This document shows positions 1 through 64,000 of a DNA stretch of 64,000 nucleotides, one piece after another. The stretch lies in the NCBI GenBank assembly GCA_021432635.1, contig MU270028.1, forward strand, positions 792,420-856,419. Direction: 5' to 3'. The position numbers and the translations under genes are program-made. The notes under the pieces are model-generated. The model did no database searches. It was not told where the DNA came from and saw only the letters and a program-made list of their open reading frames with translations. Source of the stretch: Thozetella sp. PMI_491 (taxonomy: Eukaryota; Ascomycota; Sordariomycetes; Chaetosphaeriales; Chaetosphaeriaceae). How positions within the stretch are numbered: the first letter of the stretch is position 1; every line of letters begins with the position of its first letter.

Positions 1-3000
1 GGTTGCTGCGCTCTTGTAGCGTCCCAAATCGACAAAGTTGTTCAGTGCTTTCTGGCACGCTGCTTTCGCGCTCGCACCACTACAATCTGGCATTTCCAGG
101 CAGTCCGTGGCGCCGCTTGGATTCCATGTTTGCGCCGAGATTAGAACGACCTGCGTCGTCAACGCGAGAGATAGAGCTCGCATGCTTGTGGTTGGGAAAA
201 TAGACTAGGAAAGTTGAAGGTGAGTAAGGTACGCTGTCTCGGCCTGGCAGAGATATTAGGAAGGAACAAAGCAAATATATCTGATGATATGCGCATTAAA
301 GGGGTCTGAAGATCTTGGGCTTATTCATTAGTATTCTGCCTTTGGTCTGGAATCTGACAAGACGCTAGGTGTGGCTGCGATGTGGTCATGCCGGGGCAAG
401 TACGAATGGGTTATTAGCGAGTTAAAAAAGAGATCCTGTATAGGATTGTGCTGACACGCTTGAACATGTAGTTGCCTGATTGGCTTCCAAAATAGAGGTT
501 GGTATCCATTGGGACTCATTTCTGATCTGTATAATAACGTTGTTGTTCCATGTAATTGACCCAGTTTAGCGAATACGATTGTTGTCTTCGCCATTTGGGG
601 AACATAAATGCCGTGAATTACCGAATCGGATTTTGGCTGGCCACTAGGCAAAGATGACGTGCCTAGCAAAAATTCTCTCGGTTACTTGCGCCCCGCCAGT
701 TAGCGAGTGGCTTAGTGTGGCGGATGTGTTGCAATTACTAAGGTGTCCTAAACCGGGCATATTTCTGCGAGTACGGAGGATTCAGCTGTATCACATGTTG
801 GACAATATAGATTGTGCCTTCTACGTTTTATCCATGGGGCGAAAGTTTCAAGGCTTGACGAGCGAAAGATGTGTAGAAGGCACAAGGTTCCAGCGTAGCA
901 TGTCGCCGCAGCTAAGGCTGTTGCAAGGGCAAGTCGGTCCGAAGGGAGCAACCCAGACGACACAGTCTTATTACCTAACTTGTTGCTATCAAAAAGAATT
1001 TCTAGCTTTAGCTCCAACTGTAATTTTTATCGCTTGATCGTCTACTCCTTGCCTGTCTTTGGCACAATCAAGGCTGTCACGCCTGCTGTCGGTGAAACCA
1101 CTGAAGTCGTTTTCAGTGTTGCTTGAGAGCCAATGCTCGAGATTTTTGTTGAAGGGTTTTTTGTCAAGAAGCTTTCTAGTGTTTTATTTCAGAATAGCGA
1201 GGCTGCGAATACTGTCAACGACAACATAGACAACGGCCAGTGAATAGTTGTTTATGACTTCAGCTGCAATGAGATGCCCGGTTTACGGAACAACTCGACG
1301 GTATCTCTAGGACCCTAATCAAGCTGCATAGTATTTCTATCATAAGGCGAATCACGGATCAGAGAGGACTAGTTAAAAGAATATACTGAGAAGGCCATTC
1401 TATTTATCAATGTGGCCCTCGACCATGTCAAATCGACCATTGTTTCGACATCCGCGGGGGTTTAAATATTGCAGTGAAGGAGCACAATCAAGCATGGAAC
1501 TTGTGCTGGCTCCCCATTCCGTAGAGTGGAAAGATTTGGGAGTGGAGGGACCGGGAGGGGTTAAATATTGCAGTGAAGGTAGGGAACTTGTGCGCTCCGC
1601 CTCCAATAGGGTAGGAAGATTTGGGAGGGGGTTAGAGGCGGGACTCACTCCTAGTTGGAAGGTCGACGCTATCGACGAGTCGCTTGCACGAGCCGAGGCA
1701 TTTAAATGGACTGTAGGTGAAGAGAAGACCAGCGACGCATGTAGCACTTTATAACCTCGTGGATTGGGTTTTATTATAAAAGCATGCTAATTTATCCTCC
1801 AACGGCCATGAGGCAGCCCCTACCAATTCAGGTTATTCAGCTCGCCGTGTGCTATTCTCTAGCTCACTACTGGCAGTATAGATGCCTGGGCTGCACCCGA
1901 ACCCGAGTGCGATAAGGACGACCGTCAGAATGTCAAAGAGGTGGTACATTCATGCCGTGAATAACAGCGGCGACAGGAGCGCTAAGCCAAGGATAATAAG
2001 TTGAGTAACTACGGATGACTATCTGGCAATATACTAAGGAGAGAGGCATCCCGGACGGCAACAGGATCATTAGATAGGATAGTCACCAATCGGACAGTTA
2101 GCAATAGTTCTCATAGCTTCTGTATACTTCCGCAAATGTAAGGTAAGCAACATCCCTTTCCTTGATTCAATTCTTGCGCCATTCTCTATCCTCACCAAAG
2201 AACTTCCAGGAGAGATCCGAGTGGACGATGGCTGTAGTCAAGATATAGGATTAAAGTCGTCGCGCCGGTTTGGGGCCATTGTATAATATTATTGCCATGC
2301 GAAAGTTCTCGCTATGTCAGATCGTGTGGCGTCCAGGGGGGACCGGCAGACGTCGTCAGCATCGGGTGTAACACACCAAGCCAGCGGTAGCGAACCAAGT
2401 GCTGTACAGTCCCGGCGTGTGGCGCATCGGACAGCGAATACAATCGCAGCATCACGCGCATTCCGGCTCGATATGGAATGTTACCTGGAGGCAAATTACG
2501 ATGCTCCGGGGCTGGACCTCCGCCGAATGTTCACAGCATAGTGCTTCCCAAAACCCCAAAACCGCTCCTCCTTGCATTAGTTCTCTCCATGGCGAGACGC
2601 TAGGATGTGGGCCGACGAACATTAGCGTTACTAGGTGGGGATATGGCTGCCGCCTTGGCTCTGGGTCGCCAAGTCAGCACCTATGCCCCCTACCGACCCT
2701 AGGTATTAGCGAGCTAAGTGGCGGATATCGGTTGCAGTAGGCGGAAGTTTAAAGGTGCCGAGGCGCTGAGTGGGTCAAAGAAAGAGAGAACCAAAGTTGC
2801 TTATGTGCACGTGGTGCCTAATTACATTTCTTTTTTGGCTCACTACTCGCGCCATTCGGGCGGGCAACGACAGACGTCTCGCACTACTTTAGGGGCACTA
2901 TCGTAGCTCTGACTGTCGCTTGGTTCTCGGAATCGTGAATGGTAGCCCACCGCCGTGGTCTTTGTTGGCAGGCCATGCCCCTCGTCCAGTCAGAACGGTG

Positions 3001-3972
3001 CTTTCGGGTTATGAGGCTAGATAGAGCTGTCGTCAGCTTGCTCCGACCTGGGGACGAAAGGAGACGGGACCGAAGGCAAGAGACAGAAGTAGCGAGTGGT
3101 CATGGATTTATGGACTACACAGCTTGACAGTCCACAGAAGAATGGCTGAAAGTGGGCTGTTTTGGATAGCGCTGACGATCGATCGCCGACACGAGTGTGC
3201 TACGCGACGAGCCGACACAGGCGGTGAATCCAAGACATGGACAGGTGGCGGGGCGACGGCCAATCGGTAATTCTGCAATGCCAAAGAGCGGCTCCAGGCA
3301 TATCATGCTCCCACGCGACTACAGGGGTCTGAAGCACGACCCAGACCGAAGATTTCATTCTGCAACGGATGGCGAAGTTGCTCACCTGCTCTCGCGAGCG
3401 CCCCGACGGTACGGATATGGCGAATATGCGAAAACCGAGCAGTGCATTAGCGCTTATGCCCAATGTCTGCCAGTGTCGATGCAGGGCTGAACTAACCCCG
3501 GGGTTGGGTTCCTCGCTTGGGGTATATGCACGTATCGTAAAGAGTGGGTCTGTGCTTGTTCAATCACTCCGCGCCGCCCAAGGCTGGCGCCACTGGTCCA
3601 CGACTTGGTCGCATGGGTGCTTCCCCGTTCGGTGGGACGCCGAAGCGTTGGGTGGAATACCGAGTGGCTCGTATTCTTACTGGCGCGTCGGATGTCTCCC
3701 TCTCTCACGACCACCGGGGAAATTATATATGGAACGGTTGTATGCTAGTCTTGGCTGGCTTGGGGCGGCGAATCAGAGTACACTATCTTGCGGGGTTGCT
3801 TCCTTTGTTACCTTGGCTCCTGTAGCCACAGAGGGGGGAGGTAACACGCCAGGGGTGTTTAAAAGACGCATGTTCTGCCCGTTCAGACACGAGCCCGATC
3901 GAGCATGTGACGCCTGCACGACCGACTGATCCCCTCCTTGCGAAGCAAACCCCCCTCACGGGCTTCACCACG
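1..3972. other. Gene-free left flank
   Basis: No coding region could be supported in this stretch. The open frames are short, mostly lack an ATG start, overlap on both strands and match no family I recognise. The only structure noted is a degenerate two-unit tandem repeat near 1460-1640, listed separately. The stretch ends at the ATG of the cytochrome P450. Confidence 0.6.
1460..1640. repeat. Degenerate two-copy tandem repeat
   Basis: Two units about 99 bp apart both begin with TTAAATATTGCAGTGAAGG (near 1461 and 1561). Both then carry GGAACTTGTGC and, further on, GAAGATTTGGGAG or a one-base variant. Unit two lacks roughly 11 bases present in unit one. It looks like an old local duplication or minisatellite remnant; no function is implied. 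Confidence 0.6.
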
Positions 3973-6013
3973 ATGGACTTCAATCTGCTGCTCGACTCGC
4001 CCTGGGCGATGGCTATAGCCTCCGGCCTTCTGTTAGGCGTCGTCTCGCACCATGCCATTCGGCCCTACGAGATCGACAATCAAGCAATCCGGCTCGTGCA
4101 GATGACGCTTGCGGCCCTGGCAGGCCTGGCCGCGACCTTTGTTCTGACCGGCACTCCCGTTCATACTGCCATTCTCCGAACCCTAGTCCTGGGGTGGTCG
4201 TTCGTCTTCGGCATGTTCGGCAGCGTTGCCGTCTACCGCGCTTTCTTCCACCGGCTCCGCAGTTTCCCGGGCCCCTTCTTCGCCAAGCTCTCCAAATTCT
4301 ATCTAGTCAGGTTAGTCGCGCGGTCACATCATCGCATGCACCTCGAAAACGAAAAGTTGCACGCCCAGTACGGCGACTTCGTTCGTGTCGGTAAGTCTCA
4401 TGATGCCGTCCGCAGCTGTTTCCCCGCGGACAAAGAATTAACCGACCACCCCCCGCTCCCTAGGCCCGAGAGAAGTGTCCATCAACCGCCCATCCGCGAT
4501 CGCAGCCATCTATGGGCCAACCAAATCCCTCAACAAAGGCAGGTGGTATGCCAACAACAACGAGGATTCGAACTTCGTCCACCTGCTCAACACTCGCGAC
4601 ATGGACATGCACAAGCGGCGCAAGAGGGCTTGGGAGAGAGGACTTGGATTCCGGGGTAAGCGTTCAATAAGAGAGTGATATGCGCCATCGTATTCTCTGT
4701 GCTGATGTCGGCGTTAGCCCTTGCCACGTATGAACCGCGGGTGCGATCCAAAGTGGATTTGCTTATCTCGCGACTCGGCACCGGGAAGCCCATTGACGTG
4801 AGCGAGTATGCCCTCTACTTCGGATTTGATGTGATGGGAGAGGTTGGTAAGTGAGGTGCGGTCCAACGGTGCCCGATACCGCGCTGACGCTTCCCCAGGC
4901 TTCTCCAAGGACTTCAACATGCTCGAGAAGTGCGAATCACACCCCGCCATCACGCAGCTTCACGCTCTGATGGACTTTTTGGGCTTATTGGGGCATGTCC
5001 CGTGGTTGATGGCCCTAGCCCGTCAAATAAGGGGCGAGAAGAGCGGCCCCATTCGTTTCATCGAATGGTGCAATCACGAAATTCGGAGGAAACAAAGGGT
5101 AAGGGTGTTGTACCAGAATCCCGCCTCCTCCACCACGCGTATGCGCCTCTTCTCTAACCATGAGATTGACTTGATTTAGGAACATGAGGATGAGAAGGCA
5201 TCTTCCGAGAGCGCGCATCAGCCCCATGATGTCGCTACCTGGCTCATTAAGGCTAAGGAGGAGGAGGATCGGTCCGCGCCACCAACGCAGAAGGCGTTGG
5301 AGGAGGACAGCCGTCTTCTTATCATCGCGGGAAGGTAAGACATGATTTTCTCGTTTGCATGGACTTGGCTCACCGCTCAACAGTGATACAACAAGTATTG
5401 TGCTTGGCAATGCGTAAGCTTTCCCTGCCCCATTCTTGCCACGACCCAATCTGACGGGAGTAGTCTATATTATTTTACGAAATATCCGGGGGCATACCGC
5501 CAGCTCCAGCAGGCCTTGGACACCCAGTTTCCCGGCGGGGAGGAAGAGTGGTCGCCCGACCGCCTCAAGATCCCGTACCTAGACTGGGTCATTTACGAGA
5601 CTCTACGCCTAAAACCGCCAGTGCCTGGAGGGGTGCAGCGAGTGACACCCCCCGAAGGCCTGCAGATTGACGAGGTATTCATCCCAGGCGACGTCACGGT
5701 TTACGTCCCGACCTACGCTGTCCAGAGGGACGAGCGGTTTTGGAAGGATGGCGCGGAGTTCGTCCCAGAGAGGTGGGATGATCTTTCCACGGAGAAAGCA
5801 CCCTTCATCGCCTTCACACGGGGTGACTTCAGCTGCCCTGGGCGAAATCTCGCCATGATGGAGCTCCGAATGGTGATTAGTCGCATTGCTATGCGCTACA
5901 ACATTGCGTTCGCGCCTGGAGAGGATGGAGTCAAATTTGACGAGGAGATCAAGGATACTTTTACTTTTACGATGCTCCCTCTCCACCTTGTTTTCACTCC
6001 TCGAAACGCGTAG
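3973..6013 (+). CDS. Cytochrome P450 monooxygenase, membrane anchored
   Basis: Seven exons: 3973-4390, 4464-4655, 4718-4846, 4899-5098, 5180-5334, 5384-5413, 5464-6013. Together they give 557 residues in one frame with GT-AG introns. The N-terminus has up to three hydrophobic segments and then a proline-rich hinge (FPGPFFAKLSKFY). The I-helix AGSDTTS spans the exon 5/6 junction. ETLR is the ExxR motif and PERW is present. The haem loop is FTRGDFSCPG, with the ligand Cys but Phe at the position usually held by Arg. The layout resembles fungal P450s of the tryprostatin B 6-hydroxylase type, ER-bound and often in secondary metabolism, but the substrate cannot be inferred. The in-frame extension to 3907 begins with GTG, so the ATG at 3973 is preferred. 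No other biosynthetic gene adjoins it; the next gene is convergent. Confidence 0.9.
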
Positions 6014-6732
6014 GCCGGAGGCTATTTTTTTCTGTCTACCTCCGTCTTTTTTGGGTTAACGCATCATGTCGTCGGAGGGGTTGATCGCGGTTCCGGCTAC
6101 CTGACATAGAACAGGGTTAGCATGGGATAAGGAGATATTACGCTATACAGCAAGGACATGACTAGATGATTCCAAATATTACCAACAAGACCCAACTGGA
6201 ACGTGAACGAGAAACTGGGCTCGCCCTTGCTGTTTGGCCAGATCGGCGTTAGCGTGCCGGGGAACGGTTGTTGGCTGCCGTGTGTGGTCGGGCGAGGGCA
6301 TGCGTGGGATACGCGGAGAAAACGCCCGATTTGGATATGTATCTCTGCTAGTTAGAACTGTTTCCGCAGCAAAGAAATGGCGGGGCAACCCCACTCGATA
6401 CCTCGGGTGGTGCAAAGTAGGTGCTGACATGCGTGGCGCCCCAATACCGTTACGAACCCATCGAATCGCAAGCGGCTAGCTCCTTACGAGCCGGATTCCA
6501 TATAGTGCTGACTGATGGTTATCCTGTCCTGAGACGAAATCTGCCTGAGCGTGTACGGAGAGCGGCCTGGCCAGACGGCTCAAAATTGTTCAGATTTCTC
6601 ACGCGGTATATATGGTGCACGCATGTGTAGTTACTTGGAATTGACACTAGGAGACTAGAGATAGGGCAGAGACAAGCACCTAAAGTGCCTCTAACTTAAG
6701 ACCTTGCTAAGGTAGCTATATATTCTAACAAC
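6014..6732. other. Intergenic region between convergent genes
   Basis: About 0.7 kb separates the stop codon of the P450 from the stop codon of the giant chitinase-protease gene. Only 3'-UTR sequence is expected here, and no coding frame or repeat is supported. Confidence 0.6.
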
Positions 6733-9700
6733 TTAACTGCACTCGCCGTCAAGGGCACAGTAGCTCCAATAATTGCAGTACCCAAATGTCGGGCAATTGG
6801 TACAGCCGTTGTCAAACGTAGACTCGTACATCGAGCACCTATAGTTCCCGCAGTCTTCAGTGGTATGCCAAACGTTTGTCCTGGGAATCTCCGCCTCCCA
6901 ACCGTCAGCAGCTTTGTACACGATCTTACCCCCGTTGTTGGTGATCTTCACGCTCGCCCCAGGGCCCAATGCGCCCCTTCCATTATCCTTGCCACAGTCA
7001 ATATCGTACTCGGTGCTGCTAGAGGCAAACCAAATAGTCTGGCCTCCATAGCACACCTCAATACCATTTTGGAAGATTTGGACATTGATGAGATCGCCCA
7101 TGCTAGGATCGTTGTTCATCATCGTGCGTGCCACGATGCAGTGCGGCCTCGGTGTCGTGGATGGTTTCGGGGGTGCCTGCGTTGCAGTATAGAAGTCACC
7201 AGCGCAGTCGGTCTTGCCGCCTCCAACCGACGAGGTCTCGCAGGCGATCACGGCGCCATCGCCGTTGGTATAGGTATACGGCCACGGGTCGGGGAACGAG
7301 GTGTAACCACACACATTCGACTTGGTGGTTAGCGTAGGCAAGGTGTGCGGGTAGCCTTCGCAGTTACAATAGGCCTTGTTTTCCTGCGGCTGAGCTCCAA
7401 ATCGGCAAATAGGGGGCAGAGATGTGTAGGCACACGGTGCCGTCGTTGATGGGAGAAAAGGCAGAGTAGAAGCGTAACCGGTGCCGCAGTCGCAGTACGT
7501 ATAGAGCGTCGTTCCAGCTGTGGTGGTGGCAGGCGCGCACAGATCGCTAGGATTGGAAGTAACCGTCGGGGCGAAAAAGTCGCCAGGCGTACCGGTCGGG
7601 TTCGCATTGCAGTAAGCGCCGGTGCAGAGGTGGCCGCAGCCAGCAGTGCAGGTCGGGCCCGGGGGTCCCTGCGTGAATGTAACAGGCGGCCCATGGGCCT
7701 CGCCACCGGCACCACCCCCGCCCCCACTGCTTCCTCCTCCGTTGGGGTCTGTGGGGCAGCTGTTGTCGTCCTGCCTGATGAAGAGACCTAGGAGTCTCCG
7801 GAAAAGGCCTCGCTTCTGGACGGTGCACACATTGAGATGGTTCTGGCCGTTCCAAACCACGTTCACTGAGACACCACCCGGGTCTGGGCTTACGTGAATT
7901 GGTCGGGAGAGCTGAATAATCTTGGCCTTGACTTCGGCTGGTGTTTTGACATTCATGACTGTTTCGGCTCTGAGTGCGGCGACGAGTCCGGCAACCATTG
8001 GAGCGGCTGATCGGGGTTGTTTGGTCAGCTTGGAATTGCTCTATACGACCGATTGCGTGAGAAAGGCTGAGGATGAATACGTACCATAAGATGTTCCCGA
8101 AGCGCCTAGTGGATCTACGTCGAACAGCCACCCGGAGGGATAGTTCAAGGTCTCTCCAGGGGCATACAGGGCCACCGAAGGGTCATTTTGACTAAATGAT
8201 GACATCTTGCCCAATACGCCCGAGGCGCCGACCAGGATCATGTTCGGCATCACATTTGGACGAGAAAGCAGCTGCGGCATCGTCCAGACAGTACCTTGAG
8301 GGCGTGGTGTGCCGTCCGCGCCGTATACCACTTGAGCTCCCGTGTTACCTGCCGCTGCCACGAAGACAGTTCCGAGCGTTGCCTCCATACGCGACATAAT
8401 CTTTGCTACATGTCCGTTAGCCTTGACTGCGAGCCATGGGTGTCGACTATAAAGCGGGTTCCTTACCCATAGTAGCCCACACTTCGCGCTTGGCGATCAC
8501 CGAATCAAAGCCCCAAGATAAGTTGACGACGGTAGTATCTTTGGCGGCGCCAGAAGATTGTATATGATTGGCAACGTTGATGAGCGCCTCGAGGTGCCTT
8601 TCCATTGGCCATACTTCGTTGTCGGAAGGCGGGTGCTGCACGTGGACGAGCGTTGCTTTCCGAGCAACGCCCATGTTTTTCCCGCCCGCCATTGCTGCCA
8701 CTATTGTCCCGTGCTCATCTACAGGGTATACGGGAGCACCGTACGACTTCATCGGTATATCCTCTACGAACGTGCTGAATTCCTATATTATCTACCATTA
8801 GCACAGTCACAGGAAGATCACAGGTGAGTCACTACTTACGGGAAGATTATAGAAGCCCTCATCGACAATGTAAATAGTCTGGCCCTGCCCTAGGGTATCA
8901 TCAAAGTAAGCGGTCCACTGGTTGTTTTGGGGGTTGTGCACTCCGTCTGGAGCTGAGAAGTCCTCTCCCGGAGGAACAGACAACTGCGAGAGATGCCACT
9001 GATCAGTCGTAATAAAGGTCGGCGTCCGCTTGTCAAGTTTCGACGATGCTCGCTCCTCAAGGTTCGGCGGCGTACTGACGGAGGCGTTTGCGATGTGCAT
9101 AGTGCTGCGCGAGAATCCTTCCCATGGTGCAGCTTTCCACGTTTTTCGATATGAAATGTCTTCCTGGAAATAGTACGCGGAAGAAATGTACTAGCAGCGG
9201 AAAGTAGTAAAGTCAGTCTTCGCCTGTATCCGCTGGCCGTGTGAACGAAAGTTCACTTACCTGTGTCTGTTGGTTGAGGTAGTCCTTGGCGTTCGGGCCC
9301 ATATTGTAAACGTAGAAATACGCGGTGAATCCGATGATCTCGGACCTGATTTCTTCATATGAGTACCGAGTGCGGTCCCAATCGGGATGCACAGATTGCA
9401 GGTATGCTGCGCGCTGATCGAGCAAAGCTCGAACCGGTGTGACGCCGTTCAATACGAATCCACCTTTCAGCAAGACAATGCCATCCGGTCCATCCTGACA
9501 TTCTTCCCATGGCGAAGGCGGGTCTGCTCTCTCGCTTAGGGGACCATTTGTCGGCGTACACCCATTCTCGATGGTAGTCGTGGTCGCGACATCTTTGAGA
9601 TCACAACCGGTGACGGTTGCACAGGTCGACTTGACCTCAGTCGCAGTTGTTACGGTAACCTGATTAGTCACAGTGGTTCCGAATGAGCTCACGGTGATGC

Positions 9701-12700
9701 AGAGCTCGGCCTCAGCTGGCTCACAGTCCTCGGGCTTGTCATCGTAGGTCGGCTTGCCTTTAGGGTCGACGCTGCAGGGTCAAATGTTAGCCATCATTCA
9801 TCGGCCATTATCATGTATGGCAGTGAGAAATATAGACTTACGTGATCTTAGGCCAAGGAGGCAGTGTACCTCTGATAGTGACACCGGGCGGTAGCTTGAT
9901 CTTATCGAGCGGCGGCGGTCCAGGGCCCCAGACGCCAGTGGGCAAGAACCACTGCCAGCCGCCGATCTCAATACCTTCCCAATTGACACAAATCTAGTAT
10001 CTTCGCGTTAGGAACCATTAAATATCCATTCAATTCGATGAGGGGTCGCTTACGAAAAAGAACCATAGCGTGCAAGGAGTCTTGTATAGTGGTCCGATGT
10101 CGTCGGGATCTTCACCCTCGCCAGTTATTGTTTCGGGCACTGGCGTGACGGTCCAGCTTGGCGGCCAAATCACCGCTGCGACCGTGGTAGACGAAGTTGT
10201 GGAAGACGGTACCTCGACGTCCGTTCCCCATTCTTCTGGGAAGCTCGAAGGCCACTCATCGCCGGTGACCCAGGGGAGAGGGGAGCCAGTCACCACCACT
10301 GGTGTAGACACTGGCGACGAAGTCGTCTGCCATGGGCCGGGTATAGAGGTCGACCAGCTTGCTGGAACTCCGTTTGTCATAGCGGGCCAGGGCGGAAGTG
10401 TGAGCGTACGGGTTTGGGTCAGGCCGCTGGGCCCGGTGATGGTTGTGACGATTGGGGGCAGGTCGATGCTGCCTGTTGGAATGAACTGACCAGCTGTCAA
10501 GCCCTGTGTTACGTTTACGTTGTAGAAAGGCATCGCGTCCGTGGTGTAGGGTGGTACATTGATCACGATAGTGCTTGTAAGGCCGGGGGCGAACTCCAAA
10601 GAGGTGGTGTAAGGAGGGAACGAAATTGTAGTGGCAGAGGCCAGAGAGCTTGGTGGCAGTACGAGGATACACGGCCCCGTGCACTCGGCAGGCGTTCCGC
10701 CGTAGATCTCGGTGGCGACGTAAACCACCTCGTATCTGTAAAAGTGCATTAGTATCGTGGTTTGGAACGGAAGGGATGGTTTAAGCCCGCTTACGGTGTG
10801 TCGTCTGTGTATCTCTGGAGGTCGAGAGCCCAGTCAATAGTACCGGCAAAGTTATACCCCTTCCATGATGCCCTGCGTCTGTTCTTGGTTGTGTCCGTCA
10901 TATATGCTACCCATTCGGTCTCGTCGTATACGAGAATATCGGAGTCAGATCCTGCGTCGTAGTACGAGTGGATGGATACATCGGCATCCTGGATAATCTG
11001 GATGATCTCTGCGTTAGAGATATAACCCGCAGTATCGGTACATTTGCCCTTGGCAGCGTTAGAGTTGAGTCTATCGCCGGTGAAGGTGCAGTCAGGACCC
11101 TCGCAGCCCGCAGCAGCCATCTTGAAGCTACGGCCATAGCTTGATTCACCGACGAAAATGAGGTTAGTGTTGACGCCAGCTTTGGTTACTATAGGCAGAG
11201 AACGCAAGTTAGAGATCAACTTCGGGAATAGATATAGAAGGCCTACTGCGCAGAGCAGTATAACTTACTCATAGAGAGGGCGGTCTTGGTCTCCGTTATG
11301 TTGACTATTTGGTGATACCAAGGTTAGCCCGAAAAATCCAAGAAAATGTCGGAGACACGTTAATGCGGAGTTCTCACCATGGCTTCGAAGGCAGTTGCCC
11401 GCTGGGCAACCTTCGATAGAGTACTGGTTGCCGGCATCCCACTGGCCTGGTTTGGTCAAAGTAAGCAGGTATACTTTCGCTGCAAGAGCCGGGTGGGCGT
11501 TGGTTACATACCGTGAAGGTCGTAGGTCATGAAAACAATATAGTCCAGAGTAAGGGCCATCTTGTCGATCGGGAACGCCTTCAAATACCAAAAGCTGGCA
11601 GGGGCCGCGATGGACATGGATTTACCTGCGGGGAGCACGCCTCGCAGGGTAGTCAAAAATTTGATATAGTTGACACCGTCATCAGGCTGGCCAGGGGGCG
11701 TCCCGGGAATATCTGTAGCGCCAGGATACTCCCAATCGAAATCAGCTCCATCAATCCCCTCCTTAGACAGGAACTTGGCCACGTTGGCTGCAAAGGTGGC
11801 GCGGTTCGCCGGGCTCATGGCCTCTCGAAGAATGTCGTAGGTCGCCTCGTCGGTAGAATACCCCCAGCCACCAAATGAAACGATGCGCTTCACGTTTAGC
11901 TTCTTAAAATCGGCCCACTGATTGAAAGGATCATTGATCTGGACAGTCCAGTCAGCCGTATTGACCGCCGCAAAAGCCCAGTGGACATGTGTATAAGCGT
12001 CGCCACCGCCGCTAGATCCCGCCTTTGTTGTCGATGCAGCCGACATCCAAAGGCACGGGCGGTTGAAATTCCACGTCTCATAGTAGCCAACCCGCTGGTA
12101 GGACGCCGGTGCCGTACCGGTGTTCACGATATCGGTACCACAGCTGGAAACGCATCCGTTTGTCAGGGCAGAAGTGCCTGGATTCCCCTCGGGGCCCGCT
12201 GCCTCATTGCAGAAGTCGCCACTAATACCACAGTTGCCCCATACATTGCAGCAGGCGTTGAGTGGGCACGGGTTCAAGTTGATAAGATCATCGTTCGACT
12301 CCACGTACGTGCTATCGGAGCCGACCACGGTAGGTCCACAGACGGCGTCCTTGTTGGGGTACGGCATGGGACGTCTATTTTTGTTTAGTCATGGTTCAAA
12401 AATGACGGAGTATGACCTGTCTGATAGTCAAAAGTAGGGAGAACTCACTTGCCCTCGGACAAACAGATGTTGGTGTCGACCAGGAGCTTGTCGCATCCAT
12501 ACCAAGCAAAAGTCTTCCCCTTATTGAAGTCGTCGATGTCCTGCACTTTGAGCCCGCGCTGGCCTGCAATTGAACCACACGTATCGCCTTCAACAATGTG
12601 ATACGTGAAGCATATGCCGTCAGCCCCTACTTTAGGGATGAGGTCGTCCATACCGCCATCAGAACAGCAGACATACTGGTCTGGCATCAAAGAAGAGCTG

Positions 12701-13866
12701 GTGGCAGCGCAGAGAGTCGGGTCGGGGTTATACTTCTCAAAATCAGCGAGCGAGATGCCACAGCGCGCAGCCAGAGTAGTACAGGTGTCTCCGCCCTGCA
12801 CCGTCGTGAGCGTGCACAGGCCCCGGCGGCCAATTCTGCCGTCATGGCGCGCAGCAAGGGTACCGTTAGCAATGGTTCCGTTGGTCGCCAGGGTTCCGTT
12901 GGTCGGGAGGGAAGTAGCGTTGTTCAAAGTCACTGGTGTTTCCCAGATGCTGGTCTCGGCAAGCTGGCGTGTGTTCTCCAACTCGGCCACGCATGAGGCA
13001 TTGTTCCACGTCTGCAAGGCGCGCTGAACGGTTGTGATGTTCCCAACCGCCACACCGAAGGTATGAGCTCGAGACTTGCCAACCCCGCACAGTTGCGAGA
13101 TGATGGTTCCTGGCGAGCCGCTCCCAGATTTGACATCGTCCAGGATCGCTTGGATAGCGGAAGCCGCAGTTCCGCGACCGAAGCCAGGGCCCATATACAC
13201 ACCCGCGAAGATGCCGTCAACATGGCTGAGCATCAACCGGGAGTCGCAGTTTGCCGAAAAGTACTGCGCCAAGGCCTCCAATGCCTTCGCGGTATTGTCT
13301 TCTTTGCCGGATGCTTGGCCTCCTGTGGTCAGCTGCAGCGTGGCCGTCGTCGCGACAGCGGATGCTACGCATGCATCACTAGCGGCTTGGCTCCTTTTCT
13401 GGGCTACCGTACTGCTTTCGCTTGCCGTTCCGAGGGAGCATACGCGCAGCTTGGTTGGTGTAGTTGTATCGGCAATGGGATTGGCGATGGCGAGATCGAA
13501 GAGAACCGTTTCATTACAGCCTGAAATCTGGTCCAGAGACGTGTAAGTCGTCCAGTTGCCGGGCTGCGTAGGAGCTTCCGCGCAGGCGGACGGGCAGCGA
13601 TATAGAGAGGCGTAGTAAGAGCCCTGTTTGTCGGTGCCTCTCATCAGCTCCTCGTCGCTCATATTGAGCAATATCGACATGTCGCCTGCCGCTGCAACCG
13701 GCACCGACAGGGCCCACAGAGCAGCCATAGCCGTAGCGGCGATGCCGCCACGGAAGGCAGTGTGGCCTCCCATATCGAGAACGGGTGGATGTGTTGCCGC
13801 GGAAAAGATGGTCAGCAACGAGGCCAGAGGTGCTCTCCTCAGAAGACACCAAGCATCAGAGGGCAT
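6733..13866 (-). CDS. LysM/ChtBD1/GH18 killer-toxin-type chitinase fused to subtilisin-like protease
   Basis: Twelve exons read from the right: 13866-12449, 12374-11512, 11446-11378, 11304-11269, 11188-10795, 10735-10054, 9993-9842, 9771-9261, 9190-8840, 8782-8467, 8405-8085, 8006-6733. They total 6387 nt, or 2128 residues, and every splice keeps frame. Order: signal peptide; Cys-rich region; two LysM domains (about 350-473); hevein-type chitin-binding domain (about 483-528); GH18 barrel with DGADFDWEYP (catalytic Glu near 688); Pro/Thr-rich PPYTT/LPPWP region (about 930-1230); Peptidase_S8 with Asp in IVDEGFY, His in DEHGT and Ser in GTSYAAP, the last split by an intron; and a Cys-rich tail from about 1800. 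The first half matches fungal subgroup C chitinases related to the Kluyveromyces zymocin alpha/beta chain. It is secreted and probably acts on chitin and cell-wall protein. An alternative ATG at 13773 starts a more classical signal peptide. A fused subtilase is unusual. Confidence 0.88.
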
Positions 13867-16800
13867 GAGTTGGCATTTATTCTAATGTTTCTGGTGAGAA
13901 TATCGCAGTAGTCAAAAGATCCCCATCCCCACAAGGTGGAGCCTAAGGCAATCATTGCCATCTTGTAGCATAAGGCCCCTTTCCTCATTCATTTCCTGGA
14001 AGGATTGGTGGTACCGCCATCTAAGGTGCAGGGCTGCTGATTGGCTAGATCGCCGACTTATGCTGTTGCTACTTAGGACGACAGGTAAATCTAGATAAAT
14101 CCTTCCTGCAGGAACGATCTGTTACATTCGCGAAGCTCTAGCCCTCGTTGCCTCGTGCGGTCAGCCCTACAAACCGTGCGGTAGCTCGGGCTAGGCGCCC
14201 GTGCAGGTCCCCGTGGCTTGGCTTCCAGCGGCTTGGCTTGGCCGTTGCTTTGAGAGCTAAGCTGAATTTAGTGGCAGCGCGAGGCCAATACACGCCGAAT
14301 AGTGGTGCTGGGTATGCCATGATCAGGTGCTTTCGGAGCGTGTCCAAGTTTTTCGACCGATACCGCGGGAACGCCTAGCGTCCAAGAGTTCAGCATTCAA
14401 TCGGCCCTACCTGCCGGGTTTCCGTAGTAAAAAATAGACCGCGCGGGAATTTAAGTTGAGCCCGCAGATGTAGGAACGCTATCCACAATAGCTAGGTTGA
14501 TTCAATGTCGAGTTGATGCGGAGGGGTTAATTCCGAACAGTTAAATAGGGGATTTCCCGATCGAGGGTTATCCCGATGACTCTGAAGGATTGGCATGACT
14601 TCTCCAAAAAAAGAGAGGACTTTCTCAACCGACGCTAGAGGCCCCTAAATTTTAGCGCTTATTTAGTGCGGTAACATTTGTCTTCCCTGTAGTAATAGAA
14701 CTTCTTTCGTCCCTTATATTGACGCTTCTCGTTGCACGAAAAGTTGTGAAACCAAACCATCGATGTTCCATATTATAAGCCGGCGTACCCAACGTAGCCA
14801 GTAAACCCCGAGGGGACACGCTTCTGACCGCCGCCTTCTCTTCTTGTTCAGTCACGCAAAACGAGGAAGCAATGGTACGCAGACCAGGCAACCGAACTAA
14901 GTAGCTGGCTAGCAGCTGGTTCGCAGCTGGTTCAGCACCTTGGCTACAACCATACGCGGATCTATTGTTATTGTTGCTTCAGCCAGATACCGACATGAAT
15001 AACTGGAGATTACATTGTAGAAAATATGCCATTTCAGCATCGAATAAGCGCAGTTCAAGCGAATGCGAGCGTCAATTGTGACCCCTTTAAAATTGGTGAA
15101 GTACGGAGTACTGTCTGGAATGTTGGTCTTTGCTCCTAAGTTCCTGAATACTGGCGCTACCCCATGTCGAGCCCATGGCCCTTGGTCGATCTCTTATGGT
15201 TTCAATGGGGAGGCAAAAAAGGATAAGCGAGATGAAAGCTCCACCACCCCCAGAGTACAAGACCTATCAGCCTATCCCTCCATTTATACCATGGAGACTT
15301 ATGTTCTAGATCGAAAAGGCAGGAACATGGAGAAACCTTCCTTATATCAGAACGAGGGGAAGGGGGCAATGTTCTCAACCTCTCCAGCCATTTTACATAG
15401 TTGCGCCACCAGAGTGCAATGCGTCAAAACACCCAATGGCCTAAATTACACACGCGCTCGGCGTCATAATATTTTGTCGGTTTTATTTTTCTTATAAGGA
15501 AAGAATCCTTTGCATAAGTCCCCAACCGCCTTGTTACACACTTCTCGTGCACTAAGGAGTTCCCAAATTTATAGAAGAAAGTAGGCAGTGCGTTCACTAA
15601 GGCCAAATCCACAAATATTCCTCCAATACTCGGATAGCGCCGGCAAGGTACAAATGCCCCCCTGGACACTTTCCGGCCAGGGTACAGGGACACGCGGCTA
15701 TGGTGGGGCGACAGAGTCCCAAAGCGGAAAGGAGGCAGCTGAATTACAGTCGCTCCAAGGAGCATGAGGATCACGCGGGCACGAAAGAGAACCTGATAGC
15801 TGGTGAAGAATTGGGTGGCGGCCAAGGTTCTCAGACTCGACAGCCACGTTGCTTTAGCTGCGGCTTGCGTGCGATCTTGCCTCGCTTATGGTAACGTACC
15901 TTCGTCACGCTATTTCATGACTGTAAAGCGTGCCTAGAGCCCTGACCGAGCCTTTCAGCCAAAGGACCCACCACTGAAATCTCGCCAGCGTTTAAAATTA
16001 AGGTACGAGCACGCGCCTAGACCTATTAGTATTTCTGGCCGGTGTCGTCGCACGTATGTGTCATTGCTCTTCCTGGAACAATAACGAGCATTGGCGGTGA
16101 CTTCTACACAGTCTCGATCGTGGTCCCGGAGTTACTGGTCGTTCCTATATGGTCAACGCCGTATGCATGGGCGACTGACCGTTAGTACCCGGGAACACAG
16201 TGTGAAGGTATGCAGTCCAGACCATGTCATCTATGTCGTCCTCGATTGAGCACAGCGTGGATCGCGGTAATGCATGGAACGTCGTAGTCATTCTGCATTC
16301 GAAAAATCCTGTCAAAGTGAATGGTGGTCGGCAGTGGATACTTATAGCTCGTGGTCTCTTCAAATGGCCATACTGGCCACGCTAGCCATGCTGGCGATAG
16401 ATCCAGCGTCGTACCTACCTCTTTTATCAGCTGTATAATATTTTAGTAAGCGCGGTTAATGATGGCCGACGCTACTAACCAAGAAGGTCGTAGATCGCTC
16501 TAAGAGTTAACCCCTTCCCTGGGTACAGCGTGGTCTAGCTTAGTGGTGGCAGTGGCAGCACTCTTTCATACGGCTTGTTTAATTTATTTATTACATGGCC
16601 CCCACCGTATATAACAAGCTAGTAATTGTCCTTGTTCACCTGTGCTGTAAATACTCTATCCATTGCGTATAATAAATTAGCTAACAAGCTATCCAACAAG
16701 CATTGCCGTATGCGCAAGCATTGTCGTAAATTCTGGTGCATGATATGGCGCAAGTACTAGAGGCAACAACAGGAATTATTGGCACACACAAAGCCAGGCT

Positions 16801-17054
16801 ACGGTGGATGTCAGGTGCGTATGTGGCACACCCAACACTACGACGAAATACAATGACGTCATGCTGTGGCGCCGCAGCCCCTGCTGTGACATCAAGATAA
16901 CGTGCCTACCTAACCATCTCCCCCATAACCTTAGCTGTTCGTTTGATACTTACTTGACAGTTATCGGGTGCCTTCTCTCATTGAACTCGACTACCTACAC
17001 GTTCCGCGAATTATATCTACTTCAGCGTCTCATCGTGATGAAGAGTTGTTGCCC
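13867..17054. other. Gene-poor 3.2 kb interval
   Basis: This holds the 5' flank of the giant chitinase-protease gene on its left side. Two ORFs of 130-145 codons overlap on opposite strands around 15.06-15.83 kb, but they show no domain, coding bias or splice context and are not called. From 16.55 to 16.75 kb the sequence is AT-rich, with short recurring ACAAGC words. Confidence 0.5.
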
Positions 17055-17603
17055 ATGGCTCTCCCGATACCTACCCTTGGCTGGAAGCCATCGCCCGACG
17101 TAGCAGAGGATGTCCAGCAAAAAGTGCTCGACAAGGCGAAAGCCGCCAAAGAAGCCCAGGAGGCGGCCGACGTCCTCAGCTACCAAGCGAGCCTCACAAG
17201 CGACGAAACAGAACGCGACACGCTCTTGACCGAATCCAAGAAAAAGGAAAAGGAGGCTCATGGCCACAGCAAGGAGGCTCGCCGGATCGCCAGTGGCGCT
17301 TGGCAAGGCACTGTCGGCGGTGCTGGAATCGGGTCAACCGTCGGGGCCGGCTTGGGTGCGGTGGTCGGGACGCTGGTGGGCACTATTGCTACGATCCCGA
17401 TTGCGGGATTGGGGGCGTTGATCGGTCTGCCTGTTGGTCTCATACATGGCCCGTTCTTCAAGACGGATCCGGGTCAACTCGGTAGGACCGAGGCTCCATC
17501 AGAGGACGAGCAGCACAGAGCAGTCATTCAGGCGTTGGAGCTAGCGGAGAAGAAGGAAAAGGAAGGAGAAAGCAAAGAGGAGGGCAAGGACGAAGAACAA
17601 TGA
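17055..17603 (+). CDS. Glycine-zipper small protein with coiled-coil N-terminus
   Basis: A single exon encodes 182 residues from the ATG at 17055; the in-frame extension upstream has no ATG. Residues about 15-85 are charged, Ala/Lys/Glu-rich and helical, probably a coiled coil. Residues about 90-140 are a long small-residue hydrophobic stretch with repeated GxxxG spacing (AGIGSTVGAGLGAVVG, then GTLVGTIATIPIAGLGALIG), as in glycine-zipper segments that pack in membranes or oligomerise. The tail is a Lys/Glu run. I do not recognise a named family. It lies 0.4 kb upstream of two HET-domain genes on the same strand. A membrane-active or scaffold role beside the HET proteins is possible but only inferred. 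Confidence 0.7.
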   Translation: MALPIPTLGWKPSPDVAEDVQQKVLDKAKAAKEAQEAADVLSYQASLTSDETERDTLLTESKKKEKEAHGHSKEARRIASGAWQGTVGGAGIGSTVGAGLGAVVGTLVGTIATIPIAGLGALIGLPVGLIHGPFFKTDPGQLGRTEAPSEDEQHRAVIQALELAEKKEKEGESKEEGKDEEQ

Positions 17604-18028
17604 AGAGGGCCATTAACGGGCCCAACTAAAGGTCTAGATAGCCAAGGCGACATGGATATAGGCACTAAAAAAATAAAATAAAAACCCCCCGTCTTTCTTG
17701 ACGTGGGCTGCCGCCGGATCTCTGGGTGTGTTCTTAACTCTTTCCTGTCCGATAGCGCCAGATAAGCGAAGACTAGTTCGCCTCCGCCCTTGGCAAATAT
17801 AATGCGATATTGAAGCCTAGCCTAGAGATGCTGGATGAGCGTAAAATGCCATGAGACCTTGGCACCTCAGCCTCAGCTGAATACGCTAACTGCTGTACAG
17901 CCTCTACTAAAGCAGAGCTACAGGCCACCTAGTATATAAACTAGAGCAGCCATTTTCTCAATTCCCAGCCATCTCAGAAATTTGTCACATATGAACTTCC
18001 ATCTTGAACAGCAGCGCTTCTTGGACTA
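17604..18028. promoter_or_regulatory. Intergenic/promoter region of first HET gene
   Basis: About 0.4 kb separates the glycine-zipper gene from the first HET gene. It begins with an A-rich stretch around 17668-17688 containing AATAAA-like words, plausibly the 3' end signal of the upstream gene. It ends with a TATA-like element near 17933. No coding frame is supported. Confidence 0.5.
17933..17940 (+). promoter_or_regulatory. TATA-like element upstream of HET gene
   Basis: TATATAAA lies 89 bp before the ATG at 18029, a usual distance for a fungal core promoter. The call rests on sequence and spacing only. Confidence 0.45.
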
Positions 18029-20104
18029 ATGCCTAATCGCCTCAGCGGACATTTCCGCCGCTTATTCGGCAAGCGGCCGACTTTAGATACGCAGACTTCA
18101 AATACACAGACTTCAAACACGCAAATTTTAAATACGGAAAACTCTTTCGTACCAACTCCCTTTCGATATGCGCCGCTCAACGATGCATCGTCGCAGATCC
18201 GCGTCATAAAGGTTCTGGACGTGCTTCACAGCAGGGACGGCGAAGCGATTGGACTGGAGATCAGCATGTCGACCGTCTTGCTGGCCGAGACCGAAAGCTA
18301 CATTGCTGTCTCGTATTGCTGGGGAAACCCGGCCCCGATGCGCCAGATCATCTGCAACGGGCAGAGCCTCCTCGTGCCCGAGAATACCTTCGGGACCCTC
18401 CTAACCATCTTCCACGCCCTCAAGCGCGGCAAAACTGCATTGTATGCGCAAGGGGAGATACCATGGCTGTGGATTGATGCCCTCTGCATCAATCAGCACG
18501 ACATCCAAGAGAAGAACGTGCAGGTGCCGTTGATGGGGGACATCTACATCAAGGCGAAGGGAGCCATTGGGTACGTAGGTTCGCCACGCGAGGGGAGAGA
18601 TCCGAACAATGCTATTTTGGCGCTTGCATGGCAAGCCAACTGCCCCATTGTATCGCCTCCGGAAGGGATACCCCGAGACCAAAACGACCCGGTCTTCCAG
18701 CAATGGCTCGACAGCGCGATCAAAGAGGGCGTCGTCAAGGCACCGGACTCAATGTCCGAAGACCTGACAGATCTGTGGAGCAACGAATGGTTCATGAGGT
18801 GTTGGATGACGCAAGAGATGGTGCTGGCCAAGGACGTCGTCTGCCTCTACGGGCATGGGACAAAAAGCTGCACGTTTCCGCTTGATACCCTGACCCTACT
18901 CGTCGAGCGCTCGCAGAGCTCCGAACACCACCAGGTTGAGATACACAAAATTGGAAAGAGCTTCAACTCTTTGCTGCTAGAGAAGGCGGTGCAGGTCGGC
19001 CACTGGAAGAAACTGAGGTTGGACTGGCAGAAAGGAAGTTTCATGGACCTCGTCGAGCTGCTGAGGCTTACTCGATTGACGCGAGCGACGGATCCGCGGG
19101 ATAAAGTTTACTCCCTTCTCGGACTGATGAAGCCCGAAGACCGTTCCGCTATTCGAGTAGACTACTCCGAGGCAAATACGCTCGCGGAGGTCTTCCTGGA
19201 CGTGGCGCGCTATACGATGCCCACCTCGTATGGGCAGAACATGCTAGCGAACGCAGGCATCTCACGGAGTCTGCCAGATCTTCCAACCTGGGTCCCAGAC
19301 TGGACAACCAGCTATAGGACCGCGCTCCCACTCGGTGCCTACAATGCCTGTGCGAATTTGTACAAACCCATGACGGTCCTGCCCGACGGCCGCCGTATTC
19401 GCGCCATGGGGCTCAAGATTGAGAGGGTGGCACAAATCGGTATCCCCGTATCGTATCCCGACGCAACCATAAAATTCGACAATGGGGAGAAAGGGGGTGA
19501 CAACATGACGAGGGAGCTCTTACTCGTGGCGGCTATTATGTGCGGCAGAGCACGCCAGACTTTTCCAGCATATCCGCTCCTGCACGAGGACTGGGAAGAC
19601 GTTATCTGGAGGACGTGCACGATGAATAAGAACTGGAAGGGCCGCCACAACCTCCCGGAGGACCGGCACGAGTTTGAGGATTGTCTCATAGCCTTGGGAT
19701 TCGGCACCGACATGTTTGCGGCCGTAGACCCGACCACGGAGGCGTCGAGCGCCGCAGACCCCGGCGCAGACCTGACGGAAGACGACCGGCGGAGGCTCTC
19801 TCGGCCGTTCGGAATCATCGCTACGGAGTACCAGAAAGGACGCGTGCTCGCGCTCCTCCGAGGCGGCTTCTTCGGGAGCCTGCCAAGCGAGACGCAAGTG
19901 GGAGACCTCGTGGTGATCCTCTTTGGAGGCTGGGTGCCTTTTGTGCTGCGACCCGTTGAGAACGGCGAGTTCCAGCTTGTCGGGTCCTGCTATGTGCATG
20001 GTATCATGGACGGCAAATGGATGCAGGGCGCCTTGGCAATGGGAGCTGAATGCACAGACCCCGACTGGTTCGACAAGACGTTCACGGAGTTCACCATCCG
20101 CTAA
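18029..20104 (+). CDS. HET-domain protein (heterokaryon incompatibility)
   Basis: A single exon of 691 residues starts at the ATG at 18029. A short basic N-terminus is followed by three imperfect 5-residue TQTSN-type repeats (about residues 21-35). The HET domain then begins: YIAVSYCWGNP (about 90-100), PWLWIDALCINQ and the following helix match the conserved blocks of PF06985, and WMTQEM is the third block. The C-terminal half (about 330-691) carries the usual HET-protein tail, including RATDPRDKVYSLLGL. HET proteins trigger programmed cell death on non-self fusion in filamentous ascomycetes. There is no NACHT or WD region, so this is the short stand-alone class. A second, divergent HET gene follows by 0.33 kb on the same strand. 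Confidence 0.92.
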   Translation: MPNRLSGHFRRLFGKRPTLDTQTSNTQTSNTQILNTENSFVPTPFRYAPLNDASSQIRVIKVLDVLHSRDGEAIGLEISMSTVLLAETESYIAVSYCWGNPAPMRQIICNGQSLLVPENTFGTLLTIFHALKRGKTALYAQGEIPWLWIDALCINQHDIQEKNVQVPLMGDIYIKAKGAIGYVGSPREGRDPNNAILALAWQANCPIVSPPEGIPRDQNDPVFQQWLDSAIKEGVVKAPDSMSEDLTDLWSNEWFMRCWMTQEMVLAKDVVCLYGHGTKSCTFPLDTLTLLVERSQSSEHHQVEIHKIGKSFNSLLLEKAVQVGHWKKLRLDWQKGSFMDLVELLRLTRLTRATDPRDKVYSLLGLMKPEDRSAIRVDYSEANTLAEVFLDVARYTMPTSYGQNMLANAGISRSLPDLPTWVPDWTTSYRTALPLGAYNACANLYKPMTVLPDGRRIRAMGLKIERVAQIGIPVSYPDATIKFDNGEKGGDNMTRELLLVAAIMCGRARQTFPAYPLLHEDWEDVIWRTCTMNKNWKGRHNLPEDRHEFEDCLIALGFGTDMFAAVDPTTEASSAADPGADLTEDDRRRLSRPFGIIATEYQKGRVLALLRGGFFGSLPSETQVGDLVVILFGGWVPFVLRPVENGEFQLVGSCYVHGIMDGKWMQGALAMGAECTDPDWFDKTFTEFTIR
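18089..18133 (+). repeat. 15-bp tandem repeat within HET gene
   Basis: Three imperfect 15-bp units (18089-18103, 18104-18118, 18119-18133) sit near the 5' end of the HET gene and encode the TQTSN-like repeats. The period is a multiple of three, so copy-number change would not shift the frame. Confidence 0.75.
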
Positions 20105-20430
20105 TCTTGTACTCGATTTCGCCGCGCTCTATAGACTGACTAGCCCCGGGTGGTATCACAAATGTATGGTACCTTAAATTGACCAATATAAAGCTGGTGG
20201 GTGAGATCACCTTTGTGTCGTGATTGCTCTAAAAGCAGACAGGCTCAGCCGCAGCAGCCCTGACTTTAGGTCAGGCGCTGGACACTTGGCGGGACTAGCC
20301 AAGGCGAAGTGCCCAACGTGTTGGAGCTATTTAGTATTTGCACCCTTCTGCCCGTGACATGCCGGCCGGTACGTGCCCCGCACCCTAGCTCCCCGCCTGC
20401 ATCTTTGCAAAGCGGCTCTGTCGAGGCAGG
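20105..20430. other. Spacer between two HET genes
   Basis: A 326-bp spacer holds the 3' end of the first HET gene and the promoter of the second. No coding frame or repeat is supported. Confidence 0.5.
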
Positions 20431-22131
20431 ATGTGGCTCATTAACACCTCGACCCTACTGCTCGAACTCTACTATGGCGACGAGATTCCGGCCTACGCCA
20501 TCCTATCTCACACCTGGGGTGTTGACGAAGTGTCCTTTCAGGAATTCTCAAAGACCAGGGAAGATGCGGACGACACACTCGCGAGTAAGGCGGGGTACCA
20601 TAAAATCGTGGCAACATGCGATCAGGCTCGCAGGGATGGGCATCGCTACGCATGGGTGGATACGTGCTGCATCGACAAGACCAGTAGCGCCGAGCTCACT
20701 GAGGCCATCAACTCCATGTTTGGCTGGTACAAGCAGTCGCAGGTCTGTTATGCGCACCTGAGCGACTTCACGCTCGACGCGGCCCATAGCCCGTCCGACG
20801 AGCGCTTCAGCGCAGACCTGAGCCAGTGTCGCTGGTTCACCCGCGGCTGGTGCCTGCAGGAGCTGCTTGCGCCACGACAGCTCCGGTTTTTCGATCGGTA
20901 CTGGCAAGAAATTGGGGAGAAGAATACTCTGAGGGGGCTCATCTCGAAGATCACTGGCATTCCCGAGGCCGTGCTGGTGGTGCCGCCCAAGAGGGAGATC
21001 CAGGACTACCCGATCGCGGCGCGCATCTCGTGGATCGCGAAGCGACGCACCACGCGAATTGAAGATATGTCGTACGGCCTGCTCGGTATTCTCAATGTCA
21101 ACATGCCGATGCTATACGGTGAGGGCCAGGGAGCATTTCTGCGGTTGCAGGAAGAGATCATGCGCAAGTACAATGACCTCTCCGTGTTCGCCTGGACCGA
21201 CCCGGCGACGCCATCGGGATTCATGCCAGTCCTGGCTGTCAGCCCGACGAGTTTTGCCGCAAGCCGCACGGACGACACGCCGTTAGATACGGGTAGCCAC
21301 GTTGGGGAGCTCTTGAGCACGCAGTTTTCGCTCACGAACCAAGGTGTCTTCTTCCCAAGCGCGAAGCTGCATTATCAGCGTGCGGTGCCAGGATATCGTC
21401 ACCAATATCTCTTGTTTCTCAACTACCGAGACCGCCCATTCCGCGGGAAAGGAGACTCGGTGAGATACATTCTCCTGCAAAAAGTCGGGCCAAGCCTCTT
21501 TGTCCGCCTACACGATGACTCAGACCGGCGGGCGGCGTTCCAAAATCAGCTCTGCGGCGCCCCGATATTCGAACCAGTGTGCATCCTCAATCATCTTCCC
21601 GAGTCGACAGTCCGACATCTTGTCAAGTGGGAGCGACATGCCGTGCGCTTGCGCTGGAAGCCATGGGAGAAAACCGCGATGCGATATTGGCACATTCGCG
21701 CGGTGCACCCTGCGGCGAGCTGGGATCTCCCTGCCAACCAGTTTCTCCTCGAGATGTCGTACGAGCGCTTTATGCACATTGAGTTTGTTCCCGGCAACTA
21801 CGAAAGCAACCCGACCTTCGAGTACTTTGTCTTGCTTATCCAGGCCGGCACTGATAAGAGGAGGGGGCGCGACGCCGCGATCGCGTCGGTGCAGATTGCT
21901 AGTGCGGAACTTTGGCAAGGGCTGAACGTAGCTAGATTCGGCTTTAAGGGGAAGGAATCGCTGGCTCTGAAGCATCTGGAGTCTTTGAATGGAGGCGAGC
22001 CGTCCCATCGCATCTCCCTGCTGGGTTACGACATCTCAGTGTCGATGCAGCAGGTGGCCGAGCTGAATGAGGAGCCATATCACCTAGTATATCTTGACTG
22101 GGAGCCAACGCCGTCATTACTATCAGCCTAG
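20431..22131 (+). CDS. HET-domain protein, HET-E/HET-D N-terminal type
   Basis: A single exon of 566 residues opens with MWLINTSTL and YAILSHTWG. This N-terminal signature is typical of HET proteins related to the HET domain of Podospora HET-E/D. YAWVDTCCIDK, the WYKQSQVCYAHLSD block, RGWCLQELLAP and RIEDMSYGLLGILNVNMPMLYGE complete the domain by about residue 240. No NACHT, WD40 or ankyrin region follows; the remaining 320 residues have no domain I recognise. It differs clearly from the HET protein just upstream, so the pair is not a recent duplication. A likely role is in non-self recognition or regulated cell death. Confidence 0.92.
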   Translation: MWLINTSTLLLELYYGDEIPAYAILSHTWGVDEVSFQEFSKTREDADDTLASKAGYHKIVATCDQARRDGHRYAWVDTCCIDKTSSAELTEAINSMFGWYKQSQVCYAHLSDFTLDAAHSPSDERFSADLSQCRWFTRGWCLQELLAPRQLRFFDRYWQEIGEKNTLRGLISKITGIPEAVLVVPPKREIQDYPIAARISWIAKRRTTRIEDMSYGLLGILNVNMPMLYGEGQGAFLRLQEEIMRKYNDLSVFAWTDPATPSGFMPVLAVSPTSFAASRTDDTPLDTGSHVGELLSTQFSLTNQGVFFPSAKLHYQRAVPGYRHQYLLFLNYRDRPFRGKGDSVRYILLQKVGPSLFVRLHDDSDRRAAFQNQLCGAPIFEPVCILNHLPESTVRHLVKWERHAVRLRWKPWEKTAMRYWHIRAVHPAASWDLPANQFLLEMSYERFMHIEFVPGNYESNPTFEYFVLLIQAGTDKRRGRDAAIASVQIASAELWQGLNVARFGFKGKESLALKHLESLNGGEPSHRISLLGYDISVSMQQVAELNEEPYHLVYLDWEPTPSLLSA

Positions 22132-22564
22132 ATTGGCAGTAGTGGAATCTCCATACCCAGATACCTCTAAGTTTGCCAGGCGCTTATTCCCTCAGAGAAA
22201 ACATGAACAGTTTAAAGCGCTGGTATAATATTCACAACACTGTTTCCTGAAAGTGCGGAGGGGGGAATTTCATGTCTCTTTCTTCTACAACTTCCGATAC
22301 TGTGAGGGAGCTAAACCCGTCTATTCTTACCTCAGAAGCTCGCAGTGGATTTCCCAAAATCTTGACCCATTTTTATAAGAAATTAATCCATAAGATCCGA
22401 TACTAGGTTAGTTATCAGAACTGCGCTAAAAACTGACGTAAGATGTCGACCTGTTCTTAAATACCTTCATTCTCCCGGCAGGGACGAGCTGTGGTCATTC
22501 TCTTGACAATCTACTGGGCAAAGCCAACGTCGACGAATACAACTTTCGCTCCAATCTAGTGGAG
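22132..22564. other. Intergenic region
   Basis: About 0.43 kb separates the second HET gene from the GNAT-like gene. No feature is supported beyond the expected terminator and promoter. Confidence 0.5.
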
Positions 22565-23453
22565 ATGGATGGACTCAATACTAAATTGACACCTCGCTAT
22601 GAAGTCCGTAAGCTTGAGCTTGAGGATCTGCCCTGGGCCATGGCGGTGCTTCTGCACAGCGCCTTCTTGTACAATACGCTGTGGTCCGTCATGCAAGTGT
22701 TGTCTCAGCCCTTGTACGAGTTTTGTTCCACCTCGGCATACTCTAACCTTTCATAGATACACGGAAGATGTTACAAAACGTATTTATGAAGCCCTAGAAA
22801 AGAACGAATATATTGCTCGTCATCAAATCGAGTCCGGCTTATCCTACGGTGTCTTTGACTTGGAATACCAGTATAAACGCCCCGAATCGGCCCTGACTGG
22901 AGGAAAACTTTACTGGGACGTGACAAACACGGAGGCAACCCCAAAAGAGCTTCTTGATCAAATGGATTTCCCACTCGTATCTGTAGCTCTAAGCTACGAC
23001 GCCACTAACCCCTTCGACCCGGAGAAGGTGAAGCCGGTCCTCGCGATTCGTCCACTATACGGCGTCGTGGTGACCCAGCTAAGAGCCGGCGACAAACGAG
23101 ACCCAAAGTCTTGGATGCCAAAGAGCCCAGGTGAGGTGCTCCTACGCAACGGCACGTCTACAAGAATTGATTACAGCAAGCAAGGGCTCATGAAGTTGAT
23201 GGCACACTGGTTGATGCATGATGCGGCTGCGAGGGGATATCGAGCAATCCAGATTGAGTGTGCCAGCGATAGCGTGCACCATGTCTGGATGAACCCACCC
23301 GAGCCATACAAGGCTGAACTCATTTCTTCCCTGGACACCGGGGCGTATGAGGAGACGGTGGAGGGCAAGAAGATCAAACCTTTCGCACCTTCTCGGCAAC
23401 TTCTAACGAAAGTCTATGTGACGCTCAAGGCGCCCCCGTCACAGGGACCATAA
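22565..23453 (+). CDS. GNAT-like hypothetical protein
   Basis: Two exons (22565-22713 and 22757-23453) joined by a short 43-bp intron give 281 residues. The first ATG in frame is at 22565; the frame extends 6 bp further upstream only through a GTG. The N-terminus (PRYEVRKLELEDLPWAMAVL) looks like the first strand and helix of a GNAT acetyltransferase. Residues about 180-240 (STRIDYSKQGLMKLMAHWLM, then AARGYRAIQIECASDSVHHV) resemble the later helix-strand part of that fold. I do not see a clear acetyl-CoA P-loop, so substrate and activity are unassigned. A metallo-beta-lactamase-fold gene follows on the same strand after 0.7 kb. Confidence 0.7.
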
Positions 23454-24140
23454 TCCCATTAACGTCATCATCGAGACCGATAGTACAATCAACCGCAGTA
23501 GCAATGTAACAGTGGCCTTAGGTTTGCAGTGATCCCCTGCTAGTTGTAATAGTGCCTTGCGGTCCCACAGCATAGGAATTCGCAGAATTCTGTAGATTGC
23601 GCCAATCAACGCGATTATGTCCACGGTTTTGCCTACCGGCGCTTTCACCGACTTTTCTACACATGAGAACTGTTAAGCAAAAGTGAAATAGTAACTAATA
23701 CCTTTGGATAACAGAGTCCCTCGATATTCTTATTATATCTTCAGCTGGGTTTCTTCTACTTCCAACGTGTACTTGCTGTGTATTTACGACGTGATGCTTC
23801 CTTCCCCTACAGCAAAAAGTACGATGTTAACGGCGTACTATGTTCTGATGAGCAGGCAATTAGCTAATACTCCCTTAGCCGTTAAATACAAGACGGAGAA
23901 TAGTATTGACTCATTTTTAAGGTAATATGGTCGAAGTTAGATTTCTAATCGGCTGGTGCTGTGAATCTCGATTCCCGGCCCAGGCTTCGGCAGGGTGGGT
24001 CTTGAGTCCACCAATGTGCCGAATACCGAAGAAGCACGAGACTATAAGATGAGGATTTCATGACGAACCTGAGCTACCCTAAACAGCCCAATTCACTATC
24101 TTCCTTTTAAACCCCAGAAGAAAAGTACTATTGATCCAAG
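23454..24140. other. Intergenic region
   Basis: About 0.7 kb of AT-rich sequence with no supported gene or repeat. It includes the promoter of the hydrolase gene that starts at 24141. Confidence 0.5.
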
Positions 24141-25358
24141 ATGGCATCAAAGCCCGTGTTCGAGGTTCCAGCCGGCGCCCGCGCCGAGGTGCACATCATC
24201 AATACGCCTAGCCGTATGGTTGATCTGCCTATAAGCCTGCTGCTCTCTCCATCCGTCGATGGCCACGAAAAATTCGCTCCTTTGGCGTCGTGGTCGTTCC
24301 TGATCCAGAGCTCCAAGGGCCAGAAGGTGATCTTCGACCTTGGTTTCCCAGCGGATATGGACGCCTACCCCCCTGCTGCAAAGGACTTGGTCAATGGGGT
24401 TGGGGTCCAGCTGGCGGAGCTGAAGCACGTTGCGGATGTACTCAAGGAGAATGATGTGGACCCTGCCGAGATTGGCAGTGTGGTCTGGAGGTATGTATTC
24501 TTGCCAAGTGAACAGTCTTCATGCTAACACGAATCGCCAGTCATCATCACTGGGATCACATAGGTGATATCACAACTTTCCCTAAGACTACAGAAGTAGT
24601 GGTCGGGCCTGGCTTCAAGGAAGCGTTTCTTCCTGGCTACCCGACCCAACCAGATACGTGGATCGAGGAACGTCATTTCGAGTACGGCGCCCCATGCACC
24701 CCTCGAACTTTCATTTACAGATCCATAGCTCACCATGTCCTACTTTAGAGGCCGAATATTGCGAGAGATCGATTTCTCAGCAGAGAGTTCTTCGCTGACC
24801 GTTGGACCTTTCCGGGCACATGACTTCTTCGGAGATGGCTCCTTCTATCTCCTCGACACACCCGGGCATGATACCGGCCACCTGGCTGGCCTCGCTCGCA
24901 CAACGACTAGCCCGGACACTTTCATCCTCATGGGAGGCGATGTCTGCCACCACGGTGGAGAGCTTCGCCCCTCGCAGTACCTTCCTATCCCGCCGGATGT
25001 CAAGTACCCTCTGTCGGAGTCTCTCCGCCCCCACATTTCCGCCTGTCCACTGGCCGCGCAGTTTCACGAGTTAAGCATTAAGCTGGGTCGTGAACCTTCC
25101 GGGCGATTCTACGATCCTGCTATGGTCGTTGACATGGCGGATGCGATCCAGTCGATCGAGAAGTCGCAGATCGCGGACGCACAGGACAACGTGCTGTTTG
25201 TTTTTGCGCACGATATGACGATTGAGGACGATTTTGAATTCTTTCCGCGCCGAGCAAACGACTGGAAGGCAAAAGGATGGCGCGAGAAGACTCTTTGGAA
25301 GTTCCTAGGCGATCTAGCGCCGGCTGCCGCTCAACTGGCGGCCAAGCCCTCGACCTAA
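24141..25358 (+). CDS. Metallo-beta-lactamase-fold hydrolase (lactonase-like), copy 1
   Basis: Three exons (24141-24490, 24541-24681, 24749-25358) give 366 residues in one frame. The metal-binding motif HHHWDH (HxHxDH) is created across the first splice junction. The later ligands are plausibly the His of DTPGHDTGHLAG and the Asp of MGGDVCHHGG. These are the features of the metallo-beta-lactamase superfamily branch that includes N-acyl homoserine lactonases and related fungal hydrolases that open lactone or lactam rings. No signal peptide is seen, so it is probably cytosolic. A Zn2Cys6 regulator follows on the same strand, then a monooxygenase, suggesting a small metabolic unit. A paralogue of the same fold lies at 58359. 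Confidence 0.88.
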
Positions 25359-26129
25359 ATGTCTTAAATAGATTAGTTGCGTCGAGCAGAGGCCCTATCG
25401 GGAGACAGAATAGTGACTAAAAATGAATAGATTGATATATATGGCACGTGAGATTCACGATACTTGCACATGTGAAGTTTGTTTCTAGATTACCGCGTGA
25501 TCGACAAGCATTTATAGTTGACTAGCGCAACGGGTCTTAGCGACTACTTGCATTACATCTGCATCAGCTTAGGCGAAAAAAATTGGAATTTGATATTGGT
25601 AAATGCATATCTTGGTATATGAGCGCCAGTAGTGTAGGGGATAGCGAGATGCAGTATGCGCCAGCACGTGTAGGAGGACGGAGTACATCGGGGATGATTC
25701 GCTTACGAGGTGAACTCATAGATGAAACACCTACCTTAAATACCATTTGCCTAAAGGAGTGGAGAGGAGAATGAATATAGACAAGGTAGTCTCTTCTTCC
25801 CCTAGGAGATTTGGTCATGGAAGCCATGCACACCAAATGTCAGTTTCCGTCTCAATCACTTGATACAAGGGCAGATGTCTGTGCCGAGTGCCGAAGGGCG
25901 AATGAGAAAAGTCTGTGCTCAAGGAGCTTACTGATCCATTCTCGGTACTCGGCATGGTATGCTGAGGTGCCGAGATCGCTGACAAACCTCACCTGTCCCC
26001 GACAACGACGCACGTATTCCCAGTCCATTTTGGTACCAAGACTGTCGGGAACCGGGCTCTGCCCTGCCCTTCCAATCAAAAGTTTCTTCGCTAACCACTA
26101 AACGTTGGAATACGAAACGACCCGGCATA
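25359..26129. other. Intergenic region upstream of Zn2Cys6 gene
   Basis: About 0.77 kb separates the hydrolase from the regulator. From 25.87 to 25.98 kb the word GCCGAG and its complement recur several times. No coding frame is supported. Confidence 0.5.
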
Positions 26130-28107
26130 ATGCCACTGCGGGACCGGGCCCACGTGGTCTGTACCGAATGCCACGCTCGCAAGGTACGTCGTACCCAAGG
26201 TCCGGCTCCACGGAGATGCTTGCTGGATCTAGCATTCATTCGGCCTCTCAACTAGGTAAAATGTGATCTGCAGACTGCATCCGATAAGGTGTGCAACAAC
26301 TGCCGCCGCTCACAACAGATATGCATGTCCGTCGAGTCACCAATCACCTCAATGCCTTGCAAGCTGTGCTGACGAGGCAATAGTGAGCGCGAAGGAACTC
26401 GGAAGCGGCGACCGTCGGCAAGACATCGAGATGCGGCTCGGAGAAGTCAACCTTGCGAATCCACAAGCCTAGAGCTACCCTCCCAAGACATAGCTCTTCC
26501 CCAGCCCGCCGTCGCGTCGCCTGAGATCCCCCCTACTGTGCCCAAACCACGCGCCAATGGATTCATCAGCCACTGCTCGCTAGCACACTTCGGGGAACAG
26601 GCTGAGTCAGTCGCCTTTGCGTCAAACTCCCATGTTGTCTCGTCGTATCTTCCAGACTCTCTACTCGCGTATGTACAAGCCGAAGATGCACCTCGACCAG
26701 CCCTCTTCCGAGCCTGGGCGGATGCATATACAACGCAGGCATTTCACCACTGCCCAGTTCTAGAGCAAAAGGACCTTTTAGACTCTTCGGCATCTCTTAC
26801 CTTGCAGAAAAGCATATGCATGGTGGGCAATCTGATGAGACACGACCCGAGCGGCCCAAGCCTCGCAGCTGAGCTCTACGGGAAGGTGAAGATGTTGATC
26901 TACATGAACTATGATCAGGAGCCGGTGCAGCTGCTCAAGTCGCTGTGTCTCATTTCCATGTGGAACAAGAAGCCTTCCAATCCAATCAATCTAGACGGGC
27001 CATGGCACTGGATTGGGGTAGCAACCCGGTTGGCGATGCAGATGGGCGTGCAGCGGGAATCAACAATTCGAAGCCGCCCTGATGCGGGCTGTCTTCGCAG
27101 GCTATTCTGGCAACTTCATGTACGTGGCCCGACTATACTGGTGTACAGAATACTAAGTTAAACCGTAGAATAGCGATGCTCTCGAAGTCGCCTGCTGGGG
27201 CCGCCCATCGTTGCTGAGACGCTACGATTTCGACATCAAGCTGCCAACGCTGGCTGACTTCGAGATCCAAAACACCCAGTCTCTATTTTTCATAGAGAGC
27301 ACAAAGCTCTGCACAATTATCGCCCGCATGTCGGAACTCCAAGCAGAAAGACGGCCAGTTCGCGCCGAAGAGCTCACGGACATCAAGGTGGCACTTTGCG
27401 ACTGGGTCAACCATCTGCCCGATGAGCTCCAGCTGTTTGATGCAGCTGGCAGTAGGAATGCCTACTATCGTCCCGCCTCAGAGCTTTCGATCCAATACTT
27501 CGTCGCAGTCATTTTGAGCGAGTTTTTGACCTACAAAAATAACCCAAGGCCTTGCCGAGTCTTGGTCCCGTCGCTCCTGGCAGCATCGTGCGGTGCTAGC
27601 CTCTACGACGAAATCCACTGCCGAGATGAAGCCGTATATCTTCCGCCCATCCACGGGTTTTTCTGTTTGGCCTTCGCACTTCCCCTGATACACTATGTTC
27701 CCCAATCTCCGGTGAAGGAGGCGACTTGCAAAAGGGACCTCGGCGTTATCCGCTCCATCCTGACTGGAATGCGGGATCGGTACGGCGATTGGAAAATGGC
27801 CCATCGAATGATGGACGAACTGGAGAAACACTTGGCGAGAGATGGACGTCCATGGGAAGGGGTTGATAACACACAGATACCGGAGATGTGTTGCGAGGCC
27901 CACAGGTTGTTCCCATTTCCTCCCACGTTCTGCGAGAATATGGACCTGTTGAAGCTGGCAACGGCGCCGGAAGACGAGTTCCTTGCAGCCAACTTTGTCC
28001 AGGTGCAAAATTGGCCGTCAGATGATGCCATCTTTGACTGCACGTGGATGGACCTCTTCGGAGTTGACTTTGGCAACCCAGGCGTAGAGTTTGATACCAG
28101 CAGTTAA
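26130..28107 (+). CDS. Zn2Cys6 transcription factor with fungal-specific domain
   Basis: Four exons (26130-26183, 26256-26326, 26384-27119, 27169-28107) give 599 residues. The binuclear cluster is built across two introns: CTECHARK, then VKCD, then CNNCRRSQQIC, the usual six Cys. A basic stretch (REGTRKRRPS) follows. From about residue 150 the fungal_trans domain (PF04082) appears: GPWHWIGVATRLAMQMG, and the LFWQLHNSDALEVACWGRPS region created by the third splice. The second intron has a weak donor (GTCCGT) but is needed to remove an in-frame stop and restores a good linker. This is a nuclear pathway regulator. It sits between a metallo-beta-lactamase-fold gene and a convergent FAD monooxygenase that it may control. 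Confidence 0.9.
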
Positions 28108-28364
28108 GCTCTCCCGCTACGATAGTAATGTCTGAAGTGGGCAATGAATACTTGCAGATATTATTCCTCAAGGAACATGCGATTAGAACAATTGCGTCGA
28201 TGCATGCGATAGGAAAGTCCAAAGGAAAGTATAAATAAAAGAGTCGTATCATAAGCGCCTATTCTATCTATCATACCAAATACTGGCTAAGAAACAACCA
28301 ACCACCAAGTCTATGACACAAGAAATGCCAACCCCATATGCGCTGCAGGTCAATCTATTTACAT

Positions 28365-30951
28365 TTACTCGATGCGGCGAGCGAGGTTCGACCCGTCGGA
28401 CCCGCCCTGGACCACATCCATCCGTGCCTCCAAGATACCGTAGTTCGGGATGCCCTCCAGGTCCTGGACGATGTGGTGCAGTGTCGGGAGCGACTGCCAC
28501 TGGCCGGCGACGAACTGGAACGAGGCCTGGGTCGCGTGCTGGGTGCTATAGGGGGTCGCCTTGACGGGAGTGTACTCCTTGGGGGGGGCCGGCCGGGCGA
28601 GCATGCCGACCATCGGCTTGGGGGCCCCGCTGACGACGCCGTTGGTCTTGGGCTTCGGCTCTTCCTCGTAGGGCTCGAAGATGGCGTACTCGACGTCGGC
28701 CTTGCCGGGGTTACCGACCGATGGGATGTAGCGGTAGGTTAGGAGACCATCGTCATCCACCTTGGGCGCCGGGGCCGAGGGAACGGCCGGCTGCGAGAGG
28801 CCGTGCAGGCGGATCTGGCCGAGCTGAGTGCCCTTCCAGCTCAGCGTGATGTCCTTGCCGTTGGCGTAGTTGGTCACGTCGATGTCGCAGCCCACGACGG
28901 GTGCGCCGCGCTCCTCACGACCAGCGACCGCCGAGTCGGGCAGGTTCTCAAAGTAGACGGGAACGAAGGTGCCCTTGATGACATCGCCGTTCTCCTTGGT
29001 GTAGTGCACGCCGTGGATCTGCAGACCGATGCGCTCGTAGCCGTGGCCGCCGAGCCAGGGCAGGCCGCGGTACGACGTGCACACGAGAGACGCCTGGATC
29101 ATGGTGTCGTGCTTGGGGAAGGCGAAGGCGGGGCTCGGGAAGAAGTTCTGGAGGTACGTCTTGGAGGTGTTGAAGCGGATGGTGTGGACGGTCTGCTGGA
29201 CGTTGAAGTCGCTGGGCTTGCTGCCCAGGACGTTGTTGATGATGTTGCCAGGCTGGCTCGGGCCGGGGGCGGCGCCGAAGGACAGGGGCGCGCGCAGGCG
29301 GGTCTTGGTGTTCTTGGCCAGGAGGTGCTGGCGCAGGGCCTTCAGGGAGTGGTCGTACTCGTCGTGGCCGAAGTTGTAGGCATCGAACTCGGTGGCTATC
29401 GCGAGCGATAGAGCGCGTCAGCATACGTTAAGAAAGGGTGTGGTTGTCCGCAGCAAAAACACAATACTGACCGTTGAAGCCCTTCCTCTTCTGGTACTCC
29501 TGCGTCTGGCTGAAGATACGCGACGCTTCCTGGGTCTTGGAGGCGCGCTCCTTACGGCACTCCTCGTAGAGAGCCAGGCGCTCGGCGACGGCCGAGGCGG
29601 GGGTGCCGGCGCAGAAAAGCGTGCCCAACGACACACCATCCTCGATAGCCTGGGAGGCGCCGGAGGCACGGTGGGGCATGTGGGGGTGAGCAGCGTCACT
29701 GTACACGATGAGGTATTAGCAAGAACTGGTATATGCCATATGCCAAAGGGGGGGCTCTCTGTTTATGCTTACCCGAGGAGCGCCATCTTGCCGTTGATCC
29801 AGGTTCCGAGAGCGGGCATGTCGAGCAGGGGCCAGAGGCGGATAGTATCCTCGGACACCTTGTCGAGGACGGCACGGAAGGAAGCGTTGAACTCGCTGCC
29901 GACCTTGACCACCAACTTCTTCAGGTTGGCTGCGTGGCATGTCAGTACTATAGATCTACTGGGGCGTGCCGTCGCCGAGATGCCTACCTGGGCTCTGGTC
30001 AGTCGTCTCCGACTCCCGGGCATCGTGCAAGAAGACGAAGTTGGCCAGGGTGCCGCCGGCAATAGGGTACATGACGAGACGCTTGATCTGGCTCAGCGTG
30101 ACGGTGGCCACGAGGGTGCCGTCCGGTCCCAGAGTCTGAGCAGTGACGGGGTCGTTGCGGAGGGTCTCGATCGGGATGGTGAAGCGGAAGGTGCTGAGTC
30201 CGCAGTGGAAGGGGACGTATCCGTGTCCGCTGGGAAGCGCGTTACGGCATTTGGACTGATCCTTGTAAGCCTCTTCTTCCCTTTCGCCCTTTCTACCATG
30301 CCTCCTAGTGGAGTGGGAGGGCTAGACCGGAAGACCTACGTGGACACCATCGGCACCGACCACCAAGTCACCGTACACCTTCTCGCCGCTGACGAGCGTC
30401 ACCTCGCCCTTGTCGGCGTCGACCGAGGCCACACGCGACGACAGCCGCAGCACGCACGGCTTGCCGGGGCCTTCGGGCGAGAGGGCCCGGTCGCGAAGCG
30501 CGCGGTGGAGGTGAGCGCGGTGGACCATGACACGGCGGTGCTGCCAGCGCTTGCAGTCCTCGGCATAGCTCATGTACATGGGCTTGGGGGCTCCTGGGGG
30601 CCAAATGCTAGTTCCGGTGTTCTCAACACCGCCGATGGTCTTGTCATTGAGCAAATCTACGCCGAGGCGCTTGAGCGCGCCCATGCAGTAGGGGGCGATG
30701 TGCAGACCGGCACCGATCTCGCCGCTGAAGCTCGACGACTCCAGGAGCGTGACATCGTGGCCGGATTGCCGGAGGGAAACGGCAGCGGCCTGTGGTTGAG
30801 CTTGTTAGCAATACGAATTGTACGAGGATGCAGCCATCCTGCAGCAGCGGGCATCGAGCCTTACCAGACCACCAATACCAGCACCGGCGATGAGGACCTT
30901 CAGGGGGGCCGGGTCGGCGGCAGCGCCATTGGCAGAACCGTGCGTAACCAT
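28365..30951 (-). CDS. FAD-dependent monooxygenase fused to acetoacetate-decarboxylase-like domain
   Basis: Six exons from the right: 30951-30865, 30789-30340, 30255-29988, 29929-29773, 29698-29472, 29395-28365. They give 739 residues in one frame. Residues 1-400 are a group A flavoprotein hydroxylase of the salicylate hydroxylase type: IAGAGIGGL, DLVVGADGVHS and LLGDAAHPHMP are the three FAD motifs, in order. From about 440 the protein changes to a domain resembling acetoacetate decarboxylase, with SYRGLPWLGGHGYERIG and VAGREERGAPVVGCDIDV. No signal peptide is seen. A plausible reaction is hydroxylation of an aromatic or beta-keto acid followed by decarboxylation or ring modification, but the substrate is unknown. 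It is convergent with the Zn2Cys6 gene (257-bp gap). Confidence 0.88.
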
Positions 30952-33900
30952 GGCGGGGGTTATTGTCTTTTTTCTTTTTTTTTTTCCTTCTGTTGTGTGT
31001 TAGGCGTTAGGCAAAAGATCTATGCGTAGAAGGACTATAGGCGAGGGCGGTCGGTGGCTTACTCCGAGACTACAGGAGGCTCGTTGGCCGAGTGGTGACT
31101 GGATATTTCAATATCGCTCCAACGCCTGCAAACGCTCAAAAATCCATCCCGAAAGCCCGAGGGCTTCCCCCCTGGGAAAGGCTGTCCAAATAATACATCG
31201 TCCGATTGCATGTCCGCTCAGTTATCCATCGACTGTTTCCTGGTCTGATTGATGTTCCCCGGGAATCCGCGAGGGATGACTCCGGCTCCCTCGGCCGACT
31301 AGTGAGACCCGTGGCTTGCGGCGACTTAGACTCTGAAAAGTGGGCCTGCACAACCCCCGGGGGGCAATCCTTAGCTTGGCGCAGCCTGTTAGTGCTTGGC
31401 ATGCAGCCACTGCAATTGGCACTAACAGCATCTCTGGCTGAGACGCACCAACTACCGGGAAGGAGCGTAGCTTCCCGGACCTTCCTGCTTATGAACGAAT
31501 CGGGGGCGAACACCACGAGGCAAACCCAGTGCTAGTCGCCCAGCCGGTGTCCGAAGATTCATGCTAACGTCACCTAGAGAGCAGAAACCCTGGCCGAGAT
31601 GGGCCACCAGGTGAACACGAAGCAGGCAAATCGACGCGCACCACGCCGAAATTGGCCTTCGCGCGAAATCGCCGTCTCGCCCTCGCGCTCGGCCTTGTGC
31701 GGTCGTCGCGGATTGCCGCCAAGAAAGGCTTCCATCGCGACGGAAAAGAGGATAGGGCTATCGCCCGTTGGCCTGCAATCCGTGCATGACGCAGAAGCCT
31801 TCGACTGCATCACGGGCAGGCTGGGCAGCAGACGGCTGCACGATGCGGCAACCCTTGCGCGGTGCTTAACACCCGGAGAGGGGGACGGATGAGGTCGGGT
31901 GTGGCTCCCGAGCGGCACAGAGGACGGTGTCACCACCTTGAACAGGCTGGAGGTGCGTAGATCTCTTACAGGCTGTTTTAGATTAAGGCTATCAGCACCA
32001 TCGTGCAACTTTACACCATTGCAGCCAGATCCCTATCCCCTTCGAGATTGTGCCAGATCCTGGTCCTCTGCGCTCCCACGGCACACCCGTGACCGCCACA
32101 GGGGTCTTGGCAGCCAGAGAGAGATCACATGGACAACCGGGCACATCTCCAATGCTACTCATTAGTGCATGGCTGTCGATGCTAAAGCGGGAATGCGGAG
32201 GCACGCAGTCGCTCTCCCGGAGACTTCAGGGATGAGTCCCGCCACATCCGTCCTACCCTGTCGGCCAAACTGGTAGCAATTGGGCCGAGGCCATGATAGG
32301 AGCAGACGGTAGGAGTCCTGCGCCGATTGCCCCGGGGGCGATCGTCTGACAGCCGGTGCCCTGAGCTTGTGCTGCGCCCACGGCCGGCGGCAACGCCCGC
32401 TCGCCCCTTCTCCGTGCACGGCGGACAACCTTGCCGCCGAGACCCGTCTGCGAGGTACCAACTGCGGTTCGCAGAGCCGAACGCACCGGATCATACGAGG
32501 CCGGAGCCGCGTCGACCGATGGTGCTACCTTCGTGCATACCCAAAAGCTTGGGACGGCTGACTTTTGGGAGGATTGCGATTAGGATCTCAGCCCACGGAG
32601 GTGCAACCTGCAGAAGAAAAAAGATACCGTGCTTATTTACTCCGATACACTTGGCGCGGTGACGCTACTCTCAGTCTATGAGACACCACACCGCGCCACA
32701 GGAGCGCCTCCCAAGCCACGAAAGTTTTAGCCACCATCGCTGACGCCGGCGTCTCCCGGCTGCGCTTCGTACTCCGAAACAAAAACTCATTCAACATCAT
32801 TATGAGCCGGTTTCCTTCCTACATGATGCGCAATGAAACTCATGTTCGTCCTCATGGCGACGAAACCGACGCAACCGGCCGACGACTCTAAATCTTACCC
32901 AGCGCCCCTAATATTGTTAGCTAATGCATCCCAATAAAACCTTTATCCGGACTACGAGAGCCGCATTCGAAATGATGTATGAAAAGAAGCGAAGCACCAT
33001 GTAATGATTTTACAGCTCCTTTAAACTTTGAAGTTGGGCACAGACTGATGCACGAAGACTCTTTGAGAATAGGCAGGCTCCAGGAACCTGGAACACATGT
33101 TGCACAACAGCAGAGTCTTAACTTTAAATCCTTTCTCGGGAAGTTTACGTCTAAACCTCCACGCCTGCATTGCGGCACAGAATCTTGACTAGCCAAGCCA
33201 GAGCTCATGAAGAGAAGTTTCCTAATCCGTCAATTCCCTTTCAGCCAAGCCGGACACTCCTGTCTTGGCGCGGCGTCGGGAGGCTCCCTAGCCCATTTCC
33301 ATCCGTCTGAGACTCTAGAACCCTAAGGTACGTTGACGACTATAATTACTCGCGGAAAAGATCTAGCTAAATAAATACCTATCTTGCCATGGAAAATACC
33401 CCCTTTGAGCTCCATGTAAATGCTGTAGCATCGAGAGAAAGACGAATCCGAAAACTAATGGTGGGTATACAATTCGATGTGCTAACTCTAGATGACGACT
33501 ATTAAAGACTATAACTCGAAGCTCTCTTCTATGGCCAAATATGCACTCCCTCTGTATCTTGTTTACATGCAATCGGTGTATTACTACGCTGCTTTCGCCT
33601 TCTTCAGAACTACCCGCCCTCGCAACGGGCTGAACGAATTCCACAATTGTGTCGCATGCCATTAACGCCTGAAACAATGTGGCCGATGTTTTTCGTTCCC
33701 AGCCACACTCAACGAGTTGGTGAAAGAGGGAGCGCTTAAAATTGGATTTCGTCTTGATACTCGACCAACAACTTCGAGTACGCGCAAGAGCTAAACTCAT
33801 AGTGTAGCGGTGTTTTGAAACAGCAGCAAGACTGTAGATTATTTTCCCAATAATTCGGAAATCTTGATTTTTCAACTCATCTTATCCTCGCTGCCGGTTT

Positions 33901-34905
33901 CTTACGCGTCGCTCACTTAGAAGACGGGAGGAATTAGCTAACTACCTCAAGGTACCTCAGTTCTTTGGCATTCCGCACTGTCGCATGTACTATAACCAAA
34001 GCATGTGACCTACGCTCTCTCATATAGTTTTAGCGTCTGCTTTCTGCATCGTCGAGTCCGTTTCGCGGCCCTACTCCATATTCATTCTCTACCAAATCGA
34101 AAATTTCCCTCTCTGGAGACTTGTCTGGGTCCCAGAGAAAGGTCGAGGGATTGGTAGAATGCCAAGGCAGCCTGGCAGCCCTACTAGCTGCGAAGTGGCA
34201 CAATATACCCGGAATGCGACTGCCTTGTCCGATTCCAATTGAGAACTATTGAATCAGGATTTCTGCGCGAACTAAGGGAGTTGTAGAAGAAACTACACCA
34301 AAAGGCCTCCCCCTGCGCCAAGATGCGGAGGATTCGGTTGTATTTTGGTGTTGTCGTCAGATGGTGGAACTAAAGATTTACTAGATCTAGAAATCTTTTT
34401 CGAACTTCGAGCAGTTTTGGGGGCTACCGACCAACATGGTATACTCAGCCGCGCCGCCTAGACAAAATCGGTGTTGACTTACTCAGGGCGAAGGGGGACC
34501 AGTTTACTAGTTCAAGCCCTGAGTAAGCAGGGCTGAAAGGGGTGCTGTAGGAGCGTCCAATCAGGCTTACAGTTCCGTGAGGCGAGGTAGTCCCCCTAAC
34601 AAACGCCGTTAAAGCTGACTGTTCTGGGCTGCATGATTGGCTAGAAGCCACCCCGCAGAACAATATGCAGTCCTCACCCCTTGCCCTCCACCCAGGCGCA
34701 CTCTCGTATCCTGATGGCTTAGCCCTCGCTAGGATCTTACCTAAGTGTGGACTCAGGAGGCTGTCTCAAAGCTTCAACATGGTTTGGATATAAAAACAAG
34801 CCTGCTGTTCGCTGCTGCAGAGAGTCCAGACCCCGCAGGCATCCACCACTCTACAGAATAGCTACCCCATTGGCTCCATCAAAGGTGCGCGGCAGCAAGT
34901 ACACT
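30952..34905. other. Gene-free 3.95 kb interval
   Basis: Nothing coding can be supported. A pyrimidine tract (about 30966-30990) lies just upstream of the monooxygenase start and reads as an A/G-rich leader on its strand. From about 31.5 to 32.6 kb the sequence is GC-richer with many overlapping short frames. A 170-codon minus-strand frame at 33363-33875 lacks an ATG at its start and resembles nothing I know. Confidence 0.5.
34789..34794 (+). promoter_or_regulatory. TATA box of GH17-like gene
   Basis: TATAAA lies 117 bp before the ATG at 34906, consistent with a core promoter followed by an untranslated leader. The call rests on sequence and spacing only. Confidence 0.5.
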
Positions 34906-36107
34906 ATGGCTATACTCATTTACCTGCTCTCCCTGGCTGGAGCGGTGTCGACCGCGTTGGCCGCAGCCATCCAACCCACTCCCTGCTTCCCATATGGGTC
35001 ACTTACCCTCCCAAAAGACCTATCGAAGCCATCGACGGCGCTCAAGGATTGGTGGTGCCCTCAGTCCATGGCATACGGGTTCCAGGGATTCGCATACCCG
35101 CTCGAGAACAGCGACTGCTCCGCCAAAAGCAACGGCTATGATGCCATGAACAAAGACTTCGCCAAGATGAAGGCAGATTTCGGTGCCACCCTCGTTCGCA
35201 TGTACTATCCTGCATGCACGCAGACTTCAGTATTTGAGAATGCGATCAAGGCGGCTGTGGCGAACAACATGGCAGTCATCTTCCAAGTCTACACCAACTT
35301 GGGTAGAGACGTACGTGGCCGCAGGCCTTTGGCTCAACTAGCCAGACCGATAGGCCAGAGGACGCTAACAGAGAAATAGGAGACGACCTGGAAGAAATCG
35401 CAACAGGCCATCTATGACGTGATGAACTCGAAGACCTATGGCCCTATCGCGCCATATGTTGTTCATTCTGCCGACTTTGGCTCCGAGCCCGTCACAGACT
35501 ACATGGACGGCTCTCGTGTCGGGAACGGCGAGCAGTTTGTGGCCGATCTGAAAAGCTTTCGCACCAAGATGAACGGCTACGGAGTCAAGGCCGGCATCAG
35601 CGAAAGTTGGCATATCGGCGGGGTCATGGCCGCAAGCAACTACGTCGGACTGGGTCCTCTCGGAAAGTCAGTCAAGGCAAACTCGGACTACGTCCACGAC
35701 CACATTATGCCTTACTACCACCCAGAGGTTACCGCAGCTCAGTCTTGGGCTTGGATTAAAGAGCGCATCGAGTGGGTCAACAAGACGGTCGGGCTACCCG
35801 TGATGATCACCGAGACTCAGGCAAGTAGCATTCCGACGATGGATTATCTTGATCAACCCTTGAGCCAGGCTAACCACGAATACACTGGCAGTGGGCATGG
35901 GGTGCCAACACCCATATGCCGAACCGGCCAGACGTTGGCGTTTCACAGTATACGAAGTTTTGGAAGGCTTGGGATGACAATTGTGAATATCTCAAGACCA
36001 AGAACGTTGGCTGGTTCCTTCACACATGGCACGGCGAGACTACCTTTGATATCCTCAAAGACGATGGAACCTACGTCATTCCCAGCTGGAAGCCACGGAA
36101 GTGCTAG
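34906..36107 (+). CDS. Secreted GH17-like glycoside hydrolase
   Basis: Three exons (34906-35310, 35380-35820, 35892-36107) give 353 residues. The protein starts with a clear signal peptide (MAILIYLLSLAGAVSTALAA). The body reads as a TIM-barrel hydrolase: FGATLVRMYYPACTQ early, then AGISESWHIGG and LPVMITETQ on successive strands, each with a Glu at a strand end as expected for a retaining enzyme. It closes with GWFLHTWHGETTF. I read it as GH17-like (beta-1,3-glucanase clan) with moderate confidence. The second intron is GC-AG: the exon ends in CAG, the intron begins GCAAGT, and the next exon resumes with WAWGAN in frame. The first in-frame ATG encoding the signal peptide was chosen over a longer upstream frame. 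It is convergent with a secretory lipase, so both are probably extracellular nutrient or wall enzymes. Confidence 0.85.
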
Positions 36108-36554
36108 AATTAGCAATGGTGCCGGCCGGTTGGCAACCCGTTTTCTTATCATGTATTCTATGTGCCTTAGTGATGACTTCGCTTGTACAGATAGCTCTGG
36201 GTATGTTTTTCTTTTCTAGAATTGCCTTAGGTACGGTTGGAATCTCGCCTGATATACCTTCCCCCGGGCCACCTCCCTCAAACCCTTGCTAGTGTTACCT
36301 GTGACTAGAATGGAATACTATTTTTTTTTTGGAATAGCAAAGTCGTGTAAAGTATTATTCAACCCTTCTGTTCGCCTTTATTTTCTAGATAAAATCTCAA
36401 TTCTATGATAAGCTTGGGTGTAGAAGGTTTATATTATTCTGAGTATTCTTCTATATCGTGCTCCTTTATGAGAAATTAAACAGATACAGAGACCCAAGAA
36501 TGGGAATGGTCGGAGAACTCGTACTCAATATGGTACCAGAATTCCTTGTAGTGC
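36108..36554. other. Intergenic region between convergent genes
   Basis: About 0.45 kb of AT-rich 3' sequence, with a T-run near 36321, between the GH17-like hydrolase and the lipase. No gene is supported. Confidence 0.55.
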
Positions 36555-38006
36555 TCAAAGGGTATATTTCCAGCTCTCTCTCAACGGAACACCCTCGACA
36601 AGCCAATTTGGTACAATGCCAACTGTCGCAAACTGGCTACGGAACCCCTCGACGGTTCGCTTCTTACAGCTTGGCCCAGGAAGCTTCTTGCAGCCCTTAG
36701 AACCGGACAGACGGTCTTTGATCCATCCCATCCAGAGTGGCTGACTGGCTTGGATCAGGGCGAAGTGGGCTACGCTGCTGTACGCAACAAACTCAAGTTC
36801 TTCGGTACTGTTGGTATTCTCGAGCCATTGACAAGTCTCATCAACAACAGCCTCGAGGTTGTCAAGGTTCAGGGGGCTCCCCGCTGCACCTTCTGCCAGC
36901 ACTAACAAGGGACCCGCAAATTTCCTGCCTCCGACCTCTGTTCTGTTCCGGAACTCTTCGACGGTTGGATCTGCGGTCCAGTTCGATCGAGCAAATTCCT
37001 GAGGTGGGGCCATAAGTCCAAGTTGGATGAAGGTATCTGTGGGCAGACAGCCTTTGACCGCGCCGATACCGTTATGCCAAATATCGTAGGCCGAGTCAGT
37101 CAGCCCACTGAAATTGTAGTGCGGATAAGCTGCCGTAACTCCGGCAATGACCTTGTTCTGGATCCCAAGGACCACGGTAGTCGACCCCGAGGTGTCGTTG
37201 GCCGCGAATTTCGAGAGTGCTTGGGTGATCCATGTGATATCGCGCGCGGCGGGAGCGAAGGCGATTGTGCCTCTGTACCCTGTCACTGGCTGGTGTGCCT
37301 GTCTCTCAGCAAAGGCCCACGCCACGCCGCCGCCCTGTGAGTGACCAGCAACAACGAAGGAGCCATTGGACTGTATTTCGGCGGGGAACGCACTACGTGC
37401 CGCGAGAATGGCGTTTGCGAGATCGTTGGCTTGGGCCGGACTGGCACTGTAAGCATGTGGAATAATCGTCCCGTCAGGCAACGAGCCAACTCCGAGCCCG
37501 GCGTAGTCCGGTGCGATCACGGCTACTCCTTGCATTGCTAGGGCAAAAGGGACCATGAAGTGGTACTGAAGGGCGCGGTAGTTCGAAGGAGCGCAGGTTG
37601 AAAACGTCCCAGTTGTTCCATGGGCCCACGCAACCACGGGAAAGCCGGCATCGGCGTCGGGGAGCATGAACGGCCAAAGAATGTAGGCAGACGCTGGTAG
37701 GATTGTACCGTTGAGGTCGGTCGTGGTGTACATGATGCGAGACATGGTTAAGGGAGATGGTACTTGGTAGTTGGCAAGGTTTGTGGCGTACTCGACAGAA
37801 AGGACGGTTCCAGGTGCCATATTTTGGGAAAAGTTAGATGGGACAGAGTAAAAGGTGGAGTTGGGATCCGCGTGCTGCGAAGCTTCGAACTCGGCACCCA
37901 TACTCGCGAGAGCTTTGCATGTTTGATCGCAAATCACAGGCGACCCTGCGGCCATCACTCCCTGGATTCCCTGCCATAAGGCAGAGAGAAGAACTAGTTT
38001 GTTCAT
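36555..38006 (-). CDS. Secretory lipase, LIP family
   Basis: A single exon of 483 residues starts at the ATG at 38006. A signal peptide (MNKLVLLSALWQGIQGVMAA) precedes the secretory-lipase fold (PF03583). The nucleophile elbow is AGHSQGGG near residue 219, the oxyanion region is WAHGTTG, and APDYAGLG is the typical block between them. The late FVAYSSVAHF supplies the probable catalytic His, and LLVLAEGAAGSPL lies at the position of the acidic residue. Many N-x-S/T sites fit secretion. The family hydrolyses triacylglycerols and related esters outside the cell. The length matches family members of about 450-480 residues. No intron is needed. Confidence 0.93.
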   Translation of the reverse strand: MNKLVLLSALWQGIQGVMAAGSPVICDQTCKALASMGAEFEASQHADPNSTFYSVPSNFSQNMAPGTVLSVEYATNLANYQVPSPLTMSRIMYTTTDLNGTILPASAYILWPFMLPDADAGFPVVAWAHGTTGTFSTCAPSNYRALQYHFMVPFALAMQGVAVIAPDYAGLGVGSLPDGTIIPHAYSASPAQANDLANAILAARSAFPAEIQSNGSFVVAGHSQGGGVAWAFAERQAHQPVTGYRGTIAFAPAARDITWITQALSKFAANDTSGSTTVVLGIQNKVIAGVTAAYPHYNFSGLTDSAYDIWHNGIGAVKGCLPTDTFIQLGLMAPPQEFARSNWTADPTVEEFRNRTEVGGRKFAGPLLVLAEGAAGSPLNLDNLEAVVDETCQWLENTNSTEELEFVAYSSVAHFALIQASQPLWMGWIKDRLSGSKGCKKLPGPSCKKRTVEGFRSQFATVGIVPNWLVEGVPLRESWKYTL

Positions 38007-39999
38007 GTTGTGAAGATGTGAGGCGGCGGGAGGAGCAACGTAGAGTAGATGATGCTGGGGGACAGTCTCGACAAACTCAGTTTGTGTGCCTTCGACGTTG
38101 TTCTTAAGTAATCGAGACCTTTAGCCCCAGGGGCTAGACGAGAACTCTGAGCTTCCTCATTCCGGAAGGCTGTGTGCAGCGTATTGGGGTCTGGGCAGTT
38201 GCCAAGATACAACACTTTACTCACTTGGAGGACCATGGCAGGGGGGGAGCGCGTTTATACAGCGGCGAAGTTCTCAATAAATTCCCTTTGAGGGCATATG
38301 ATCAAACTCGAGTTTGCTCTAGTGAGAGGCACGGCGTCCAGAGGTTGATCTTCAGGGATGAAGCGTATTCGGATCGCGTATTGGAGGCGTACTCGGCTCA
38401 CTCTGCGCATCGCTTGCTGTTCATTTGGGGGCCGGCTTACGTACTTGTAAATACTTGCAAAGGCTAACTAGCTAGCGCTAAGCCTTGCTGCTAAGTTTAC
38501 ACGACTAGCATAAGGATTAGGAATTCCGCAGAAATATATGAGCGCACAGAAGTATTGAAAGAAGTCAGGCGCGAACGGGTAGGACTCAGTTACTTCGACA
38601 CTCAGGGCCGCTGTTGATACTATGGCAAGCAGCTACCAAAAGCCACTCGTGTGCACCCTTCTCTAGCTTGAGCGTTCAGGAAACTAGGTTCCAGGCTTGG
38701 CTAAACTAGGGGCTGCTTGGCGCAGCCGAGTGCCTATTGTGAGTGATGCATAGCTTTGCTTGGCAGATTACTTCGCCAAGCCGGTCATAGCCGCCGGCGG
38801 CTGCACTTAGTGCTACTCGCCACTGTCATCCGACGACCTGTCAGTGAATTTAGAATACTTCAAGGCATCTAGTGCTAGCTACGTATAGGTCGAAGCTTCA
38901 AGTCGACAGATACAATTGGGTTTAGTCAAGGTTGTCCACTAGTTCTCTCAAACGAATGCTCAGTTATGCAGTTACTGGTTAGATGAGAAATTCTCCCATG
39001 GCTCACGAGCACTTGCCAAACGGGCCCAGAGGCCAGGTCACGTTAAGCAACGGATAGAAAGCGTAGGTGCAAAGCTAGCTGTGCTACCTAGTGTGGCTGC
39101 CAGGCAAATCACCCCTGGTGAATGTGGGTAGATAGGATTGTTTCCACGTGTGCATAGGCGGCCCTGATAATAGACGATGCGACTAAGCAGCGCTTCCGTA
39201 AAGAAAGCGGCTGACAATAGTCTCTTCCAGCTCATGCCTTGGTGTTGGATATCAAGGCTTCTCGGGGGTTAAAGGAGGATAGCTAGTGGCGAATTGACGG
39301 CCTTTGCTCCATTCCAATGTCGATCTAGTCTTGCATTTGTGGGGCAAAACTGAGGTGGCTTGAAAGATTGGGCCTTAGTGTGCGCCTCTCCCCCCAATCG
39401 TCGAGCTTTGGGCATACGCGAAACCTGAGCTGATCGGCCTAGGCCTACAATTGCTTGGTTACAGCCCGTGTGTGTGGGTGCACGAAGAGTTGTAGAGAGA
39501 ACTCACTATCTAATCAGTTAGCTCGCAGACAGCGTTTTTGCCTGTTCGCTACTCGGATGCCACCCGGGAAAGGCCGCGCGCTCATTTTTAATGCTCGCAT
39601 CGAGATCTCGATCATCACCCTCCTGTTGAGCCAATATGCTACATTCAGAAGTGACCAAGGATGGAATGTGCCTGAAGGGGCCGTCAGGTCGGGAGACAGA
39701 GCTAAAATAAGAGCAAGGGTTTATCACCATACTCCTAAATGCAGAGAACATCACAAACGCTACAGGACCTAAAGGTGGTTCACCCGAGACTAGAAGCGCC
39801 ACGCCGCAAAGCTAAGGGAAACCTGGAACTATGAAGCCTGGCAGCGGCTGAAAATGCCGGTAAGAGAAGGAATATATAATTACGAAGCTGGTCACGCTCG
39901 GCGTAGCCTTCTTGGGCTTCGGCCAGACTTTTTGTAACTCACTCAGTAGCCGCTCTTTCTATCGTCGCTACGCATTTCCTCTTCTCACTATTACTAGCC
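38007..39999. other. Gene-free 2 kb interval
   Basis: This interval contains the lipase promoter on the left and the promoter of the gene at 40000 on the right. No coding frame, tRNA or terminal-repeat pair could be supported. Frames of 65-105 codons overlap on both strands without coding character. Confidence 0.5.
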
Positions 40000-41085
40000 A
40001 TGTCTACCTGTATAGTACTAGGACCTGACAATGCCTACTTTTTCAACGCTCCCAAGCGTTCGGCGTTTGATCATCTTCCCCAGGATGTGACGGAGTTGAT
40101 GAAGCGGCGGCCCCAGATAAGAGATATCCGAGAGATGGCTCTCGGCCCGGAGGGGTCTTTCCTCGTCGTATACATCGACCACAACGGCATAGACAGGATA
40201 AGTACGTGATCTAATGCAGATGTACCAGTCGCCTCGAATCTGACCACTCGCTGTTACAGTGTACAGAGATCTGCCCGTCGGGCTAAAGGGCTGGCTTATC
40301 AAGAACGGGAGCAGCGTACGCGATCACGCTTCTCTGCAGTGCTCTCTCAGGCCAAACGGCGCATATTTCGCTTTCGACAACAACGGATCGATTCGGGGCA
40401 ATCTGCCAGTTGGGATGGAGAATGCGTGCAAAGAGCGCCTTCTCCCCAGCGGAAACTGGAAGACAGGAGCCTTCCCGGCGAGCGTCACGTTCGGTCCTGA
40501 CGGCCAGTACGTCGTCACAACGACCGGAGGAGGCGGATATTGGAATCTTGGGGGGACCAAACCCGAGCTTAACACCACATTGCTCAATTTGAACAGCCTG
40601 AGGGGCATAGTACGTGCATTACACCAGTCCCCTTGCTTCCTTGCATCCGCATGGCCGTAGTATACCGCCTCGCTCGTACTGACTCGAGGAACATTATGCA
40701 GCTTGTCGTTTTATCTCCATCCAATAGCGATCACTGGATATTGGTCAATTACAACGGTATTGGACGTGTCGACGGCGATGTGGAAGAGGCGGCCATTGCC
40801 GACTTCAACAACTTCGAAGCCGACTTGCAAGAGGTCGTGCGGAACGAACGGATCCAGGTTCAAGCCCACGCTTCTCGCCAGGCACAATCTCGCACGATCA
40901 ATACCGGCATCAAAATCGGGTTCAAGGTGCTCGGCGCTGCGCTAGGCGCTGGGGTTAGTGCTGGCGGTGGGGGCCCGGGCAGCGCCGGCGATGTGAGCTA
41001 TGTGCCGCCGACATATGTGCTCAACACCGGCGGCTCAGACTTCTGGACGCCCATACAGAGTGCGGCCAGCGATCCCATCCAGTGA
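40000..41085 (+). CDS. Hypothetical repeat protein, propeller-like
   Basis: Three exons (40000-40201, 40260-40609, 40702-41085) give 311 residues in one frame. Four related segments of about 45-60 residues recur: ALGPEGSFLVVYIDHNGI, SLRPNGAYFAFDNNGSI, TFGPDGQYVVTTTGGGGYW and SPSNSDHWILVNYNGIGR. Each has a G-P/x-D/N-G turn followed by two strands, as in small beta-propeller or lectin-like proteins. A charged helix (about 215-255) and a Gly/Ala-rich segment (FKVLGAALGAGVSAGGGGPG) follow. There is no signal peptide, and I do not recognise a named family. It lies 0.64 kb upstream of the UstYa-like gene on the same strand; membership in that locus is open. Confidence 0.75.
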
Positions 41086-41721
41086 AACGGGAGTTTTTGA
41101 CGTGATTGCCTTTTTTTTCGTGTTGCTTGCGTTCGATGGAGAGGAAGAACTGCCGTTACACAGACAAACCAAGCCGCAATTAATTGCACTTACTCAGGGG
41201 CTAAACTTAGGTAGGTACCTTAGTTTTATCTCATGACTTATGCCAACCCTTCAGCAGCACCCCTGGCGGCATTTGCTATGCCGCCTAGGCTACGAGAGGG
41301 AGGTACTGTAGAAGTGCCTCTTGCTTGCGTCAGATAGTATAAATATTGCTAGACTATAGTTGGTTATATTGGCCGGACCATGTCGCACTGGTGATCCCAC
41401 GTTTCTAACGGCCTAGGGTATTAGAAAACCCCACACGCTCCAGCCCGCATGTTCTAGTCTTGTACAGGCAGGTGCCAAGACCACCCCTTGGCATTCAGAA
41501 GATAGTCTGTGCAGAATCACCACATCTAGCTGGAAGTGTGGCGATATGGCCAAATCTAGATTATATCCGATGGGCTATGCCGCGTCAACGACTCGTTTTG
41601 ATTAGCAAACTCGCTCGCGCTCGTGGATAACCGAGCCAAGAAGTATTTAACGGATACTCCCGCCCGCACCAGCTAAACGCAACTTCTCGTAGATTCACTT
41701 TGGTCTACAGCCAACTTCATC
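41086..41721. other. Intergenic region
   Basis: About 0.64 kb including the promoter of the UstYa-like gene. A TAGGTAGGTACC word occurs near 41210, a dispersed word that I associate with Sordariomycete genomes. No gene is supported. Confidence 0.45.
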
Positions 41722-42725
41722 ATGGGTTATGACCACGACCTAGAGCTAAAGGACTCATCGGAGCCTCTCATGTTTGAGAGCTCCGGGGATGAGGAAGAAC
41801 AATCTAGGAACCCAGCAGATCGAAGGACCCATAGCTTGGCTAGCCGTTTGCGACATGTGAACCGAGCCATCTTGCTTCCATGGTCATTGCTTATAGCGCT
41901 GTCGGCCGGCGTGCTGGCGCAGTATGCCCGCCAGCGAACTGGTACTACGTCGTGTTCTACGCAGTTGTTATACAGTGAGAATTTTCTGTAGGTCCATACT
42001 TAATTGCACGTCAACTTATTTCATGGTTACAGGTCCCGCCGAGGTAGCTCTTGATTACGAAGTTCGTCAGTTCCATTTAGGCTTTGCGCCCGATACCACT
42101 GAATACCAAGGCGCGCCATCCGATGAAGTCGACCAGAAATGGTCCGACCTCTACGACAGTGAGTATTTGAGTATTAGCTAGAATTAGTCAGTTTAGAAGG
42201 CAAAATTGACACGCAATAGTGGGCAACACACTCCTCGACAAAGATCAAGCAATGTTGATCCCAAACAAAACCATCCTTTTCCCGCACGACCCCAATCACC
42301 GCTATCTCGTAAATCTAGACGTTTTCCACCAACTGCACTGCCTAGTACGTCAATCATTCGAAGTACGGACCCCATGATCGAAAGCTCACCGATAGTAGAA
42401 CCTCATCCGACAAGCCTTCCATCCAGAATATTACAAACCTCACAATCCGGGGCCACACGCGGGGGACGAAGACGGGTTACTTGGGCCATCTCACATCAGC
42501 CACTGTATAGATTCTATTAGGCAGTCTTTGATGTGCAACGCCGACATCAGCGTGATGAACTGGGTGTGGAATGAGAGGAAAGGGCAGAACCAGCCAATAG
42601 GGCAAAACTATCACACTTGCCGACGGTTTGATAAGATACAGGAGTGGGCGCGACAGCATGCGACCTACGAGCCCGTCGACGTATCCTTCAGGGAAATGGA
42701 TGATCCATTGTCTACGGCGGGCTAG
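41722..42725 (+). CDS. UstYa-family (DUF3328) oxidase
   Basis: Four exons (41722-41974, 42033-42158, 42220-42344, 42399-42725) give 276 residues. The order is that of the family: cytosolic N-terminus, one membrane segment (AILLPWSLLIALSAGVLAQ, about 55-76), the SPAEVALDYE block made at the first splice, YQGAPSDEVDQKWSDLYD, then the two HxxHC motifs HQLHC (163-167) and HISHC (200-204), and YHTCRRFDKIQEWA near the end. UstYa proteins catalyse oxidative cyclisation or cross-linking of fungal ribosomal peptides (ustiloxin, asperipin, phomopsin, cyclochlorotine types), probably with a metal held by the HxxHC motifs. A type II single-pass protein facing the secretory lumen fits. The repeat precursor starts 0.65 kb downstream on the same strand. 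Confidence 0.95.
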
Positions 42726-43376
42726 AGAAACTCGTAGATGGCCATACTAGGCCGTATCATGATAGCAAGCACCCGGGCAATTCTGCTACGCGTGCGACCG
42801 ATGTACGCTACTGCATTGTCCCACGGCCACGTGGGTCTTGGTTGTATTTGACGCAGTGTCCCTTGTGTGCGCTAGGACTACAACCCTGCGGGAGGATACC
42901 AGGCTGCTTACACCGAACAATACTGTTGCCCTCCGATTGCACGGCAGTACCATTCTACAGCCAGAGGAGGGTTGCAGCTCGCCACTGTACTGTTTAGCAC
43001 CTCCTCCTCTGGGTCTAGAGAAGGGGCTCCGTTGGCCTTTTGCAAGTTCAATACCAGTGTGGTATAGCACTGCGGCCAACTTCCTTGTTTCAGCCAAGCC
43101 TGCTCCTTCCAAAAAGAGACCTGCGGCCTAGCCGCAATTTTGAGGCCTATGTCGCAACCGACCTTCCATTGTCGTCTATAGGGCTGGGGACTTTTGCCAA
43201 GCGCGTCTGGCCGGCAAGAGGGTGGTGTGCATGGCCGGATCTAGCTGTCAGTTGCCGATGGAACCGGTACCAAGATCTATAAAGGGCGCTGGACAACCGC
43301 GAGCTGTAGAATATACAAGTTATAAAATTGATATATCCAAAATCTACGGTCCTTTTATCATCTACGCCCATCCAAA
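42726..43376. promoter_or_regulatory. Spacer/promoter of the precursor peptide gene
   Basis: A 651-bp spacer between the UstYa-like gene and the precursor gene. It ends with a TATA box and an AT-rich leader. Overlapping frames at 42786-43131 on both strands are not called. Confidence 0.55.
43278..43283 (+). promoter_or_regulatory. TATA box of precursor peptide gene
   Basis: TATAAA lies 99 bp before the ATG at 43377, a good core-promoter distance, and is followed by an AT-rich leader. It suggests the precursor has its own strong promoter rather than being read through from the UstYa gene. Confidence 0.55.
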
Positions 43377-43832
43377 ATGCAGATTAAGGCTTGTCTCCTC
43401 GCCACCCTCGTCGTGGCCGTCTCTGCCTTGCCCCAGCCCGAAGGCAAGCTGGTTAAGGATGCCAACAATGTCGACGTAGTTCTCAAGGCCGAGAACTGGG
43501 GCACCAAGCGCGAGGCGAACAACGTTGATGTCGTTCTCAAGGCTGAGAACTGGGGCACCAAGCGCGAGGCGAACAACGTTGATGTCGTTCTCAAGGCCGA
43601 GAACTGGGGCACCAAGCGCGAGGCGAACAACGTCGATGTGGTGTTGAAGGCCGAGAACTGGGGTACCAAGCGTGAGGCGAACAACGTCGATGTGGTGTTG
43701 AAGGCCGAGAACTGGGGTACCAAGCGTGAGGCGAACAACGTCGATGCCGTCCTCAAGGCCGAGAACTGGGGCATCAAGCGCAGGGCGAACAACGTTGATG
43801 TTGTGTTGAAGGCTGAGAACTGGGGCAACTAG
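43377..43832 (+). CDS. Secreted Kex2-processed repeat precursor, candidate RiPP
   Basis: A single exon of 151 residues. Residues 1-18 form a signal peptide (MQIKACLLATLVVAVSAL) and a short pro-region follows. From residue 29 come seven units with consensus ANNVDVVLKAENWGTKRE: units 1-5 identical in protein, unit 6 with three changes (VDAV, WGIKRR), and unit 7 ending at WGN without a cleavage site. Six Lys-Arg sites are followed by Glu-Ala (unit 6: Arg-Ala), so Kex2 cleavage with Kex1 and Ste13-type trimming would release 14-16-residue peptides with Trp as the only aromatic residue. Architecture and the adjacent UstYa gene match dikaritin or epichloecyclin precursors. Kex2-processed peptides without modification, or a pheromone-like role, are alternatives; the known Cys-containing alpha-pheromone core is absent. 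Confidence 0.9.
   Translation: MQIKACLLATLVVAVSALPQPEGKLVKDANNVDVVLKAENWGTKREANNVDVVLKAENWGTKREANNVDVVLKAENWGTKREANNVDVVLKAENWGTKREANNVDVVLKAENWGTKREANNVDAVLKAENWGIKRRANNVDVVLKAENWGN
43461..43829 (+). repeat. 54-bp tandem repeat encoding the core peptide units
   Basis: Seven units start at 43461, 43515, 43569, 43623, 43677, 43731 and 43785; the last is 45 bp. Units 4 and 5 are identical in DNA, and units 2 and 3 differ at one base. Other pairs differ mostly at synonymous third positions, so the peptide is conserved while the array is still being duplicated or converted. Confidence 0.95.
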
Positions 43833-45619
43833 TTTGACAGCCCAGTTACAACACTCGTCTATTGAGATCGGTTCTAGGAAACTATAGCGGTAGGTCGTAA
43901 GATCTACCCAGCCAAAGGATGAGGTGATGACTGACTTTGCCAGTGAGATGTCAACGGGGAAGACTCGACGTTTCGATAGGATTCCTTCGGACTCGGTTTG
44001 GTGGAGATTTTAACCCGGACAAGATCAAACAATGAGAAGACAGTGCCACTTACTCGCGGCTCTTGACGCAGACAGAAAATCAGAAACCTCAATCTCTTCA
44101 CTGAAACTTTGAGCGACTTAGGTGCTCCCCATTAAGCTTTCAGACCCTAGCAATCCTCTACGAATGACATAGGCTGAGATGATAATATCTTGTGCGAGAT
44201 GACATTGAGTTTGATATGACTGGCTCAAAGAATGCCAAGATACTTCCCCCCATCTGACTATCGGATCCAAAACAAGCAAGTTCAACGACCACTAGACTGA
44301 AAGCCTAAAGGCATTAGGCCCCCCACCCCCTGAAGCAACTATTTACTGCACCTATGCACGTGTCGCTCTTTAAAGAGATCCCCTAGCTGGACATTGCGCA
44401 GATGTAGGGAGAAGACACAACTGAGGGGGGCAAAGAGAATAGTCGACCGAAGTCACTGCTATGGCCTGACCTTGATGGAGGCAGCTTCCCAGGCAAGAGT
44501 GGCAGAGGAGCTCTTCAACAAGGAAGCTTAGAACTCGAGCAGCTTACTCACTCTATCCTTAGTCAATCCCGTAGCATGAGGCTTTCCCCCACGTACGCAC
44601 GTCATTACTAATAGGGATGCTGATAAGTACCGCAAGACCAAGCGGCTAAAGCGCCTCTACCAATTCTCGGTTTTCATCGGCATCTAAGCTGCCCTAACGA
44701 GAGGCCACAACAGGAGGGTGGAATCATGCAAAAACTGTTGCCTCATGGCCCAGCTAATTTAGTTTTAGAGGCGAAGCTAGTGGTTTTGGACCCGTTAAAT
44801 AGAAAAGCTCACAACGCGGCTTGCTCGGAAAAAGAAAACAAAGTGCTAGGTAGTACCACACATCGACCGCAGTGGCTTGTCCTAAAAGAGATTATCACCG
44901 CGACCCAATGAGGCGGGCCCGGTGCCACGCAGCTGTCAAGGCCGGCATTCCAAAGTCACGGGAATTCGGAGTCGCATTGAAGCAGAATATGTCGAATTAG
45001 GTAAACTTTCTTTAAGGCGGCCTAGTTATGCCTAAGGTAAATTTCCCCCACCACCTCGCAGGGATACCCAAGGTTGAGAGTGGAGCTAGGCTGACGGAAA
45101 CTCCCCTAAACCTCGACGATGTGATGTATCACCAAGGCGTGCCAAGCCTTCCCCTCCCACCCCGCTTGCGTTGTCTTGAGCTAGGAGGGCTTTTGCTAAC
45201 CATGGGTGCCATAGGGGCGTCTGGTAAGCGCCATAGCTGGTGGTGATTCGCAGCCAGTCGTTCGCCTCGCGCGGGCATAGTGCCACACGCTTGGGCATTG
45301 GTTGCAATCGTCCCGTCCGTGCCGTGTATCCCGCGCCCGCGCTTGGACTTGCATGTAGTTACAAATGCTTATTCCATCTTATCAGATCATCTGATGGAGA
45401 TTGATATGGCTGCGGTGTCGGAGCTGTGGTTCCAGAAGAATGAGTGAAGACCGGAGGCAGACAGAAGAGGGTCCCTGTGTCCTTGGCATTTAAGGACCGG
45501 GCCGCTTGGCTCTATGCGCTCTTCAGCTTGGCGTACAGGAAGAGAGGCAGATAGCTTTTTCTGCAGTCCGAATACCCAGGCGCGAGACCACCAGCTCTAT
45601 TCCATCCCTTGCCACCAAG
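43833..45619. other. Gene-free 1.8 kb interval
   Basis: No coding region is supported between the precursor gene and the cytochrome b561-like gene. Only short frames without family resemblance occur, and no second precursor or tailoring gene is seen here. Confidence 0.5.
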
Positions 45620-46293
45620 ATGTTGTACCATATGCGCCAAGTCTCTTTGCTGCTCTGCGGTGAGTCGATTCCAAGCTATCTGCCATCTGCGAGCATGTAG
45701 CTGACTGGAAATATCTCGTAGGGGCTACTCTCGTCCTTGCCGACACACCATTCTACCACCGCGTCCGTGTCGCTCATACTGTCTTCGGGCCACTGACCCT
45801 GGCCCTCTTCATGCCCGTCGGGGCGATCGTTATCCGTACCGTCCGCGGCGGCACTTGGTTCCATGCCGGTTGGATGTCCTTCTGCTATTGTCTGCTCATC
45901 ATCGACCTCGGCATGGGCATTTGGATGGCCCTGGACTCGGGACAGTTTGACGAGTTCCACTGCCAGATAGGCATTGTCGTCATCTCATGTCTCATCATAC
46001 AACCCATCACGGGGCTTCTCCACCACTCAATGTTCAAGAAGAAGCAGGCACGGACTGCCTTCTCATATGGCCATATCTGGTGGGGCATCGCACTTATCAC
46101 ACTTGGTATCATTAATGCCGGGCTGGGACTGCAGCTCTCCCACGAGAAGCAGAAGTCGACCTTCATTGTGTATGGCGTTTTGGCTGGCGTGATATGGGCA
46201 GCCTGGATGGTGACATCTACTGTCAGTCACTGGAAAGGCAATAAAGGGAGTGTAACCAGCCCCAAGAGAGAAGAGCTACCTAGCCCTTCCTAA
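45620..46293 (+). CDS. Cytochrome b561-like membrane protein
   Basis: Two exons (45620-45659 and 45722-46293) give 203 residues. A signal-like N-terminus (MLYHMRQVSLLLCGATLVLA) is followed by about five hydrophobic helices. His residues sit in the b561 pattern: VRVAHTVFG, GTWFHAGWMSF, GLLHHSMFKK and SYGHIWWG, which would bind two haems. The tail is short, charged and cytosolic. This is the b561 part of fungal DOMON/b561 (cellobiose dehydrogenase-like) proteins, but no DOMON domain is fused. Such proteins move electrons across membranes from ascorbate or similar donors. It lies 1.8 kb downstream of the candidate RiPP precursor on the same strand; a redox role there is inference only. Confidence 0.85.
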
Positions 46294-48009
46294 GGGACCA
46301 TGGTAATATAGTGTGCGATGGACTCAACTGGCATGCCACCAGGGTGGAGAGGCCAAAGCGTCGGTCGTTTCCATCCTGAATTAATTAGGCCGCTTATCTG
46401 GTTTTGTCACCGCATAGGTGCGATAATACTACACCTCAAGTATGTTACTGTTGTACTTGTTCTTACTCTTGGGAGATTACATGATCGTATGATCCGATAC
46501 CTTGGTGTCGCTCAGCCTGTCATGTCTGTACGTAGCACGTAGCACTCTCTATGATGCGTATTGCGAGCCTGCATCTTCTATTTAAGAACGAGAACCGGCT
46601 CCCGACAAGCAGAGCAGCTTTCCCTCGAAGCAATGAAGGTCTACTTGGCTATATGACTCGTTGTGCGTTGTATGATATACCAGAAATTGCGGCAGGCATA
46701 TGCACGTTCCGCTTTTTAGATGATGCTTGAGGTGTACACTTTTTTCTCAGCGACGCTCTGATCTATTCAGCGTGTATCTCCTCTTTCATATCCATGTATC
46801 AAGTGACTGTAGAAGACCCATATATCCACATGACCCAAGCTACGAGTTTCTATTGAGAACCGGCCTGCTAAGAGCGAAAAATACCGCAAGTGTCGCCTGC
46901 AATTGACCCTCACGGGGCCACTACCTACCCTTGGAACTTGGCGCGAGCCGCCAAAGGCTTGCAAATGCCCCCCACCGGCATCCCTGATTAGGATGGCGGC
47001 GGCCTGTGAGACCCGTTTCTTATGAGGTAGAGCCTCATCTTACACACCATAACAAGAATTAAAAAGAAACACTAGAACACAAAAGAGGTATAGTTGCTTT
47101 AATGTGTATAACTATGCGATGCGGTCCCGCCAGGGGAAGTCTTTGGCATGTTAGGTCTGGTCTATTGCTCCCAATTCTTCGTGTTTTCCAAAAGTTTCCT
47201 TTGAAATACTCTCTACTCGGCTCTCGTAAATGTTATTCAGGCCTTGCCTTGATATTTTATTATTCTTGTCACTTTCCGGCGGTTTCCTGTAGAGCTTCTC
47301 AAGCATGCAGTTGTAATTCTACAACCCCAGCTGGCAAGACTAGAAGCATGGAAAAGATTTCATTATCCTCCAGGAGAATTTTGGGGATCCCTGGCTTCCT
47401 TGTATTCACTAGACGCGTGATACAGAGACTTGTATTCGGGGGCCACATTTTATAGCTTGAGCTATATAACCGTTGTGAGGTCTTTTTCAGAGGCGACTTG
47501 TGCTCTATGCAGATGAGCACTAGATGTCAAAAGACAACGACAATATTCATCAGCCCGGTCTCCTTCATTCTTCTAGTATGGTAGATATTGGTCTTGCACA
47601 TAGTTATACGATGCTTCACTTTGTACCATCCCATAAGCATTTCGTATATAAGCAAAGGACTCGATTTTTGCAACTGTATCATTGGTCTAGCCGGTCCTGT
47701 TAGGATTGTCAGCCACGGGTTTATAGGTATATTTAGGCTGTACACCCTCCGCGACGGAAGTTGTCCCCCGCAATATAGAAATGGATTCGCACTACCGGGA
47801 CTGGTTATCTTCCAGAAGCCAAGCCGCCATGGCTTTACCGGACTTGTGCGGGGATTGTTCATATATCATATAACCCAGCACACGCATGGTTGAACGGTTT
47901 CTACCCAGATCGGTATCGGAAGAGGTATAAAGTTCAGCCGACTTCGGTAGCCAGTTCTGAGTATCCCAGTCGTTAAACACAAACTCTCTATCTTGGCTCA
48001 ATCGACGCG
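46294..48009. other. Gene-free 1.7 kb AT-rich interval
   Basis: The segment from about 46.6 to 47.9 kb is AT-rich with short frames on both strands and no intact gene. It could be an old degraded mobile element, but no transposase motif or terminal repeat could be shown. Confidence 0.45.
47926..47931 (+). promoter_or_regulatory. TATA box of GH30 gene
   Basis: TATAAA lies 84 bp before the ATG at 48010, a normal core-promoter distance. The call rests on sequence and spacing only. Confidence 0.5.
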
Positions 48010-49699
<1,690 letters not shown>

Positions 49700-50491
49700 G
49701 GGGCGTTGTGCCATACAATATATTAAAATTTCATAATTCCTGGCCCGAAAGAGCTTTTCTCGTACCTACAGGCTGACACGGGTTCACACGTATGGCAGTT
49801 TGCTGTGGTGCTTATACGCAACAAAGTTGGAACTAACAGGCGGGTCAGCTGAAGGTCCCCCAGACACAAAACTGAAGAGATCTAGTGGCGGGTATTCTAC
49901 GCATTAGCTACCTACCCAGCAGATCGGTTTGGGATATAAATATTGAAAGCTAACACATTGGACCGGTTCCTGGTGGCTTATATTACTCGAATAATTACAC
50001 GTATAATTAGTCACCGTGTCGATGTTGAGCCTTCTGAGAGTGGAAGCTTAGACTCACCATTTTGGAACCCCAAAACACTCCCGTCAAGGACGGTGTTGGT
50101 GGGGCATATGTACTTCATGAAGTTCATTGTACACACACAGTACGTTCAGCATGCATGCCGCAGTAGGTGGCACAGCTCCAAGCAGTGCTAAAGGGAGCCT
50201 GGGATCCGGGTCTTAGCGACCAGCAACCAGAAACAAGACGCAAAAAGGTCAGAGGTAGAAATGTATTTAGGAGGCTGGTAACGCCTTTATTTCTCAAGTC
50301 CTGGATATCGCTTTTTAAGGGATTTTTTGTCCGAGTCTTTGCACAATTATGTTGCCGTAACAGTGCAGGCTTAGCGTATGAAGAGGGCAGCAAGATTGCG
50401 GGCCAATTATTATACATTGCACCTCCTAACGATTCTTTTGCCCAGCGCCCAGACCGCCATCAAGTAGATAAATTTCCTCTGGATCTATTTG
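49700..50491. other. Intergenic region between convergent genes
   Basis: About 0.8 kb between the GH30 stop codon and the MFS stop codon. Short frames only; nothing is supported. Confidence 0.55.
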
Positions 50492-52159
50492 CTACAGTGT
50501 AAGCAGATTGGGAGTTCTTCCACTGCCTTCGAACTCTTTGAGAAGCCTCTTGTTGTCCCGGGTGAGAACCCACTTCATCAGAAAGCAACCCAACATGCTG
50601 GCAATAGAGAACCCAATCATGAGAATCATGGCCTTGATATAACGAGGGGCATCCTGGGAAGAGAAGAAATATGGACTCCATATGTTTCCGAGCTGACCCA
50701 TTAAATTAATAATGGCACCGGCACAGGCTCGCTTCTCTGGAGTCTGGCTCACTGAAGTGGCCGCCCAGCTGTAGACAATGGAGTTGGCAGAGAAACAGCC
50801 CGAGATGTACAGGAAGGATGAGAAATACTGCGCTGGGACGTTGCTGACGCTCACATTGATGATGAACCCGATAGCTGCAACACCCATGGGGATGCTGATG
50901 TGGTAGCCACGCTCGCCAACTTTGTCGCTGGAATAAGCGACCAAGAAGGAAATAATGGCACCGACGAGATATGGAGGTGCCGTGCAGAGAAGAGTGACGG
51001 TTCTGCTTCCCAAGTTAAAGCCGTTGACAATGGTTGGGAAGAAGTTGTTGAAGCCGTAAGCAGTATGGTTTGCGCAAAGAATGAATGCCTAGGTAATAGG
51101 TAATTAAATCAGCTGCAGTTCATATTTGAGGGCTTCTACAAGGTCTTGTCTGTAGACTCACAAATACCCAAACTCGAAAGTCTAGAGCGGCAAGCTTCAA
51201 ACCGTACCAGACAGAGTTATTTGACTCTTGGTTTGAGACCTGGTCGCATGCAATCCGGTCTATGGCAAGCTGGCGTTCCTCTTCTGAGAGCAGCCAAGTA
51301 GCAGCTCCTGTATTTGATGCCGGGAAGTCGGGCAATATGAAGAGACCCGCCAAGCCGAAGGCAAAGCTTGCTCCACCTTCTATCAAAAACAGCCACCGCC
51401 AACCAGCAAGGCCATGTACGCCGCTGAGACCGGAAAATATCCCGGCTGCTAGCAGGCCCGAGAAAGCTGTAGCCAGCACCAGCCCAGAATATAGGACTGC
51501 GATACGAAGAGCAAGCTCTTTCTTCGTGTACCAGCAAGATAAAAGGTAATATACGCCGGGGAAGAATGGGGCTTCCGCAATACCGAGCATAAAACGGACG
51601 GCAATGAGGCCGGAAAAGTTGTGGGTGGCAGCTGTCGACGCAGAAATGCAAGACCAGGTACAAACCCAGACTGATATCCAGAGTGAGGGTCGAACACGCG
51701 TCAGGATCATGTTGCTTGGGAGTTGCATGAGCATGTATCTGGCATAAGACTGCGTTAGCATATAATTACTATTGATTGGCGGGAGTGTGATATTTATCAA
51801 CATACCCAACGTTCAAGATGGACACTGCAATGTTGAAATTGTCACCGATGAGACCTAAGTCCTTCTCAAAGGTATCGAGCTTTGCTTGCCTAGATATCTT
51901 CAGCATAATCGCTCAGCACGAACCGGTGGCCTGCACCAGTGTAAGAAACCTACGCGATATTGTTCCTATCCAAGTAATTGACCAGGTATAGAAGCCAGAC
52001 CATGGGCATGAGGGTGGCGTCTAGCTTTCGAACAAGTTTCCTCTCCCTGGCTAGCGAGGTAACACCGATTGGCGGAGAGCCAGGCATGTCCTCCTTAGCC
52101 ACGGCCATTTCTTTGTCCTCGACATGATCCGTCAGGTCGGGTTTCATTTCGAGTGCCAT
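50492..52159 (-). CDS. MFS permease, DAL5/anion:cation symporter type
   Basis: Four exons from the right (52159-51954, 51889-51806, 51738-51162, 51088-50492) give 487 residues. A cytosolic N-terminus leads to LVRKLDATLMPMVWLLYLVNYLDRNNIA (split here: LDATLMPMVWLLYLV, then NYLDRNNIAQAKL across the first splice), the signature of the fungal ACS/DAL5 permeases. About twelve hydrophobic helices follow, including GYMLMQLPSNMIL, RFMLGIAEAPFFPGVYYLLS and AGWRWLFLIEG. Family members import small organic anions such as allantoate, nicotinate, pantothenate or carboxylated aromatics with protons, at the plasma membrane. It is the first gene of a run of metabolic genes to the right and probably imports the cluster substrate. 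Confidence 0.93.
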
Positions 52160-52807
52160 TTCGCTAAGTTGAAAGAAGGATAATCAGAGGTCTGGAGTTG
52201 ATGATACTGTTCAACTCTCTCTGCATCCAGCTGGGCTATTCATACCTTCTTGACGGTGCTTGGCCAGGCCCCCGGCTGAATCATGGGGCGTGGGGAAAGC
52301 CTGGAGGGCGTTCTGGGGTAACATCCGGGGTAATTAGCATATCCTTGCGGCTGCCTCTAGCTCAGCTGACTGGTGGCAATAGTCTGGGGCCCCAATATTG
52401 TGCTGGCTTACGTCTAGGGTAAGTTGGGGTTCCGTGCTCGGTTGGAGCAAGTCGGTCATCGTTGGAGTTTATCTTGGGATAATGCCAATCGAACCATGAC
52501 TCCAACTCGTCAGCAGGAGATGGAGATAACGGACGAGTCTCCAGGGATCTTCCCTTGATCTTAGGAGCCTAGAGGTAACCTGGTGATTCGTAACGTGCAG
52601 CTTCAAGGTGGGCCGTCGGCTCTTCCTCCAGAATACGTCAGCAGACGTTCTATCACTGTTTCTGATGCACTGTCTTCTGAGACACGGTTACTATTTAGAT
52701 TTACGTAGCAAGTACCGGCAATCTCTTTGTAAAATCCACGCAGTGGCTCATGTGTTGGAATTTCAGTGATCCTCGGTTACGACTCTAGTTACACGTAGCC
52801 TAATCTT
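52160..52807. other. Upstream region of MFS gene
   Basis: About 0.65 kb between the permease start and the dehydrogenase stop. It has GTTGGAG half-sites near 52442 and 52463 and the word GTAAGTTGGGGT at 52419-52430, which recurs at 63139-63150. No gene is supported. Confidence 0.45.
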
Positions 52808-54005
52808 CTATGACAATACTGGATCCTTCCCGCCGAGCCACTTGTAAATAATCTTGGAGTCCTTTCCTTGGAATCTCGGGTCCTTGGCAGCATCTCTGAA
52901 GGCCTCCAGCATCGGTCCTCCCAGAACAGTTTTGGCGGACACGTCCTCTGCAGCCTTGAGGCCAAGTTCCAGAACTCCCAGGCATAATTCAAGGGAGAAA
53001 CCGCCCACATAGCCGTGGCTTGCGGCGTTCTTGGGTGTGAGCCCCGGAACGGGATTGTTGATCTTGGAGTTGAAGTTCATTCCTGAGCTCGCGTTCAGAA
53101 CCTCATTCAATTTGCGGGCGTCAAGTCCCCCGCGAATACCAATGTTGATGGTCTCTGCTGTTGCCAAGGCTGTGAGAGACGACAGATAGTTATTCAGCAA
53201 CTTCGTCTTCAGGCCAGCGCTAAGTCCTCCGCAGAGGAAAATGCTGCTCTCATTTGCCATCAACCTGCAAATCTCTAGGACCTGTGGGTAGAGCTCATCA
53301 GAGCTACCGACCATGAAAGACAAGTTACCGCTCTCGGCACCCATTGCTCCTCCCTGCGAGACACACGTTAGTCGCCAAAGCGGCGTTCAGTGATGAGATG
53401 ATGAACGCAGGAACACGTACCGAGCAAGGGGCATCGACGAAGTCGCCATAACCTCCCTTCACGACCCGATCCGCTATCTCCATAGATACTCTAGCATCAA
53501 TGGTGCTGAGCTCAAGAAACAAAATTTTTCGGTTGGGCTTCTTTTCGGCTGCAAGGAGCCCTGTCTCCGGATTGAGGAAAACATCTTTGACGTGAGGCGC
53601 CTGGGGAACAGACGTCATAATAACGTCCTGTTTTTATGGAAGTCAGCCCATGTGACACAAGCATGGGGAGCAGCACAACCATAGAAGAAGACAACCAGAT
53701 GGTGACATACAGCTACTTCGGCGACAGCTTTGGGCGATTCCGCGACCACAACATTCGAGCCCGCGAACTCTTTCACGAATCGGCCAGCCGACTGCGGGTT
53801 GACATCGAAAATTACGAGAACATCGGACTGCGGGATCTTGAGGCGAATATTTTTGGCCATGCCGTGGCCCATTTGCCCTAAGCCTGACAAGGAATGTTCA
53901 GTAAGCCATGCTTGCTAGGAATGATTTCGACTGCGTACTGCCGCATTAGTGAAGAAACATAAACCCACCGATGAAGCCATACATCTTCGGTGCAATGCTA
54001 CCCAT
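52808..54005 (-). CDS. 3-Hydroxyisobutyrate dehydrogenase-like NAD(P) reductase
   Basis: Four exons from the right (54005-53969, 53883-53711, 53627-53421, 53353-52808) give 320 residues. MYGFIGLGQMGHGMAKN is the Rossmann GxGxxG start, created at the first splice. DAPCSGGAMGAESGNLSFMV is the substrate-binding block, made at the third splice. GLKTKLLNNYL carries the catalytic Lys of the beta-hydroxyacid dehydrogenase family. Members interconvert beta- or gamma-hydroxy acids and semialdehydes (3-hydroxyisobutyrate, tartronate semialdehyde, 4-hydroxybutyrate). It is probably cytosolic; no targeting peptide is evident. Its neighbours (permease, carboxymuconolactone-decarboxylase-like protein, aldehyde dehydrogenase) suggest a semialdehyde step of a degradative pathway. 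Confidence 0.93.
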
Positions 54006-54575
54006 GGTGATTTACTCGAGCTGAATGGAATCGATGCTTCTGGAGATGTTAACAAAAAGTTGCTCTAAGGCGACCAGAATGAAGTGCCTGCTAATATGGA
54101 GTTAAGACCGGGAGGGCGACAGTTATGTCGCACTTACTACATGGTTTAGCTCATGTACACGATATGTCAGCGCGGCATTCGCATTCGCATCGCTGCAAAT
54201 ACGGCCACATCCTTGAATCTGTGGAGAATCGCACTAATGGGCACTGGGGTTGGGATTGTGGGGAGCGGTTCGCACTTCCTTGGGGCGTTGGAGAGGGCGT
54301 TGGAGAGCCAACTCAACACCACCATTGGGGACATCTCCACCCTTGGCTCCAGTCTCGAGTCGATCTTGAATGGGAATCTCCAACCCCCATAGCACGCTGT
54401 GGTAATTTCTTCAATTCAAAAAAGCCGTCATGTCTGGAAACTCGGAAGCCCCTACAGAACCACCACCGCCATCCTCCCTTATCCGTGCTTCGCCAACCAT
54501 ACAGCTAGCATTAACACGCTACATAGACCTCATTATCACCACCAGAAACATATCCAACATACACATCTCAAAGAA
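54006..54575. promoter_or_regulatory. Divergent promoter region
   Basis: A 570-bp shared upstream region between the dehydrogenase (-) and the carboxymuconolactone-decarboxylase-like gene (+), which may be co-regulated from it. Open frames within it lack a plausible start and are not called. Confidence 0.5.
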
Positions 54576-55004
54576 ATGTCTGCCCCTTCCACCCGCGAAG
54601 AGCTCCAGAAGGCCCTCTATAATGTGGGCATGCCAATCCGCCGCGAGGTGCTTAGCAATGCCTACGTCGATAATGCCCTCAAGAATGGCAGCACCGAGTT
54701 TGCCTGCGCCATGCAAGAGTTCACCACTGCCTTCTGCTGGGGTGCCGTTTGGGACCGTCCCGGACTAGACCGCAAGCAGCGATCTCTGATCAACTTGTCC
54801 ATGTTGGCAGCCACGGGCAAGATCCACGAGCTCGCGGTACACACAAGGGGAGCTGTCAACAATGGAGTCTCGGCCACCGAAATCCGTGAGATTCTCGTAC
54901 AGGTGTGCATCTACATGGGAGTCCCGGCTGGAATGGAGGCTTTTAAGGCCGCGGAGAAGGTTCTCATCGACATGGCAGCAGAGGGTGTAGCCATTAAGCC
55001 ATAG
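54576..55004 (+). CDS. Carboxymuconolactone decarboxylase-like (CMD/AhpD fold) protein
   Basis: A single exon of 142 residues starts at the ATG at 54576. The sequence matches the CMD family (PF02627): RREVLSNAYVDNAL, FTTAFCWGAVWDRPGLDRK, RSLINLSMLAATGK, ELAVHTRGAVNNGVSATEI and REILVQVCIYMGVPAGMEAF, in the usual order and length of 4-carboxymuconolactone decarboxylases. The His of VHTRGA is the conserved catalytic position. In the beta-ketoadipate pathway the enzyme decarboxylates a muconolactone, and fungal cluster copies often act on related lactones. It is divergent from the dehydrogenase gene and convergent with the regulator at 55177. Confidence 0.93.
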   Translation: MSAPSTREELQKALYNVGMPIRREVLSNAYVDNALKNGSTEFACAMQEFTTAFCWGAVWDRPGLDRKQRSLINLSMLAATGKIHELAVHTRGAVNNGVSATEIREILVQVCIYMGVPAGMEAFKAAEKVLIDMAAEGVAIKP

Positions 55005-55176
55005 GTAGAAAATATCACACCGATAATTGTGAATTAGAATAACCACAAAAATTAAGACCATTTGGACACTAGATTTTTCATGTGCATCCGAGGGCTGGTG
55101 AATATTCGAAACAATCAAGCATTGCGCTCTCCTGTGAACATTTATACACCTTTTACCTAAATTCTGCAGGTATTAG

Positions 55177-57538
55177 CTAGACTCCCGATCCGCTCACGGC
55201 CTGCCTCGCCGCAGAGACCATCTCCGCTCGCACTCTCAGGACGCGAGCCATCCCGGGCATGATTCCCCACACAGTTGTATCGCCAGTGTCGAGAAGCTCT
55301 GCCCAACGGAGAAGGATTGCGATAGAGAGCGGTGAATTTGCCTGTCCCGATGGATTTGGTTTGGAGGTACTTAGGATTTGCTCTACCATGGTGATTATCC
55401 CGCGTTCGTCCGGCGACTGGTCCTGCGAGGGCACATTCTCCGTCTCCTGCAGCCACTGAGAGAGCAGCAGGGCGCATTCAAAGTACGACAACGCGTGCTG
55501 GACGCTCCACACCCAGAAGCTTGTCCGGGCTATAACCTTGAAGCCCATCTGCGTCGGTATGCGGAGGGCCAGGCAAGCTTGAAGGGCTGCCATGGCCGTC
55601 TCGGCATCGCGCCGCGGACCCACGCACGCATCAAGGCGCGCCGCAATGTGCTCGGAGGAAGACAAGAACGTGAATGCGCGTCGAATCGGAGCATAGTATG
55701 CGACTAGCCGTATGTATGCGAGTCGAAGGATTGCCGTACAGTTGAACAATATCGGCCCGCGAGGATGGTCAGGAGATAGCGAGGCCTCTGGCTCGCTTTC
55801 CCACATCAACTGCCACCTCTTCAGCGCCAGAAGGAACCGCTGCCGTGCTCCCAGCATTGCATCTTCGCATCCCTGGAGCGATCTCTGGAAGAACAAGATC
55901 TTTTGAAGGAGCGATACAATGACCACATGGCAACTGAACATGCCTATTCGGCTAGGAATCGGAAGCTCTGGGTCGAATACGCTCTGGATTATCTCATCGG
56001 CGGAAGAGTATTGCTGCGGCTCGGTTTGGCGGGTCAATTGTATCCACTCATCCTCTGTAGTGGTACACCACAGATTCTCCTGAGACGGCAGGCCGTACTC
56101 GCATTCGAGGGAGAGCGCGGGAGGGAGATCAAATGCGACGGCCATTAGAGTCGTGACAGTGAAGATGCAGCATGTGATCCTAGCCGCACCGTTAAATCTG
56201 CCGGTTGATATCTTTAGCGGAAGGACTCTACCTCTTTAGACTCTCCCGAGCCAACCAGGCAAGCCAGGAGCCGGAAGTGTCATCCACAGTTCCACCAAGC
56301 AACGCCCATTCTCGTCGGACGGCTAGTGCCATTCGGCCCTGAAGTTGTACCGCAAATTGTAGATCGTCTACCTCACCGCTCCACGAAGCGAATGCAGTTA
56401 GGAGCATCATTGCCTGCAGGACGCAGAGGCCAGTGCCTGTTTGGGGCAGCATGTCTGCTGCCAGGTGGAAGAGGTCGATGGCAATTGTGTTCTCCAGGCT
56501 GTAGACGGCGCCGTTGGCACATACCGCTAGGAGTAGGTAAGTGGGTGCATCATTGGGCGACCAGGTAGGCTCATGCAGAAATGGCTGGTGACGGTGGAAG
56601 CTATTGAAGTAGCGTGTTATGAACCCGCATAGAGCGTCCCGTGATGGAAGACTGCACGGTCGCAACTGCAAAGCCTGCTGCTCCAGGAGCCGCCATCGCT
56701 CTTCTGTAAGAGTCAAGTCACCATCATTCAGGGGTGTTATTGCTGTCAAGCTAGCGTCGTCATTGGCGAGTAGGTCAGGAATAGAAGAATGCCTTGAGAG
56801 ATTGGACTGCGCTTGAGGACTCTCTTCGTGATAGCTACGGGACGCGACGGCGTTAAAATCTGCCAATATCTGGCCTGCGTCAGTTATGTCGAACCCGTCC
56901 AACCCAGCGTGAACCAGGGGTTGGGTGGGTTGGGAGCCATCCAGCCAACCAAACGTGTCGGCTAGGGAAGCTCTGTGCAGAGGAGAACCGAGAAAAGCCG
57001 CCGGAAGTACGTCGGGCATGAGCTCAGATGTCCACATGCCGGGGGGATCTGTCATATTGACAGGGAAGATATCTGCAGAGGAGCTAATGTCCTGGTGCAT
57101 GCAACTGAAGTCAGATAAGTTGGAGTAAGAGGGGGCATGACCAAGAACTTGCCTCTGTTGAGGCTATGTTGGCAAGCCTCGGTGCCGTTCTGCTCCTGGA
57201 GAGATGCGCATTCTGCCTTGGTGAGACTTCCGGGCGCCTGGAAAGGCTTGATCTTGTGACCAGCCGAGCAGCCCCGCCAGCAAGGACGTCGTCAGCCTGC
57301 ACACCGCGGCCATGAGCCTTCATGTCGTGCCGCCGAAGCAGGTCCTGACGGGAGAAAGCTTGACTGCATAGTCCGCATCGATAAGGCTTCTCCTTGGTGT
57401 CTCGAAGCAGATTAACGTTAGTGGGAGGCTCTAGCCGGGGAGGTTACGCTACTCACGAGTTCTCTCGTGACGGACGAGGTGCTCGGCACGGGCGAATTCC
57501 CGCATGCAACGAGGGCAGCGATGAACAGGAGGAGACAT
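55177..57538 (-). CDS. Transcription factor: two C2H2 zinc fingers plus fungal-specific domain
   Basis: Four exons from the right (57538-57457, 57400-57153, 57091-56232, 56179-55177) give 730 residues. Finger one is CPRCMREFARAEHLVRH, the linker HERTHTKEKPY is rebuilt at the first splice, and finger two is CGLCSQAFSRQDLLRRH. An acidic and Ser/Pro-rich middle follows. The fungal_trans domain runs from about 240, with RYFNSFHRHQPFLHEPTW, and after the third splice MAVAFDLPPALSLECEYGLP. This C2H2 plus fungal_trans build is a well-known regulator class in filamentous fungi. The second intron is best read as GC-AG (donor AG/GCAAGT, 61 bp), because no GT donor of reasonable length keeps frame. It is likely the local regulator of the surrounding metabolic genes. 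Confidence 0.9.
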
Positions 57539-58358
57539 TGACATATCCTGGTTACATCTCAGTGCTGTCTTAGATGCGCATCACGCATATATCAGGGCTG
57601 TCAAGGCTGTAGGTGCGCTGTCCGTGCCGTGCCCCCGAGGTAAGGAAGGTAAGTAAGCTCGTGCTTGGGACTGCTCGTCGTTCAAACTTGTGTTCCAGTT
57701 AGACTAGAGAGTTTTGCTCTGATTTCCCCGCACCGAGGTGTCGTAAATCTGGGGACATGGATCCACCCATACCACGGGATGGTTGGCACTTTCAAGACCA
57801 CCCATACTTAGCGCCTAACATCCCCTTCCCTTGTCAGATCTCACGGTTAAGCTCGCTTGCTAAATTGTTGGCCCGTTAGAATGAGATACTGCATCGCATG
57901 ATAGATCCCAGAGCGCTGGATTCTGTTGCAGGGCGGGGTCGCCAGCTAGCTGGAGGCAAGACTGCGCTTGACCGGGCTAGTGCAGTTTTGTCTCCTCGCA
58001 TACGCCCCCCTTACCTATCCCAAGGTCACCGAGTCAGACTACCAAGGTTAATGGGCCCTGGGAGAGCGTTGGGGTAGCGATCCACCACCTTTATTAGCGG
58101 CACCCCATCTCTAGACGCTAAGGTAATCAAGGCAACATCGACGCTTCCCGGATAGCATTATCTCGGCACTGAGTCAATCAACACAAGGTAGGGACAGAGG
58201 GCCCACCATGTCTATATGGGTTCGCCACCGGTTCGGGCATTGGGTCTACTTTACTACAAGAAAGATGCCACGCAAAAACTGCCCCGTGTCTGCTGTACAA
58301 ATCTCTACCTGATAGTTACTGCTTTGACGGAGCTTCCACAGCTGGAATACACCCCATC
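57539..58358. promoter_or_regulatory. Divergent promoter region
   Basis: About 0.8 kb between the regulator (-) and the metallo-beta-lactamase-fold gene (+). No coding frame is supported. It probably holds the promoters of both genes. Confidence 0.5.
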
Positions 58359-59312
58359 ATGACTGCCTACATGAAGTTAGCATTGCTCCCCAGCGGTTTC
58401 CTGACTCTCCCCCAGCACTTCTTCTGCGCTGATCAGGAAGACAAGAACATCAGGGAGCTTGTGCCGTCCATGTCGTTCTTGCTCAAGCATCCTCGAACCG
58501 GCCAGAATGTGATATTTGACTTAGGCATGAGGAAAGTTTTGGAGGACTATCCCGCCGACATCCAGCCACACTTGAAGACACGCCAACCGATTGAAACTGT
58601 GCCCGACGCCTGTGACTCGCTACGCAAAGGAGGATTAGAACCCTCGGAAATAGACGCGGTTATTCTTAGCCACGTCCATTACGATCATGTTGGCAACCCG
58701 CGAGACTTCACAAATGCCAAGTTCATAGTCGGCTACGGGACCAGACACCTGCTTCAACACGGCATGAATTACCACTCCGCGGCCAAGTTCGAGAAAGATC
58801 TTCTGCCGCCAGAGCGAACCATCGAGCTGCCCATCCAGAAGGAGTTGCCCAACTTGGCTAGGCCAGTCGAAAATCACTGCAGGGCAACGTCGCTCGAGCT
58901 CTCAGCCTTGGTGCCAGGGAACAGGCAGGAGTGGAAATCGTTAGGCCCCTTCGATAATACTATTGATCTTTTCGGTGACGGCCTGGTGTATATTGTGGAC
59001 AGCCCCGGGCATCTTGCAGGCCATCTTAATGTTGCTGTCAGGGTGGCAGACAAGCACTGGATATACCTTGCCGGTGATGCCTGCCATCATACGCGCATCT
59101 TGGATGGATTGTCTGCCATGGCTTCGTGGAACGAGAACGGTATGTCGGTTTGCATCCATACCGATAAGGCTGTGGCCGAAGAAACCATCGAGAGGATTCG
59201 AAAGTTCCGAGAAGGGGGGTTGACCGGCAGTGATCGAGTGGATGTTGCCCTCGCGCACGACAACGCGTTCTGGAAAGCTCACCAACACGCAATATGGCCA
59301 AGTCACTTTTGA
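58359..59312 (+). CDS. Metallo-beta-lactamase-fold hydrolase (lactonase-like), copy 2
   Basis: A single exon of 317 residues. SHVHYDHVG is the HxHxDH metal motif (about 107-112). DSPGHLAGHLN supplies a further His, and LAGDACHHTRI an Asp and His near 240. The C-terminal VDVALAHDNAFW contains another conserved His. The fold and spacing are those of N-acyl homoserine lactonase-like enzymes and of fungal lactone/lactam hydrolases. The SPGH...GH and GD-CHH blocks are shared with the protein at 24141, although overall similarity looks low, so they are old paralogues or separate acquisitions. It lies between the C2H2 regulator and an aldehyde dehydrogenase. A ring-opening step in a catabolic route is the simplest role. 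Confidence 0.92.
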   Translation: MTAYMKLALLPSGFLTLPQHFFCADQEDKNIRELVPSMSFLLKHPRTGQNVIFDLGMRKVLEDYPADIQPHLKTRQPIETVPDACDSLRKGGLEPSEIDAVILSHVHYDHVGNPRDFTNAKFIVGYGTRHLLQHGMNYHSAAKFEKDLLPPERTIELPIQKELPNLARPVENHCRATSLELSALVPGNRQEWKSLGPFDNTIDLFGDGLVYIVDSPGHLAGHLNVAVRVADKHWIYLAGDACHHTRILDGLSAMASWNENGMSVCIHTDKAVAEETIERIRKFREGGLTGSDRVDVALAHDNAFWKAHQHAIWPSHF

Positions 59313-59907
59313 CGTCAGCAAAGGTATTGATAGGCGCCTTCATGTAGAGCTATCTAGGCTATTAATCTCATGAATAGAGCCCACCTCTGGACCGGTCCAA
59401 CATAAAAGACACAGATAGTCATCTTGTCAATTTGGCATTTTCGTGCGCTCGGCCGTCAGCGAGCTCTCCGTCTGCTCGCAGGAAGCCATGGTAGCTTGCT
59501 GCTCAGGTACCTAGGTAGTTAATTGAGTTGCGGTGTCGGGATGAAATATGGAGCCAAAAATTGGGGGTGGGGATCAGATTTGGGGTAGCACCAGCCAAGA
59601 AAAGACATGAGTGCTGGGGCCGTCCTTCTTCCCTTCTTGGAGTGGTGGCGGCACCTTGTGATCACCCATAATTCGGGGTATTCTTTACGGAATTATGCGC
59701 GCGCTAAATGATGGACCATGGAGGAGATGTGAAGCGATACTGCTCTAGAACATACCGCATGATATTGGAGAATGGAAGGATAATAGAGATATACCCAGGG
59801 CGCCTAGAGATGTTTTCAAGGAAGTTGTGTATTCTAAATCCTGCTGCCTTCGACTAACACTTTCTTACCCTCTATTTTCTCAAGCATGCTAGCCCACTGC
59901 CACGACT
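59313..59907. promoter_or_regulatory. Intergenic/promoter region of aldehyde dehydrogenase
   Basis: About 0.6 kb with the dispersed word AGGTACCTAGGTAG near 59506. No gene is supported. It contains the aldehyde dehydrogenase promoter. Confidence 0.45.
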
Positions 59908-61677
59908 ATGTCGCTACGAACTCAAGACTTGTCCTTAGTACAACCAGGGTGTGCGTTCATCAATGGAGCATGGATACAAAGTAGTTCCACGGCGTCCTTC
60001 CAAGTCTTCGGTTCGTACCTGCATCCAGGAATCAAATGTGCCTATTTCCTGTGGCCGCTGACAACCAAGACCCGGCATCCTGGGAACCTGTAGCAGAAGT
60101 TCCTGACCTTGGGGAAGCCGAGTGTGCCGCCGCGGTGGTCGGTGCCACTGGAGCTTTCGCTCAGCTAAAGGCATTGACAGGAAAGCAGAGAGGAGAACTC
60201 CTCCGAAATTGGTTTACGTTGGTGAAGAAATCAGAGGAGGAACTGGCTGCGTTGATAACTGGCGAGAATGGAAAACCGCTAGGTGAAGCCAGGGGAGAGG
60301 TTGCATATGCCTTGAGCTTCATAGACTGGTTTGCCGCGGAAGCTCCTCGTGTCGATGGATCCGTGAGCGCACAAAGAGACCAATTAGCTGTGTGGCCGCT
60401 AACCCGTCTCATAGGTGTTCCAATCCTCCGATCGAGACAACCGAATCATCACTATGAAACAGCCAGTGGGTGTAGTGGGCATTGTTACACCCTGGAACTT
60501 TCCGGCTGCCATGATAACACGAAAAGTCGCCGCTGCTCTGGCCGCAGGCTGTCCCTGCGTTGTCAAACCGGCACCGGAAACGCCGCTCACAGCACTCGCG
60601 CTAGCATATCTTGCGCACGCGGCTGGTTTCCCACCCGGATCTCTCAGTATAGTCACAACACAGAAAAACACTGTCGCAGTGGGGAAGGTGCTCACTGAGC
60701 ATCCCGCAGTCCGTAAGTTCTCATTCACCGGCTCGACGGCTGTTGGCAAGCTTCTGGCTGCGCAATGCACCAAGACACTCAAGAAAATGAGCCTGGAGCT
60801 CGGAGGGAACGCACCTTTCATTGTATTTGATGATGCCGACTTAGAGAAGGCCGCCGATAGTATCTTGGCCAGCAAGTTCCGCTTGTCCGGGCAAACCTGT
60901 GTCTGTACGAACCGCTTATATCTGCAGTCTGGCATCCACGACAAGCTCGCGGCAATCTTGGTTCAGAGGGTCAGGCAGTTCCGTCTCGGACCTGGTCGCG
61001 ATCCCGAATCTACATTGGGACCGCTGATAACCGAGGCTGCTGCGAAAAAAGTAGCAAGGCACGTCCAAGACGCCGTGAGTCGAGGTGCTTCGGTGTTGAT
61101 TGGAGGGGAGCCAGCAAAGGGGCTCGGAAAGTCTTTTTTCCCGCCCACGGTCATCGTCAATGTGCATCCAGACTCTCTTTGTGCAAACGAAGAGACTTTC
61201 GGTCCCCTCCTGCCTGTCTTTAAATTTGACACTGAGGAACAAGTTATTCATCTAGCAAACAACACTGATGTGGGGCTGGCGGGATACTTCTTCACAGAAA
61301 ATGTCTCCTGTGCATGGCGCATTGCTGAGGCCCTGGAGACTGGAATGGTGATTATTTACCAAAAATCATCGTTGTAAACTGTATTGGCTAATATTTAGAC
61401 TTCAGGTCGGCGTCAATACCGGCATCATTAGTGATGTCGCCTCCCCATTCGGCGGTATCAAGGAGAGTGGCCAGGGGAGAGAGGTGAGTCCTTCCGCTGG
61501 CCCGGCCCTTCGTCTGCGATGGGTAATATAGGCGCTAATTTACTTCCCAAAAGGGCTCGACACTAGGCATTGAAGAATATCTAGAGGTAAGCTGCTGGAG
61601 TCCCTCGTCCGTGCTTCTGGCAACGCTGACAGGTCGTCCGTTAGGTCAAGAGTGTCACATTCAGGGTAAGTAAATAA
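59908..61677 (+). CDS. Aldehyde dehydrogenase, succinate-semialdehyde dehydrogenase-like
   Basis: Six exons (59908-60010, 60070-60362, 60415-61347, 61406-61483, 61554-61586, 61645-61677) give 490 residues, the usual ALDH length. Motifs in order: [41 protein letters not shown] with the general-base Glu, [10 protein letters not shown] with the catalytic Cys, [11 protein letters not shown], and [14 protein letters not shown] made near the fourth splice. These place it in the NAD(P) succinate-semialdehyde dehydrogenase group (GabD-like). It oxidises an aldehyde, perhaps a C4 semialdehyde, to an acid in the cytosol. Very short exons 5 and 6 (33 bp each) end the gene. It may pair with the hydroxyacid dehydrogenase at 52808. 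Confidence 0.93.
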
Positions 61678-61988
61678 CATAGGGGATTAGATATGATTAT
61701 GTTATGTATCTCTGAAATTGATTATAAAATTGTGTATAACGACATAAAACGCTCAGTGATCCGTAGTCGACAGTGGTGCAGGCAAAGAAACAGCTACCAA
61801 ATATAGGGCAGCTCCAAAAATAGGCTAGTCACCTAGTCGAGGCAAATATCTGATTCAAATGCCCCACGTTACTCCAACTTGCCTAGTGCTGGTAGCCATC
61901 GTCTGCAAAGTTATAACTACGAACAACCTGCCCGCGATCCTATCTACGATCTTGTTCGTTACCTAGAGCTTTTGGTTTGCCGCCCATC
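61678..61988. other. Intergenic region
   Basis: About 0.31 kb of AT-rich sequence between the aldehyde dehydrogenase and the VOC gene. Nothing is supported beyond terminator and promoter. Confidence 0.5.
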
Positions 61989-62514
61989 ATGTCTAGAGCG
62001 TTAGCTATTGTTCAGAGGCTCGATCACCTCGTCCTGACCTGCGCCAATGTGTCCCTGACGACTCAGTGGTACCAAAAATATCTTGGAATGAAGGCCGAGA
62101 CTTTCACATCGCCATCAGATCCAAGTACTCAGCGAACAGCATTGAAGTTCGGTTCCCAGAAGATCAACTTACACCAGCAAGGAAAGGAATTTGAGCCCAA
62201 GGCGCAGACCGCCCGCCCAGGGACAGCGGATCTTTGCTTCTTGCTTCAGAATACTGCAGACCTCGAAGAGGTCATTGAAGAGTTCAAGGAGAATGCTGTG
62301 GAGGTGTTAGAAGAAGGAAAGGTCGTACAGAGGACTGGGGCCAACGGCACCATTCGAAGCATCTACGTCAGAGATCCAGATGGAAACCTGATCGAGTAAG
62401 AATACCCCTGTCGTCAATCTATCTCCACGTCCTATATTTGACACGACCGGGAACCTGTGAAAATCAGAATAACTAACAACGGGCAGGTTGTCTCAGTATT
62501 TGGAGAACAATTGA
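61989..62514 (+). CDS. VOC/glyoxalase-family protein
   Basis: Two exons (61989-62395 and 62487-62514) give 144 residues. Start (IVQRLDHLVLTCANVSLTTQ), the WYQKYLGMKAETF block and YVRDPDGNLIE with the following ELSQYLEN form a single-domain vicinal-oxygen-chelate fold, with His near 13, His near 57 and Glu at the DGNLIE end as likely metal ligands. The splice just before the stop adds nine family-typical residues; without it the protein would end at DGNLIE. VOC proteins include glyoxalase I, extradiol dioxygenases and fosfomycin-type thiol transferases. This one may isomerise or cleave a pathway intermediate. It is the last recognisable gene of the right-hand catabolic run. Confidence 0.9.
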
Positions 62515-63781
62515 CCGAGAAAAAGCTTCTCGGCCCACATCTACACCTGTATTGAAGCACTGCTAATAAAAGAGCCCAACTTTGGAACCCAGAAATAAAA
62601 GCAAGTAATTAACCTATTGTTCTAACCTCAATCGCTCCCTCCTTTCAGGTTATCGTCTTCAGATTACAATGCTGGCAAGTCTCGCGGAGGAGCCGAGATG
62701 AGGAAGACGACCCAAGCCGTGATAGGAATGATTGAAGCAAACACGGCAAAATAGCATATCAGAAAAGCCATAGGCGCAGGATAGCAAACAATCCTAGCGT
62801 ATAGCGGAGAAGAATGCCTTGAGAGCAAGGGGAAATACACTAGTCAGAACGCTGTCATGTAAGTCCGATGGCAGAGAGGAGAAATGGATAGGACTAGAGG
62901 TGCTGTCACCATAGAGCGTCATCAGCTCTGGCACACCTCATATAATTTGTTTCTGTCGCTTCGTCACTAATTAGATGGGTGAAAGGGCTTGGCGCCGTCT
63001 TTTCTGTGACACTATCTCGCGAGAACCATTCTGAGTTACAGCAGCAGCCTTGACAGGAAGAAATCCGGCTCTCCGCTTTTTTTTTTTCATTTGGGCGTGG
63101 GGGACTCCACTTCTCGTGGCTAGTTGGTTAGTGTTGGAGTAAGTTGGGGTCTCCAACATAACTATCCCGCCAGCAAGCATCTCGGCCCTGGTAGTTGGAG
63201 ACTCCAAATCTTAGCATTTTCCCACCGTAGCATGGAGTAGAATTGGTGGGGCTTGAAGGACTTCGACTCTAAAGTCTAATAATCTACCGTCGTTGGAGTC
63301 TCCAACTGCCTCAAACAAGGTGGCCCTGTTTCACGCAAACCAAGCACATGCTCTAGAATCTAGTACACACTCTCCGTAGAATTAGCAGGTTATTTAGAGG
63401 TTCGTCGGCCTTGTTAAGCGTCCTTCATATCAACTCGAACCTGGTTATGGTGGAGTCTTCGTCCGCCTCCACCCGAGCAAGGATTGAAAGGGGAAAGCTC
63501 AGAGAGCAAGTGCTGCGCCCAGTGGTCGCCATCCTCCCCTTGAAGTGGCTCTGGGATCTGATAGAATTATCGCATTGATGGTGAAATTATGAGGTCTCTA
63601 CCATGCCACATCCACAAGCCCCTACCTTGGGCAGTAGTTGGTAGATCAATAATGTATGTATTAGAAAGGAGCAGTTCTGTCTTAAGAAGGGAGACTCTCT
63701 TCAATCCAGATGCTATGCTGTTCCGTAATGTCTCAAGGCTTATTCGCATAACCGAAGGAATCACTTAGTTTAGGTGCGACC
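62515..63781. other. Intergenic region with palindromic elements
   Basis: About 1.27 kb with no gene. A T-run lies near 63078. Between 63097 and 63306 there are several near-perfect palindromes of the GTTGGAG-N-CTCCAAC type, listed separately. Confidence 0.5.
63143..63306. repeat. Three GTTGGAGnCTCCAAC palindromes
   Basis: 63143-63157 (GTTGGGGTCTCCAAC), 63194-63208 (GTTGGAGACTCCAAA) and 63292-63306 (GTTGGAGTCTCCAAC, a perfect 7-1-7 palindrome) recur within 165 bp. A related GTGG-GGGACTCCAC lies at 63097-63110 and half-sites flank the group. They may be binding sites for a dimeric regulator or remnants of a small mobile element's ends. Confidence 0.65.
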
Positions 63782-64000
63782 ATGTCTCTCCCCGAGAGGT
63801 TCACTTACACGACCTACGATGATGCAACGGAGTTACCACCTCCGGATCCCAACGGCACACGGTTCCCCTTGTCTCCAAGGCCACTCAATGCGAATACACC
63901 GAAAGATGATATCTTGCAGGGTATCCGAGAACTAGCAAGTTCTGGCAGATTGGAGGGTAAAAAGGTACAGGGGTGGCTACATCAAGTTTTATCCGAGTAT
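63782..64000 (+). CDS. Partial hypothetical gene cut by the right edge
   Basis: An ATG at 63782 opens a frame of 73 codons that reaches the end of the window without a stop. It starts MSLPERFTYTTYDDATELPP, with a Pro/Asp-rich N-terminus followed by a helical segment (ILQGIRELASSGRLEGKK). The composition looks coding, but I do not recognise the family. Only the N-terminal part is visible, and an intron could lie before the edge. Confidence 0.45.
   Translation, partial: MSLPERFTYTTYDDATELPPPDPNGTRFPLSPRPLNANTPKDDILQGIRELASSGRLEGKKVQGWLHQVLSEY

Follow-up and report, generated by a model that had tools for sequence, protein, structure and literature searches.

A UstYa-family gene and a gene for a secreted, Kex2-processed repeat precursor lie next to each other in a 64,000-nucleotide stretch of the Thozetella sp. 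PMI_491 genome, referred to here as the window, and this neighbouring pair is confirmed. To judge by sequence, the two genes would probably constitute a minimal two-gene pathway for a UstYa-modified peptide oxidised at or near Trp. The sequence-only reading of this DNA had proposed a candidate new RiPP locus, which stands as regards the repeat unit, for which no known match was found, but not as regards the kind of locus: on the evidence of predictions from sequence, such gene pairs are already known and common, with well over a thousand published cases (1758 in Umemura 2020). It is the product, if any, that would be new. Among the literature matches listed, none links Thozetella with RiPP, UstYa or DUF3328.

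The UstYa-family (DUF3328, PF11807) gene is intact. Specifically, it spans positions 41722-42725 of the + strand, with the ATG at 41722 and four exons (41722-41974, 42033-42158, 42220-42344 and 42399-42725) separated by three short introns, and it encodes 276 aa with zero internal stops. The protein matches PF11807 with an E of 1.1e-54 (Pfam) and carries a single N-terminal membrane segment, judged by eye. The first HxxHC motif, HQLHC (42327-42341, +), is located in exon 3 and is invariant across 11 aligned rows, one of which is the public model of the window's own gene; in the second, HISHC (42492-42506, +), located in exon 4, these rows all agree on H, H and C. In an alignment of 64 rows, the His and Cys positions of the two motifs are at least 90% conserved. 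Both HxxHC motifs of the UstYa protein, the enzyme that defines the dikaritin class, are present, and the UstYa-family protein with HQLHC and HISHC described from the sequence alone is borne out. Nine more six-frame HxxHC matches are scattered across the window, and the whole-genome PF11807 search returned no second UstYa piece within the window's range. The gene matches the Thozetella sp. PMI_491 protein GQ53DRAFT_744732 (P0001) at 98% over 71% of the query; this public model (195 aa) starts within intron 1 (41975-42032) and lacks the first exon and the membrane segment. A search for solved structures returned none for UstYa or for the precursor at E<=1.

The precursor gene (43377-43832, +) is a single exon of 151 aa, whose ATG lies 651 nt downstream of the UstYa stop on the same strand. 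A TATAAA sequence with a putative role lies about 95 nt before this ATG (43278-43283, +), and a second one is found at 43321. The protein begins MQIKACLLATLVVAVSALPQPEGKLVKD, with a signal peptide of 17 aa, MQIKACLLATLVVAVSA (43377-43427, +), recognised by eye and with a putative cleavage site, and continues with seven 18-residue units of the form (A)NNVDVVLKAENWG (43461-43829, +) containing six Lys-Arg (KR) sites. These Kex2 sites, all on the + strand, map to 43506-43511, 43560-43565, 43614-43619, 43668-43673 and 43722-43727, each followed by EA, and to 43776-43781, followed by RA. Six of the seven units are exact copies of ANNVDVVLKAENWG; unit 6, with a V to A change, reads ANNVDAVLKAENWG-I-KR-RA, unit 1 is preceded by VK-DA instead of KR, and unit 7 ends in WGN-stop. 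The earlier description of a secreted, same-strand precursor with seven units and six Lys-Arg sites thus holds with small corrections, namely that unit 6 differs, that unit 1 has no KR before it and that unit 7 ends in WGN-stop. The unit had also been described as free of Tyr and Phe, and indeed Trp is its sole aromatic residue; in addition, it contains a hydrophobic VDVVL stretch. A secreted protein with similar repeats split by dibasic sites is what characterises a Kex2-processed repeat protein (KEP), and the precursor has these features, the signal peptide being judged by eye.

Among the precursor units, pS is 0.436 and pN is 0.040 (pN/pS 0.09), in a comparison that took in unit 7 over 13 codons only. 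All the amino-acid changes counted fall in unit 6, and 9 of the 14 variable nucleotide sites of the array, a 54-nt repeat scoring 525 in Tandem Repeats Finder, are third codon positions. On account of these third-position changes and of the low pN/pS, the unit looks, at the sequence level, as if kept by selection on the peptide, beyond recent duplication alone. The Pfam matches of the precursor (best DBF4_BRCT, E 4.6e-5) all fall below the curated cut-offs and were taken as chance matches of the repeats.

Each of the six KR sites is followed by an X-Ala dipeptide, in five cases EA and in one RA, and DA stands before unit 1; the Ala is retained even where X varies. In the sections drawn on here, Le Marquer et al. 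2019 (PMC6339444) describe X-Ala after a Kex2 site as the Ste13 signature, report that ustiloxin/phomopsin-type and epichloecyclin precursors lack it, and regard KEPs carrying it as good peptide-hormone candidates. The likeness to these known Kex2-repeat precursors is less close than the sequence-only reading claimed, since that reading had missed the X-Ala. X-Ala may instead form part of an enzyme recognition sequence, as the shifting place of Glu-Ala in the units of similar layout described below could suggest. The genome contains one P_proprotein match (Kex2-type) and three DPPIV_N matches (Ste13/DPP-type).

In Sordariomycetes, the alpha pheromone has the core pattern WC..GQ.C. A canonical alpha-pheromone precursor with units WCQIRGQSCW is found near C21:364921-365463, while the window unit shows the X-A/X-P dipeptide after the Kex2 site and not the WC..GQ.C core; a stricter pheromone pattern matched only one, unrelated, place. 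The strongest DPPIV_N match, C21:350068-351189, is separated from this pheromone gene by about 14 kb, and it is possible that the peptide and its trimming protease are linked there.

The surroundings of the pair were scanned with Pfam over 39 selected ORF stretches of the window, over 38121-41720 and 43833-47976 in all six frames, stops being written as X, and over the spacer 42726-43376 in a single frame. The scan identified a secretory-lipase-like gene (36558-38120, -), a GH30 C-terminal domain (48899-49696), an MFS transporter (50495-51812, -) and fungal transcription-factor domains (26373-27158 and 56231-57163). No dikaritin-type tailoring gene, and no methyltransferase, was found in the scanned stretches, which cover the window in part, and the six frames of the two flanking intervals gave nothing beyond one sub-threshold match. 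Of 80 tyrosinase pieces in the whole genome none is on C14, the window's contig, in agreement with the earlier statement that the locus lacks a tyrosinase; at 17054-17080, a match to a rough tyrosinase motif had no Pfam support and was discarded. A cytochrome P450 C-terminal piece (5387-6010, +; E 4.7e-34) is located about 36 kb upstream of the locus and, in our view, is not part of it. Other features of the window are two adjoining HET-domain (heterokaryon incompatibility) ORFs (18008-20101 and 20389-22128) and, next to a LysM-domain ORF (12448-13881, -), a GH18 chitinase (11507-12388, -) that also gives a weak chitin-binding match.

The search for relatives of the precursor gave none at E<=1e-3 among 8000 scored protein candidates, chosen as those sharing most words with it at 0.55-1.75 times its length, which upholds the claim that the unit matches no known core peptide. 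Likewise, its own genome holds no second copy of the precursor, and a search within this one fungal genome did not find the window repeat away from a UstYa gene. The best own match to the window UstYa outside its gene (C7:258092-258466, 42%) adjoins another array, L043, whose unit layout, EA..PDILYNNPAGWG-KR, is similar to that of the window unit. The L043 precursor (L043:5364-5735, that is C7:260540-260911) has five SEAQSPDILYNNPAGWG-KR units and lies between two UstYa genes. A two-sequence profile built from the window and L043 precursors matched 24 proteins at E<=10; in 22 of them the units are of the DILYNN or DILYF type, as in L043, and not the window unit, the other two being animal proteins by name. 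L043 and proteins P0076-P0095, P0097 and P0098, from Fusarium, Cordyceps, Beauveria, Zarea, Torrubiella and further sources, form a DILYNN..GWG family, one protein of which is labelled mating factor alpha. The window unit and this KEP family have in common the layout EA....D[VI]...WG-KR, whereas Tyr is present in the DILYNN family only; Glu-Ala stands one residue further in at the L043 units (KR-S-EA) and directly after KR in the relative P0081 (KR-EA).

Shuffle tests of the window unit against the DILYNN family, carried out on 16 of 27 units, gave p values of 7e-4 (global) and 0.025-0.035 (local) with all residues free, of 0.01-0.05 and 0.2-0.25 with WG fixed, and of 0.03-0.13 and 0.2-0.27 with both EA and WG fixed. 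A further test gave a global p of 0.01 and a local p not below 0.05, and a unit HMM lent no support to the relation. With tests so mixed, homology of the window unit to this family, resting on a few residues of sequence, is a lead. As for the enzyme, the window UstYa falls in an 11-member clade (FastTree support 0.98) with proteins from Cercophora, Podospora, Grosmannia, Colletotrichum, Sporothrix, Rhynchosporium, Apodospora, Tothia and one metagenome; related UstYa genes are those of Cercophora scortea, Grosmannia clavigera, Sporothrix and Colletotrichum jinshuiense. From its own genome, the tree took in a sample of paralogues without the short ones, and two rows were removed on grounds of coverage. 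Recent co-duplication of the UstYa gene and the precursor gene finds no support in this tree, where the window UstYa lies among proteins from other fungi, at 2.28 substitutions per site from the closest own paralogue sampled.

The PF11807 search of the genome, in which 150 of 203 candidates were scored, yielded at least 149 matched pieces, and 117 of these span profile positions 180-203, where a single match per gene is expected. Going by these profile matches, this 72-Mb genome would therefore hold at least about 117 UstYa genes, some of them possibly broken; by comparison, the totals of Umemura, in the part of the survey used here (9399 DUF3328 in 1461 strains; PMC7329392), correspond by division to about 6.4 per strain, far below the count for Thozetella sp. 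PMI_491. Merging gave 120 UstYa places in 98 regions, often clustered (for example on contigs C36, C20, C5 and C30). When ten-kb UstYa regions were scanned for at least three similar segments between dibasic sites, another Kex2-repeat array appeared in 6 of the 20 regions read (L034, L035, L036, L039, L042 and L043); these were the first 20 of the 98 in contig order (C1-C7), with two pairs overlapping, and are thus not a random draw. As controls, we used codon shuffles, other window pieces and a Poisson bound: the same scan found no array in 100 codon-shuffled 10-kb pieces (the 20 regions shuffled five times) or in six other 10-kb pieces of the window, partly overlapping, and with 300 arrays placed at random, at least six would fall in 200 kb with P 2e-4. 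Only L036 and L043 have their start Met, signal peptide and units within one open frame; L034 has its start and first units in a common frame, followed by a short run of N, and in L035, L039 and L042 a signal-peptide-like start lies 148-172 nt upstream, so that an intron is needed to join it to the units. The units in L034, L035, L036, L039 and L042 are WSDDFGAADGPASGYGQDK, AGIDYIKEG (13 copies), DVSVNTPGDRTGIYWGKVDSE, YCGEDELK and AVPSFGGHKNGYEGES-like. Tyr occurs in the units of all six other arrays, and is absent from the window unit. Overall, the sequence-only reading is supported in part; the enrichment of pairs of UstYa genes and repeat arrays has been published and recurs here.

We infer from these features the processing steps, the action of UstYa on the peptide and its chemistry. 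The precursor would enter the secretory pathway, where Kex2 would cut after each Lys-Arg and a carboxypeptidase would remove the Lys-Arg. A Ste13-type dipeptidase would then probably trim X-Ala, leaving mostly NNVDVVLKAENWGT, of 14 aa, or of 16 aa should EA be retained. The calculated linear MH+ is 1558.786 for this 14-aa peptide, 1758.866 for EANNVDVVLKAENWGT (16 aa, EA kept), 1571.781 for unit 7, NNVDVVLKAENWGN, and 1542.791 for unit 6. Finally, the membrane-anchored UstYa would oxidise the peptide, most plausibly at the single Trp, by cross-linking, hydroxylation or similar; cross-linking at Trp is itself a conjecture. Such a pathway would be a two-gene one, using common secretory proteases. 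Asperigimycin is a Trp-containing fungal RiPP.

The published survey of Umemura 2020 (PMC7329392), in the parts used here, provides a frame for weighing this reading. It reports a DUF3328 gene within 15 genes of 1758 out of 7878 KEPs (22%, and 30% in Ascomycota), with a DUF3328 count that peaks at the adjacent gene; Tyr, not Trp, is enriched in DUF3328-associated units (65.6% v 38.2% for Tyr, 20.5% v 24.5% for Trp), and of 76 KEPs akin to the Ste13-type KEPs of basidiomycetes, 17 have a DUF3328 gene nearby. In favour of a UstYa-modified peptide are this published pairing, the intact UstYa with both HxxHC motifs, the signal peptide (by eye), the seven units with six KR and the pN/pS of 0.09, and, within this genome, the Kex2-repeat arrays in 6 of the 20 UstYa regions read, the P_proprotein and DPPIV_N matches and the similar unit layout of L043 beside the best own UstYa match; against it are the lack of Tyr in the unit, the X-Ala after six KR and the lack of any other dikaritin tailoring gene close by in the stretches scanned. 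Among the 8000 candidates scored, a protein search at E<=1e-3 gave no sign that the pair is conserved between species. Chance would place a UstYa gene next to a precursor in perhaps about 1% of cases, assuming about 20,000 genes and at least about 117 UstYa genes; we hold the modified-peptide reading probable because this figure is set against the observed pairing rate, and have marked it down for the missing Tyr and the Ste13 signature. That the peptide is both trimmed in the pheromone manner by Ste13 and oxidised by UstYa at Trp, a modified peptide hormone and not a dikaritin toxin, is a tentative possibility.

As the main rival reading, the precursor could encode an unmodified secreted peptide hormone or effector, a Ste13-trimmed KEP, with the UstYa acting on another substrate or being adjacent by chance. 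The X-Ala after every KR and the DA before unit 1 speak for this, given that the portion of Le Marquer et al. used here takes this signature as a hormone marker missing from known cyclic-peptide KEPs, as do the lack of Tyr and the very large number of UstYa genes in the genome; however, only 3 of 227 + 216 mating-factor/pheromone KEPs have a DUF3328 gene nearby in the survey data used here (PMC7329392), so pheromone-type KEPs avoid such neighbours, unlike the 17 of 76 mentioned above, and DUF3328 genes close to KEPs are most often found right next to them. We regard this explanation as rather unlikely. Secreted, nearly identical repeats that include the hydrophobic stretch VDVVL recall instead a structural or surface-active peptide like Rep1, neither a signal nor a modified metabolite, and Rep1 peptides form amyloid-like fibrils according to the part of PMC9769878 consulted; yet Rep1 has no Ste13 signature in the corresponding part of PMC6339444, and the UstYa neighbour would be left unexplained, so we regard this as improbable. 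It is very improbable that the genes are decaying or mispredicted and form no functional pair: the truncated public UstYa model and the lack of any such precursor protein among those returned from databases would fit, but the frames are open, the splice sites usable and the catalytic motifs invariant, and pN/pS is 0.09. Least credible is an alpha-type mating pheromone of this fungus, a role suggested by the Kex2 plus X-Ala layout and rejected because of the canonical gene on C21; the window unit also lacks Cys and the WC..GQ.C core.

The UstYa-modified peptide, which we prefer, would make this pair a compact two-gene case for testing UstYa function without Tyr and without a tyrosinase, and would allow UstYa chemistry and pheromone-type Ste13 trimming to be tested on one peptide. 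More broadly, this genome has about 117 or more UstYa genes, of which several adjoin repeat precursors, and may be a rich source of ribosomal peptides from fungi.

In the part of PMC12048977 used here, the DUF3328/UstYa protein is the enzyme that defines dikaritins, and an older five-gene definition adds a tyrosinase and several DUF3328 genes, and also takes a methyltransferase, transporter or peptidase in the cluster; asperipin-2a has a single DUF3328 gene (PMC7329392, in the part used). The window shows repeated cores between Kex2 sites and a signal peptide (by eye); the contig has no tyrosinase and the window no second UstYa, the core has no Tyr (or Phe, as in victorin) as cross-link site, and the precursor is not free of the Ste13 signature. 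As regards the other genes of the older definition, the stretches scanned, which cover part of the window, hold the MFS transporter at 50495-51812 and no methyltransferase. The locus has in common with the dikaritins ustiloxin, phomopsin and asperipin-2a a secreted Kex2-repeat precursor near a UstYa with two HxxHC motifs, and differs from them in its Tyr-less unit, in the missing contig tyrosinase and second UstYa, and in its X-Ala. Epichloecyclin GigA is likewise a secreted, probably Kex2-processed repeat precursor but, unlike the window precursor, gives Tyr-Ile cyclised nonapeptides and has no Ste13 signature, according to the parts of PMC9233826 and PMC6339444 consulted. With ascomycete alpha-pheromone precursors and Ste13-type KEPs, the window precursor shares KR followed by X-Ala at every junction, whereas it lacks the WC..GQ.C core and has a UstYa adjacent, the pheromone gene being elsewhere. 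Finally, while the window unit was not among the protein candidates scored, its gene arrangement is that of the DUF3328-associated KEPs of Umemura 2020.
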